NCBI RefSeq assembly: GCF_037975245.1
Contig: NC_092574.1
Location: 9,893,713-9,957,712 of the forward strand
Length of the DNA stretch: 64,000 nucleotides
Reading direction: 5' to 3'
From: Apostichopus japonicus
Taxonomy: Eukaryota > Echinodermata > Holothuroidea > Aspidochirotida > Stichopodidae
Shown: positions 1-64,000 of the stretch, one piece after another
Numbering within the stretch: position 1 is the first letter of the stretch
How the letters are laid out: the number at the start of each line of letters is the position of its first letter
Notes under the pieces: generated by a model
Seen by the model: the letters and a program-made list of their open reading frames with translations, nothing else
What the model was told of the DNA's origin: nothing
Databases searched by the model: none
Made by a program: the position numbers and the translations under genes

Positions 1-717
1 ATGTAACATCATCCTAACGGTCTGTTGAGTGGTGGTAGATAACATTAGGCTCGTGTGTACACAAATAACCGAAGCCTAGGCTATACCATATCGAACTGCA
101 CTGAACCCTGTATCATTTGTGTTAGCATTTTTTGCTTCAAAACAAACCCCACTTGCCCTGGATGAGATAGAAAAAGAAGGCTAGAATCAGTGAGGACAAA
201 CTCAGTCACAATGTAACTTAAGTCTGTTGTGTTATGGTTAGGCTACTACTACAATTTAGTAATATTAGTAATAGTACTGTGTTAGTGTTAACATTGATTT
301 TAATGGCTTCATTGAATAGCCTAACAATTGTGTTGGACCAAATGATATTATATTTTCAGTTGAAGTAAAACAAGGTTAGGTTTAACCTGCTGCCTACTGA
401 ACTTTACAACCCACTTACTTGTGTCCTGTGTAACTTAGCTGAGCCCAGGGATAGCCTATACGGACAATTCAAGGTAGGCCTACTTCAGCCTAGCCTAATC
501 AATACATCAGACAATCAGACAATCACAGTATTTTGAACGAAATGCTGAATAACTCACTGCCCAGTGTAACTTTTTGTGCCATTGGACATAAAGTACTGTA
601 GGCCTAGGCTAAATGATTAGCCAGGCCAAGTCTGATAGTGACACATTAACATTTACTGGATTGCTGTTTGTGGGCTAATGACACTTGACAGGCCATTTAT
701 GGTTCTCACAAGACTGA
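1..717. other. Upstream flank of PLK4, no gene seen
   Basis: No convincing coding exon is visible on either strand. The stretch probably holds the PLK4 promoter and 5' UTR, because the PLK4 start codon is at 718. Two TAGGCCTA palindromes (475-482, 599-606) lie here and two more (807-814, 858-865) just inside intron 1. I could not identify a TATA box or transcription start. Confidence 0.5.
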
Positions 718-3700
718 ATGGCTTCAAACTGTGGAGACTGCATAAGAGTAAGTAGTAACAATTCCTTTGCTTTTTTAGAGTAGGCTTCCTCATGCAGTGT
801 TACTGTTAGGCCTACTGTCAGTTTCTAAGAAGGCACAGACTGACTGATATTGAAAAGTAGGCCTAGCCCTACTGTAAGAATAAAATGATAAAAAGGACAC
901 TGCAAATAAAGTAGCCTTGCCTTACTGACACTGTATCATGTAGGATGTTACTTAAACGAATGACAATTGCATTACACATAACGAATGACAATATGTTGTG
1001 CACACTAAAATATTGTGTTGACTAAAACGAATGACAGTGAACATTTGACAGCAGAGACATTTGCTTCAACCGGATATCACAGTTCAGACTTTGTGGGTAT
1101 ATTAAAGCCACGCAAACCTAGTGGACGCGAAGTGCGTGGCTTACAGATCTAGTAAAGTACGGACAAGATACAAACGTTGCCGGATGATCCATCTCATTGG
1201 ATTTTTCGAACTGCAGCCAAACGTTCCTAAAACAGCCGTTGCTAGTACTACAATTTTTATACTTTAATAGTACGATATCATAGCATTTTCCACACAAATT
1301 AATTGTGGATATATCAGTTTCAAACATATCAATTAGCCAGCACCTAACAACCACGTAACATGCGATTTTCCTCAAATCATTTTTGCGCAGAAAACCAATA
1401 ACCGCATTTACTCCACTCCTCATTCTATCTCTTCTCACCACCGTCCTTCGTTGTCATTCGCGAATGATAATTAACCCTGTACAAAGTCAATTGTCATTCG
1501 GTCATTCGCTGTCATTCGTTTTAGTTTGTCCTATCATGTATGCCCAGCAAAACCAAGATCTCATATTAGTTTTATTGGAAACTTTGCAGTGGAATTTATG
1601 CAAATCTATGGCCTATTGACAGGTAAGCCTGTCGAGGAAAGCATTGCAATTGCCTCATAACAAAAATATATATTAATCCACAAAATGTATCAAAGCAACA
1701 GAAATTTATGATAAAACTACACCTGTGCAGGGATTGCATTGCAAAAACATTACTGTCTAGATCTAAAATCTAAGAGAAAATTAACAACTTTAGATAAAAA
1801 TTTGAGGCAAGTTTGCTAGAAAAATATTCCTCAACAAACTCTTTTCCTTCTAAAGGTTGGCAATCATAATACTTTGTTAGATTCCTACACAAGACTTGCT
1901 GTACAGTCCAAATGAGTTACTGTAAGACTATTGTGTCAGATATTGCATACCATTACTGTATGAACAGTGTACCTACTGATACAGTGATAGCGTTGTGTAA
2001 AGTAAAATTACAGTACTGTAGATTACAGTATGAAGGACAGTTCTATGTATTGTACTGTACATATGGATACAGTATTCAGTCTCAACTGTGCAAAGGGAAT
2101 GTTCACCTTCATAAACAAAAACAGAAAATATATATATATGAAACCTGTTTGTTCAAAAGGTATTCACTGTAGATCTGTCTAGATAAATCTATACCTCTTT
2201 TTGACTGCAATTGAGCTGGCAATGAAATTATTTTGTTTACATTTGAGTGATTTGACAGGTATCTAGCTTACAGTATATCATATTGCCAAAAGTCATCCAA
2301 GATTGAAACAAGTTATAGTAACAAAAAAACACTTAAAATGGAATACTACTGTAGGCTTATGCAAAAGGCCACTGCTACAATTGGCTATATTACTGTACTT
2401 CTGTTATAGTGTGTTTTAGTTTGAGCTCTGATGTAGCCATGTAAGGGTTTTGACTTTTTTCTTTGTTTAATTTGTTTCATGAAAGACTGTTACTATAGAT
2501 CGACTCATATAACCTGATATATTGTTATTCCTTTCTCACAGAATTATGAGGTTTCTGGGCTGTTGGGAAGAGGAGGGTTTGCATGTGTCTATAGGGCAAA
2601 GAGCATCAACACATGCCAGGAGGTTGCTATCAAAATGGTAAGCGAGTTTTATATACACCACCTACCACAATATTCAGTAAGTTGAATAAATTTATATATA
2701 TGCCTTTCTTAACCAGTGATGTTCTATCGGTTAACAGTAGGAGTTCAGTAATGTGATCTTTGTGTTCATCCATCTCAAATACTATATAAACTATCTTTGA
2801 TCTAGATTGACAAGAAGAAGATGAAAGCTTCCGGAATGGTCTCCAGAGTGCGAAATGAGGTGGAGATTCATTGTCAGCTGAAGCATCCGTCAATTCTTGA
2901 GGTGAGTTTCTGGTCAGATTGATGTGCGGTTAACATGGGAACACAAACATTGGTGTAGGCAGTGGTTTGGTCATATGATGAAGTTGTACCTCAGTTGATG
3001 TTTATGGAAGGATATAAGCGAACAGACAGAATATAAATCAGATATATATACTGACAGTGTTGTAGCCCTACCTACCTAAACGTCAACAGACCACAGAGGT
3101 GAAGTAGATAATGGTTAGTAGATAAATTTGAGGTTATAGGAAGTTTACTAACAGCTACTGTACTCTATCTCGTCAGATACTCTGAAAATTATCAGATGGT
3201 TTGCATGTATACACGACGATGGCCGGCACATTTCTTTTGGGTAATTGATGTTCAGAGGTTCCTTTGCATCACTTCTTTTAATTCTTTACAACCAAAGGTT
3301 TACCAATTATTCTTTCAGCTCTACAGTTACTTTGAAGATGAAAACTATGTCTACCTGGTTCTTGAAATGTGTAGAAATGGAGAACTCCATACGTATCTAA
3401 AGACCAATCACAAACTACTGTCTGAGGGTGAAGGTGAGAACCCAGCGTAATAATGAAATGCATAAAGCTTGCATGAAAAGGGACTGGTGCAGAAAGATGC
3501 ACCCCTCCCCCCCCCCTGGGTAGAGATGAACATTGCGGTCATAAGACCGATCCCCTTAAGCTGCCGTTTTTTGCAAAAGAATTTTGTGTCAGTTTTTTGC
3601 CAATTAGAAGTTTTGTCCAATATTTTGAAAACTTTATTTTTCATCATATATACTGTATTCAGTAGTTGATATACTATGGGCAAAAAATGATATCGTTAAA

Positions 3701-6700
3701 TAGTGGAAGCAACTTTTGCAAAAGAATTTTGTGTCGGTTTTTTGCCAATTAGAATTTTTGTCCAATATTTTGAAAACTCTGTTTTTCATCATATATACTG
3801 TATTCAGTAGTTGATATAATATGGAAAAAATGATATTGTTAGAAAAGTGGGAGCAACTTTTGCCAAAAGAATGTTGTGAAAGCAGTAAACAAGGTCATGC
3901 TTAAGGCTATATTACTATTGAACGTTGATCTTTTTTTCGCTCTGATAATTTGCGTTATATTTATTTTGACTTTGGCTCTTGTTTTCAGCTGCTCATTTCT
4001 TGAAGGAGATTGTCTTAGGTTTGCTGTATCTGCATTCACACGGCATACTTCACCGGGATCTCACTCTGGCTAATATGCTACTCACAGAGGATATGCATTG
4101 TGTAAGTTGCATATATATAACAGTATTTATATTGAGCTGTAAATGGTCGGTTGATAGTAGATACACCTTAACTGATTGATTGCATGGTCAATTGATTGAT
4201 TGATCGATCAATGGACGGATGCCCAGCAATTTTGCTTGAGATAGAAGTACAGATTGTGGCCAATTGGGAAGGTGTACCACAATGACTGACAGATTTCTTG
4301 AGATGTAGAAGTGGATGGATGGATGAATTGTTGGATGGATGGATGGATGAGTGGATGGATGCATGGGTGGATGGATGATTGGATGGGTCGGTGGGTTAGT
4401 GCATTGATTTAAGTGTTGTCATAGCAACCAAATAGTAAACATAAGATGTTCTTCCATGCGGCATCATCAACAGAGACATTTTATTTAGAACAAAGTGAGA
4501 AGAAGAAAAAATTAAACTGGAAAATGGAAATATTGAAACAGTTTCAAGATACAATACAAAACATGTATTTTATAGCCGAAAGGAAGACCATGAGAATTAA
4601 CAGTGGTATGCATCAACCATGTACATTTTGTTCTCTCCCTTAAAATAAATACAGAAAATCGCCGATTTTGGACTGGCGACGAGGGTGAACCTACCCAGCG
4701 ACAAACATTACACAATGTGTGGAACGCCCAATTACATATCGCCGGAGATCGCGACGCGGAGCGCCCACGGACTGGAGTCTGACGTGTGGTCCCTCGGCTG
4801 TATGCTGGTGACCTTCTTCACGGGAAAGCCCCCGTTTGACACAGCAGCGGTCAAGACAACCCTCAACAAGGTCGTCCTGGGCGAATACAAGATGCCGGAC
4901 GGGTTGTCCTCGGACGCCTCCGATCTAATCACAAAACTCTTGAGGATAAACCCAAACGATAGGATTACCCTCTCCGGGATTTTGGACCACCCGTTCATGG
5001 CGAAGCCTTCCAGCGGTTTTGTCGGCGGTAGAGAACAGGGGAGACCTCCAGCCGTCAGGGTGAGTAGGGACTCCATTGAATCGTGGGGAAAGATGGGGGG
5101 CGGTTTGGAGGGGTGTGAGGGGAGTAGAGGATTTGAAGATGAGGGGGTGAGGGGAGTAGAGGGATTTAAAGATGGGGGTTTGGGGGGTGCTGGGGGAGTA
5201 GAGGGATTTGAAGGTTGAGGAGTGAGGGGGAGAAAAGTGATTTGAAGATGGAGGGGTGCGGGGGAGTAGAGGGATTGGAAGATGGGTGGAAGGGTGCGGG
5301 GGACTGTAGAGATAAGAAGATGGAGGGGGGTGCTGGAGGGGTGCGGGGAGATAGAGGGATCGGAAGATAGCGGAGCATGATCGTCCTTGTTCTCCTGGAG
5401 GTATCCTACCTTAACTGCTATTTGATACATCTAACATAGCATAACGTGCTGAAGATATTTCGTTGAGCTGTTTATTTTACCACTAAGTTTTCTCTCTCTT
5501 TCTTCTTATTTCAAATTAATGTCCTGTCTCATGCGCATCATGTACAGTGTGACTTATCAAGCAACTGAAACCTACACCTTTTCCATTTCCATTATAATAA
5601 CCTTTTTTTTTCTGTTCGCTTCACCGTTTAGAATGTCGGATCCTCTCACGATAGCGGCCATGCAACCATGGCAACAGGCTCCACCACTGCAACTGCAATT
5701 ACCCGATCCTCTTCGAGATCAAGACCAATGAGGGCACTGCCCCTCCCCAGCCTTACGCCGATCATCTCGGAGGACGAACAGAATCTCATTCCAGCCACCC
5801 ATTCTGCCTTGGGTGATTTACAATCGGGCAACCGGGAAGACGTTAGGTGGAGAGATCCATACCAAAGGCATCCTCCATCCCCTCCTGTCAGAGAGAGAGA
5901 TTATTTCCACACCCAAGATGAACAAAGAAGGCTCAAGGGTAAGATTAACTGCTTTGTTGACCATTTGAAAAGAGTTAATTCTCTTCAAAAAAATTTTAAA
6001 ATAATAAAAGCATTGATCTCATCCAAACTTAATTTATTCAATGCCAAATAATAATAATAATTTTGAAGTTATTGTTAATACATATTTATTTCCTATTTTT
6101 TTTGTCTCTCTTTTGCCCCCCCCCCCTTCCATATGCTATTTGAATTTAACTATATGTTTTAACACTCATTATTTGCAAGTATTGCAATGTATGTCCTATT
6201 GTCCTCTCTTGTAGGACCCTTTAATCACCTTGTTTACAGACTTTTTATCCTGTGAGTGTTGTTCATCCTCTCCCCCCACATCTCTCTACAGAACTCAATC
6301 CTGGAAGTAAAACAGAGAATGAGTTAGCGGCAAAAACTGCACAGTTTCTCTCGGATCTCTCACAGAAAGACTATGTTCATAACCAAGATTATCACGATGG
6401 TCACACCAGTTCCTCATCCGCGAGAGAGCGATTGCATTCTGATAGTAACAAGAAATCTTCGGGATTCTGGGAGAACAACAGCGGGACTTCCGTCTCGCGG
6501 CCGGGAATCTCCGATTTAGGGAGGGAAGGCCGGTCGTACCATTTTGAAAGGGGGATGGATGCAAAATCGTCGAACATACACGACAGTCATAACATGTTAT
6601 CTGGTATAAGTAAAGCCAAACTGTTGTCAACAGAGGTCAGTACAGGGGGGACTCGTCGAGCTGACCGTGGCGTCCCCGGAGGGAGTGTTTTATCTGGTAG

Positions 6701-9700
6701 TATCAGCTCCGGGGTGGGCGGTAGCGGTACGGACAAGAACGGAAGCCAGACGGAGGGGAGTGTCCTTGCAGGGAAGCAGAACTCGCAGCAGCATGGCCCC
6801 GTCATCATGGAACCGCCCACGGTGCAGAGGTTTGGGAGCCGCACTCACTCGACCACGGGAACCTCAACGGGGGAGGAGGGAAGCAGAAACCAAGAGCCAA
6901 TGCAGAAACGAAATGCAAGGAAACAAAACAGGAGAGAAGAAGGCTCGGAGAGAAGCGAGACGGGGGCTAAGAGGTTGACGGATCTGACACCCCCGTTGAA
7001 CGCGAGCAGACTCCGGCCTATTCGACAGCAGACCAGAAATGCCGTGGTAGGTATTAGTTAGGACTTCGGAAATGTTATGAGCGTTTTTCCAATCTAAAGA
7101 GACTCTTTTACTTTGCAGCAACAACAGGAACAATTAAAAGTTGATGGGGTGTTTGATGACTATGATTACATATTGATTAATAGTCAAGTTTTTTGTCTAC
7201 AAAAAAGCAGCATTACATCTGTACAAATGAGTAACACTAAATATTGGCTGCTTCTTGTTGCAACATTTTGCTATAAACTATCACCTAAAATGCCACTTGA
7301 ATAAGTTCCCTTTGTTTTTACACAGAACCTTAGGTTTTAGTATTTTCACAAATAACTCAAAGTCATAAAGTTACTCCAAAAAGTTACTATTCTGTTCAAG
7401 TTGTCAGCAAGTTTTTTGCCCTGTGTGTTACGCAACTTACCTTTCCTCTTTCATGTGTGGTTTTATGTCATTTTTTTGTTGTTACCCATAACAGGTAGTT
7501 ATCAGATAAAGTAGACTCATTTCTAACCATTGTTCGTTTTTTCACCAACATAAAGGTCAGCATCCTGGTGGGAGGTGAAGTGTGCGTTGAGTTTCTGAAG
7601 AGGAAGGACGGCTGCGATAGAGTAGTGGAGGTGCAGCGAATATCCCAAGATGGAATGAAGGTAACTAAGAATTTAAACCTATTTAATGTAACATATTCAG
7701 AACACTCCCCTGTAATAACACTCACCATGGAGAGTCTGTACAGGCTGAGTGAGGGAGTTTTTCAGCTACCGACCAATCGTAATAAGACGATCACATGATT
7801 TGTTTGGTCAGACAGTCCCAGTGAAGCCGTTTTTTTATTTACTCATTATGATCCCAAAAGACATGTAAGAGCTATATATGTGTGCTTTAGTCAGTTGAAA
7901 CTGTATTGGCTTCTCAGCTCTGTCTTGTTTTGTCGTCTCACTTGCAACTCTTTCGGACAACCTATTTTCGTCAGACAGACATCATGCAGAATGGAAGTCG
8001 GTACGTAGGATGGAACGAGCTAGAAGATCAAAAACTTGTCCCTACCCCACAAAGCCAACTATTCATGTCTGTGAATGTAGGGAGCTAAACATAGCTTGTT
8101 AATTAATAACTATTGGTTCATGTTTGGTGACCATCCTAAGAGAAAGCCACAAAACAAAATGTTGTAAAGACTTCACTAGCCACAGGTTTGTCTCTTACAA
8201 TGCAGTAAATTTCCAGTCACCAAAATTTTCAAAATTCGCTAAATAAGGTGCTTTGTAGTATAATGGTATCATGTGTGCGAAAAAAAAAACCTTCCAAGAT
8301 TCCACTTTCGTAAAAATTTTAGTATTTTCTTCTAAGAAGATTTTTCGAACTTTTACCTCTTTTGGAACAGGTGATGACCTATTTACCAAACAATGGTAAA
8401 GGTTTTCCTGTGTCAGATAGACCCCCTAGCCCACCCCCTGAAGAAACAGTCTCTCACAGTTATCACAATCTGCCCTCCAAATACTGGAAGAAGTACCAGT
8501 ACGCTGCCAAGTTTGTGCACCTGGTACGGTCCAAGACGCCCAAGATCACCCTGTATTCAGACCAGGCTAAGTGTATGGTCATGGAAAATGGACCTCACCC
8601 AGATCTCGAAGCTTGTTTTTATAACGGTAAGGAATGAAATATTGTTGCTTTTTTTTTCTTTCTTTCTACAAATCCGTTAAAGATTGGATAAATTCCATGC
8701 ATCGATGAGGCGAAAATGAAAATTACATTATGAAATAGTTTTACCATTTTCTTGATGTATAAATTTATTGTAGTTTGTGTAGTCTTTGATCAACTTTGCC
8801 ATTACAAGTGCCGTCTTAAATGGTTCCTGCCAGAAAAGAGGGTGGATAAATTTAATGTGGATTCGTTGGAGGTTTGCGAGTTTGATTCGTGATTCGGTCA
8901 TGGCAAAAACAGTGTTGGAAAAGTGAATGCTATTTAGTGTTTTACATTGAAGTGAAGGATAAGGCGTTAAGTTTTGAGATGCTTCTAATTTTTAGTTGTT
9001 CCTCATTTTGTTTCTTCATCTGGTAGGAGGGAGAGTCCATGTATCTTCCTCTGGTGTCGTGGTAACCGATGCAGAGGGCAGCACGCACAATCAACCGACC
9101 CTCGAGGACAAGCCAAATCTACCAGGGAGTCTCCAGGTGCTTCTGGAGCACATTCAAGACGTAAGAAAAATTATTTCTATTCCCATATTTTGGTTTCAAC
9201 TTTGCAGGCTTTTTGGCCTTTGACGCAGGGCTTACCGATAAACTATGGCTTTTGCACAAGTTCCATTCTGATTGTGGTATAAAATGTGTTGCACCACAAC
9301 CCCTTAAAAATCTGCTGGCCTATTTTTTTTTCCCTTTTCTTTCAATTTGCACTCCTGTTGGAAGATTTCTAAAATAATATAATATAAATAATAGTATATA
9401 ATAATATATATAATAATAATAGTAAATATTTTCTGATAACATTGCTGTTTGCAAGGTTGTGCATGTATTTCTTGAATTTCTCTATAAAATATGATACTGA
9501 CAAGGAAGAATGTAATGTATTCTCACTTGTATTCTCAAGTGAGAATTGTAATGTAATGTAATGTATGTAATGTAATGTATTCTCACTTGATGATGTTTTC
9601 AAAACATTTTTTTCTCCTTCCATCCTTGCACAGCTGTATCAGAAGTGTCTGGAAGTGGAATCAACAGTAGCTTCCCTGGAGTCCAGGGTTGGTCATGGAC

Positions 9701-11866
9701 CTTACTTTCCTATAATACTCAACCGGTGAGTTCAGGATATTTTCAAAGGCTTTTCTTCCCCCTTGACATTCTGTCAGTATCCATTACCCGCCTTTTATGA
9801 AGATTTTTTTTGGCAATGTGGATTTGATACACAGGAGAAGGCTCCACTTTTTCTTTCCTGAACAAACAGATGAATTCATTACAGTGTTCATAACAAAATG
9901 GACTGCTGTCAGGTCAAATCTTAGGCCAGTAACAAGGAGCTGTGGCAAGGAAATATTAAGGTCATGTAGCCTATATATATCTTGGGAATATTCTCTGATA
10001 TTCTTAACAAAAAAACATTCTTTAAACTTTCTATTTTTGGCAATTCACCTAGGAAACCAACACAGGAAGAATTGGAACATAAAAGTGGAGAAACGAGAAC
10101 GTCGACAAACAAGAGCCGTCATCACTTGGAATCCCCTCCAAAAGCGCTGTCGCAGGTGAAGCAGCAGATTCCACTAGGATCCACCACCTCACCCAGTGTT
10201 GCACCATTGGTGTCTGCGTCAGTCTGTTCCTACGACGGCACCGTCGTGAGCACCAAGAGCGGTGTTCCGTCTCGCGTGGCGGATAGAATACCTATCAGCT
10301 CAAATTGTGGAGAAGGTAAAAATCATCTTGTGTAATATTCATAAAATTTCATTTCTCCGTCTTCTAATGCATCCTAATTGGTATTTAGGGCGGGTTTTTA
10401 GTACCCTATCGTGGGACTCGAAGGGATGCTTACAGAAACATGAGAAAATGTGAAAATTTTGTTAACTGATCCACTTTGGTGTAAGACTCTTTCTGATCAT
10501 GTGTAAATCAGCAGTGGTTAAAGATTGAAATCTATTTCTTCAGTGTCACAATAAATATTTCCATTTTCCCAATGTTAACCTTTCACACAAAATAGATGCT
10601 CGTGGATACTTCTGTTTTTGTTCTTTCTTTCTTTCTTCTCTCTTTTAGGGTGGGGGAAGGGGGAGAAACAGTGGGTCAGGGATGGAGTGAGAAAGATGCG
10701 AAAGTGATTGTCGACCATTTGCTGTGTAAAATGTGTTTTCCAATTTTCATGCATTATCTGCCATTAACAAACATGATATATTTGGCCGAATCTCGCAGAA
10801 CATTTGAATTTGGCATTTGGTTTAAAATTGAAATCTCGTTCTGCAGTGTTAAGATAAAATATTCTCGTGTAAATTCCGGCAAGGAATCACTCAGCCATTT
10901 CGATTTCTGGTTTCTTGCTTCATACGTGTCCAATGTTATTGTAACACCCTGCCGTGGTAATTTGAGGGATATTCCAGCGACAGAAACGGAGGTTGCCAAA
11001 ATTGTTATCGCAAATTTGCCCCGCATCACAACGCAAAAGCTGTATACTGTATCACACACTGTTTTATATATTTCTTCTTTGTGTGCATTTTCATGTTTCA
11101 GATTTCAAGAGCGCAAATCAACACGATAGGGACGAAGTCTTGAAGAGGCTCTATGTTCATAATGTCGGCTGGGCATCGCAGGTAAAAAAATATATAAACT
11201 AAGATCCCACAATTTGAGTCTTTTAAGATTTTTGCCTAGAACATTAAAGAATTTATCCAAGTAAAAAGTTTGGAAAAGTTTTGGACAATATCCGTCAGGC
11301 CTACCAGATTAGTCAACAACGTTGTGTTCTGATCCATGTTTTGCCGTTTCACACAATCCCCCATTTGTTTTTATCTCTCTGCTATTTTCTAAGATGGTCT
11401 CTGGTGAAATCCGCATCCAGTACAATGACGGCTCTGAGCTGGCAGTCAAATCGTCTGTGGCCCTGGTCACCTACCACGATACCGAGGGCAACGTTAACAT
11501 GTAAGTCTTACGAAAAAACGTTTCAACTTCTATCGGGATTGACATTTAAAGCTGCATTTTGGAATTTAATTTGATAGACTCATTGAGCAGCACCAATCAG
11601 GTAAAGGAAAGAGTAGGTACCTGACAATGTATACGTTCTGTTTTTGTGCGTGGGGGTGGGGGGGGGGTTGGCAACCAAATAAAAACAATGATGACGAAAT
11701 CACGATCTTCTGCCATATTCATTTTACATCGAGAAAATTATCTTTTTCTCATTTCTCCATCAGCTATGGCAAACAGGATCGTCTCCCACTTACAGTAAGA
11801 GAGAAACTGTCGCAGCTCTCCACAATTGTGGAAATGTTTGTGAGTAAGGCCAGTCCGCCGGATTAG
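718..11866 (+). CDS. PLK4: Polo-like kinase 4 (PLK4/SAK), complete, 16 coding exons, 1018 aa
   Basis: Serine/threonine kinase that starts centriole duplication. Exons: 718-747, 2542-2637, 2806-2901, 3319-3433, 3989-4101, 4655-5059, 5632-5938, 6292-7046, 7556-7660, 8371-8626, 9027-9160, 9634-9725, 10053-10315, 11102-11181, 11394-11500, 11764-11866; all have GT-AG borders and joining phases. Seen: glycine loop [13 protein letters not shown], catalytic Lys in [18 protein letters not shown], and activation loop [14 protein letters not shown]. The autoregulatory degron DSGHAT (residues 292-297) opens exon 7. A Ser/Gly-rich linker is followed by the cryptic polo box (about 627-810: [37 protein letters not shown]) and a C-terminal polo box (about 923-1018: [19 protein letters not shown]). 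Human PLK4 is 970 aa, so the length fits. The start was chosen because the 10-residue exon [10 protein letters not shown] ends at GTAAGT and joins in phase, as in the vertebrate protein. No frameshift or stop was found. The first and last small exons are slightly less certain than the rest. Confidence 0.96.
954..1525. repeat. Cluster of CGAATGACA motifs in inverted arrangement (possible MITE) in PLK4 intron 1
   Basis: CGAATGACA occurs at 957-965, 982-990 and 1028-1036. Its reverse complement or near-copies occur at 1452-1460, 1492-1500, 1501-1508 and 1510-1518. A 17-bp perfect inverted repeat joins 1021-1037 with 1509-1525, and a 13-bp one joins 957-969 with 1488-1500. This looks like the terminal regions of a non-autonomous inverted-repeat element of about 0.5 kb. 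I saw no transposase and no clear target duplication. Confidence 0.5.
3571..3880. repeat. About 145-bp tandem duplication in PLK4 intron 4
   Basis: The motif TTGCAAAAGAATTTTGTGTC begins at 3571 and again at 3716, and a degenerate start follows at 3860. This gives two full units and a partial third with a period of 144-145 bp. The units share the stretch around TTGCCAATTAGAA and TACTGTATTCAGTAGTTGATAT. It is wholly intronic. Confidence 0.85.
4309..4390. repeat. GGAT microsatellite in PLK4 intron 5
   Basis: Interrupted tetranucleotide run of GGAT (GTGGATGGATGGATG with GATT and GGGT variants) over about 80 bp. It is intronic with no coding content. Confidence 0.85.
5086..5375. repeat. G-rich minisatellite just after PLK4 exon 6
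   Basis: Degenerate repeats of GGGGAGTAGAGGGATT(T/G)GAAGATG with G runs of 4-7 begin about 25 bp after the donor at 5060 and continue for almost 300 bp. The RNA would be purine-rich with many G runs. The kinase frame stays open into the repeat until 5218, but homology and the strong GTGAGT donor place the exon end at 5059. Confidence 0.75.
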
Positions 11867-12641
11867 GGAGCCTCTTACCTCGATAACTCGATGGGACATT
11901 CCAGTATGCTGTCTTGCCTGCCTGCCAATCCGCACTCTCAAGTATTGGGTCGATTTAACGACGTAGCCGATAGAAAACTTCCAAAAACGTGACAGTAATT
12001 TTAGTCATCTCAGGGTCTTTCAAAGTTTTTCATTAGTATCCCTTCCCTCTAGGACTTCCACGTTCTTGTAGTAAATTTTTATGTTTCTTTCAAAGTATTC
12101 ATTTAATGGGGACATGCCAAAGGGATTATTTAAAGCTTGGTCACAAAAAGTAAAATGCCCTGGAATTTTTGGTTTATTTCTCCTTTGAACTTGGGAACAG
12201 AAGAACATTAATGTGAGAGAAGAATTCTTATTCCTAGTATTTTCGGTCTAATGTTAGACGATGTTGTTTTAAGACAAAACTTAGAAGTACACAATTCTAC
12301 ACTTTTTGTCAGAAAATAAAAAATCACATCACATTATGATCCTTCAGTAATGGGAGAAACAAATCCAAAAACAAACAAATTCAGCTTTATATGAACTATC
12401 CACCCTTTGTCAGCTGTATTGGTTAATAAGCTATTCAATTATTCCAGTCTATGGTTTTATTCCCCTTTATGCATATTCATGTCAAGAAGAATCTATTAGC
12501 CAATAGGAAGTTGTTTGCAATTCAGTCATTGGCTGTTACCCCTAAGATATTTGCATATGCATGATGGCAATCTTCTACTTAGCAGGCAGTTGGGACAATT
12601 TTCCTAATGCTAATAATACTCTGAACTGTCCTCCTGTATCA

Positions 12642-12738
12642 TGCTTCAAAGCACTTGTACTGGCAGTATGAGCAGTTCCTAACATTTTATCTGATAGAAA
12701 CATGGCATTTATACTGTCAGTACGAGTGCTTTGAAGCA
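12642..12738 (+). ncRNA. Candidate pre-miRNA-like hairpin downstream of PLK4
   Basis: Arms 12642-12669 and 12711-12738 pair over 28 consecutive positions, with 26 Watson-Crick pairs and two G-U wobbles on the plus-strand RNA. Three more pairs (12670-12672 with 12708-12710, two of them wobbles) extend the stem to 31 bp, leaving a loop of about 35 nt. On the minus strand the wobbles would become A-C mismatches, so the fold suits a plus-strand transcript, the same sense as PLK4. Size and shape suit a microRNA precursor, but a foldback MITE is also possible. I do not recognise either arm as a known microRNA. Confidence 0.4.
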
Positions 12739-13481
12739 GGACATTCCAGTTTGAGTCTATTTTCAATAGTGCAAATTTACAATATAGTACAACAATTTTT
12801 ACAAGGTGGTAGAGGAGGCCTGTGGAAGCATAGCTTATTCCAACAAGTCCACTTTGACAAAAACCAATAGCAACTATTAAAGCGAGGTATAGAACAAAAT
12901 TTCCCCAACTGGATGCTACTACCTTTTGGGCAATTACAATGGCTTTTGAGTGATTCTCCCAGTATAACTGGTAAAAAACAAATTTTTAGAAAGAAGATTA
13001 GAACCTTGCATCATCAAGTGATGCTCTTCCCAGTATTTAAAAGTCTCCATGAGGTGAAATTAGGATCAGTTGTCAAAATAAAAAAATGAGTTAACTGCCT
13101 GTATGAATTATATTTCATCACTCTAAAACAAATTGTTTCATTTTATAAATGGTCATGATATGACTCCCCCAAAATGAAAATCATATCTATATAAAAGGAT
13201 CCAAATACCAAATCTAAATGTCGTTCAAAATTCATTGTCTACCAGTATTTATGAAAACCCAAATGAAATATTCTTATAATTGTCTATGTACATATTTATG
13301 TAAATAGGATGTCTAGATTGTAAGATATTTCAAAAAATGTGAATAATAATGGAACTTTTCCTTTCTTTCTTTTGTTACTGTCTCGTACACACAAATGGCT
13401 GAAAACTTTTTTTGTAAGTAATTGTCACTTCATACCTTGAAAAACTTTGTAGAAAATGGAAGTTTGTTGTACATTCTTTGG

Positions 13482-13487
13482 AATAAA
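13482..13487 (+). terminator. Candidate PLK4 polyadenylation signal
   Basis: AATAAA is followed within about 20 nt by a T/GT-rich stretch (13501-13530), the usual layout of a poly(A) site. It would give a 3' UTR of about 1.6 kb. Other AATAAA hexamers at 12315 and 13077 are alternatives. Confidence 0.4.
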
Positions 13488-15757
13488 TGCAATTACAAAA
13501 TATTTTTGTTTGTTTTTCACTTTTCTTTTATTTACTATTTTAATGTATTTGTTTACAATCCAATTAACATATGATACAAATGCACAACATACACTTGGAA
13601 GACTTACAAACCATGCTACAAAATTTTATTGAATGAAATTTAAATATCGGTGTGAACATCATCAATCCAGTGGGGTGAAAATGCAGTTTTCAATGACAGG
13701 AGTTAACTTTTGATACTGACAAGATAGGTGAATAGCGCCCTCAAGTTACAACAGTATTTACTAATGACATTTACCTACCAACCTTGCTAGAACTGCAGTA
13801 GTACCCTTTCCAATGTTCCATGCCCCCACCCCACCCATCTGATCCTTGAAAGAAAAAAAGTGCCACAGAGATTTAAATCTTTTCGTGTTATGCACCAGTC
13901 ATTAAAAATGTCTGTATTCGCACCATTCTCAAACATTTACACTAAGGTCAAAATGTTGAGATAAAGTCCTTTGCACCCTGTCATTCGGTTAACTGTGGAG
14001 CAGTATGCGTTCCACTCCATGTACAAACATGCCTTAATCCTATAACATTCAAAGATAACATCCATTATTATAAAAAGAAACGATCAAAATACATTTATGA
14101 AAAGAACATTTACAAATGATCACAAAATGTGACATTCTGAAACAGTGCAGCCTCTTGAAATAAGAAAGACACGGTTACCTAAAATACTGCTCGATTTTAA
14201 AAGCATGAATTACAAGAAAAAGGGATTGATTTTAATACTGCGAAGAGAGGTACAAGGTTTTAGAATGCCTTCCAAATGTTTGCATCGTACAGGTACAAAA
14301 TTTTGCTCATAATTTGCATATCACAAGAGTCAATACAAGCAACTTTAGAAAGATACTTAAAAAGTACAAATCGATGCTATTCAATTAATACAGAAGCCAG
14401 TATACAACAATTGGCTGTGATTAGTTGCCAATGCAAAAATATTATAATGCTAATAAGATTGGATATATGCAAGCTTCTTTATTTTATTAAGACTTCAACA
14501 TGATCAAACAGCTGGGTCTTATGACCCCCTGAAAATATTGTGATGTTTACTGCAGTATTGTAGGAAATATGAAAGCAGCACAAATCTTTAAAATTATAGA
14601 CACCAATTTTTAATACTGTGAAAGAGAGGTCAGTGGTTATTTTTTTCCCTCTCTTATTCTCAATTTAGATAATACTGAAATCCTACAAACATGAACATTA
14701 GTGTTTTCTGAAAGGGTGAATATAAAAAAAAAACATGTTTCCTAGCTTGCTTTTCATGAATCAACTTAAATGTGAGCAGTGTGAGAACACATCCGGAAAG
14801 CTCTCATTTTAATACTGAAAGGAGGTGGGAATAGAAGGCGAGCAATGTCGCCAAACTACAAAATGTCTTATATTAAATATGCAGTTAGATTAAAACGATT
14901 AAGGATTATGCAAATGAAAATGTGTTCTACAGTGAAGAATGAGGACGTTATTTCTTCAAAGTACATAACGTGTCCAATTCATTCAAAACCAGAAGTATCA
15001 TTCACTGTATAGAAACAACTATTATTTAAAGATTACATTTGCCATCCGGAATAAGTTTATATTACCTTAAATTAGCTATTAGAATGAAATCCATACTGGT
15101 TAATACTCATTAATTGTAACGCCAGTTAAATTTTAATACTTTTTACCAAGACTTTAAATTTTACTCTTGGACAAACTTCAAGGTTCCAATTTGACACTTG
15201 TCAATATCTTTTCAAATAATTAAGGAAACAATATTCAGGTTTTTTAACCTTAATAAATTGTAAAAATGTCTATCAAATAAATGCAGGCGGGGTAAAATAA
15301 ATACAGGTGGTTTCAAACTCTGGAATTAATATTCATTATGCATAGATCAACTTTCAAATTCTGAATCAACCTGAGGCGCAGTAAGAAAAATCAATTTTTT
15401 CCTCTGCCACATTCTTACATTAACAATATAGGAGTCAGTAGATCATATATGTAATAGCTTGAAGCTTATCACTTTTCCAGCTTTTTTAGGCATTCATGTC
15501 ACTACATAAATTAGACTTAGGTGTTTAATAATACTGATATGTGTACCCTTTAAAGATATGATTGCACACCGCTAAAGGTTTGAAGGGCTTGAATTAATAA
15601 AAAGTAGTACATTAATTTGGGAATCTTAACCATCATCATTGTGTGAACTTGTGCATCAGCAAATAGCTCAATTTTTCTGTGGATCCACTGAGCATATCAT
15701 AAAAACAACACTGTAGTACTGTGATCGATTTCTTCATTATTATTACAAGAAACTTAA

Positions 15758-16003
15758 AGGTAGTCTGTATAGGCCCCAAATTATAGCATGCTATATAATT
15801 GCTAGAAGTTTTCAAAAAGTAGTTTCCTGGAGGTCTTTACTCTCCAAATTGTTCTCAGACATTTCTTAAGGAACACAAAAGATGACTAAATGTCCCAATG
15901 AGGAAAATTTCCTCGAAGGTTGTAATAAGAACAGTTTAAGAATTTTGACCAAAGGTGACCATATTTAAATATCTAGCATATTTGGGGCCAATACAGCATA
16001 CCT
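15758..16003. mobile_element. 246-bp TTAA-flanked MITE
   Basis: TTAA lies at both ends (15754-15757 and 16004-16007). The terminal inverted repeats begin AGGTAGTCTGTATAGGCCCC on the left and, reverse-complemented, AGGTATGCTGTATTGGCCCC on the right; 21 of the first 24 bases match. There is no open frame of note. Duplication of TTAA is typical of piggyBac-type transposition, so this is probably a non-autonomous element of that kind. Confidence 0.7.
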
Positions 16004-16400
16004 TTAATTATCAACAATGCAGAGATGCATGTATTTAAACTAATTCATACCTTGTATGACTTACCCCACCACTTCATCCAAATAACTTATTACTCTACTT
16101 CATTCTTCCCACATAACTTATTACATTACCATCACCCATATCTCCCACATAACTTATTACTTCATACCTCCCACATTATCACACTAAGTACTTCAAGCTT
16201 CACATGGTATATAATTACTGATTACGCTCACTGATACTTCTTGTTAATCACACATATATACCACTGCAGAATTTTTAAATTGTCTTTTCACTCTTTCATT
16301 TACAATCTCATAACTACAAATTAATTCTGACTAATTTATACACTCAGTACGGTGTGACTTGATACTAAACTACTCCATACCTTATCTGACACTTAAGTTA

Positions 16401-19400
16401 TCAGTGACCATTTTGGAAGTACCTAGCCTTCCTGTCTTGTTCTGAAAACTGTTTCTGGATGCTCTCCAACATCAATATTGAAGGCAGTTGAAGAAATTCT
16501 GTGTCGTATTTCATAACCACGGAGTGTTTGCTGCAATAACACAGAAAAATGAAAATATGGTCAAATATATGTCAGGTATATTTGAAGAAAACTTGATAGA
16601 TATTAAAACTATGAACCCCTGCTTATATGAAATATTCTCCTCAAATATAAGTCAGTAGTTAGAAAGCCAGTTGCACCTTTTCAACCTTCTCCTCCCCTGG
16701 GTGCCCCCCGCCCCCTCCCCACCACCACTCCTCCATCCCTGCCCTGTCGATAATTCCTCTCTCACAAAACCATCTAAAGTATTGTGATATTCAGTTGCTA
16801 CGATTTTGCTAGCTGCACTATTATAACATTAACTATGTGCACTTTTCACTAAACCATTTAATTTGGTATTAGTTACTCAATAATTTATACTTTGAAGGAT
16901 TTAGAACCTTGCAAGGAAGTTGGGGATGGGAGAGGTGGGGGTGAGGGGGAGCAATAAAGATGAACTTAAAACTAAGCACTTTTCATTAACTTGAATGCTT
17001 ACTGTTGATCTCTGGTAACCCTATAGCAATGTTTGCCGTAGTCTCTAGCCAAAATATCAACAAATGTTTCGTTGTGGCTGATGATCACGAGTTGGAAATT
17101 TGATTGGCTGGCACACTCTGTAATGATACTGTAATGAAGAAGAAACAAACAGGATTAGAATTCTATCAACATATTATATGGAACGAGTGGTGGAAACAAC
17201 AACACATATATTAGTAGTGGTTGGGGATATGGACATACTAGGAGGGGCAAGGGACAACCTTTTTGATACAAAAGAATTACTGCTTGTTTAGGTTTTAGAG
17301 AGGGGGGGTGGGAGGAGGGATGAAGGTTAAGAAGTCACGTTATTGTGATAACATGCAGACATATTTATGTTGACATTGAATTGAGAGCTGTATGATGAGT
17401 ATAGGAAATGAAGGAATGTTCACGTCCTATCCATATCTAAATACTTGCGTTAATTGAGAAGTAACTATAGGTAGTTTGCCATAGTAAAAAATGGTGGATT
17501 AGTCAAAGGTAGTGCAAGAATTGTGAGAAGACAGGTAAGAGAGGAGCAGAAGGGTAGATAGAATGCAACATCAGCATTACCAAACAAAGCATGAATATGC
17601 ATGAAGCAAGGTAGATGAAAACTGTTATGAAGAGTTTATGAGGTTGCTAGGTAAGAGCTGAGGAGCAGGAATGTGGGTAGAATGCAAACAATAGCATTAC
17701 TAAACAAAGCATGAATATGCATGATGCAAGGTAGATGAGAATGTTATGAGGAGATTTAGGTGAGCTTGGAAACTGAAGATATTATGCATAATATTATGAG
17801 GATATCTGTTACGTATTCCCTACCTCTTGAGGGCCGTTGCCAGAGCCCTGACGTTTGGCTCATCCAGATTGGTGGTTGGCTCATCTAGAGCCAACACTCC
17901 ACATGATCCCCCGAAGATCCTGGCTAGGGCTATCCTGATGATAAGAGATGCAAGTACCTACTCAGAAGAAGGAAAAAGAAAGAAACATGTGTTTAGTCAA
18001 CTCAATAATAAATCAATTGAAGTTAAAAGCAAAAATGGTGAGTTAAAAAAAACCGGTGCATTTTGATTGTAACAACTCAGACTGACACCATATGGTCATA
18101 TATGAGGTCAAGATATTTATAACAGCAGTATGTTCAACAATGTCATAGTCACAGAAAATTCCAGCATAAACATTAAGAAAACAAAATTTTAATGTTAAAG
18201 ATGTAATCTAGTACGCTGGATGTAATCTATAAGCTAGACTTCGTAGTCCATGTCACTCTGACTTTAATGAGCTAGTAATGTTTTAAAGGGTGGACCATTT
18301 CTAAAGAAGAAAATAGCGACTTTATCAGAAACTCTAACCTGGACAGATATCAACTGGTTTGAAAGGTCTGTTAAATATCAAAATTAATTTTGTAGCCTTT
18401 ACAGTCATCCTGTTAGGTTACACTTATACATTCTTCATTTTTTACGACGAAAATATTTGTGAAATTTTACATTCAAGTCTGGTTTCTTCTAGTATTTTTT
18501 CTTTCTTTTTCTTTGCATAAATAAAAAACTTAATAATTTAGACCAACCTTCTGTCCCATACTGCATCGTTCTCTCATGTTCATCCTCTTCTTCCCTTTCA
18601 CCATTTCTACCTAAAAGGAATAAATATAAAGACAAACTTTTAATTGGGCATAGGAGCAATTATAGATGAGGATGACATTACTCAACGACCGTTCCGCCCA
18701 GGAGTAAAAAGCACCCCCAATCCTCTCTCTCCAATCCCACCTACCACGGCCCCTATCTGCACCCCCAAACCTAGTTTCCAAGCTGCATCTTGTACAGTTT
18801 TGTTAATAGTCTTGCATTGTGATTCAACTGATATGAAATCATTTATATTTAAATTCATGAATGGCAATACTAATGAAGTTATATGCTATATACCTGAGTA
18901 CTGATACACAGTCTATAATGAAGTCGTACACTAGCAATATAAGGACTTATTCTTTCCTTCGTAATGGATGAGCATCGCCCTTTGGGCACAGCGGTGATCA
19001 ACCACCAATAATCCCTCCTCTCCCACCCCACCTAACCTGGCCCCTACCTGCACTCCCAAACCTATTTTCCCAGTTGACCGCATCTTTTAACATCTCAAAA
19101 ACCGTAACGGATGAGGATTGACATGAATAATGCATGCAGATAATTATGTATATTTTGCAGGAAATTCCAAACAAAAGAGTTCATGGGGTTTGCATAATTG
19201 ACTTCAGCTGCTCTTTTATTCTTTCAAGACAGAAATTGACAGATCCTATACTCAGATAAACTCACCCTGTAATTGTAAGCTCTTCTTCCATCTCCCTTGT
19301 CAACGTCAGCTTCAATGTTTATAGAATCAATATCTGTAATAATTAAAATTAAAATAAATTAAGAAAATATAACTGTAGGCGATTATGCGATAAAAACAAA

Positions 19401-22400
19401 TGTACATTGCAGTATTGGGTTTAGAACAAGCTTTGAGTCCCCAAAAATATTCAGAGAACCATTTGCGTCGCAGGGAGATCACAAATTCTTTTTGCATACT
19501 TTGAAATCAAAGAGATACTTATAACCTTCCAGTAACATGTCATTATTTGGCATGAGCGTGATGCACTTTACTAAACACTGAAGTATTGAACTGTTAATTA
19601 AGAGAGACTGTGCATGCATAAGTCTAAAAGTCATTATTGAGAGAAAAAAGTGAAGATAGAAATGTTGATAACTTTCAGAGAGGGTTATAATCAAGGACAA
19701 TGACTGGAATAGGAGGCCGAGGTATGGTTAAACAGACCATATCCCACTTCCTCACTTAGGGATATGCACTAGTTTTATTTGCAATTTCGGCCCTCCAAAT
19801 CTCCCTGAAGTTGAGGGTAAGAAACCCGGAAAAATTGTTGGTGAGGACCATTCACAAAGTGGTTCGTACACGAAGTCTACATAAGAGAAAAACCTTGAGT
19901 TTTGTCTTCTCTTGCCATACTGAACCTCTAACCCCCCCCCCCCCCCCGACCCCTGCTGTTGTTAGAATAAGTACAGTTGATCAAGTAATTTGTGTATAAT
20001 TTCAAGAATGGGGTAACTACATAGACCAAAACAGAACAAAAAGAGCAAAGATTTACCATTTCCTTGGTAGGTCTTCACCCATAATCGCTTAATTTCTTCA
20101 TTTACTTCCAACAATTTCATCCTGTGGAACTTCACTATCGCTCTGTGGAGACATGAAAATGTAAAATCTTGAGTAAAGTACGGGTAAACAAACCCTAACA
20201 CATTGTACAAGTTATGAATAGGTACAGAGTAAATTCATCATGTGAAGGGGATAGGGAAGAGAGGGATAGGCCTATAGGCTCTCACTCTAAATTATAGGTA
20301 TAAGTAGTCAAAGCATGTACAGTACTTAACATGCATGAGGCAACTGTATTCATCATCGCACAGAGGGAGGCTTATTTTTGCAAACTTCTAAAAGTCACCT
20401 TCTAAAAGCCTACTTCATGCCACATTCATCTAGCTTTTAAAAAGGTACCCTGGTGAAGACCTGACCAGCTCAATGGACTGGTGGAGTGTATAAGGGTAAA
20501 AATTGCAACAAAGGCACATATAATTGAGGACTGGTATGAATATTTCAGTCCTTGAAGAAATTTCATCAAGGTTCAAGTGGAAATTGATTAAATGTAAAAA
20601 AAAAACATTATTCATACACAGAATAAGCTGCAATTCGGAAGGGAAAACAATCTAGATTTTTTTTTTTTAATTCTAATGCACTATTTATTTTGACAAATAT
20701 TTATGGTCATTACTTAATTTAATTCAATTATGAAACAAAATATTTAATATGAAATCTTTGATGTTGGTTCACTTACTCATCCAAAGCATTCCTATATTGC
20801 TCCAAGTCATGTGTAACATCTCTCATGGTCTGCAAAGAAAGTAAAAACATAGACACAGAGGATATTAAAATATTATTAAATTAGATTATGTTTCAAGTAA
20901 AAGTTAAGTGAAAGGTTTACAGTCTTGAGGTCAAGCTTACATTTAGCAGCGAAAATTCCTTGGATGTGTAATTATACAATTCGTCAAAATTCACTCGTAG
21001 CTATAACATTCAGAGAGATAATGCTATTAAACAAAACACACACGTAGGCCATACACTGTCCATGATAGGGAAGTTGTCTTAATATATCTAGGTACAGTAA
21101 TTTCAAGTATCCTACCATTAAATTGATAGCATTATCTCTCGACTCCTTGTTGACGATCTTCTGCGATTTCAGATACTCTGCCCGTCTCTCAGCTATCGTC
21201 TTGGTCAGTTCAGAGAGAGTTCCCTTGTACGTGAATTTCTTGGAGACGATGTTTCGCTTGAATTCTTTCAGCTTCTCCTCCTCTGTCTTGAGTTGACGGT
21301 AGAGTACAAACTCTGGTCTATTTTTCGCTTCTTGAATTCTTATGTCTGTGTCCATCGTCAGAGTCCTCTTCCTGTCCAACTCCATTCGGTCTTGATTTTG
21401 TTGCTAAATTGAAAGTTGATATAAAATTTTACATATGTAAAATTGAATCAAAATTAACATCTGAGTTATGTGGTAAACTATATTTATTGATGTTTTAGCT
21501 GTTAGGTGATATTTTAATGGAATTCAAACAAAAATGAAAGGAAAAAGAAAGAAAGAAAAAATGTGCAAAAGAGAAATGATTATATAGCACATGATAATAA
21601 CAGAGAGATATGTCCAGGTGAGTCACTGTAGAATTCTTCATGTATTTTAAAACTTCACATACTGTACCCTATATTTAATAAGCAACATTACACAAAGTGG
21701 ACCACTGTATAAAATATGCATGATGTGCGGGGAAAAAAAAGGGAAAAGTTGAATTCAACCTTTTTAAAAAAATTTATTTAAACAGCTGGTAACAGTGTAC
21801 CTGGAAAGAGAAATATAGGATCATCTTCACTTATGAAGAACTAAGATTAAACTAGAAGTTTAATATAATAAAATGAATATTCATTGACCTACGTACCTTC
21901 TTTTTCTCCTCCTCTCTTCTGCAATTTGAAAGTTTATCAAAACTCTGCTTCAAATTGTTGTCAATGTTTTCTCTGTAAAAAAAAAAAAATGTTTGTCAAT
22001 ATATGGTTTAACAGTTGTTCTCTCACAGTGTTACGCAACTATTTATTGTATCAGATTTGCGGTAAGTTTCTATTAAGGCGGTACATGTTTGTGATGATGA
22101 CCTAACAATCCATGCAACAGCAAAGACAAGAGACCCAATATATGCAATATTTTCAACTATCATTTCTACTAATACAATAAAATATCAATTTCTACTAATA
22201 CTTACATTTTGGAAAGTAAGGTGTCATATTCAGAACTTGTTTCTTCCAAACTCTTCTGGCCATCTGGAAAATGTAAAAATAAAATGATATAAACCTCGTT
22301 GCTTAGATAATTACAATATTACAATTTTCTTAGCAATTAGAAGCTTGGGAGGGGGAGGGGGAGGGTATGATGCTTTGAGAGTACCTGAGGAGAGAGATTT

Positions 22401-25400
22401 GTAGGGGTAATGTAAACTATTAATTTTTCTTCTCCTCCTTCCTTTCCCTCCCATCCTTCCCTCCTTAACAACCCCCCGCCCCCAAAGCCTCCTGGCCCAA
22501 GATGGCCATGCAGAGGAATGAAACATTGACAAGTTCAATACAGGAAGAACTGACTAACACGACATGACAACAACAATTACAATATATAAAAAAGTCAATA
22601 AATCCTATACCACAGACAGAAGACTTTTTGTACTTACGTACAAACATATATTATTGTATTATTTACCTTCAAGACAAGATTCTCTGTGCTTCATTATTTC
22701 CATCTCGAGTTTATTGAGGTCTTTCAACGTCTGATCCAAGAGACATATCCGGTACACCAGCTTGGTAATGGCATCTTGCTCCTTTTCTTCTGGCTGAAGA
22801 CTATCACATTTCTTCAAAATAAAAAATAAAAATGTTTTATGTCTTCTTTTTTTTTGGGGGGGGAGGGGATGGAAAACTATTATCTAAGTAAAACATATTG
22901 CTGTTGCCCTTGTCTTATAAAACTAAACTTAGCAATCCACTTTTATAACTCCTTGATAGTATATAATGGCTGAGTGATCAAATTTTTTTGTTTTTACTAA
23001 CCTGCCACTTGAACTTTTTGGCCATCGGGATAGATAGGTCGTCGCTCAACCCTGAGAGTTTTCGCTTCATGGTGAGCCGATCTTCCAAAGGATTGCTGTC
23101 TAACCTTTTGTTCATATCTTTCAACCTGATTTGAAGTTCCATAATCTGAAAGAGGAAACGTTGCACGTTGCGATCAAAGACTTAGGCTTTGGATGGAGGG
23201 GTGTGTGATGGAAGGGGTGCTGGGGGTTATATGCTACTTGCTCTTTTAATTTTCGTTTTGGTTTGATGACGTTGAGAAAGATTCTATGTGTCCAGACACA
23301 CTGACAACCGCTACATTTTTTGTTCTGCTGATTAGACCAGAATTACATTACATTCAATACCCTTAATCTCACCACATACAGAGATATATGTTATAATATT
23401 TATTTAAATACTTCTAATTATTTTAATGCTTCATAAAAAATATAAATATAAAAAAAATGATGTATCCCAATAAATTTGATTTTCATTTTTATCGTTTGAT
23501 TTCAAAACCAGCTATGAAGTTAACTTGACTGCCTTAAAATTATTCATTTCATTGCATCTTTTAGGTTACGGTTATGTTTTCTGAGTTAAATTTCCCCGAT
23601 CTCTGATTCAACTGTTAGGTACATGCATGGTAGCAACAGAACAGCAGCATTAGTTCAACATAAAATGTAGCTCGAAACTTTGTATTCAACGAGACCTCTT
23701 GCTGACAGCGTACTCCACAAAGGTGAATTCTGCCATCAGACAGATTGAGCTATTACTTACCCTCTCTTGAACGTAGGATGTTATTTTGCAAGCTTTGGTT
23801 TTGACCAGCGTTAAGGCCTCTACAGACTTCCATACATTTTCCTGCATCTGCACCAAAAAGTGATAAATGGATATAAATAGGTGGGAATTCTTATAAATTT
23901 AATACTTTTGTGACTGCTAAAGAAATTTGAAAAACCTGAGCTAAGCATGCTCTATGCTAACATACTACCTTGTCCTTTTTATCTCAATTATCATTTAACA
24001 AATTCTATTTTCACTGTCGGAAAAAAATGAAAATGAAGATTGGAAATGCAAGCTGAAAAATATAGACAAGAATTTAAAAAACTGAAGTTCAAAATATTCA
24101 TGATCTTATACAATCTATTAACATTTTCCCTTCACAAGCAATTTTTTTTTAATATCAATATCTTACTAGGAAATGGAACATCAGCTGATTTTCTCTAGAA
24201 ACATGTAGTCTTCCAAACAGAGCTCAATGTGCTGTAACCATTCATATCTCGAATGTTACGCATATATTTATTTTAAGATCACAAATCCCTCCCCCCTCCC
24301 CCCCCCCTTTAAAAGGAAAAAAGAACTGTACATAATTATATATACACATCTTGATTTTAGCTCATCCTTTTTTAAGATTTTAATATTACATTAGTCCTTA
24401 CCTCCAAAGCCAGGGTTCTGCTATTTTTCTTCATATCACCACAATCCAACGTCCTACACAAAATAAAAAACATAAAACATTAACAACTCGTCATACAATA
24501 TAATGACAACAAAATAAATATTTGAATATTATTTCTTAATATGTAATACAATTAATCTCATCCTACCAGAAATGTACAATAGGTGAACCTGAAAAACCTA
24601 TATACTCTCTGAAATACTCTAAAATGCCAAGGTTTATTAAAAGAAGCAACATTTTAGAATACTAAGCACAACAAGTCGAAAACACAGATGTATATATTAA
24701 TTAACAGTTTGACACAGTAAGTATCATTTGAAACAATGAACGAAAAGCTGATCTCATCTGATTAATACTGGTATGGGAAAAGCATCTTGATGATAAAATT
24801 CACAGCATCAAATGATTAACTTATCTTTCAGTAAGTTTGATCTCAAGACAAACACTAGCTTTTAGTTAAATTCAGTTGCAAACTGAATGTGAATAATACT
24901 GTAAACTTGCTTGAAATTGAGTAACCAAAACTTTAAAAAAAAGGACAAAAGAAGGACAAAAGAAGGAAATGTTGAATCTTACTCTATTAGTATGTTGATG
25001 ATATGTTCCAAATCTTGTGGTAGACTATTACACTGAGAGACTAAGTCCACAATGATTAATTTGAGGCCATCTTTCTTTTCTGCTAGTGCGAGTCCCCTGT
25101 GGATGAAATGGAAACATTAACAGGGAAATGAAGCGAAATAATAAATATCTCTTTCATGACGAATGTCAATCCATAAAAAAGAATTTAACATTGAGTGATA
25201 GTGTCTTAGATCTTATGAAACAATGAGATTAATGTTACCAAATTAGGCATAGAAAGACTAGCTTAATGTTGCCAGTGTAAGAAGAATTCATTGCAGATAT
25301 TTCACATATATTAAAAGATGAATATTTTATATTGAAAACAACAAAACATTAAGAAATATATTTATCTCCTTTGGTTGGATTTTCAACAAGCAATGCTAAC

Positions 25401-28400
25401 ATTCTGCTAATGATAATCTTAAATTATCTTTGTAAAATATTGGGAAAACAATACTCGAAAAATTGAACTGCTGTTGATGTAATCATAAATGACAGAGGAT
25501 ATGTTATGCCATACTATATACACTTACAGTTCTTCTACACGTTGTTGCTTCCGAACTCTCTCCTCTTCCAGAGTGTGAACCACTTTCATCTCCTCCATCT
25601 CCTTGCTATGAGAGTAAGAGTAAGAATATTTATGCACACCTCGTATGAATATTCATAGCATCAATCTACATATATCACTTAGGATTGATTATTGCACCTA
25701 ACAGGATATAATAAGAAAAAATGTGAAATACTAATTTGCACTTTTCATGTGACATAATATTCAAATAATATAGGTGATAAAATAACATATAGGTAAAAAA
25801 AAAACACTTCCATGAAAATTGTTCCATAGCCAAAAAAAGTGCATTCCCAACCCTCAAGCTTTGATAGAAATTAGTTGGTTTGATCTATTCCACTGCCCGA
25901 GACTGAAAAATTAAAAAAACAATTTGTAAACTTACCGTACAGACTCCGCTCTGCTGAGACTCATCTTTTTAAGTCTTTCAAGTTTCTTGATACCTCCTTC
26001 AGTAGCGATCAACTTTAAAAAGAAAGAAGAAAAAAACCATAAAGAACTCATAGTTTGGAGGATTCCCATGGCAACATGATTCCCATGGCAACATAATAGC
26101 AAAGACTGGTTTATCATCTAAAATTATCAGTTTTCAATTACAATCTTTCTTGACTGATTCTCTGACAATGTAACTTCTTGCATCTCTCAAATATAAATAT
26201 ATGCCATGATCTTTCAAATTAAAAGGAATCATGAAAATACAGATCTTTAAATTTTATACCTGCTCTTTAAGATCTTTCGTGCCAAGTGTCTCTGTGGATT
26301 GTCTCCGTAACTTCTCTTTCAACCTGAGTCGGTCTGTGTCGAGATCTCTCCTCTTCCCTTCTAGATAACCTATAATTGAGAACCATGCAGCACTTAGTGA
26401 TTTACGATCGAAAGGTTTTATTTCTGGCTGCACAAAGATGATATTGGGAGGAATTTCATGTAATCAGGTGTGGTTCCGGAGGGCAGGGTAGGGCACAACC
26501 CCCGCCCCATCCTCCCCCCCTTTAATTCAACCCAAACGTAAATTTTTGCTGGTAATGTATTAATATATACAATCTCACTATAAAGGAAAACCTGCCAGTG
26601 TAAACAATTCCTTATAATGCAAATCTAGTAATATCATTGAAATTTAAAAAGCAAATATTTTCTTACAAATCTCTCGTCTGATTTCTTCTCCAATTTGGAT
26701 CTTTCGTCTGATTTCACACAGCTCTTCCTGTCACAAGAAAATTGATTCTAATATTAGCAAAGAACTTTTGAAGCTTAACTTTTTAACATTGCATTTACGG
26801 TGACTATCGGGTGAACGTATCTAACGAAGCAAAAGGACATTGAGAAACACCGCTAAAGATGACACGAAAATTCAATGAAGAAGATCTACTTCCTTATACT
26901 CAGTCGCTGTAAACTATGGATGAACATCTGGGGTACAATTTGTTCCCATTAAACTGTTTAGAGGAATATGATAATCTTTGGAGTGATATGGCTAAGTTTT
27001 TTTTTGTATCATGATTAGCAATTTTTAGTATCAATAAGTCGTCTATAATGATAACATGAAAAGTATATAGTTTGGTGAACCACAGAGAAATAATCTTGCA
27101 AGATTTCACATATATGTGACAATGTCAAATTGATTCAGCATTAAAGTATACCTCAACAGCTAAGGTCTTCATTTCCAATTCATCAATCTGGTTCTCGATA
27201 TGAGCTTTCTCTGTTTCCTCTTTCTCTATCATCTTCCCCAGCTGTGAAGTGATGAAAAAACATAGTCAGTGATATGGACCTAATTGGGGTAGGGTTACTA
27301 CAACTTATCGAAAGAAATGAGGACCTGTTTTCCCAGCTTGGGGGCAGGGGTGAGGGACAAGGTATAATAATCTTAGTTTAAGGAGTCCCACTCTCCTTAA
27401 CGCGTGAAAGATCAGAACGGTTAAAGGAGTAACGTCTCTAATGACAATCTGCAATACTGATGTTAATAAACATATTCTATTGCTAGAATTATGAACCAAG
27501 CCTTACATTGGGGCCCTATGATTTTTTATCTTGCATAACTTTTTTGCTATTAACCATTTTGACTGCTACTAAAATAAGCCAAAGAAAAACTACTCAATTT
27601 TTTAAAGAAGGAAAGCTGCAACCACTGGCAAGAAACAAACATTTGTTTTACTTACTCTTTCAACTTTTTCTTTGCTATCTTGAATGTCTTTGGCCTTGTC
27701 TTCATAAATGTTTAAGTCATATTTCTGCAGAGAAAAATGTAACATTAAAGAGTTAAAAGTAATTCTGGATGATAGATTTGATATCAATGTCGATTCTTAC
27801 ATACTGAAATAGAAGAGACCTCACTTCATAACTGGTACAAGTGTATATATAAATAAAGTCACTTAGAAAGAGACATTACGAGACTTGACTGAATAAAACA
27901 TGGTCGACAGTGATTTAACAAGTCAATTACGACTCAAGTCACTAGATTTTAAAGGTGAGGTGTTCTGGGCACGTTTGCCACGTTTTCCCCACATAGATTT
28001 GTGGTGACTCAAGTCACAAAACTTAACCAGTAACAACTCTATTCAACCATAATATTGAAGTCACTCTTTACAACTTTAGTGATTGAAAACAGTATAAGTG
28101 CAAACATCCACCAGAATACTGTCGCAAATGACTTTAAGATACTGTATATATATGTAAAGTAACTAACAAACGCAGAGTGGTATCAAACTGCCTTCATAAG
28201 CTGCTTCGTTTTACACTTGACTCTATATATCAGCTGCAAAATATTATAAGTTAAGTAATGATACAGTGCAAAAATTTTGAAAAATATTAACAGACAGTCT
28301 TGTTAAATTTGTACACCAACCCCCATCATCACCCACTTAATGTCCTTCCCCCTCCTCCCCCCCCCCATCCTCTCCTAACTCCATATTCATACCTGCTTGT

Positions 28401-31400
28401 TAATCATCGTTGTAAGCTCAATCAGGAGTTTGTTGTATCTGAAAGAACGTAAGAAACGACAATGGCTTGATATTTAAATGTAAGAAAGATAGACTGTTTC
28501 ATTCTGATCTCATACATTTTACAGAAAACAAAAACATTGTAAGTAAATTTATAGTTTGAATATATTCATTTGTTGTTATGCATCACACATTTTTATTACA
28601 AAGTCACCAATTTTGTTTCCTTTTTTGTTTAACAGGAATGAAATAACCATACTGTTTCACTTTCACACCAAATATTGTTTCAAAGTTTCTATCAAACAGT
28701 ACTGAATAATTCCTCACCTGGTTACTTCAAAGAACTTGTCAAATTTTTCCTTGAGAGCTCTCTCCTTGTCCAGAGGCCTTCAATGAGGAAAGAACGAAAA
28801 AAAAAACGTAAATTCCATATTAATTTAAATCCAATTTTCAAACGTAGACGTATCGTAAAATCAAGAACAAAACATTAATTTTTGTTTTGAAATTCCACAA
28901 GTTGGATTAATTTCTACTGATTTACAACCTGGATTGGGTAGGATTCTAAAATTAGCACCAAAAGCTGTGGAATTTTACACAATATCATAAAGTACATTAT
29001 AATGCAGCCGTATTCAAATTATGATGCATTTCTTTGCACCGTTCATCATAAATTGACCTCTCAAATATTGTTTTTTACTATAAAATTTAGACATACCAGC
29101 AAGACTCCTCTTGATGACAAAACAAAACATTTGAAAGGATAGAGCTGGAGACACCAAGTTCATCATTCATCTGTAGAGAAATATTAAACATGAATATAAA
29201 TATGAACATAAAACGACTTGAGCAAACAGCTGAAATAAAAAATAAAATGAATACAAAGACAGGGCACAGGGGCTGTGGGGAAACAACCTGAAAAAAGTGT
29301 TAGATTTCAAATGTGTAAAGTTAATTCTTATCCAATGGCTTTAACCAGCAAGAAGAGAAATTTCCAAAAAGTTTTTTAACAAATTTATCACAACTTGTTA
29401 TAACAACATATTGGATGTGATATTTAATGTATAACAACCTTTCTGAAGGATCATGCATATAATTTGTTAATATAAATTTTACTATGTTATCCCCCCCCCC
29501 CCCTCTCACCGAAACCCAAACCTACGGCTTGGGTCCTGGAATAGACACTAAGAATTAAAACATGCATTCATATTTGTTTCCCTTTTGGTTGGACTATGAA
29601 ATATCCACATCCCACCCCCTCCCCACGGCATCATAGGTTCACATGTGCATGCTAGCATTGTAACTGGCATAATGCAGGCTGTAATTGCCTCCCAATAGCC
29701 AGTAACCAATAATAAATTCAATTTTGTGATTTGCTGTTTGTGCAATAAGTATCGTAATGGACTTACCATCATGCTTAAGTCTTTCTTGCTCGTTACTGGC
29801 TGCCATGAATCCTAAGTAAGAAAGAAAAAGATTAAGCAATTTAGATCATTTTACAATTAAAACAGGGTACGTAGTAATTAATTGCTTTGATCCCATTGAG
29901 GGTTGGAAGGAACACAATAACAAAAACTGCACAATTAACGGACCATTGTGGGGGTAGATCTGAAAAAAGTTGGTGTAATATTTTTTTTACCCCAAAATAG
30001 AAAATTATTCTCAGGTACTTACTACTAAGAATTCACAAAATCTGTGGGCACCACTTCCCCTTTATTGCAAACAAAACTCACTTCCACATTTGACGACCAC
30101 CCCCCCCCCCCTTCAGGTTGAAGTTCCAGTAATTCTGGATATTATCAATAACTGCTAAACAAATCACCATAGCAACAACAGACTGCTGCCTTCAAAGATT
30201 TATGCAAGAGACATCTATAACAGATATTAAGAACAAAACTATTCTCTTAGACAGTAACATAACGCTCAGCAATTTGCAAGGAAAGTTAATACGTTTTACA
30301 ACCAAGAGCCAAATACTTTTTTAAGAGACTACTGTGGCTAAAAAATAGTGAATCTGGTTATAATTCAATCAATCAATCTGATGTACTAGAAATGCTTCAC
30401 AATATAAACACAGACATGCAGACACATACTGGAGAAGGTAACTTGAAAAGAAGACGTGTAAACTTACACCAATTTTATACCAGCCCTCCTGCTGTCGTTT
30501 ATTCTCTTTCTGTAGAGAGAAGTCAAAATAATGTCCATAAAGTATATGTACTTAAAGGGTGTGAAGACTCGCGCAAAAAGAAACGTCTAATGCCAGTAAT
30601 CTGACCTAGTTTTGAATGAGGTGTAACAGAAGTGTTAGACACCACCATCGATCCCAGAAAAAATACACACACAGCTTGCTACCATTGCTAATTAGACACT
30701 AGTGTAGGCTACAGTCAGAACATACACCTGCGGTCAATACCCACAGCACAGCCACTTTCCCTATATGTGACCCACAATTAAACCATCTAGGCTGCATGGG
30801 AAGCAATATATATACCTTACCGGCAACCCATGCCTCACCTTGTAGAAATCGACCTATATGACCTTCCACTTATTCCGGATAATTTACACTTAGAAAGTTA
30901 TATACGTACCACAGTAACACATCTTCGAATGGCTACATTCTGGTTACCCTTGTTGGTAAAGTTCAATTCGATTTCCCCTTCTGCTGTGTTTGGACCTGCA
31001 AGCTTTACGAAGGGGAATGAAATATGGCAGATTTTACAAGGTGAAGAGAGATAAAAAAAAAAGTGGAGAGAGATAGAAAAAAAAAGGGGGGGGCCTAATT
31101 GTTTTAAAAGTGGGATGAGTATAAAAGGTGGTATGTATCGAAGTATTGAGTTTATCAAAAATTTTTGCTCAGCTGATAGTGTGAATTGTTGATATATATT
31201 ATGGTACATACTTTATACAGCAAGTAGAGTCCAATTTTATCACCTAAAAACTTGGGAGAAATTTAAGCAATTTATTTTCAAACTTCCTTGGAGAGGAAAT
31301 ACTTATTAACAATATTACATACAAGCATATGTTGGTTTAAACTTACCTCTAAACTATGAAGAAATGCTTCCCTCCCGCCTGGTGGATATTCACCGGCACA

Positions 31401-33592
31401 AACAAATCTCAAACATTCAATGATTGACTGTATAATGTGGAAAGAAAAACGGGGAAAAAAATTGCTAAACCAATATTTATAGCTGAATTACACTTTTAGC
31501 CATTTATTACTTCAAAACAGGAGTTTAAATTTGTGATGCTACCATGCAGCGAAAGTAAATCTATTGCATGTGTATTTATGGTCACATGCAGTGAATACAC
31601 TGGTTCTTCAACGATGCATGCCTGCCACACAGTGGGCACTAATATAAATGGGAATGGATAGGCCTATATAGGGAGTATGCAAATTAAACTTAAGACAGTT
31701 AGCTTAGGTGAGGAATATACAAAGGCAGAGATCCCTGTGAGTCAATAGGAACAGCTGTACTACTTATTAAAGAATAAAGGCATGTAACATGGAGCAAAAT
31801 GAATACAAGTTTCAGATACTTAATTTTTTGGTTTAAATTTTATATGGAGGTTGAACAGTGGGTGGGGTCAGGGACATGGGCAGTGGTGGGGGTTCAGGTG
31901 GGGCCGGCCAGAGTGGTGAGTGGTGACTTAGACCCCAAGTTACAAATTGAAGTTTACAGGTATCAGTTGGCATATGGCACATATATGTACAGTTCACAGT
32001 ATCGCTATACCTATACCGTACTCGAAATTGACATTTATTAGCAAGTTCGCCTACACATGCGAACTTCTTTTTCTTTTACAGTACAAGCCAATTAAATGTC
32101 AAAAACTTTCATGCAATGTACTTTAAATGTGCAAAATGACGAATTATTAATGCTAAATAAGCTATGGACAGACCTAACCATGCAAGGCTTAATATAACTA
32201 TATAATGTTATTGAAAGCTTTGATTCAAATCATTTTCCAAACTAAATAATTTATTGATAAGTTATTTCCTTGACTTTGCCCAATGTCAACTGGACAATAG
32301 GTTGTATATAGAAACTTAATTCTACATTTTTACAGACACTTTACTGTTTAGTTGGGAAAATTTACAACGCCATATCAGAGTGCTCAACATTTTGAGAACA
32401 ACCACAGAGTTATTGCATGCAGAATGAAAATCTAATATTAATTCAAAATCGCCTACCACTTTTCTATGTAAACTTATCTTGTCAAAACATTCCAAATTAT
32501 TTAAATTTGTTTTCATGCAATGCGTAGATCTGTCCACACTCGGTGGAATCTAATACCTCAGCATAAGTTGGCAGCAGTTCCTCATTTCCTTAGATTACAA
32601 TGAAGTGTTAATCACTCTCGGCCAAGATTTAAAGAAAAACAAGCCGCATTCTCCATTGTACAAACAAGCCGATCGAAGTCAATTGTCTTTTGGTTTGGCA
32701 AACATCCAGGACATGACGTGTACGGTCTAACGTTGGAAACAATTGCATTCATTGTTTCTCCTCCGATTAGAAGATTCTAATATTGTTGCCTAACAAAGGA
32801 TCATCCCAAGCTCTCTAAAAGACTATCGCAAGAGTGGAATTTTCTGACGTAATTGCAGACAATTTGTAGTTAAATATAAAATTGGTAACTATGATATGAT
32901 GCAATTAATGATGCAAATTGAATCGTCCCAAATCATGATGACTAATGCATGCATAAAATTAGGAAATCCCTTCACACAGTTAAGAAGACATGCATACATG
33001 TATAAGGCAATACGAAAGGATCCACAAATGTTTATTTCCAAGACCCAGGATCTTACATGAGGATTGAGCCATGGATTCGATTTTATTCGATATTAAACAA
33101 ATAACTCCATAGATCTCCGTAGATAAATTTTTTTATGTCTGTAAACCTCTAGCGACCAACCAATTTTTTTTCTTACTTTTACTTTTTGGACTATCCATCT
33201 ACTGAAATAATTGGAGCTGGAATACAGGGCAACCCAACTGCATGCACCCCCCCCCCCCTTACTTCCTCCAACACCAATCTCACAACTGTGTCTGGTTCCC
33301 TTGGAAACAGTACCTTGCAAGTCAGTGAGCAACACACACACACACATTCTTATTATTTTATTGTTACAAATGTCTCTTAAGGATCCAAATCCCACATTAG
33401 TACAGATTATGGATTATCATTCAGAAAAAAACTTTAGAAGTTGGTTTTTCCAAGCAAACTTACTGTTTTTCCAGTCCCATTTTCACCAAGAATGACCGTC
33501 AAGGGTGTGCCAAATAAAACGGTTTGTCTTTCCCTCTCCTCTGGACTAAAACTTCTGATTCCTCGGATGGATATTTTGTTAAAGTGCGACAT
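16401..33592 (-). CDS. RAD50: RAD50-family DNA-repair ATPase, short form without zinc hook; 29 coding exons, 892 aa
   Basis: Expected to be a nuclear SMC-like ATPase that binds DNA ends with MRE11. Exons from the 5' end: 33464-33592, 31347-31427, 30910-31002, 30468-30509, 29767-29811, 29097-29170, 28718-28777, 28393-28438, 27656-27724, 27152-27241, 26667-26727, 26260-26369, 25936-26012, 25528-25605, 24983-25096, 24402-24453, 23761-23847, 23002-23145, 22667-22811, 22206-22263, 21897-21972, 21116-21403, 20777-20829, 20057-20142, 19266-19333, 18548-18610, 17824-17957, 17003-17128, 16401-16530. All are GT-AG and in phase. Seen: Walker A GENGTGKT (36-43), Q-loop FCHQEES (Q150), signature RERCSMGQK (755-763), Walker [13 protein letters not shown] (784-795), and H-loop IISHNETF (H826). 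Charged coiled coils run from about 160-375 and 495-690. Human RAD50 is 1312 aa with a CPVC hook; no CxxC occurs here. It is either a divergent orthologue or, more likely, a paralogue. No stop or frameshift was found. Confidence 0.92.
17534..17765. repeat. About 117-bp tandem duplication in a RAD50-family intron
   Basis: Two adjacent copies share GTAAGAG, GAGGAGCAG, AGAATGCAA, AGCATTAC, AAACAAAGCATGAATATGCATGA and GCAAGGTAGATGA. The second copy begins near 17651. The copies are diverged by small indels and lie in the intron between the exons ending at 17957 and 17128. Confidence 0.8.
19689..19815 (+). repeat. Dispersed repeat B, copy 1
   Basis: The segment containing AATCAAGGACAATGACTGG, GGTATGGTTAAACAGACCAT and ATCCCACTTCCT, and continuing to CTGAAGTT, recurs in reverse orientation at 36454-36577 with only scattered differences. 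This copy lies in a RAD50-family intron. No coding content or terminal repeat was recognised, so the family is unassigned. Confidence 0.8.
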
Positions 33593-35356
33593 GATTACAT
33601 AGTCTGTGATCTAGGATTCAAAGGAAAAGGACTTGGAGTATAAAGTTTGAGCAATGAAATTTAGATTCTCCTGCTTTAACTTGACCCTTGACATGGGCCC
33701 TTCCCTACTGCTGGCCACCTTTATATTCATTCCGTTCTGTAAAAGTTTGTTAAATTTCGATCGCTTAGATTTTACATGTCAAGATCTGTTTAGACTCTAT
33801 TTTAAAACTTTCGAAATTATTCATTTTTCAAAATCGATTGTTCTTTAATATGTCGTCATACTGTAGATAATTAAATCATAAAAATGAGCTATATTTAAAC
33901 GAAAGCAAGACCTAGCGACTAAATTGACAATTATCAAACAAAAATATGAACCTTGATATTCAAGAAAGTAGTCTCGAACGTATTTTTCTACGTAAGAAGA
34001 CAAATAAATGTACGTCACTGCTCATTATTAGTCACAGCTTGCATTTAAACTTGCTTCAGCCAATAGTTTGAGTGCGTCTGAAAAAACAGCTGTAACCAAC
34101 TAAACAGGAAATGGAAAAAACAATTCATTCACTAATTTGAATGGCGATGACCCAATGTAGCAACACAAGCTTGCATCATGTTTGTTTTCATAGCTACAGG
34201 ACGCTATATTTATACTTGAAGTGAAGTTGATGCAATCCGAAACAACTTATTGCACACTGATAGTTTTCAATTGTTTTTAATTTAAATTTAGTGAATTAAC
34301 GTTAAAAATTCCAGTGAAGAAGTATTTGACGGGTACTATAGCCACGTATTCATGCATGATACTATTTTTTAATCTTTTTAAATATTTTTATTTGTAGACA
34401 TACTGAGAATCTCTTGTGAGTTGCTATACATGTTAGAGAAATACAAGGGATTTTAAAACAAGTTTTACTATTAAGTTATAAAGTACATGTACATACGTAA
34501 CATAAATGTGTATGTTCAAATATACAACGTTGATATATGATATCGAAAAAATATGCTGAATTTGGAACCATTACTTCAAAAGTAAAGTTGGATATATACA
34601 TATATAACCTACCTAAATTGACACCTGAATAATGTAAGGTGGTTTACATACAAAGGTCATTGGGTCAATACACACCCTATACCTTGTGCTCAATATGCTG
34701 ATTGATTGTGTATTATTAATTACCGAAGAGGGCGGTCAATTTTAGGCAACTCTTGTTGTGAATACATTAGCATCATAATTACTGATATTAGTTTAACATT
34801 GGCTTGACCAAACTTACCTCCCACAGCACAGAACAATATTATTTTCTAACCATTGTTTATGCAAGGAAATTAATAATACTTGCATAATTGCGAAACACAA
34901 GCATGACTGTACTAGATACATTGTGCTGTAGTGCCAACAAGCATATTACACAAATAATTATCTGTTACAAGGATATACAACAGCTAAGTTGGCTGACAAT
35001 AATAAGTTATTATCTAGTATAAACAAGAAAGGTGACTGACATACATATCTTTGCCAATGGCCTACATTCTTAGTATATAATTTCAATGGGTCTACATTAT
35101 GTAAATGGTACATGCCTATTTATTAATTTCTAACCTAGTCCTACGGTAACATGCACGAAATATGGATAATATTTCAGACTAACCCGCACTGACTTAATAC
35201 AACTTCATGGTAGACCTTGTACATATAAGAATTACACACTACATTAATGTATAACCCTAATATTCAGCACGCAACAAATAATGAACAAGTTGGAATAAAT
35301 TTAGAAGTGTTGGTAACCAGTCTTTTCGACAAAAAAAATGACCCAGAGTTACATAC

Positions 35357-35400
35357 CTGCAAAGCTTCGATGACCCGGTGCTTGCAACAACATCTGTACA
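35357..35400 (-). other. Possible non-coding first exon of the RAD50-family gene
   Basis: On the minus strand a GCAG|GTATGT donor lies at 35357/35356. A matching acceptor, CCTAG|ATCAC, lies at 33611/33610, 18 nt upstream of the start codon. Splicing them would give a 5' UTR intron of about 1.75 kb. The upstream limit of the exon is not visible. This is inferred from splice-site sequences only. Confidence 0.25.
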
Positions 35401-36453
35401 CTGAGATACACATCTGACACGATCAAGGTTAGACTGCCAAATGCCGGTGGCGTGCGTTTTCTAGTGTTGTTGTTAAGAAACAGCTGATGCAAATCTAGGG
35501 ACGTGGTCAGACTTCTGACCTAGCTGAATTGCATTGGGTGCATAGAGGAACTTTGAAAGCTTTTACAATGATGGGCATGCAATCACGCAATGTGCTGACG
35601 TAATCTTTACAGTACGGTAATGTGTGACGTCTTGGCAACTTGGTTCTTCTAAACTTGTCAACGTGTAGTTAATGAAAATGATTTGAAAGGTGAACGAGAT
35701 ATACATGGAACTTGACTGTGATTTAATTTTGATCATTACTAGGAGGGAAATTGTAGGGTTTGGTTCAGTTCATTACTGGTACCGTATCCAAACACCGATG
35801 TCGTGACTACGTACACTACAGTGAATTTTACAGTTGTGCGTTCACCTTCCGCGATACGTAGGCATACGTCAGAGAGTGGTTGAAGGCTAGATAATAGAGA
35901 CGATACTCTTTAAGAAAAGGCACCCAAGAATTTAAATAACCTAGGAACGAAAACCAAACAACCGAAAGACTGCTCCGCTCCCAACCCCAGCCCCTTACAT
36001 CGAGACTGTGACTGTGTGATCATCATTTCAGGTGTGTATCACGATTCACCTACTAGGGGAACATAATGCTACACACAATCCTAGCCAAAAGGCCGAGAAG
36101 CGACAATTAAGAGACGTTAGTAATTAAGCCACTGGGCGAGATGATTGGTAGGAAATTAGACGCTTCCGTCGTAATCTATCAATATTCATCGAAAAGATCG
36201 AGGCGGCTCGATTTAAGGCGATGATTATCCAAGATCTTCACATTTGTAGAGAGTGCTAGCAGGGAGTTGTTATGGAAACTCCCTGGTTTTGGTGTTAGCA
36301 GTGGAGTCATGTGTGTGTGTGTGGGGGGGGGGGGGGTTAGAGGTACCATATGATTTTAAGTGTGTTAGTATCTTGTTCGCCACTAGCGAGCTCTCGTAGA
36401 CCTTTTGATGATAAACTTCAACGGGGAAAGTTAACAGCAAATACCTTTTTTTG

Positions 36454-36577
36454 GAAACTTCAGGGGGTTTTAGAGGGCCGAAAATGCAAATAAACTAGTG
36501 CTTATCCCTATGTTAGGAAGTGGGATATGGTCTGTTTAACCATACCTCAGCCTCCTATTCCAGTCATTGTCCTTGAT
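36454..36577 (-). repeat. Dispersed repeat B, copy 2 (inverted)
   Basis: Reverse-orientation copy of 19689-19815. Landmarks in plus orientation are GGAAGTGGGATATGGTCTG, TTTAACCATACCTCAGCCT and CAGTCATTGTCCTTGATTAT. It ends a few bases before the tRNA-like head of the SINE at 36583. Confidence 0.8.
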
Positions 36578-36582
36578 TATTG

Positions 36583-36830
36583 TGGAGTGTTGAAGTGTTA
36601 GCTCAGTGATTAACGCCGGTGCCTTCCAATCATAAAGTTCGATTCACTCAAAGATTAATGTATGTCGTCCAGTTACAGAGTTGTTGATAATTGACAATAA
36701 TAATCATGGACGTTAAATATGAATGTAAGAGACTGACTTCGGTCAGCTTGCGGCTTTGATAAGCCAATGAGGCTTCTTCGCGATTTCCTGCTTGCAGGAA
36801 GATCTAAAATACATACAAATACATACATAT
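36583..36830 (+). mobile_element. tRNA-derived SINE, copy 1
   Basis: The head is tRNA-like, with an A box TAGCTCAGTGA (36599-36609) and a B box AGTTCGATTCA (36636-36646) as in RNA polymerase III promoters. A body of about 150 bp (GTCGTCCAGTTACAGAGTTG, GCGGCTTTGATAAGCCAATG) leads to a tail of ACATAC/AAATACATAC repeats. A second copy with the same body lies inverted at 42889-43124, which supports retroposition. The ends are approximate. Confidence 0.8.
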
Positions 36831-37668
36831 ATGTTTAAGTAAGCACGATTGCAAGACTTTCTCATCCTTGGAATTCACAAGGAACCAGAAGAAACCAATG
36901 CAGTCTGATATGTCTGCCTATATGATATATGGCATGCAGCTGGCATCTTCGCACTGTGAAATGCATGGGATAAAACTGAAATTGGCAAAGTTTTTTTTTT
37001 CTGTGATAATTTAAAACTCGAATATGAGCTCAGAGAAATGCACACAACTTTCTGTCGAGCCAAAGAGTTTTTCAATGATGTAAATAACTGTGTAATTTAA
37101 GCGACCGAGCGGGGAATGGGGGGTGGGGGTTACAGGTCTGACGAGAAGGGGCGAGTAGGGGTACCTGGTTATGATACGGGTTCCGCTACCCAAATGTTTT
37201 CTTTTTGATGTGTTGCCTTTTTGGTATTGAACAAATGATGCGAGAGCAATTGGTAAAATACAATAGTGATTATATATAATATTGACTATATTCATTCATT
37301 CATTCCTTCATTCATTGCCTTCATGACATACAGAAACTTCATATTGTTAAAAGTTTTTAATTCATGATTCTAAAAGTCTAAGAATATGATATAACTGAAT
37401 GTCCCTTCATCATATCGTTCACTTATTAATAATGATACATTTCAGCTACTCTATCATTTCTTTGTTAGTATATGTACATTAATAATGATTGTTTTCATTT
37501 TTCCCCTTTTCAGAAACTTTGATCAGAACTTGCCATGCGATTACCATCATATTTATTCACTCACAGATTGTCTCACACTCACTAAACGTTTTCACAATAG
37601 GCCTACTATTGATAATATAACACATACAATACTAGAATTATGTTAAAATGTACTTATTGTATTGCTTC

Positions 37669-37674
<6 letters not shown>

Positions 37675-37715
<41 letters not shown>

Positions 37716-37718
37716 ATA

Positions 37719-37798
<80 letters not shown>
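37675..37798. repeat. (TA)n microsatellite
   Basis: About 124 bp of TA dinucleotide with a few single-base interruptions (TCTATATC, TTTATATA, AAATATA). It can form a cruciform or slipped structure. The 96-aa frame through it is an artefact of the repeat. Confidence 0.95.
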
Positions 37799-37900
37799 AC
37801 AATTCTACATTGTCTACCACCAGACACGCAGGTATGTTGTGACGTCAGTCAACGGCCATGCGAACGTTACAATATTTCAATTTTGAGTCGAAAATATCGC

Positions 37901-37906
37901 TTTATT
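37901..37906 (-). terminator. Candidate poly(A) signal of the DEG/ENaC gene
   Basis: TTTATT on the plus strand reads AATAAA on the minus strand, about 80 nt after the channel's TAA stop (37985-37987). No closer candidate was seen. Confidence 0.4.
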
Positions 37907-37984
37907 AAAAAATATACAATTGTATTTTGAAAGATGATTTGATTCGTTATCGTCGCTATATCACTAACGCAGATGATTAACGAG

Positions 37985-40900
37985 TTAATCTGACATTCTA
38001 ATCTCCGGGAAAATGATGACGTCAGCTTTAATCTTCCTATGCTGCCTCAGTCTGTACCATCTTGATAAAGTGACTATACAAAAATCGATAAACTCCACAA
38101 CAGTCATAATACTAGCTCCCACTAACAGACCCATGAACCCGCCAACGTCACCTGTAGATATTACAAACAAAAAATATATTTATTTCATTTTTCAGTTTCT
38201 TTATAATCTGCCAGTCAGTTTTTGTCGTTGCACATTTGCATATCGATTTCATTTTTCTTTTCCTTAAAGCTAGACCGACTATAGATCTGTATTTTTTTTA
38301 TCAACAAAAGGAGGAATGAGCTTTGGTTGTGTGTGTTTGTGTGGATGAGGGACAAGGAGGAACGAGGGGGGGGGGGGGTAGCAATGGAAGCATTGGGTGA
38401 TCAAAACTGGGTCCATGCAGCTGTCGTATTGGCTCACGACAATATCTAATAGTCGGTGGTTTGATACTTCTTGTAACGTAGTTCTTATTTTGGAGAGTGA
38501 TAATTAGTTTGTCGTTGCTCATTTAGATGCCATCAGTTCATTAAAATTCAACCAAAAAGTAAAAGTTGTCGTTTTTGTAGCACTATATGCACACAACTTA
38601 CCTATTAAAGTAGAAGAATCATAGCCAGAGACCTGTCGGATTTCTTCAAAATTTAACTCTTCAAAATACAAAACGACTTCTAGCAAGTTCCGCCTGGGAA
38701 ACAAATTAAAGTCACAAAGCCGGTGTAAATTCGCCTAAAAATTTAACCCATAAATATGATTTTTTGAATAGTATGAATAATTTGTTTGTACAGGAATTCA
38801 GAGACCATGCTGGAAAGTAGTTATCATTATTACTTAGCTATCTCTTCACTGATATTAATGACTTATGATAAAGATGGCGAAAATTCAGTTGTTTAATGAA
38901 AATATCGGATGTTAAATAAAGGATCAAATTGAAAAGTCTTAATAACCAAAACAATCTATGATGAATATCATTACCTTATTTCATCTTTTGAAAATTTCGT
39001 CAAGTTTTGTATTTGTTCTGTCACGTGATCAGCTGGCCAGTAGACCTCCGAGACACGCACCTGGTAGACAGTCCTTTCACATGGAATTGGACAATGGCAT
39101 TTCACTATTCCAGTCTTGTAAGCTTCTGGAAAAAACAGGGGAAAAAGCGGCGAATGTGCAATTAAACCATTAAGTACCGTAAACGGTCCAATGTACTTGT
39201 GTATTATCAATGCGCCATTCAGTGCCTGTGTCGAAAATAAATGCTAGTCTATACCAGTTCTAGTCCACAATATTATTCTCAAAAGAATTAAAATAATTAC
39301 TTTTTAAGCAGAAGTTTTGTTTTAGTACGTTCTAGTTCGCTTTAGAAAAATATGGAAAATTTGACTGCTATAGTAATGTTGCCACAGTTATTCTGGTTCT
39401 TGAGATATTCACCATTAAAATATGCTATATCTTTGTGATGCTCCTTTGACGCTAAATTGATGATGGTGTCGGCTCATCAACAAAGGCCTAAATGATAAAG
39501 ATATGATTATTAATTCTAATAAATATTCAAAACATAATTCTTTTCACAAAAGAGCACCACCGGATGGCATTCACCATCCTTCGTCCGTGACTAATTTGTA
39601 CGACATTGTAAACATGCCATTTGAATCTCAGCTGTTTAAAGGGATAGTTTCACAAAACTTCAAAGTGTTATAGAAATATCATCTTGCCTTATAGCAGTGG
39701 TTTGTAACGGTCTACAACATATCGCAATGGTATTGTGGCTTATGGTTTCCTTTAAGTAAGTTTGGGTGACAAGAGAATTTACGTCACAAACAGCAACCAC
39801 TGCTCTTCCAATTCGTATTTGTCGCCCTCTTTTACAATGTAAAGGCTAGCTCACAAAATGTATAATGGCTGTCCAGTCTCATGCTCTGATATTAATTTCA
39901 AGCCAATTTTTTTATATTTTGTAACAATTGACAACGTATGATTTATTTCATATTGACAATGTAAGACAAATGATGATTAAATGTTCCTGTTGTCATAGAA
40001 ACAACTTATGAAGAAAATGCTTGAGCAGCCTACAACGTGAAGCCAAAAAAAAGAAGCATCGCTTGATGATACTCTAAATTTAGTGAAGACTTCCTTGTGA
40101 CGTGTATGTTACCATGGAAACATGTGGACACAGACAGTGCCACAAAAGTATAAAAAGATATTAAAGAATGCTGAACAGTGTGTTTAAGTTCAAATTGACC
40201 TTTTGTGTTCAGTTTAGCATATCTAGCAAGTGTTTGGTCACTGTACGTAATACATTGAAATGAAGTTAATATGAATATGTTCCATTATTGGTACACATTA
40301 CCCTCGGCCGCTTGCACACAGTCATACACAACAGGTGGATCACAAACGGGTGCATTGCCTGTAGACGTGAATACCAAAAACAGTTCTTGATTAAAATAGA
40401 TGAAATCGGAAAAGGAAATGCGTATCTTTCATAGTTGTCTAAACAAAGATTAAATGGCTTGAAGCGGCTGTTTACTTTCCTGTCTAAATCGGCGGCGCTA
40501 TGTCGATACTTAAAATGTCATTGTATGAGCAATCAATTGTGTTGATTTCAGATAATGAAGAAACTTTGAACAAATTTGACATGTTGTTCGACTTGACTTT
40601 TTCATATGTTGTTCAGTACATTACATTATATGAAGAACATTTGGACAGAATCTAATGAAGGATTGAGAATTGACTGAAAATAAAAGTACATTTAGTGAAA
40701 ATAATCATAAATAAAAAAAATGAAAAATATTGAATACGCTGCTAGACAATGGCCTGGAACGCCAAAAAGGACAACAACTGATGGTAATATCACTGGTCTA
40801 AAATATACTATATGAAGAACATTTCAAACAGAATCTAATGAAGGATTTAAAATTGACTTATGATTCAAGTACATTAAGAGAAAATAATATATGTAGGCTT

Positions 40901-43900
40901 TCTAACAGTGCGGTTAATTGACATAATGTCTGAGAAATATTACAGAATATTGATCAAACGCTATAAAGTTGGTTAAAATTGGATAACGCTGCTTGACATT
41001 TGTCTGGAACGCTAAAAAAAGGACAAGATGAAAAGATTACTGGTATATACGTAAATCGAGACAGGCAGGACCTAATACATGCATGCTCACCGGGCATGTT
41101 GAACTTCCTGCAACCGCAAGTTTCGATGACGTAATCTGCTTCGCAGAAGGTTTCGCACAGTTCTACGGTATAGTTGTATTCATTGTAGACGGTGGCGTCG
41201 GGCTCCTGTAAACATTGGTAAGTGTACGGGTGTGGAAGATTGATAACCTGTGACAAAGTTAAAAAACAATCATTTATGCCACAGGTCAAAGGTTAATTAA
41301 TAGTGAGATGTGTAACTGAGTAACAATCAAAAGATGATAAATATAACTAATTATTTCAATATAACTAAATATTTCAAGGTTGTCATAATTCAAACGTATA
41401 ACGCACAAACGCGATGTGTGGTCGCTCTCTATACAGTGACGTCACAAATTTTGATTTCTCAAGTGAACTGAACAAGAACTTGAAATATTTTCCCGGAGTT
41501 TTCTGATTCAGTAGTTGACAGGATTAATGACATCATGTAGACACTTGTGACGTCACGCTACCTCAAGTTAGCCTCTCATCTCACCTTTGTCAGTTTGAGT
41601 CCGACCAAGCTCTGGGCACCGGGAGACACTGCAAATCCAAGGCGCTTAACGAAAGGAAATTCATGTTGTCCGTGTACCATTATCTTAAAGACAACGAGAA
41701 GACAATATCATAAGTTGAATAGTATAGAATATACCACAGAACATTTGCCTAAGATCATTTGTAGTAGCCATTCCCGCTTACGACTGAAATTGTGATATAC
41801 ACCCGACGATGATCACACAGTCACAGTCTCGATGCAAAGGGACTGGGGTTGAGAGCGGAGCAGTCGTTCAGTTGTTTGGTTTTTCGTGCCCAGGTTCTTT
41901 CTTGTCTGACTTTTCATAAAAGGTACCACAGAACATTAGCGATATCAAGTTATCCGATCATGTATATATTATAAAAGAAGGTGATCGAAGGGGAAGGGGA
42001 AGGGGTGAGGGGAGGGGGAGGGGAAAGGAAGGTATGAAAGGAGGGGAATAAGCTGCACAAACCACGTTGTCGAAACGAACAGTGAAATTTAACTTGTTGA
42101 AATGTTCATGTATACGTGTTGTCGAATTTGACAAAGTAGTATGACTGCGATTGTAAACTCCACGATGCATCTCACTATAGATTCATTGTTGTTATTTTCT
42201 CATGTCTCTCATTAGCACAGCTGCTCACTAAGAGTATTATTTTTAGTTCACTATAACGTCTTCCAGTATTTTAGCTCAGTTTATCTCCAGATGTCAGCTA
42301 TTGTTTCCAGCCCTGTGATATTTTTAAATTTCTAATTGCAGTACCATCTGAAACTTGTAGATGGCGACCTTACCATTTTCGAAACGTTGCGAAGTGTAAG
42401 GTTTCACACCACAGTGATTTTTGTTAGTATACAGAAAAAGTTTAATGTATTCTAGAAGAAAACAGAAATTTTTAACGGTTGTGACTTTCTTAGAAAAGAA
42501 ACTGATTCAGGTGTTGAATATGATAGACATGAAAATTTATTATAAGATATTTTTTTTTGGTGCGTGCAAAATATGTCACAAGGATCGGACTAACGATAAT
42601 CTGGGGCCCGGGCTGACAGGGCCTTTCGGCGATCATCTGGCCGCAATAATGAAATATAAAAAAATAACTCAGGGGGATCCCCCATTCCCCCCCACCCGCT
42701 GCGACAAAATGGTGGGATAAAGTCCATTTCCCAGCACAACGATAAGGACAAGACCCAAATGTTCAAACAACTTGTACGCAAGCGTATATACGGTAATAAA
42801 TATCGGATTTAATTTTGGAGATTCTGGAGGTCCTGGGACCCCACGGTGTGTCTCTGTGGGCCCTGGGCCAATCCGCCCCTGCATGTTTTGGTATGTATTT
42901 TAGATCCTCCTGCAAGCAGGAACTCGCAAAGAAGCCTCATTGGCTTATCAAAGCCGCAAGCTGACCGAAGTCAATCTCTTACATTCATATTTAACGTCCA
43001 TGATTATGAATTGTTAATTGTCAACAACTCTGTAACTGGACGACATACATTAATCTGGGAGTGACTCGAACCGGGGACCTAATGATTGGAAGGCACCGGC
43101 GTTAACCACTGAGCTAACACTCCAAAGGTGTAATACCTTGACGCCTGCTCCTGTGTTGTAGCTGTTGTAGTATTCCCACTGTTCGACATTCAGCCTGAGG
43201 AAGAGACCATAATCAAAGCCAGTCTGTTGTACGTAACGCACGTCTTCTTTCTTCTTGGGATTGTTGAAGGTGTAGCAAACTCCAAAATCGGTGAAAGTTT
43301 GAGTAAAATTCTCTGGACCACACGGTTCCATCATTTGCCAGCTTTGAAGAAGAAATGACACCCAAAAAAAAAAGACCCTTTAATAAAAAACTATAAATAT
43401 ATATGCTATATATTGCAAGAGATCGGGATTGTTGAAAACTTACAGAATTTTCCGTCCGGGAACGCGTTTCCGAAAGCGTGAAAGTTTAATGCCAGCGTCT
43501 ATTTTGCGTATACCGTGTCAAGTTGTAGTCTTGTCTATGTATGTGACAGCATTCTCATAACTATACTAACGCGGTTAAATTTCGACGACACGTTGACAAA
43601 AGTATCACATAACTGAAAACGTTGTATTGATTGGTTATTTACAACACGTATATTATAATAGACATGTCGTGGTTATGGCCCAATTGGCTTGCCATACAAA
43701 ATAGTAGCGTTTCGTTGCTATGGTCAAGACAGTTGTGTTTTGATTCTATGCCAGGTTAACCACATCCTGCAGTATCTCTTCTGATATTTTGCAAATATTA
43801 ATTGATGCTTTCGTAAGTTGAAAATTAGCAACATATCTCGGTTTTAGTTTTCAATATTTCGAGCTAAAATCATGATCATATGACATTTTTATCTCATCAT

Positions 43901-46900
43901 TTGTACATTTTCCTGCATATTTCATACACACAGACGGTACGTATCTCTATGACTATATACCCCTACAGTTCATAGTCTATCATAAACTTGTTTACGATAT
44001 ACGGTTAGTTGGCATGGCATTCAACTAACGTTAGTTTACCAGCATGTAGATAAATTTGTAACTGATGTTTGTTCAGCACTTCATCGCCACAACCATATAA
44101 GGTCATGATACGTCGACAATGATAAAACGATTTGTCAAAGTTTGATTTAATTGATGTTTTCGTACCGATTACGAAGCCATCAAATGAGCGGAAGAGTAAA
44201 TAATGATCGTAATCCAATGGCAAGGCTTTACATTGGATATTGAAAGGTATTAGAGAAGAGCCCATATTGTGTTATGCATGAATGAAGTACTATAATGATC
44301 TAAAAAGTGAACTTTATTAGAAAATATATCTTATTTCATAGATATCTAAATTCCCTGCTTTTTTTATTATGAAATAGAATGAAATGAAATAATAAACGCA
44401 AGATTGAATCCGACTTTCATGAGTCATGTAATTGAAATGAAACTAACCTGAATAGGGGAGGGTTAGAGGAACATACCCCGGGCCTGGATTCCATTAGGGG
44501 ACCCGAGGAAACATGGTATGAAGAAACATGTTCGAGGTTTGGTGACATAATAATGTCCCCGGGTTTGCCATGCATCTCGACTCACACCCCGCCCCCCCCC
44601 CTCCAGGTGGGGTAAACTTCGTCCTAACATGTAAATGGCTTCCAACTAAAAATTGGTATTGCGGAATTATTGTTTTCATACGTTCTATAGCTTTTTTATT
44701 CTCCTATCAACCTGCACAAGAAAATAATAAACTTTCTTACCCATATTATTATTCGACAAAATACTTGAAACTGGTATCCCCATTAATTTTTTTATTAATA
44801 AATATATACACGAAGAAACATAACTATTATTTTAAGAACTATTAGTAAAGTAATAATAATACCTGCATTCTATAATCATATCCTCTTTCTGGTGGGCGGC
44901 ATTGAGGATATCTTGAGTTAAATTACGACCGGTGAAATTATATTCTTTCCAGACATACGATTCGTTGGGGACCTGAAAGGAGTATCAGACATTTTATACA
45001 TAATCATCGAAACAGGTGACAGATCTAAGATTAATGGATAAGGCCTACAGCGTCGCTTGACTTCGAATATCTTAACTATATGTGTACCCTACATCAACCC
45101 TTTAAATACACCCAAATTGTCCCTCCACCGTTCAGGGACTATATGCGTACCCTGCATCAACCCTTTAAACATACCAAAATTGTCCCCCCCCCCTCCACCG
45201 TTCAGGGACTATATGTGTATACCCTGCATCAACTCTTTAAACACACCCAAACTGTCCCTTCCACCGTTCAGGGATGAATGGAGTAAAAACAGTCAGAACT
45301 GACTAACTATTCTTTTACTCTTGTCTGAACTATTCTTATAAGACGAAATGTTAGCATAGAACAAACACAATATGAAGAACTGGAAGAAACTTAATACAAA
45401 TGTGATAAAGTGAAAATAAAGTCATTAGCTTGATTATTGACAACTTTGATTTTAACTAATACAGTAAAAAAAGAAAAAGCTGTGACAATTTTAAATTTAA
45501 TGGATTACATAGTCACTTGACCTCGGATATCTGCAAACAAAGTATCAATCAACGTATGCAGAATGATGAAACATGACAATACAAAATCCGATAACCATAA
45601 AGCTTAAAAACTAGAGTAGGGAAGAAGGGCGCGACAATGTATATTATAATGACTCACGTGAAGTGTTGGATAGAGAAGTTCCAAGATGGCGGCCTGATCT
45701 TCCGTGAGATTTGATTTTCGCCATTGGTTATAGTTACAGACGGTAACCGCGGGGAATGTGACGTTATCAACGTACTGCAGAGTCACCAAACTCGATACCG
45801 GAAAACTGAAAAATTTACTCAGGTTTTTAATAACTCCTTGTACTACTATAACGATGAATACCACCAGCAGAATCATCCAAAATGCTCTAGAAACACAAAA
45901 CAGTAAAAAACAAAACAGTAAATATGTTGATAGACATTAATACGGTATGTACCGTGCATCTGTGAGGTTTACAGATCTGTTGAACACGTCAAAATTAAAT
46001 ATTTATTGAAATTTCATGACAAAATGAGGCGCATATTAAGTTATAAAGATATGGGTACCCGTCCCACGATACGATACCTTTGCCTCCCCGTCACCGCCCC
46101 CACTAATTCGCTTCTGCTTCCCGTCGCCTTTTAAAAGGTAATCTATTTGAATTTAGTATAAATATTGCACATAAAATGTGTTGATGAAAATATAAACTAT
46201 CTGTTGAACATTTTGAAATAACTAATAGGCCTATGCGTAATAGTAACATCTGAAGTGAAACAACACCATGATATGACGTCACGCAGTCACAGTCATAATG
46301 TAGATTTTGTGTCGGAGGACGGTTCAGTCATATAGCTTCGAAATTTAACTTTACCATACGATACGGTTAAATTATTGAAACTGCACCTGATCTATTTCAA
46401 ACACAAACAACTCTGTTTGAATGACAAAACACATAAATAGTCTACAGGCTACAACATTTATGATGTAATTAATTTAAGTGAATCATTAATCAGATTTGAC
46501 TATGTGGGTGGTCTATCTGCAGGCATTTTTTATGATTAAATGATTCATTAGTATCAACATCAAGTAAACGTTAATCACAACGAATCGAGGGTATATTAAA
46601 TGTAGTTATAAATACATTTAGATTCACAAAAAAGGCTATAGAACTAAATAATATACAGAAGGCTATTGTTGCTGGAGTTGTGTTTTGTTTTTTGTTTTCT
46701 TGGTATGTGTGAAATTGTTTGCATTTAGACCGAGGACTTGAACAAAGTCCTCAGACGTAAGAATCACAACGTCCTCGGAAGGATTCTATTGTTAAAGAGT
46801 ATTGTTAAGGTTAGGGTACATGGATTTGAACAATGGAAAAAACAATGGGGTCTATACACACATGTGTGTGTTTGCAAGAGTGTTTAAATATGTTACAGAC

Positions 46901-48029
46901 TGGCATTGAACTATCAAACTCAACGTGTGTATAGACGAGGTGAAGAATGAAAATGTACTTTGTGTGAGATTTGGGGTATTTCCCATCGCTGATTACTATT
47001 GTTTTCTTCCTATGTGTTTTAAAAACTAAAATGGAGAGCATAGGGGGTGGGGGGGGGGGTGCGGTCAGACGCAATGGTATACCTTACGTATATAAGATGT
47101 AAGCAGGCATTCTTACTTTATTTATTTATTATCATTATTTTGTGAGGTAATCTCATTCCTAAATGTATTGAAAATATAAAAAAGATATAAATCATGTCGA
47201 AACACTTTATTGACTATGCTTTAGATAACGCTTGAATATGCAAATGCCAAAAATTGAAGCCAACCGTAAAGATTGGTAACTGAAATCGTTTAAGCGTTCT
47301 TCTGTACAGTTTTGAAGAAGCGTCCGACTTCACTGTTGTTTTTTTGTCTTGTACCCTGCATGGGCAGAAACTGTTCCAGGGATTACCCAAATTTTTTAGC
47401 CCGTACCGCTCTGTCGACAGAGCACTCTAAGGTTCGTATTGAAGAAGATTCTGATTTCGATACCGCTAAACTATTGCAAAGATTTCTCGAAATTTCAAAA
47501 TTTGTGTTTACTGTCAGTTCCTTCCAAGAATTCGGATTTCTGTCTATGATTTGTGTAAATATTATATATACACATTTTTCAATCTTCGTTCTCTCCAAAG
47601 AACCTTAAACAAATATAAAAAATATTAAAATATTTATATAAATTATTCGAAATTGTACATTTAACCTCGTTTTATTGTTCTTGAAAGACTTTACCTTCTC
47701 CAAAAGTTTGCCGATGAATTTGCCGCATGCCTCATTCCGTGCAAAGTAGTAGTTTCAACAAATCGTTTCCATCGGGGACCTGCCGTAATTCCGCATCCAC
47801 AAGACCTTGACCGTTTTGGTTTTTTCTTCTTCATCGTCGTTGTTTTTGTTGGTTGTTTCTTCTTTTTATTCGACTGAAATATATATTTCTGCTGTTTTTT
47901 ACTCGAACATTTGGACACCTTTTCTTTCTTTTCCTGATTTGATTGGATTTGACAAGAAGAAATTGATTGCACAGGAAGATTGAATGTTTGAAGGTCGCGG
48001 TCATTGTCTGCGTAGGTCCAACTATCCAT
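37985..48029 (-). CDS. DEG/ENaC-family sodium channel (ASIC/FaNaC-like), 10 coding exons, 533 aa
   Basis: Subunit of a trimeric, amiloride-type cation channel in the plasma membrane. Exons from the 5' end: 47695-48029, 45658-45886, 44863-44972, 43137-43341, 41585-41683, 41091-41247, 40302-40358, 38975-39125, 38602-38693, 37985-38151; all GT-AG and in phase. Seen: cytosolic gating motif TTTLHGMRH (HG at 97-98), TM1 WMILLVVFIVIVV (about 113-131), the family sequence VTFPAVTVCNYNQ, and the extracellular Cys-rich domain (EPCGPENFTQTFTDFGVCYTFN region, VELCETFCEADYV, ETCGCRKFNMPG, CHCPIPC). TM2 carries the selectivity filter GAS (490-492) in GGFMGLLVGASIMTVVEF. The length matches the family (about 510-560 aa). 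The N-terminus before the HG motif is long and Lys-rich. Whether protons, peptides or force gate it cannot be read from the sequence. Confidence 0.94.
40611..41025. repeat. Diverged duplication in the channel intron between exons 6 and 7
   Basis: TATATGAAGAACATTT...ACAGAATCTAATGAAGGATT occurs at about 40628 and 40811. The block ACGCTGCT..GACA..CTGGAACGC..AAAAAGGACAA occurs at about 40736 and 40985. Together they form two diverged copies of a unit of about 190-250 bp, wholly intronic. Confidence 0.7.
42889..43124 (-). mobile_element. tRNA-derived SINE, copy 2 (inverted)
   Basis: Read on the minus strand, the A box TAGCTCAGTGG (43106-43116) and the B box GGTTCGAGTCA (43062-43072) are closer to the tRNA consensus than in copy 1. 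The body and the AAAATACATAC-type end match copy 1. The element lies in the channel intron, 12 bp downstream (plus strand) of nothing coding and just before exon 4 ends at 43137. Confidence 0.82.
45076..45274. repeat. Three-copy tandem repeat of 63-70 bp in a channel intron
   Basis: CTATATG(T/C)GTA...CCCTGCATCAACCCTTTAAA...CCACCGTTCAGGGA starts at 45076, 45139 and 45209. The units differ by a variable C tract. It lies between exons 2 and 3 of the channel gene. Confidence 0.9.
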
Positions 48030-51000
48030 TTTGCAAAAAACACAAAAAAAAACCGAAGTTTCAAAATGAATTATTTCTTATTTAATCAAATGTATGTAAC
48101 CATTTCCAGTTACTGATTACGATAATGACTTATTTCCGGATTTCATATATTATCATCAATCTGTATTCTTTCTTTGTTGACCATACAGCAAATGAATGAT
48201 ATTTTTAATGATCAATCTACAAAACAGAAAGTAAGGTTCTCCTCAAATGAAAATAATCTTTCCAGAAAAAAATAAGGATTTTTTTTTTACATATTTCCTT
48301 TTTTTTTTAAATCCAGTCAGGATAAGGTATTTGCAAGTTGGGATTCCAACCAAATGAAAGTGAACATGTAATACACTTTTGTGAAGTCAGACATGGTACG
48401 GTATGGTTTTTCTTACGAAGATAGATTTCTTATTCTAAGACGAATCTCTCCCTGTAATGGCATTTTCTTTAAGATTTAGTTAAAGATCCAAGACTCGTGT
48501 CTAGGAAAAATTAAAAACTTGCAAAAAGAACGCCTTTTTTAGTAAATTAAATCCAAAATGCTGTCTCTAACTCTTTGAAGGTGTAGTCTTTCTAAGAAAC
48601 CACATAAATCCCAGTGGAATTTAGAGGTTCTCCTGCAGCTCAGAATTGGGACAACACATTAAGACAATGTCTATCAATGTGTGGAAAACAATAGGCTTTT
48701 GTTTTCACCAAATCTCTTTTTCACAGTTCCGGGTTTTTTTCCTCCAAATAATAACAATTTATACAACTGTACAGAAAATGTCTTTTATTACAAAGCTCAA
48801 ATATATCCACGAAAACTTTCGATGTTATTATTGCATGTAAAAACGCAAAAAAAAAAAAAAATTGGAGTTATTTACCAAGCAATAATTTAATTAAAATAAC
48901 TGAAAAATGAAACAAAACGGTGACGTAACAAATCAAATATGAAATGAACAGCCTTTTAGATATTCCTTTATCCGATTTCGATTGTTTTTTAAGAAAGAAA
49001 AGAAAAGAAAAAGCCTGTTGGCTTCAAAATATTGCGTTGTTTAGCCGCCGGAGGTTACGCAGTAAGTGTCGTCTTCTAAGTTGAAATATTAAAACTACAT
49101 TACACCTAATGACACCAATGCCATCCCACATCCGATCGTGCCTAAAAGCAAAGAAAAAGAAGAAAAAAAAGCCCATTTGGAAAAAAAAAAGCAGCTATAA
49201 ATTTCGATCAAGATTGAATGCAAGACAATCTTCTAAAACTGTTTGATTATCTCTTCTTTGAACGCATTAGCCGGCCGTATCTAGGCTGTTTGCGTCTATA
49301 AACCAGTCATGGGACTATATCTTGCCACGCAAGGAGAGTGTTAAATAGGACGGAACATCTCAGTGAGTGTCGTAAGGAGTTTGGTCCCTATCAAGATGAC
49401 GAAGAGGAGGATGAAGAGGAGGATGATGATGGGAAGATGAAGATTGATAATCGTCACGAACGCATCTCCTTTTCTTTCTTTTTTTCTTTTTTTGTTTGTT
49501 TCTTCTTTTTTTTTCTTGAGTTAAGAACCACTCTTGATCTTGTCAAAATCTTCCAAGATTCGACAACCATGCAGTCTACTCAACAAACATATAGGTGAGA
49601 GATATATCAGAGAATCGTCTTGTTCCTTGTCAGTCTTATTTCAGGGGGAGGGGGGGGGGGAGAGGGCAGTGGCGTAGGAAGGTACTTTTGAGTGGGGGGC
49701 TGAAGACTGATGGCCGGCCTGGGGGAGGGGTCTAAGGGGAGGGGGACAATTGGAATTTTTTGCATTTCCAGGTGGCCTCAGATGCAATTTGGTGCAATAT
49801 AGCACACTTCAACACCCACTCCATTTTGTAAACTTAATTTTGTATTTTCACCTGGCCTTAGATGCAATTTGGTGCTCCAAATGAGATTTTTTGAGGGGAT
49901 GGGGTAGGGGAGGTGAGGTGGGGCCTCTATCCTTTTATATATAGGTCCGGTTAGTTGAGAAGCTTAGAGATTAGTTGCGGCTGTGCGTGAGGGTGTGTGG
50001 GGAAGGGGAGGGGGTTCAACATCTAAGAAAAATTATGTGTAGCTATGTAAATATTAATAAAGTAATCTCGCCCCTAATAGTTTCTTTCCATGGGAGAGGC
50101 TATCTTTTCCCTTTTACCCAACCTGAGTTGTGCCAATTCAAGGGGGAAAAAAGATCACGTTAACCGAAATAGGCGTCCCCCTCCCCATTCTCTCTCCTCT
50201 GCTCCCTTTAAAAACATAGTCCAGATGAAACTTAAGTTTTTTTGACTGATGAAAGCGGAACACATTTCTCAGCATCCTGATGAAATTTGCATCCAATTCC
50301 TACACATAGTGTTCTCGATACATTGATACTTGAAATCGTCACATGTTTTTTTCTCACAACTATAGCGCTTCTATGTATAATTGTAATATAATGTAATGTA
50401 ATGTCGACCGCTAGGAAGCCATATATGTGTGTGGGAGAAGCCGAATGTCTTATAACTTATAGTTCATGTCAAGTGGCTATTCAGTTTACAGGTTGAATGT
50501 TTTATTTATTTTTGTTAAATCGGATGAACGTTTCACACGAGCGAACATTGGATTCCTCCTGGATGAACAACCCATATAACTTAGGCCGACAGGGGCGGGG
50601 TGGGAAGGGGTGGAGTGGGTCTATCCCCACGACCTCACTGATGCCACTTATGCACCTACCGACTTTATCGCTCGACCGTATCACTGGTACATATGCCGCC
50701 GCAGATGTATGCTTCAAGTTAACACACCGGCCATACTGGACAAACAAGAATAATGGGGGGGGGGGGGGAGAATATGCTTTCCAAACTTTATTATTTATTT
50801 AATTGTCCACGATCCGTCTTCCCCATTCCCCCTCCCCCTCCTACGCCGCCACTAACGCCTACATGTCCAGCAACATGATGTTACGGCTCGCACTTGACAG
50901 AATCACAAAATGGAATTTATTCTAGGTAATCATTCCTTGGAACAGTCTAGCATACATTATTGGTTAAATACGAATTATAAATCTCTTTATTCTTGCTTCA

Positions 51001-54000
51001 TTCTTGCAAGGCCCGTAGTCAGAGTAACCCATTTTTTTTGGGGGGGGGCACATCAACGCAGGGGGTTCGCCGTCCTAGGGGAGGGTTATAAGGGGAGAGG
51101 GTTCCCCCTCCCTTTTGACAAAAGTTTGCTTATCTCAGTGCCTAGAGGCCAAGTGATGCACAATTAGGTTATTGTTGGCCTAGGCCATAAAACTGATTAA
51201 AACTGGGCGGTAGTTTTGGTGGTTTATATATGTTTAATGGGATAGGAGTTTTTTTCCGTACAAAACCTTACCATTTTTTATTGAGCTAGAAATTTGAAGA
51301 AAAAAATTGTTGAAGGGGGGGCCACGTGTCTCCCGTGATCCCCCCTCCCGCGGCTACTTGCTTGCATATTTTACCGTAAACCGCTTCCTAGAGAGTCAGC
51401 TTGTAATATAAGATTAACCGCTTGAAACAATTCTATTCTCAAGTGGTCTATCGTAAGCTTTTCGCTTGCCTGCATAATATCCTGCCATGCGATCAAGACA
51501 AGATGTACCGTTGTGTTACGCAGGTTAGTTCAGTTGCAATACCATTCACACCTCTTGTTGTATATATAGCCGTTATGATGACCACAACCGTATAGTACTC
51601 AGAATTCATTACAAGACACTACACTTTGGCTTTTCTAGTATTTCCCAACGAAGTTGAGTTAATGTTTAACTTTGTCCTCGATGCGTTAACGCCTTCTTGT
51701 CAGAAGAGGATTTTTTTTTGGTAACCATTTGCAGTGACGGTGAGTTTAACGTGTATGCGCTGATAGATAATATCCATGCCAACACACAAACAATTTATTG
51801 CGTGTCCAATCAACCCATGGTAGCGAACACCATGAACTTACATTACTACTCGAAGGGAAACGAATAGGGCAACACTATTTCATCTAGACTACTACACGTC
51901 GTACCGCACAAAATTATTAATATATCTTTCTTAGAGAAGAAGAAAAAGTTTAAGAAGAAACGTGTCTTTTCAACGAAGTAAAAGGAAATTTATTTGAAAT
52001 ATTTAAGCAGTTTCGCCCCATACCGGTTACGATCAGGTGAGATATATATATATGTTTTATCTTCTCGAGAAGTTAACACAATTTAATAAAAAGATAGGAA
52101 TGATGACAATTCCACGTGATCTTCGAAGCATTGGTTTACTGTAAACGAACGAAATATTCTGTTTTCTGTAATTTAGGGCATGTGGTTTACATATTTTGTT
52201 TTTTACTTACTTGAATTTTACTTTTTTTTAAAAGATAAAACGAATGAATCGATAGAAGAGAAGGTACTAAGAGAAATATCCAATCTCTGGTAGTAGGATG
52301 AAATAAAACTGAGACAAAAGCGTAACATACTTTCTTGTAAAAAATGTGGAAACAGATCGTTATATTTATGGACATACATCATTTATTATTCATATTGTTG
52401 AGAGTTAATATTTGATTTGATTTGAAAGAAAAGTCCAGGTAATTTAGAACAGATGTCGTGATGACATAATATACACCGGGTGTTGCCACATGCATTCACA
52501 AAATACTAACAAATGTAAGAAAAGGAAATGAAACTTATAAATATCTTCGTCATACAAAATGCTATGAGGATGTGTTTTTTTGTTACCTAAAGATTAAAAG
52601 AACCTCAAGCAGTTTAACTAGGTAACCAAGGTAACTGAACTGACGTCACGTGGGAGCATGCTAGTGATATATTTACGACTAGTTACTCGCTGACTTTGGA
52701 GAAGAAATTGATTAAAATTAACAAGACTCTTTTTGTTTTGGCATTCGAAATGAGAAGATGCTGACCGCGGTTTTAGACTTAAAACAACCTTGTCTGCAAA
52801 AAGTAAGCAATTAAGACACGAAACAAAAGAAGCAGATACTGTTGAGTTCAAAGCGCCAAGTTCCCATAACAACAAATTATGTTTTTAAATTCAGGAAAAT
52901 TTACTCAAATATAAACGTTTATTATTTATTCTTAAATGTTATTTGTACTTATTATGTACTAAACGGAATATGAAAATGAACAAAGATATTGTTACATAAT
53001 CTATTGTTAGTTTATTATCAGTCAGTATGAGTATTTACTTGAAGAAGTAAAAGTTGGTGTATCACCAATCCCCTCCATCCCGGATTCTAAACCTAATCAT
53101 TGTCCCCTCCCTAACCCGCTCCCCCACTGTGTTCGAAGATATTGTGCCAAAAGAAATATGAGAGTAGTAACATACGCCAATTTGTAGAGTTTTAATGCGA
53201 GAGGCGCATCTACCCTCTTGAACTGAGGGATGGGAGGGGGAAAGGGAGGGCTAAGTTGTTAAGACGACCAGAGGAGGGGTGTACGTGAGAAATTTTGTTA
53301 AACTGAAGAGCAATTGTGCTAACTTTTGAAACCAAGTCGAAGATTTTCGACTGTTTAGGTTGCACAAAGAATACCTGTACTATATATTGTACAATATATA
53401 TTTTATGTCTGCCAGTGGGGGGAGGGGGATCTGAATTATAATATTGTAATAAATAAGAAAACAAAACATATCAAATTGATGAACAATGTGGCGCAATGAT
53501 ATCATATTTAGACTTGATCAAGTCCTAAACCTAACACGTGAAGGAACTTTAAATTTGTGATATCTCACAAAATGGAATGATATTTTGCTTAGTAGTTTGT
53601 GTGTGTCTCATGTAAGCTGCAATCGACAAGCAATGACGTACGGACGCCTACACACACACACTGGAAGATTGTCTACAGGCTATATCAGCAAGTTTGTCTT
53701 CCTATCAGGTTTTTTGACAGCAATTCCTTTCGTCCTAAATGACGATGACCAAAATAGATAAATTACGAACATTAATTGCGAAAACTAAGTTTCTTCAGGT
53801 AAAGTGTTCTACTCTGTCCGTCCGCCTGTCTTTCTGTCCTTCTGTCTTTATGTCTGTCTGTCTGTGTTTATGTAAATCTGGGCCAACTTTCAATTATAAG
53901 ACAAGTAGACAGTTACCCCCCCCCCTCCCTCCCCCGCCTCACCGCAGCCTGCCTCCCCAACCCACTACCTCGCGGTTTAAATGAAGACCAACATAACGCC

Positions 54001-54874
54001 TATACTGGAGTAAACCTTCACGACACTGCGTAACAATTTGAACAAACCACACATATATAGATTAAAAGAACAGGAGCGACGTTATAATTTCTTTAACTGT
54101 ATAATATTAATCGTATAACTTCCGCTGTACCAATATTCAAGACACCACCCTCTCTTTAAGCAATGGCTATTTCGTATTTGTCACTTATTATATTATATTA
54201 ACATATTACGAGAGTCTTTGAACTTTGTTCGGCCGTTGTTTGCTGACTGGATAACTATTCCAATAGGAGTGGAGGCAACGCATAGTTTGGACAGAACGGA
54301 CACTTGCCAACGTCAACAAAACATAGAATGGTTGCCGGGAGAAATAAGATCGGACAGATGCTATAAAAAGAAAAGAGTTATGATATGAACAGATCCCTTC
54401 AAGTTGGCGTTACAACAAAACAATGAAAACATGTTAAGGAAACCATTGTTGCTAACAACAAAAGAATCAGTCGCGTGTAGGCAAACACAATTAGCTCGGC
54501 GATACCGGTAGCCTACACACACTTGGGATTTCGAAAAAGTTGTGAGTTGTGTCAGTACAGACTATGCATTTCTTTGTTCTTTGAGTTTTCAATAATGTAG
54601 GCCTATCTTATATATACGGGGCGCGGATCCAGGGGGTGGGGATGTGGGAAGGGATGGTGTATCCCACCCCCCAAACAAGGTTTGTATTTTAGCACAAGCT
54701 TTTTTTCTTGCATTGCAGTCGGAACCAGCGACCCCACGCTTAGAATTCTGAAGTGATTGGCCTTTCAGAGATCTTGAAATATTGCGGCAGGAATAATTTT
54801 CTCAAGTTAATGTTAGAAGCCATATATTCTAATACATATATTATATACTTATCTTTGCAGATACATATACAATA
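48030..54874. other. Intergenic region with repeats, no supported gene
   Basis: Only short, low-complexity open frames are present and none resembles a known protein. Contents include a GAG/GAT-rich purine tract (about 49397-49447), a hAT-related copy at 49667, several G or C tracts (49650, 50755, 51045) and AT-rich DNA. The left end presumably includes the 5' flank of the channel gene, and the right end the promoter and any 5' UTR exon of the DAAT-repeat gene. A TTTGCAG acceptor-like site lies at 54860, shortly before its start codon. Confidence 0.6.
49667..49895. mobile_element. hAT-related element copy without nested insertion
   Basis: Starts CAGTGGCGTAGGAAGGTAC like the element at 59041 and continues with the same sequence, through GTGGCCTCAGATGCAATTTG and CACTTCAACACCCACTCC to TGGTGCTCCAAATGAGATTT. 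The site GTCTAAGG (49730-49737) is intact here, whereas in the other copy it is split by an 843-bp insertion. I could not find a matching right terminus or target duplication, so the right end is probably truncated or diverged. Confidence 0.7.
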
Positions 54875-56521
54875 ATGGGCAGGATCATCATCAACGTCAC
54901 GTACGGCGCCGTGCTTATTCTTGCGACATTCTCTGTGGCATTCACTCAATCAACCGTCCTTTACACCGATCTGATGAAGACTGAAGAGATTACTTTCCTG
55001 ACAGATGCACCACCTGGAACTACTCTTGCCAGAGACCTACTGACGACGGGTGCAGCAACCAGGGGTGACGATTTAACGAGAGCTGCCACTAATGCTGCAA
55101 CTGACGCTGCCACTGACGCTGTCACTGACGCTGCCACTGACGCTGCAACTGATGCTGCAACTGATGCTGCAACTGATGCTGCAACCGATGCTGCCACTGA
55201 TGCTGCCACTGATGCTGCCACTGATGCTGCCACTGACGCTGCCACTGATGCTGCCACTGATGCTGCCACTGACGCTGCCACTGACGCTGCCACTGACGCT
55301 GCCACTGACGCTGCCACTGACGCTGCCACTGATGCTGCCACTGACGCTGCCACTGACGCTGCCACTGACGCTGCCACTGACGCTGCCACTGATGCTGCCA
55401 CTGACGCTGCCACTGACGCTGCCACTGATGCCGCCACTGATGCCGCCACTGATGCCGCCACTGATGCTGCAACTGACGCTGCCACTGACGCTGCCACTGA
55501 CGCTGCCACTGACGCTGCCACTGACGCTGCCACTGATGCTGCCACTGATGCTGCCACTGATGCTGCCACTGACGCTGCCACTGACGCTGCCACTGACGCT
55601 GCCACTGACGCTGCCACTGATGCCGCCACTGATGCTGCCACTGATGCTGCCACTGATGCTGCCACTGATGCTGCCACTGACGCTGCCACTGACGCTGCCA
55701 CTGATGCTGCCACTGATGCTGCCACTGACGCTGCCACTGACGCTGCCACTGATGCTGCCACTGATGCTGCCACTGACGCTGCCACTGATGCTGCCACTGA
55801 TGCTGCCACTGACGCTGCCACTGATGCTGCCACTGATGCCGCCACTGATGCTGTCACTGACGCTGCCACTGATGCTGCCACTGATGCTGCCACTGATGCT
55901 GCAACTGACGCTGCCACTGATGCTGCCACTGACGCTGCCACTGACGCTGCCACTGATGCTGCCACTGACGCTAACACAGAAGGTGATGGAATCACAAAAG
56001 CTGTCACAACTCAAAGTAATCCGGTGGATGCAACGACTGGAACTACTACTATAGCTACGACGAAAAGTGTTCCTTCTACAACATCATTGGTTACAGAACT
56101 CGGGCAAACAGAAACTGTTGTCTTTACGGATTTCACAACTTCTAAGCTCACAACAGCGACTGCGGCAAAGACGACGAAAACCTCGCCACCGGTCGAACCT
56201 ACGTCGCCGTCCTCGAAAAGACCCACGGAACCTGCCGGGTCTAAAGAGCCATCAGGATCGTCAAACCCAGAGAAATTGAGCGGTGGTGCAATTGCCGGTG
56301 CCGTGATCGGTTCGGTAGCTGGTGCTGCATTGATTGTCGGTGGCTCGATAGGTGGTTATTACTACTATTCAAAGGGTAAACGTACTATTCAACCAAGTGA
56401 CGACACCCAAGAATTAAAATCGTACACAAATCAAGACGAAGAGGCGGAGATTGGAGGGAAGGGATCCCCTCCTCCTGTAGAGGAGGTCCATGTTAACAAT
56501 GGAGTAGAGGATAACGTCTGA
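54875..56521 (+). CDS. Signal-anchored membrane protein with 74 AATD repeats (mucin-like), 548 aa
   Basis: Not assignable to a named family. Seen in order: a hydrophobic signal peptide (about 1-24), a short Thr/Asp region, and 74 consecutive four-residue units Ala-Ala-Thr-Asp (residues 70-365; first unit AATN, two units AVTD). Then come a Thr/Ser/Pro-rich stalk (366-468), a Gly/Ala-rich transmembrane helix with GxxxG-type spacing (about 471-496), four Tyr, a basic stop-transfer SKGKR, and a 45-residue acidic tail with PPPVEEV. No cysteine was seen. The layout is that of a type I cell-surface, mucin-like protein; 74 evenly spaced Thr could be O-glycosylated (inference). The ATG was chosen because it opens the signal peptide and follows a TTTGCAG acceptor by about 14 nt, suggesting an upstream 5' UTR exon. 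The function is unknown. Confidence 0.82.
   Translation: MGRIIINVTYGAVLILATFSVAFTQSTVLYTDLMKTEEITFLTDAPPGTTLARDLLTTGAATRGDDLTRAATNAATDAATDAVTDAATDAATDAATDAATDAATDAATDAATDAATDAATDAATDAATDAATDAATDAATDAATDAATDAATDAATDAATDAATDAATDAATDAATDAATDAATDAATDAATDAATDAATDAATDAATDAATDAATDAATDAATDAATDAATDAATDAATDAATDAATDAATDAATDAATDAATDAATDAATDAATDAATDAATDAATDAATDAATDAATDAATDAATDAATDAATDAATDAATDAVTDAATDAATDAATDAATDAATDAATDAATDAATDAATDANTEGDGITKAVTTQSNPVDATTGTTTIATTKSVPSTTSLVTELGQTETVVFTDFTTSKLTTATAAKTTKTSPPVEPTSPSSKRPTEPAGSKEPSGSSNPEKLSGGAIAGAVIGSVAGAALIVGGSIGGYYYYSKGKRTIQPSDDTQELKSYTNQDEEAEIGGKGSPPPVEEVHVNNGVEDNV
55082..55969 (+). repeat. Coding 12-bp satellite, 74 units (GCT GCC ACT GAY)
   Basis: 888 bp of uninterrupted 12-bp units. 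Nearly all differences are at third codon positions (GAC/GAT, GCC/GCA, GCT/GCC); the amino-acid changes seen are AAT-to-AVT twice and one final Asn. Because 12 is divisible by 3 and the unit has no stop in most frames, long open frames also appear on other frames and the opposite strand. Those are shadows. Confidence 0.95.
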
Positions 56522-57114
56522 AACTAGAGATAACATCATATTTTCGGGAGACAATGCACGGATATAGCCTTACCATGCGTATTAATAACCAGTATTATAT
56601 ATAGTGATATCATTACTACCTGACGTCAATGTGACTATAATGCAGTGGTGGGTGATGTGCATGAGAGGTAACCACATACAAGAGTTGAGCTGCGTTCCAT
56701 TGTTTATAATACAGGACAATGCATATCCCGTTTATTCATTCGTCTTTCATATACATTAATGATTTCTTCTCTTTCAAAATGAATGGCAAGCTGAGTGGTA
56801 TATGGTGTAATCCTTGAATTTTACGCCCAAGTTTTATATGCAAATTAAGTTAGGTGTCGCTGTTCGTTTCAAAGAGTATGTATGCGATTGCCTTCCCCAT
56901 AACAAAACTATAAAGGAGAAGGATGTGGAAACATAAACTGCTTTAAGTCACGGGCAGATCCAGGTTGGGAGGAGAGGGGTATAAAGGAATGTCTCTCTTG
57001 CATCTATGAACTAAACATTAGCTACGGATATGTTTCTCAAAACAGGTACATTTCAAGTTATTAAATAGGCTATCCTTATGAATTATGCTGTGTCTTTCAA
57101 TAACAATACATGAA

Positions 57115-57120
57115 AATAAA
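57115..57120 (+). terminator. Candidate poly(A) signal of the DAAT-repeat gene
   Basis: AATAAA 594 nt after the TGA stop, followed by a T-rich stretch at 57128-57140. It is the first AATAAA seen downstream. Confidence 0.4.
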
Positions 57121-59040
57121 CCGTAGGTATTTTTTTTTTTCGAAGTTATCTTTCTATACCTATTTCAACCAAACAGTTGAGAGTGTGGTTGATTGGGTTG
57201 AGGGGCCTCAAGAGGCAACCATTCAAAGAAGATAAACACAAAATTAATTTTGGTCGATTTGTTGGGTTAGGGAGTTTACTATTTTTTTATATTTTTGTCT
57301 GCACTTAAAAATGCTAGTTTTACTTGTATATAAATATTTTAATGCCAAAATATGTTTCATCCGTTTAATCAGTTTTTTTTTTCTCTTTTGTTTGTTGTAG
57401 TTGTGACTCTTAGAAAATATATATTTTAGGTTGGTTGACGTATATAGCAATACTTCATATATATTACACATTCTTGTAAATGATATTGTCATTGTTGACA
57501 ACATGAGAACAAGAAGGAGCTAATGTAGATTTTGTAAAGGGCTATTCGAGTTAAGGCTTTGTAAGCTTTAAGACGTCTACCCTGAACAGATTTAATCAGA
57601 GAAAGTGATTATTTTATGTTAATTGCAATAAGATGACGTAATTATTGAGTCATCAGCTGAATGTATAGAAAGGCTGCGCTACTCTTAGTAAACAGCTTCG
57701 ACAATGGAACAATGAATATTAATAGCTATTCTCACATTCTTCATGTAACTTTTAAAACTTGTTCCAAAGATCAAAATTATCTTGTTCTTATCTTGAGACC
57801 AAGCAAATCATCGTTTTTCATATATCCGATAGCAATGTTATTGTTTTCATGAAACATTTTTTTATAAAATGCTTAAAGAGAGTGAGAAAAAGTGTTCTTT
57901 CATTCGGAAGGTTATGGAGTTAAAAAGACTATAATGTTGTCCATTATGTGACATGAAAGTGCGTTTAGGAAGGAATGGTACATAATCGATGGGAAATTTT
58001 AATCAAGGTAACAATTTGAAGACATTTATAAGTAGGATTACTCACATTCTCGAAGAAAATTTCTTAAGCAAAAACATCTCAACATAAGTGTCTCATTGGT
58101 ATGATTTTAAGACTTTTTTCCAAGTCTGTATATCTGTACATATATGAATATACATAAAAACTGAAATTCCGTCCAACTAGAACAACTCTTATTAAGCTTT
58201 ATATTACCAACAACTTAGGTATCAGCTGTTTAGCGAGATATTAATCTCTAAATTAATGGGTAAATGTTTCTTCTGCATATGTTGGTTTTCTTTTCTTTTT
58301 GGTATATTTTATCATAATATGATAAATTTGTTTCGTTTGATGACGAGTCAAGTTTAATATTAAATCATGATTCTTAATGAATATGTACTTATTTTGTAAG
58401 AAGACGTTCTCTTTCCGCTCTTCTGTTTTCAGTTCATCTTTGGTGCTCAGCTTGAAGATAACAAATTGTACCATTTAATCGTGATAGGTGCCAATAACCC
58501 TAACTTTGCCAGCTAGGTACAGTCAAAAGTGTCCACAAACCTTCCAATTTCTCAATAACCCTCGCTTTTCAAAACACCGGTACCTGTTTTGGACGCGGCC
58601 ATGCATGAGGTCCAGGTAGTCCCAGCTAGCACGTTAATGTTATCTGCTTGCTTGTGAAAGATATATGCCGGGGAAGGAAATGCATAATATTTGGTTCATA
58701 TACCATCATATAACAATAGTGGTAATAAGGGTGGTACTCTGTTTTGTTGTAATGAAAAATGGCATCCATTTAGAAAATGTTCAATTCTTACAAGGGGCAA
58801 ATTCCATTATTGTTAACTCAGTTTTGTTCTACATCCCTTCCCTGGTTTGACCCCATATGACCTACACCCTCGTCACCCTCTTCCATTGTGTTCTAAAACA
58901 TAATGGAATTCAATCAGCTCCCTGCGTTAGATCACCAATTTTATTGCTGTTATCAAAAATAATAATACAAAAACTTTTCCAAACTAGGCCTACTGCTATA
59001 AATATGAGGTCACAATTAATGTTTGGTTTGTATAAAGTTA

Positions 59041-60256
59041 CAGTGGCGTAGGAAGGTACTTTTGAGTGGGGGGGGGGCTGAAGGCCGGCCTGGGGGAGGG
59101 GTCTAAGGCAGCGGCGTAACGGTGAGTCTGGGGGCCCCTGGGTCCAGGGAAGGAAGGGCCCCCTGGCTGCTGCGGAGAATCAACGAGCGCGGAGCGCGAA
59201 GTCCCAAAGGCGTGGGTCAAGCTCTGGGGTTCTACAAGCTCTCTGGTGCAATCTAAGCCGTATATGGAACATTTCTTGGTGATTTTATCGACTGAGATTT
59301 TGGGGAAAATCTGCGTTCATAGACACATTTTTGATCCGCCTTGTCTGTGATACTGGGAACATGAAAAATGTGTTGCAAAGCTAGAATACATAAAGAGATT
59401 GAAATTTTGGCAAAATATCAGCAAAACGGTGGAAAATATGCCAAATTCGATTTACTGTATGATACGGAAACATACAAATCCACACACAAATCTTAGGCAT
59501 CGGCGATTTGGCCGATAGCTGAGGAAAGCATCAGCCAAAGGGGTTCAAAATATGCCAAATTTGTGGGCCAGTTATCGGCCAATATCATGTGGCAACCCTG
59601 ACCGAGAGCGAATTCATTGAATTAGAGGCGCTATTTCGCTATAATATGTACTATCGTAGCCTATCAAGTTCCAGTGTGTACTTCAGGCTCTTGAGTCAGT
59701 CGTGCGGAAAGAAGGATACGAGATTTGCAGTTGCAGGGGCATAAGATTTATGACGAACGTATTCACGCACAGAAAAATATGTCCATTGTCTCGTTTATAG
59801 TCTCCTTTTCCAACGAAAAAGTGCCGTTTCAAAAAGAAAAAGAAAAAAAAGAGTACCCCTCTTCTAAGTTCTGTACATCAGTGCAGCGGGGCCCCCTTTG
59901 GTCGGGGCCCCTGTGTTTGCCCCGTCCGAACCCATAGGCGTTACGCCGCTGGTCTAAGGGTAGGGGGTGTCCCCCTCCCATTTGGAATTTTTTGCATTTT
60001 CAGGTGGCCTCAGATGCAATTTGGTGCAATATAGCACACTTCAACACCCACTCCATTTTGTAAACTTAATTTTGTATTTTCACCTGGCCTTAGATGCAAT
60101 TTGGTGCTCCAAATGGGATTTTTTTTTCTCATTTGGAAATGAAAAAGGGGTTTTCTGACTTGCGAAGCGGGGGGGGGGGGCGGAATGATACTTCCGCCCC
60201 TCCACATTTTTCACTGGGGGGATAGCGCCCCCAGCCCCCCGGTTCATACGACCTTG
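59041..60256. mobile_element. Outer hAT-type non-autonomous element with 8-bp target duplication
   Basis: Begins CAGTGGCGTAGG and ends CATACGACCTTG, an imperfect inverted terminus (8 of 12 match). It is flanked on both sides by TAAAGTTA (59033-59040 and 60257-60264). An 8-bp duplication and a CAG...GGCGTA terminus are hallmarks of the hAT superfamily. No transposase frame is present. It is interrupted at GTCTAAGG by a second element. Confidence 0.82.
59109..59951. mobile_element. Inner hAT-type element nested in the outer one
   Basis: The ends CAGCGGCGTAACG and CGTTACGCCGCTG form a perfect 13-bp inverted repeat. They are flanked by an exact 8-bp duplication GTCTAAGG (59101-59108 and 59952-59959). 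The 843-bp element lacks a transposase. The uninterrupted host sequence with a single GTCTAAGG is seen in the related copy at 49730-49737, which confirms the insertion. Confidence 0.9.
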
Positions 60257-61630
60257 TAAAGTTACATCCTAATCTAACAACTTCGTAGTCTTCAAAGTGT
60301 TTTCACGTCTGTGAGTAAAATTTATACAGCTGAAACAAATCCTAAACACATTAAATAACGTTGATTGTCTGCCGCAGCGACCATGATCAATGAAGTCTAT
60401 ATGTAAAAGAATTATATACGAACATTAAAAAAAAATGGTACTAAAAGCTAACCTGCACTGGGAGGAATAAAAACCATCCTTTCAGAGAGTACATTGAATC
60501 GACATAAAGTATATCTAAGTATGATCATTATAAATATATCTTTTCCAAGTCTATACATTCCATTACGTGACATTGTTTTTTTCCTTTATGGCGTCGATTT
60601 ACTGATCGAAGTGTAATTTGTTGTATTCTTTTCTGAAAATGAAAAATTGTTTTACCGATTGAAACCATAAGACTGTAGGGCATTCTAATAAATTATGTTA
60701 TTTAGAAAAAAAAAGAATAATTGTTTCGTACTTCTTTTATGAAAGTAAATGTTATTTGTATTTTATATGAATTCATGCGACGGTATATTGATAACACCGG
60801 GAAAACAAGCACTGATTGAAGAAGATCCGTTGCTATATGATCGAAACGTCAGGCTGTCTATAACGTTTAAACACTTTCAAAAGTATAAGCTTCAACTAAA
60901 ATTGCTTAAGACATTAGTAAGACATGTGAAAGGAAGTTATTTTATGAAGTTAATCAGCCAGATAAGTATAGGCATATATTTGAAGTAGCCGAATGGCTTA
61001 TTACTTACACTTCGCGACGGGACCTATCCAATTTACAGGTTGTTAGCTGATGTTGGATTTTAATGTTCTTAAAATGAGCTGAACTTTTGAAATAAACATG
61101 CGGCCATCTGTCATGTGTATAACAGTGACTAACAGTGAATAAAACCTGCGATTTGAAGTTAGTCTTCAATTGAAGGCTAACTAGTTATAGGCCTACCTAC
61201 AATTACGTTCCTTTGTAGGTAAAGTAAATAGTCCAGCTACATTACCTGACGGGCCTCGAAAGTTTAAATTAAAGTGACAATTTCAACTGAATTAAATAAG
61301 GTATTCAAAATACAATCTTGACTAATGGCAGCATTGTTAACGGTCTTCAGCACATCCAAAGTAAATGTTGGCCTTTACTCATTATTTATGTGACATTCTT
61401 GGTAGCAGCCACTGCTGCAACAATAAAACACCAACATCTAGAGCTATGAATTGGTTTTACGGCTGGTTTATACAGAAAATAAGTTCCATCAAGCAAGTCG
61501 TGAAGTTTGGACGAGCTAGTAGTGGGTATAACGTATATAAGCTACCTCACACATGCTTGCTTTTTCTAGCATTTCTAAAATATAGCAGATAATTTGGTCA
61601 ATTTGGTCATATGTGCAATTGTAGCTGAAG

Positions 61631-63163
61631 ATGTTGAAATCGAAAAGCTTCGTAAAGAAAACTCGGAAGGGAAGTATTATTAAAGTAGTGAGGGAACATT
61701 ACTTGAGAGATGATATTTGGTGTGGTTCCCAGGCATGTTCGCAATGTAATCAGCAAGAGCTAATCTTGGAGAAATCTCCCTCCAGTGGAAGTGATATCTG
61801 CAAGTTCCCTCATTACCTTCTGCCAGACACCAACGTGGTTTTGCATCAGGTACTCGACAGTAACTTTGCTAACACTAAACTTTCAAGTATTTTGAAGACT
61901 GAAAACTTGAGAAATGAGTTAACATCAGTAATGATTTAATGGAAACAGTTAATTTAACTTACTGACACATCTGGTAGGTTAGATTTTTAAAGGTTAAAGC
62001 TGTAATGTAGGGTATTGGTTCATTACGAGAAGTCATTCATATGCTTTACGAAACTAGTACTAGTGCTAGGCCTAAGTTAGGCTACGTTACTGGGAAACAC
62101 ATTTGCAACAGACGTACCAGTTACGCGAATTCGAAATCAGTCTGCCAAGTTCAAGCAAAACCACGGGCAGTTATAAGTATAACACAGTTTCAACTTGGCG
62201 TTGACCCCTACGAAGTTAACATGGGAACTGGGAGTTCAGGGCCCTGAGCTCGAGTGCATAATGTACCAATATCTCAGTACAGGTGCATAGATATAGACCT
62301 AGGCCTAGGCTAGGTGCTAAAATTGCTAATTGAGAATCATGCTACAAATTTAAGTCTCTGTAATCCCATGTAATATGTAGCCTATGAGCATAGGTGTATT
62401 GTATTCTGTAGTTTTAGTCTGTGTATAATTCTTATCTAGGTACAGTTTATGTATTTCCAGGGATGTGTAGCTCACATACATTCCTGGTCATGCAACTTGG
62501 TCATGTAGGCCTACAGTAGGCTACATATTGAATAACAGCGAATAAAGATAGCTAACCAAAAGCATAGAGCACAGGCCATCATAGTGCCAATTTTCCTTCT
62601 TTGTGTCTCTAAAACATTTAAAAAAAAAAGTTTAGCCTAGCCTGGATTGTTTGTCAGGGACTTCCTATTGTGTGTGGACTCTAAAAACCTGGGCTCCCAT
62701 TCAATTAGGCTATCCATCCTACCTACTAACTAGGTTACAGTCACTAATTGTTACTGTACAAGTGTAATCCTATAAGTCAAGCCTATTTTGTTGTAGAAAT
62801 GTGTATCCTGCTACTGAATTGTTTTGCAGCCTGCATGGCTTCCATGTTACATTATACAACAATTGTGTGGTATGGGGAAATTGTTAATTCATGATGTGTT
62901 TAGACCTAATCAGATGCAGTAGTCCAAGACCCACCGTGAAGTGCAAGGGTTGGAGTGGTTGGAGGGAGGAATGTGGGAAAGCAATGCATGCTGTTGGTAT
63001 TGCTTTAATTGTATTTTACTTTCTTTAATTTTGATTTTATTTGCACAAGTTTATGATTTGATGATCAAAATACAGGAACTTTTCCCTTTTTCTCTTACAG
63101 GTAGACATCTTGGAAGATGAAATCATCAAAAACTGTATTTTTCTCCAAACAGTCCAACAGGAG
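61631..63163 (+). CDS. DIS3: DIS3 (RRP44) exosome ribonuclease, first two coding exons, cut off by the window edge
   Basis: Catalytic subunit of the RNA exosome, with endonuclease (PIN) and RNase II-type exonuclease activities. Exon 1 is 61631-61849 (73 aa, donor GTACTC) and exon 2 is 63101-63163 (21 aa, donor GTAAGA), both phase 0. Seen: the N-terminal LKSKSFVKKTRKG and VVREHYLRDDIWCG typical of DIS3, the three-cysteine CR3 motif (C31, C36, C39), and the start of the PIN domain HYLLPDTNVVLHQ with its first acidic residue D66. The following VDILEDEIIKN...LQTVQQE matches the PIN domain. The next exon, expected to begin with VRNRS-like sequence, was not found before 64000, so the gene continues to the right. 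Confidence 0.95.
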
Positions 63164-64000
63164 GTAAGAAACTATGTAGAGGCAAGGTTGTATAAATAAT
63201 CTCATGAATTGAACTTTGACCTGTTGTGAAGGGATTTCCAAACTGCAAAGCACAGTCTTTGTTTTTGTTTACTGTAAAGTTTCACTGACGAATCACACTA
63301 TCCTGGGTTAATACTGTAAGTAATGCAGTTAATATTGCTGATGTGTTCATTTTCTACTGGTTATTCTTCTTTAACATTCGTTTTGTATCAAACTGAATTC
63401 CATATATTTTAATCTGTTTCAGGGACAGGTCTCTGTGGTCTTTTCAACATTTGTTATTAATTTTCTATTCAGTTGACTGTTACATGTACCAAAGGAGAAG
63501 TTTCTTCTTGAAATGACTTTCCTCTCTGGGTTGTGTATGTGATTTCTGGTGCCATGGTATACAAATTACTGTGATTACAGAATTTCCACACCCTTTTATA
63601 CTCCTCCCCTCCCCTCCCCTCCCCTGCCCCCACCCACCCCCTCTCATCCTGCTCCCAGTATAAACTAGATAGATTGGTGATATACAGAAGTCCTTGCAAA
63701 TACTTTGTATGTTTTAAATGTTTGTTGAGTTTTAGGACAAGGAGATAATGGATTGTTTTTGTGGTATATTTTTACACCGTTGTTTGTCAGAAATTATATG
63801 CGATTGACTACTGGTCAGTCAGTACAAAGTAAAACGATAGCAAGAAAGATAGATAGTTAATTAGGACATTTACTTGTAAACAAGAAAACTGTGTTAAGCT
63901 TAAATTAGACAAATATCGAAAATTTCATAGAGGAATCTCATCAAAAGAATATCGTTGGTTTTGAAGATTTTGTTATATTTGTGTTTACTTATACTTAGTA

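Follow-up and report, generated by a model that had tools for sequence, protein, structure and literature searches.

The sea cucumber Apostichopus japonicus carries, besides a canonical RAD50, a second RAD50-like gene whose modelled product retains the ATPase head but has arms of about half the usual length and no zinc hook, the element that joins two RAD50 molecules. The gene lies in the window, by which we mean the whole analysed stretch of 64,000 nucleotides (Table 1). A preliminary description, made from the window alone, had read it as a gene that kept the motor and discarded the hook, and this reading fits the sequence of the modelled product. We consider that the best explanation, with slightly better than even chances of being right, is a hookless and short-armed RAD50 duplicate with a working motor, whose product would act within a compact MR-like complex.

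Splice structure and ATPase head of the window gene

On the minus strand, 29 spliced exons lead from an ATG at 33592 to a stop codon ending at 16401 and encode 892 aa. Every intron is GT-AG, all exons are in phase and no internal stop occurs. Our resplicing reproduces the 29 in-phase exons, the 892 aa and the end point that had been proposed before. An optional exon of 60 nt extends the model to 30 exons and 912 aa. To score exons and cassettes we used a splice model trained on the 28 internal exons of the window gene itself, and applied it to every in-phase cryptic cassette that the introns of the 30-exon model contain (29 introns, 82 cassettes). The score of the optional exon (17.6) is higher than those of all 82 cassettes (maximum 14.9). 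When it is left out, exon 22 (288 nt) pairs one to one with a canonical exon of 300 nt. Both forms are possible; judged by exon structure, the form with 29 exons corresponds more neatly to the canonical gene.

Table 1. Positions of the features discussed in the text. Coordinates refer to the window, except for the two MRE11 genes, which are located on contig C12; residues are numbered in the 912-aa model.
Feature	Position	Strand	Remarks
RAD50-like gene, 29 (or 30) exons	16401..33592	-	splice chain, GT-AG, in phase, stop-free
Exons 1-5	33592-33464, 31427-31347, 31002-30910, 30509-30468, 29811-29767	-	
Exons 6-10	29170-29097, 28777-28718, 28438-28393, 27724-27656, 27241-27152	-	
Exons 11-15	26727-26667, 26369-26260, 26012-25936, 25605-25528, 25096-24983	-	
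Exons 16-20	24453-24402, 23847-23761, 23145-23002, 22811-22667, 22263-22206	-	
Exons 21-22	21972-21897, 21403-21116	-	
Optional 60-nt exon (no. 23 in 30-exon form)	20941..21000	-	in phase, acceptable splice sites
Exons 23-29 of 29-exon form	20829-20777, 20142-20057, 19333-19266, 18610-18548, 17957-17824, 17128-17003, 16530-16401	-	
Walker A GENGTGKT, residues 36-43	33464..33487	-	
Q-loop FCHQ, residues 147-150	29111..29122	-	
ABC signature CSMGQK, residue 778	18548..18565	-	
Walker B LDEPT, residue 807	17874..17888	-	
H-loop ISHNE, residue 844	17074..17076	-	position of the histidine codon
Two arms, residues 178-697	20818..28431	-	heptad periodicity in part of windows
Exons 16-18, probable apex region	23002..24453	-	single Cys 394 and 427 only
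Cryptic 90-nt cassette with CSGC, intron 17	23238..23327	-	in phase (0 to 0), donor weak; candidate hook exon that we do not accept
MRE11A	C12:25599819-25609162	+	650 bits to PDB MRE11 chain
MRE11B (diverged)	C12:25593966 down to 25582139	-	399 bits to same MRE11 chain as MRE11A

The full RAD50 ATPase head claimed in the preliminary description is present, since Walker A, Q-loop, signature, Walker B and H-loop were all found; a D-loop (NLD) starts at residue 813. Past residue 693, 20 has to be subtracted from our numbering to obtain that of the 892-aa model. The protein matches the Pfam families AAA_23 (E 2.3e-31), SbcC_Walker_B (E 1.1e-6) and SMC_N, likewise above the cut-off (50.7 bits), and its best match in the PDB is 5da9 (E 8.5e-85). 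On the strength of these matches, the RAD50 likeness of the predicted protein is not due to chance. The PDB search found 17 sequences at E up to 0.001, of which 14 bear the name Rad50 and none is an SMC chain; the remaining three (5da9, 5dac and 7zr1) do not have Rad50 in their names and are presumably Chaetomium Rad50. The predicted head is nearer to RAD50 than to SMC.

The head has diverged considerably, with an identity to the canonical RAD50 of the same genome of 47.3%, compared with 67.2% between the canonical copy and human. We defined 153 head positions as invariant in canonical sea cucumber RAD50 and in three PDB chains that we take to be human, Chaetomium and yeast RAD50. The window protein retains 116 of them and has altered 37, including the signature neighbours G1199E and A1203M and the H-loop position D1270N (human numbering). 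With these changes, the activity of the window protein may differ.

A RAD50 duplicate with shortened arms

The preliminary description had suggested looking for a canonical RAD50 elsewhere in the assembly, and our search of its 671.58 Mb (35 contigs) returned one, with a CPLC hook. The assembly includes a 16,099-bp mitochondrial contig, and the COX1 on it makes sense when translated with the echinoderm code, for instance with AAA as Asn. The canonical RAD50 has its own locus. It lies on the same contig, approximately 6 Mb from the window gene (C14:15957343 to about 15986880), and as spliced has 39 exons and 1,295 aa, with the hook AQCPLCHRGF. The protein matches over its full length a PDB RAD50 chain, which we take to be human, with 1004.7 bits. 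Its hook exon was found at C14:15971949 by the hook model PF04423 (32.9 bits, above the cut-off). The second genomic match of this model, on C12, is weak (18.9 bits), and the window gene is absent from the genome-wide matches, as the window protein is unmatched when searched directly. A genome search with the window protein, in which 36 candidates were scored, produced at least 33 matches; of these, 27 fall in the window gene and the other 6 in the canonical RAD50. PF13476 identified four places, namely the window gene, the canonical RAD50, one gene that is SMC5-like by eye and one place on contig C2. The window gene is not the sole RAD50 of the genome, which supports the alternative, raised earlier, that it is a paralogue.

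The introns in the heads of the two genes have the same phase in 15 out of 15 cases and occur at exactly the same residue in 13, with the other two within 3 residues. This agreement identifies the window gene as a fast-evolving RAD50 duplicate: by its intron positions, it is a duplicate of the intron-rich animal RAD50 gene. Its branch is about five times longer than that of the canonical copy (1.09 and 0.22, respectively).

Exons 1 to 12 have the phases of the canonical ones, one for one. Further on, nine canonical exons (13-21) stand opposite three window exons (13-15), canonical exons 22-26 stand opposite window exons 16-20 with five identical phases, and five canonical exons (27-31) stand opposite the single window exon 21. 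Both arms have probably lost whole exons, given a pairing of coil exons that follows phase and size: among them sequence similarity supports only the pair 20/26, and most others score best with a different canonical exon. Head exons 4, 5 and 8 likewise find no sequence support for their canonical counterparts.

The arms total 519 residues in the 912-aa model and 499 in the 892-aa model, compared with 918 in the canonical copy, and are thus approximately 400 residues shorter. The earlier estimate of about half length is confirmed, whereas the figure of about 530 residues given with it must be lowered to 499 for the 892-aa model. A heptad signal is detectable in 24-36% of the arm windows of the window gene and in 0-5% of its head windows; for the canonical gene, these values are 30-51% and 0-6%. 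The coil base, which is the predicted MRE11-binding site, shows little conservation: here the window gene is identical to the canonical copy at 7 and to human at 10 of 38 positions. As a reference, the canonical gene shares 17 of these 38 positions with human, 9 with Chaetomium and 12 with yeast.

A hook absent from the model and a cryptic cassette in intron 17

As claimed before, no CxxC occurs anywhere in the 892-aa or the 912-aa model, with 18 cysteines in the protein. It had also been stated that the apex region holds single cysteines only, at residues 374 and 394. They are indeed single, but there are four of them (374, 394, 427 and 486). The probable apex stretch from residue 396 to 454 is devoid of proline and glycine.

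According to the preliminary description, an additional hook exon between exons 15 and 19 would overturn this picture. An in-phase cassette coding for CSGC does occur there, in intron 17, with a weak donor and no response from the hook models. Were this cassette included constitutively or tissue-specifically, the gene would encode a short-armed but hooked RAD50, a reading that we hold to be improbable. The cassette would enter at the junction of residues 436 and 437, close to the arm midpoint, its CSGCQCVW looks by eye like human CPVCQRVF, it ranks fourth among the 82 cryptic cassettes, and its acceptor (3.8) is ordinary, as 8 of the 37 canonical internal exons are equally low. In 1,000 dinucleotide shuffles of intron 17, a cassette of equal score appeared 143 times, a CxxC cassette 35 times and both together only 3 times, and therefore the CSGC cassette merits testing. 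Its donor (1.1), however, is lower than that of any exon compared: the 37 internal exons of the canonical gene, the 28 of the window gene and the 21 scored in the two MRE11 genes described below (11 and 10). The total of 10.4 also falls below all 28 window-gene internal exons (minimum 17.6), yet one of the 37 canonical exons is equally low. PF04423 gave no match to the cassette at E up to 10, a test in which the HMMER filters discard most matches above E 0.1, but 43.6 bits to the canonical hook stretch. When a profile of four eukaryotic hooks was run unfiltered on 2,115 open frames of the window and two spliced pieces, the cassette was outside the best 12. Moreover, cassettes coding for CxxC are not confined to intron 17 but occur in 4 of the 29 introns, and hydrophobic spacing runs, by eye, through the direct join of exons 17 and 18. 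A periodicity test at this join was mixed: windows spanning it gave p values of 0.02 to 0.33 when the exons were joined directly and of 0.03 to 0.71 when the cassette was included.

A second MRE11 and a possible compact complex

Two MRE11 genes, both recognised by the Mre11 DNA-binding family and TIGR00583, lie head to head and about 6 kb apart on contig C12. The PDB chain to which they were compared is presumably human MRE11. Both are core models: the start of MRE11A and the tails of both genes are provisional, and MRE11B is modelled minus its first exon. Exon phases are equal in all 11 pairs compared. MRE11B keeps the nuclease (phosphodiesterase) motifs SDCHIG, GGDLFHHNKP, VHGNHD, FVIHQN and WGHEHD; the exon with GNHD has a low coding score (-8.4), yet it aligns with human and MRE11A. 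MRE11A and MRE11B are 59.4% identical in the nuclease and 48.8% identical in the capping domain. The RAD50-binding helix region is present in MRE11B, but its identity to MRE11A is 32.7% (55 positions), compared with 64.3% between MRE11A and human (56 positions). Since 32.7% resembles a comparison between fungus and animal, it fits, without proving, a changed partner. The sole match to the NBS1 family above a cut-off is on C3. With a diverged second MRE11 in the genome, a second MR-like machine gains plausibility over what the window sequence alone could suggest.

In the compact complex that we favour, the window protein would still bind ATP between two heads and would carry two MRE11 molecules, as a dimer, on the base of its coils, forming a 2:2 MR-like assembly. 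Engaged heads, the MRE11 dimer and lateral contacts between the coils would keep this assembly together, with no zinc clasp at the tips, so that DNA-end recognition and MRE11 gating would be expected but hook bridging of distant DNA would not. The partner may be either MRE11B or the canonical MRE11. A role where tethering is unwanted, for example in the germline or embryo, is a guess. That the hookless, half-length RAD50 and MRE11B form a complete second Mre11-Rad50 core, with a zinc-free dimer, beside canonical MRN is a more tentative proposal, possible but clearly short of an even chance.

The window protein might instead have no complex of its own and act as a regulatory paralogue, pairing through its heads with canonical RAD50, or with canonical MRE11, as a non-bridging competitor that tunes MRN. 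The conserved head motifs are in line with such a role, and arms as unequal as about 500 and 918 residues would scarcely bring their tips together in a mixed dimer, which would then have no clasp. However, the duplicated MRE11 is no less compatible with a dedicated pair, and we regard the regulatory role as rather unlikely. The long branch, the 37 altered head positions and the shortened coils would also be expected of a decaying or non-expressed duplicate that is heading for loss. Against this stand the 29 in-phase exons, the GT-AG introns throughout and the ATPase motifs, which are all present; a dead gene would hardly have kept 29 exons free of stops over so long a branch, and we consider decay highly improbable.

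Published mutants of the hook and coils suggest that a hookless, short-armed complex would be workable. A human MRN hook mutant is reported to allow ATM activation when its protein level is raised, whereas coil loss was not compensated (PMC3642328). In yeast Rad50, cutting approximately 300 coil residues largely spared the functions in HR but not those in NHEJ, and cutting approximately 500 abolished HR (PMC6315862). If the compact complex is real, the motor function of MRN has been separated in nature from hook-mediated tethering, and the role of hook and arm length would become directly testable with natural proteins. In the literature searched, whose coverage was incomplete, we found no description of a hookless animal RAD50 paralogue.

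The window gene has in common with canonical eukaryotic RAD50, both human and that of its own genome, the bipartite ABC head, the head introns and, as predicted, coiled-coil arms, and differs from it in arm length (499-519 versus 918 residues) and in the absence of CxxC. Pyrococcus furiosus Rad50 likewise has short coils, of approximately 280 residues compared with approximately 500 in human, (PMC3642328), and an Mre11 partner, as the window protein is predicted to have. It carries, however, a CxxC hook (PMC9569753), whereas the window gene is hookless as modelled and, unlike archaeal Rad50, descends by its shared introns from the animal RAD50 gene. The engineered yeast Rad50 with shortened coils and the human RAD50 C2G hook mutant have the same two defects singly (PMC6315862, PMC3642328), while the window gene combines both in one natural gene beside an intact canonical copy. 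In one Drosophila lineage mre11 is duplicated, and the mre11-dup of Drosophila mojavensis is likewise an MRN subunit copy that has been retained and evolves fast (PMC3053365). It differs in being about 15 million years old and in its setting, as each of the 12 Drosophila species studied there has just one rad50.

Open frames elsewhere in the window

Judged by eye, one open frame in the 5' part of the window resembles a PLK4-type kinase exon, and two on the minus strand resemble exons of an ENaC/ASIC (degenerin) channel. The start of a 562-codon frame, again by eye, resembles a signal peptide and is followed downstream by a long ATDA tetrapeptide repeat.

Features in the window and in the genome assembly that contains it (G000)
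Feature	Location	Strand
PLK4-type kinase exon-like frame	window 4649-5215	+
ENaC/ASIC exon-like frames	window 40957-41292, 45607-45936	-
562-codon frame	window 54833-56518	+
Weak hook-model match	G000:C12:17896878-17896922	
COX1 pieces	G000:C29:14745-31219	
Two MRE11 genes	G000:C12:25582139-25609162	

Observations on other contigs

Searching the genome with the Pfam model of the RAD50 zinc hook returned a below-cut-off match on contig C12 (18.9 bits, E 0.96), enclosed by an 893-codon open frame. Five COX1 pieces lie on C29, outside the mitochondrial contig (C35); they may represent either a mitochondrial concatemer or nuclear copies. The MRE11 genes on C12 are arranged head to head, one canonical and the other diverged yet retaining the nuclease motifs.
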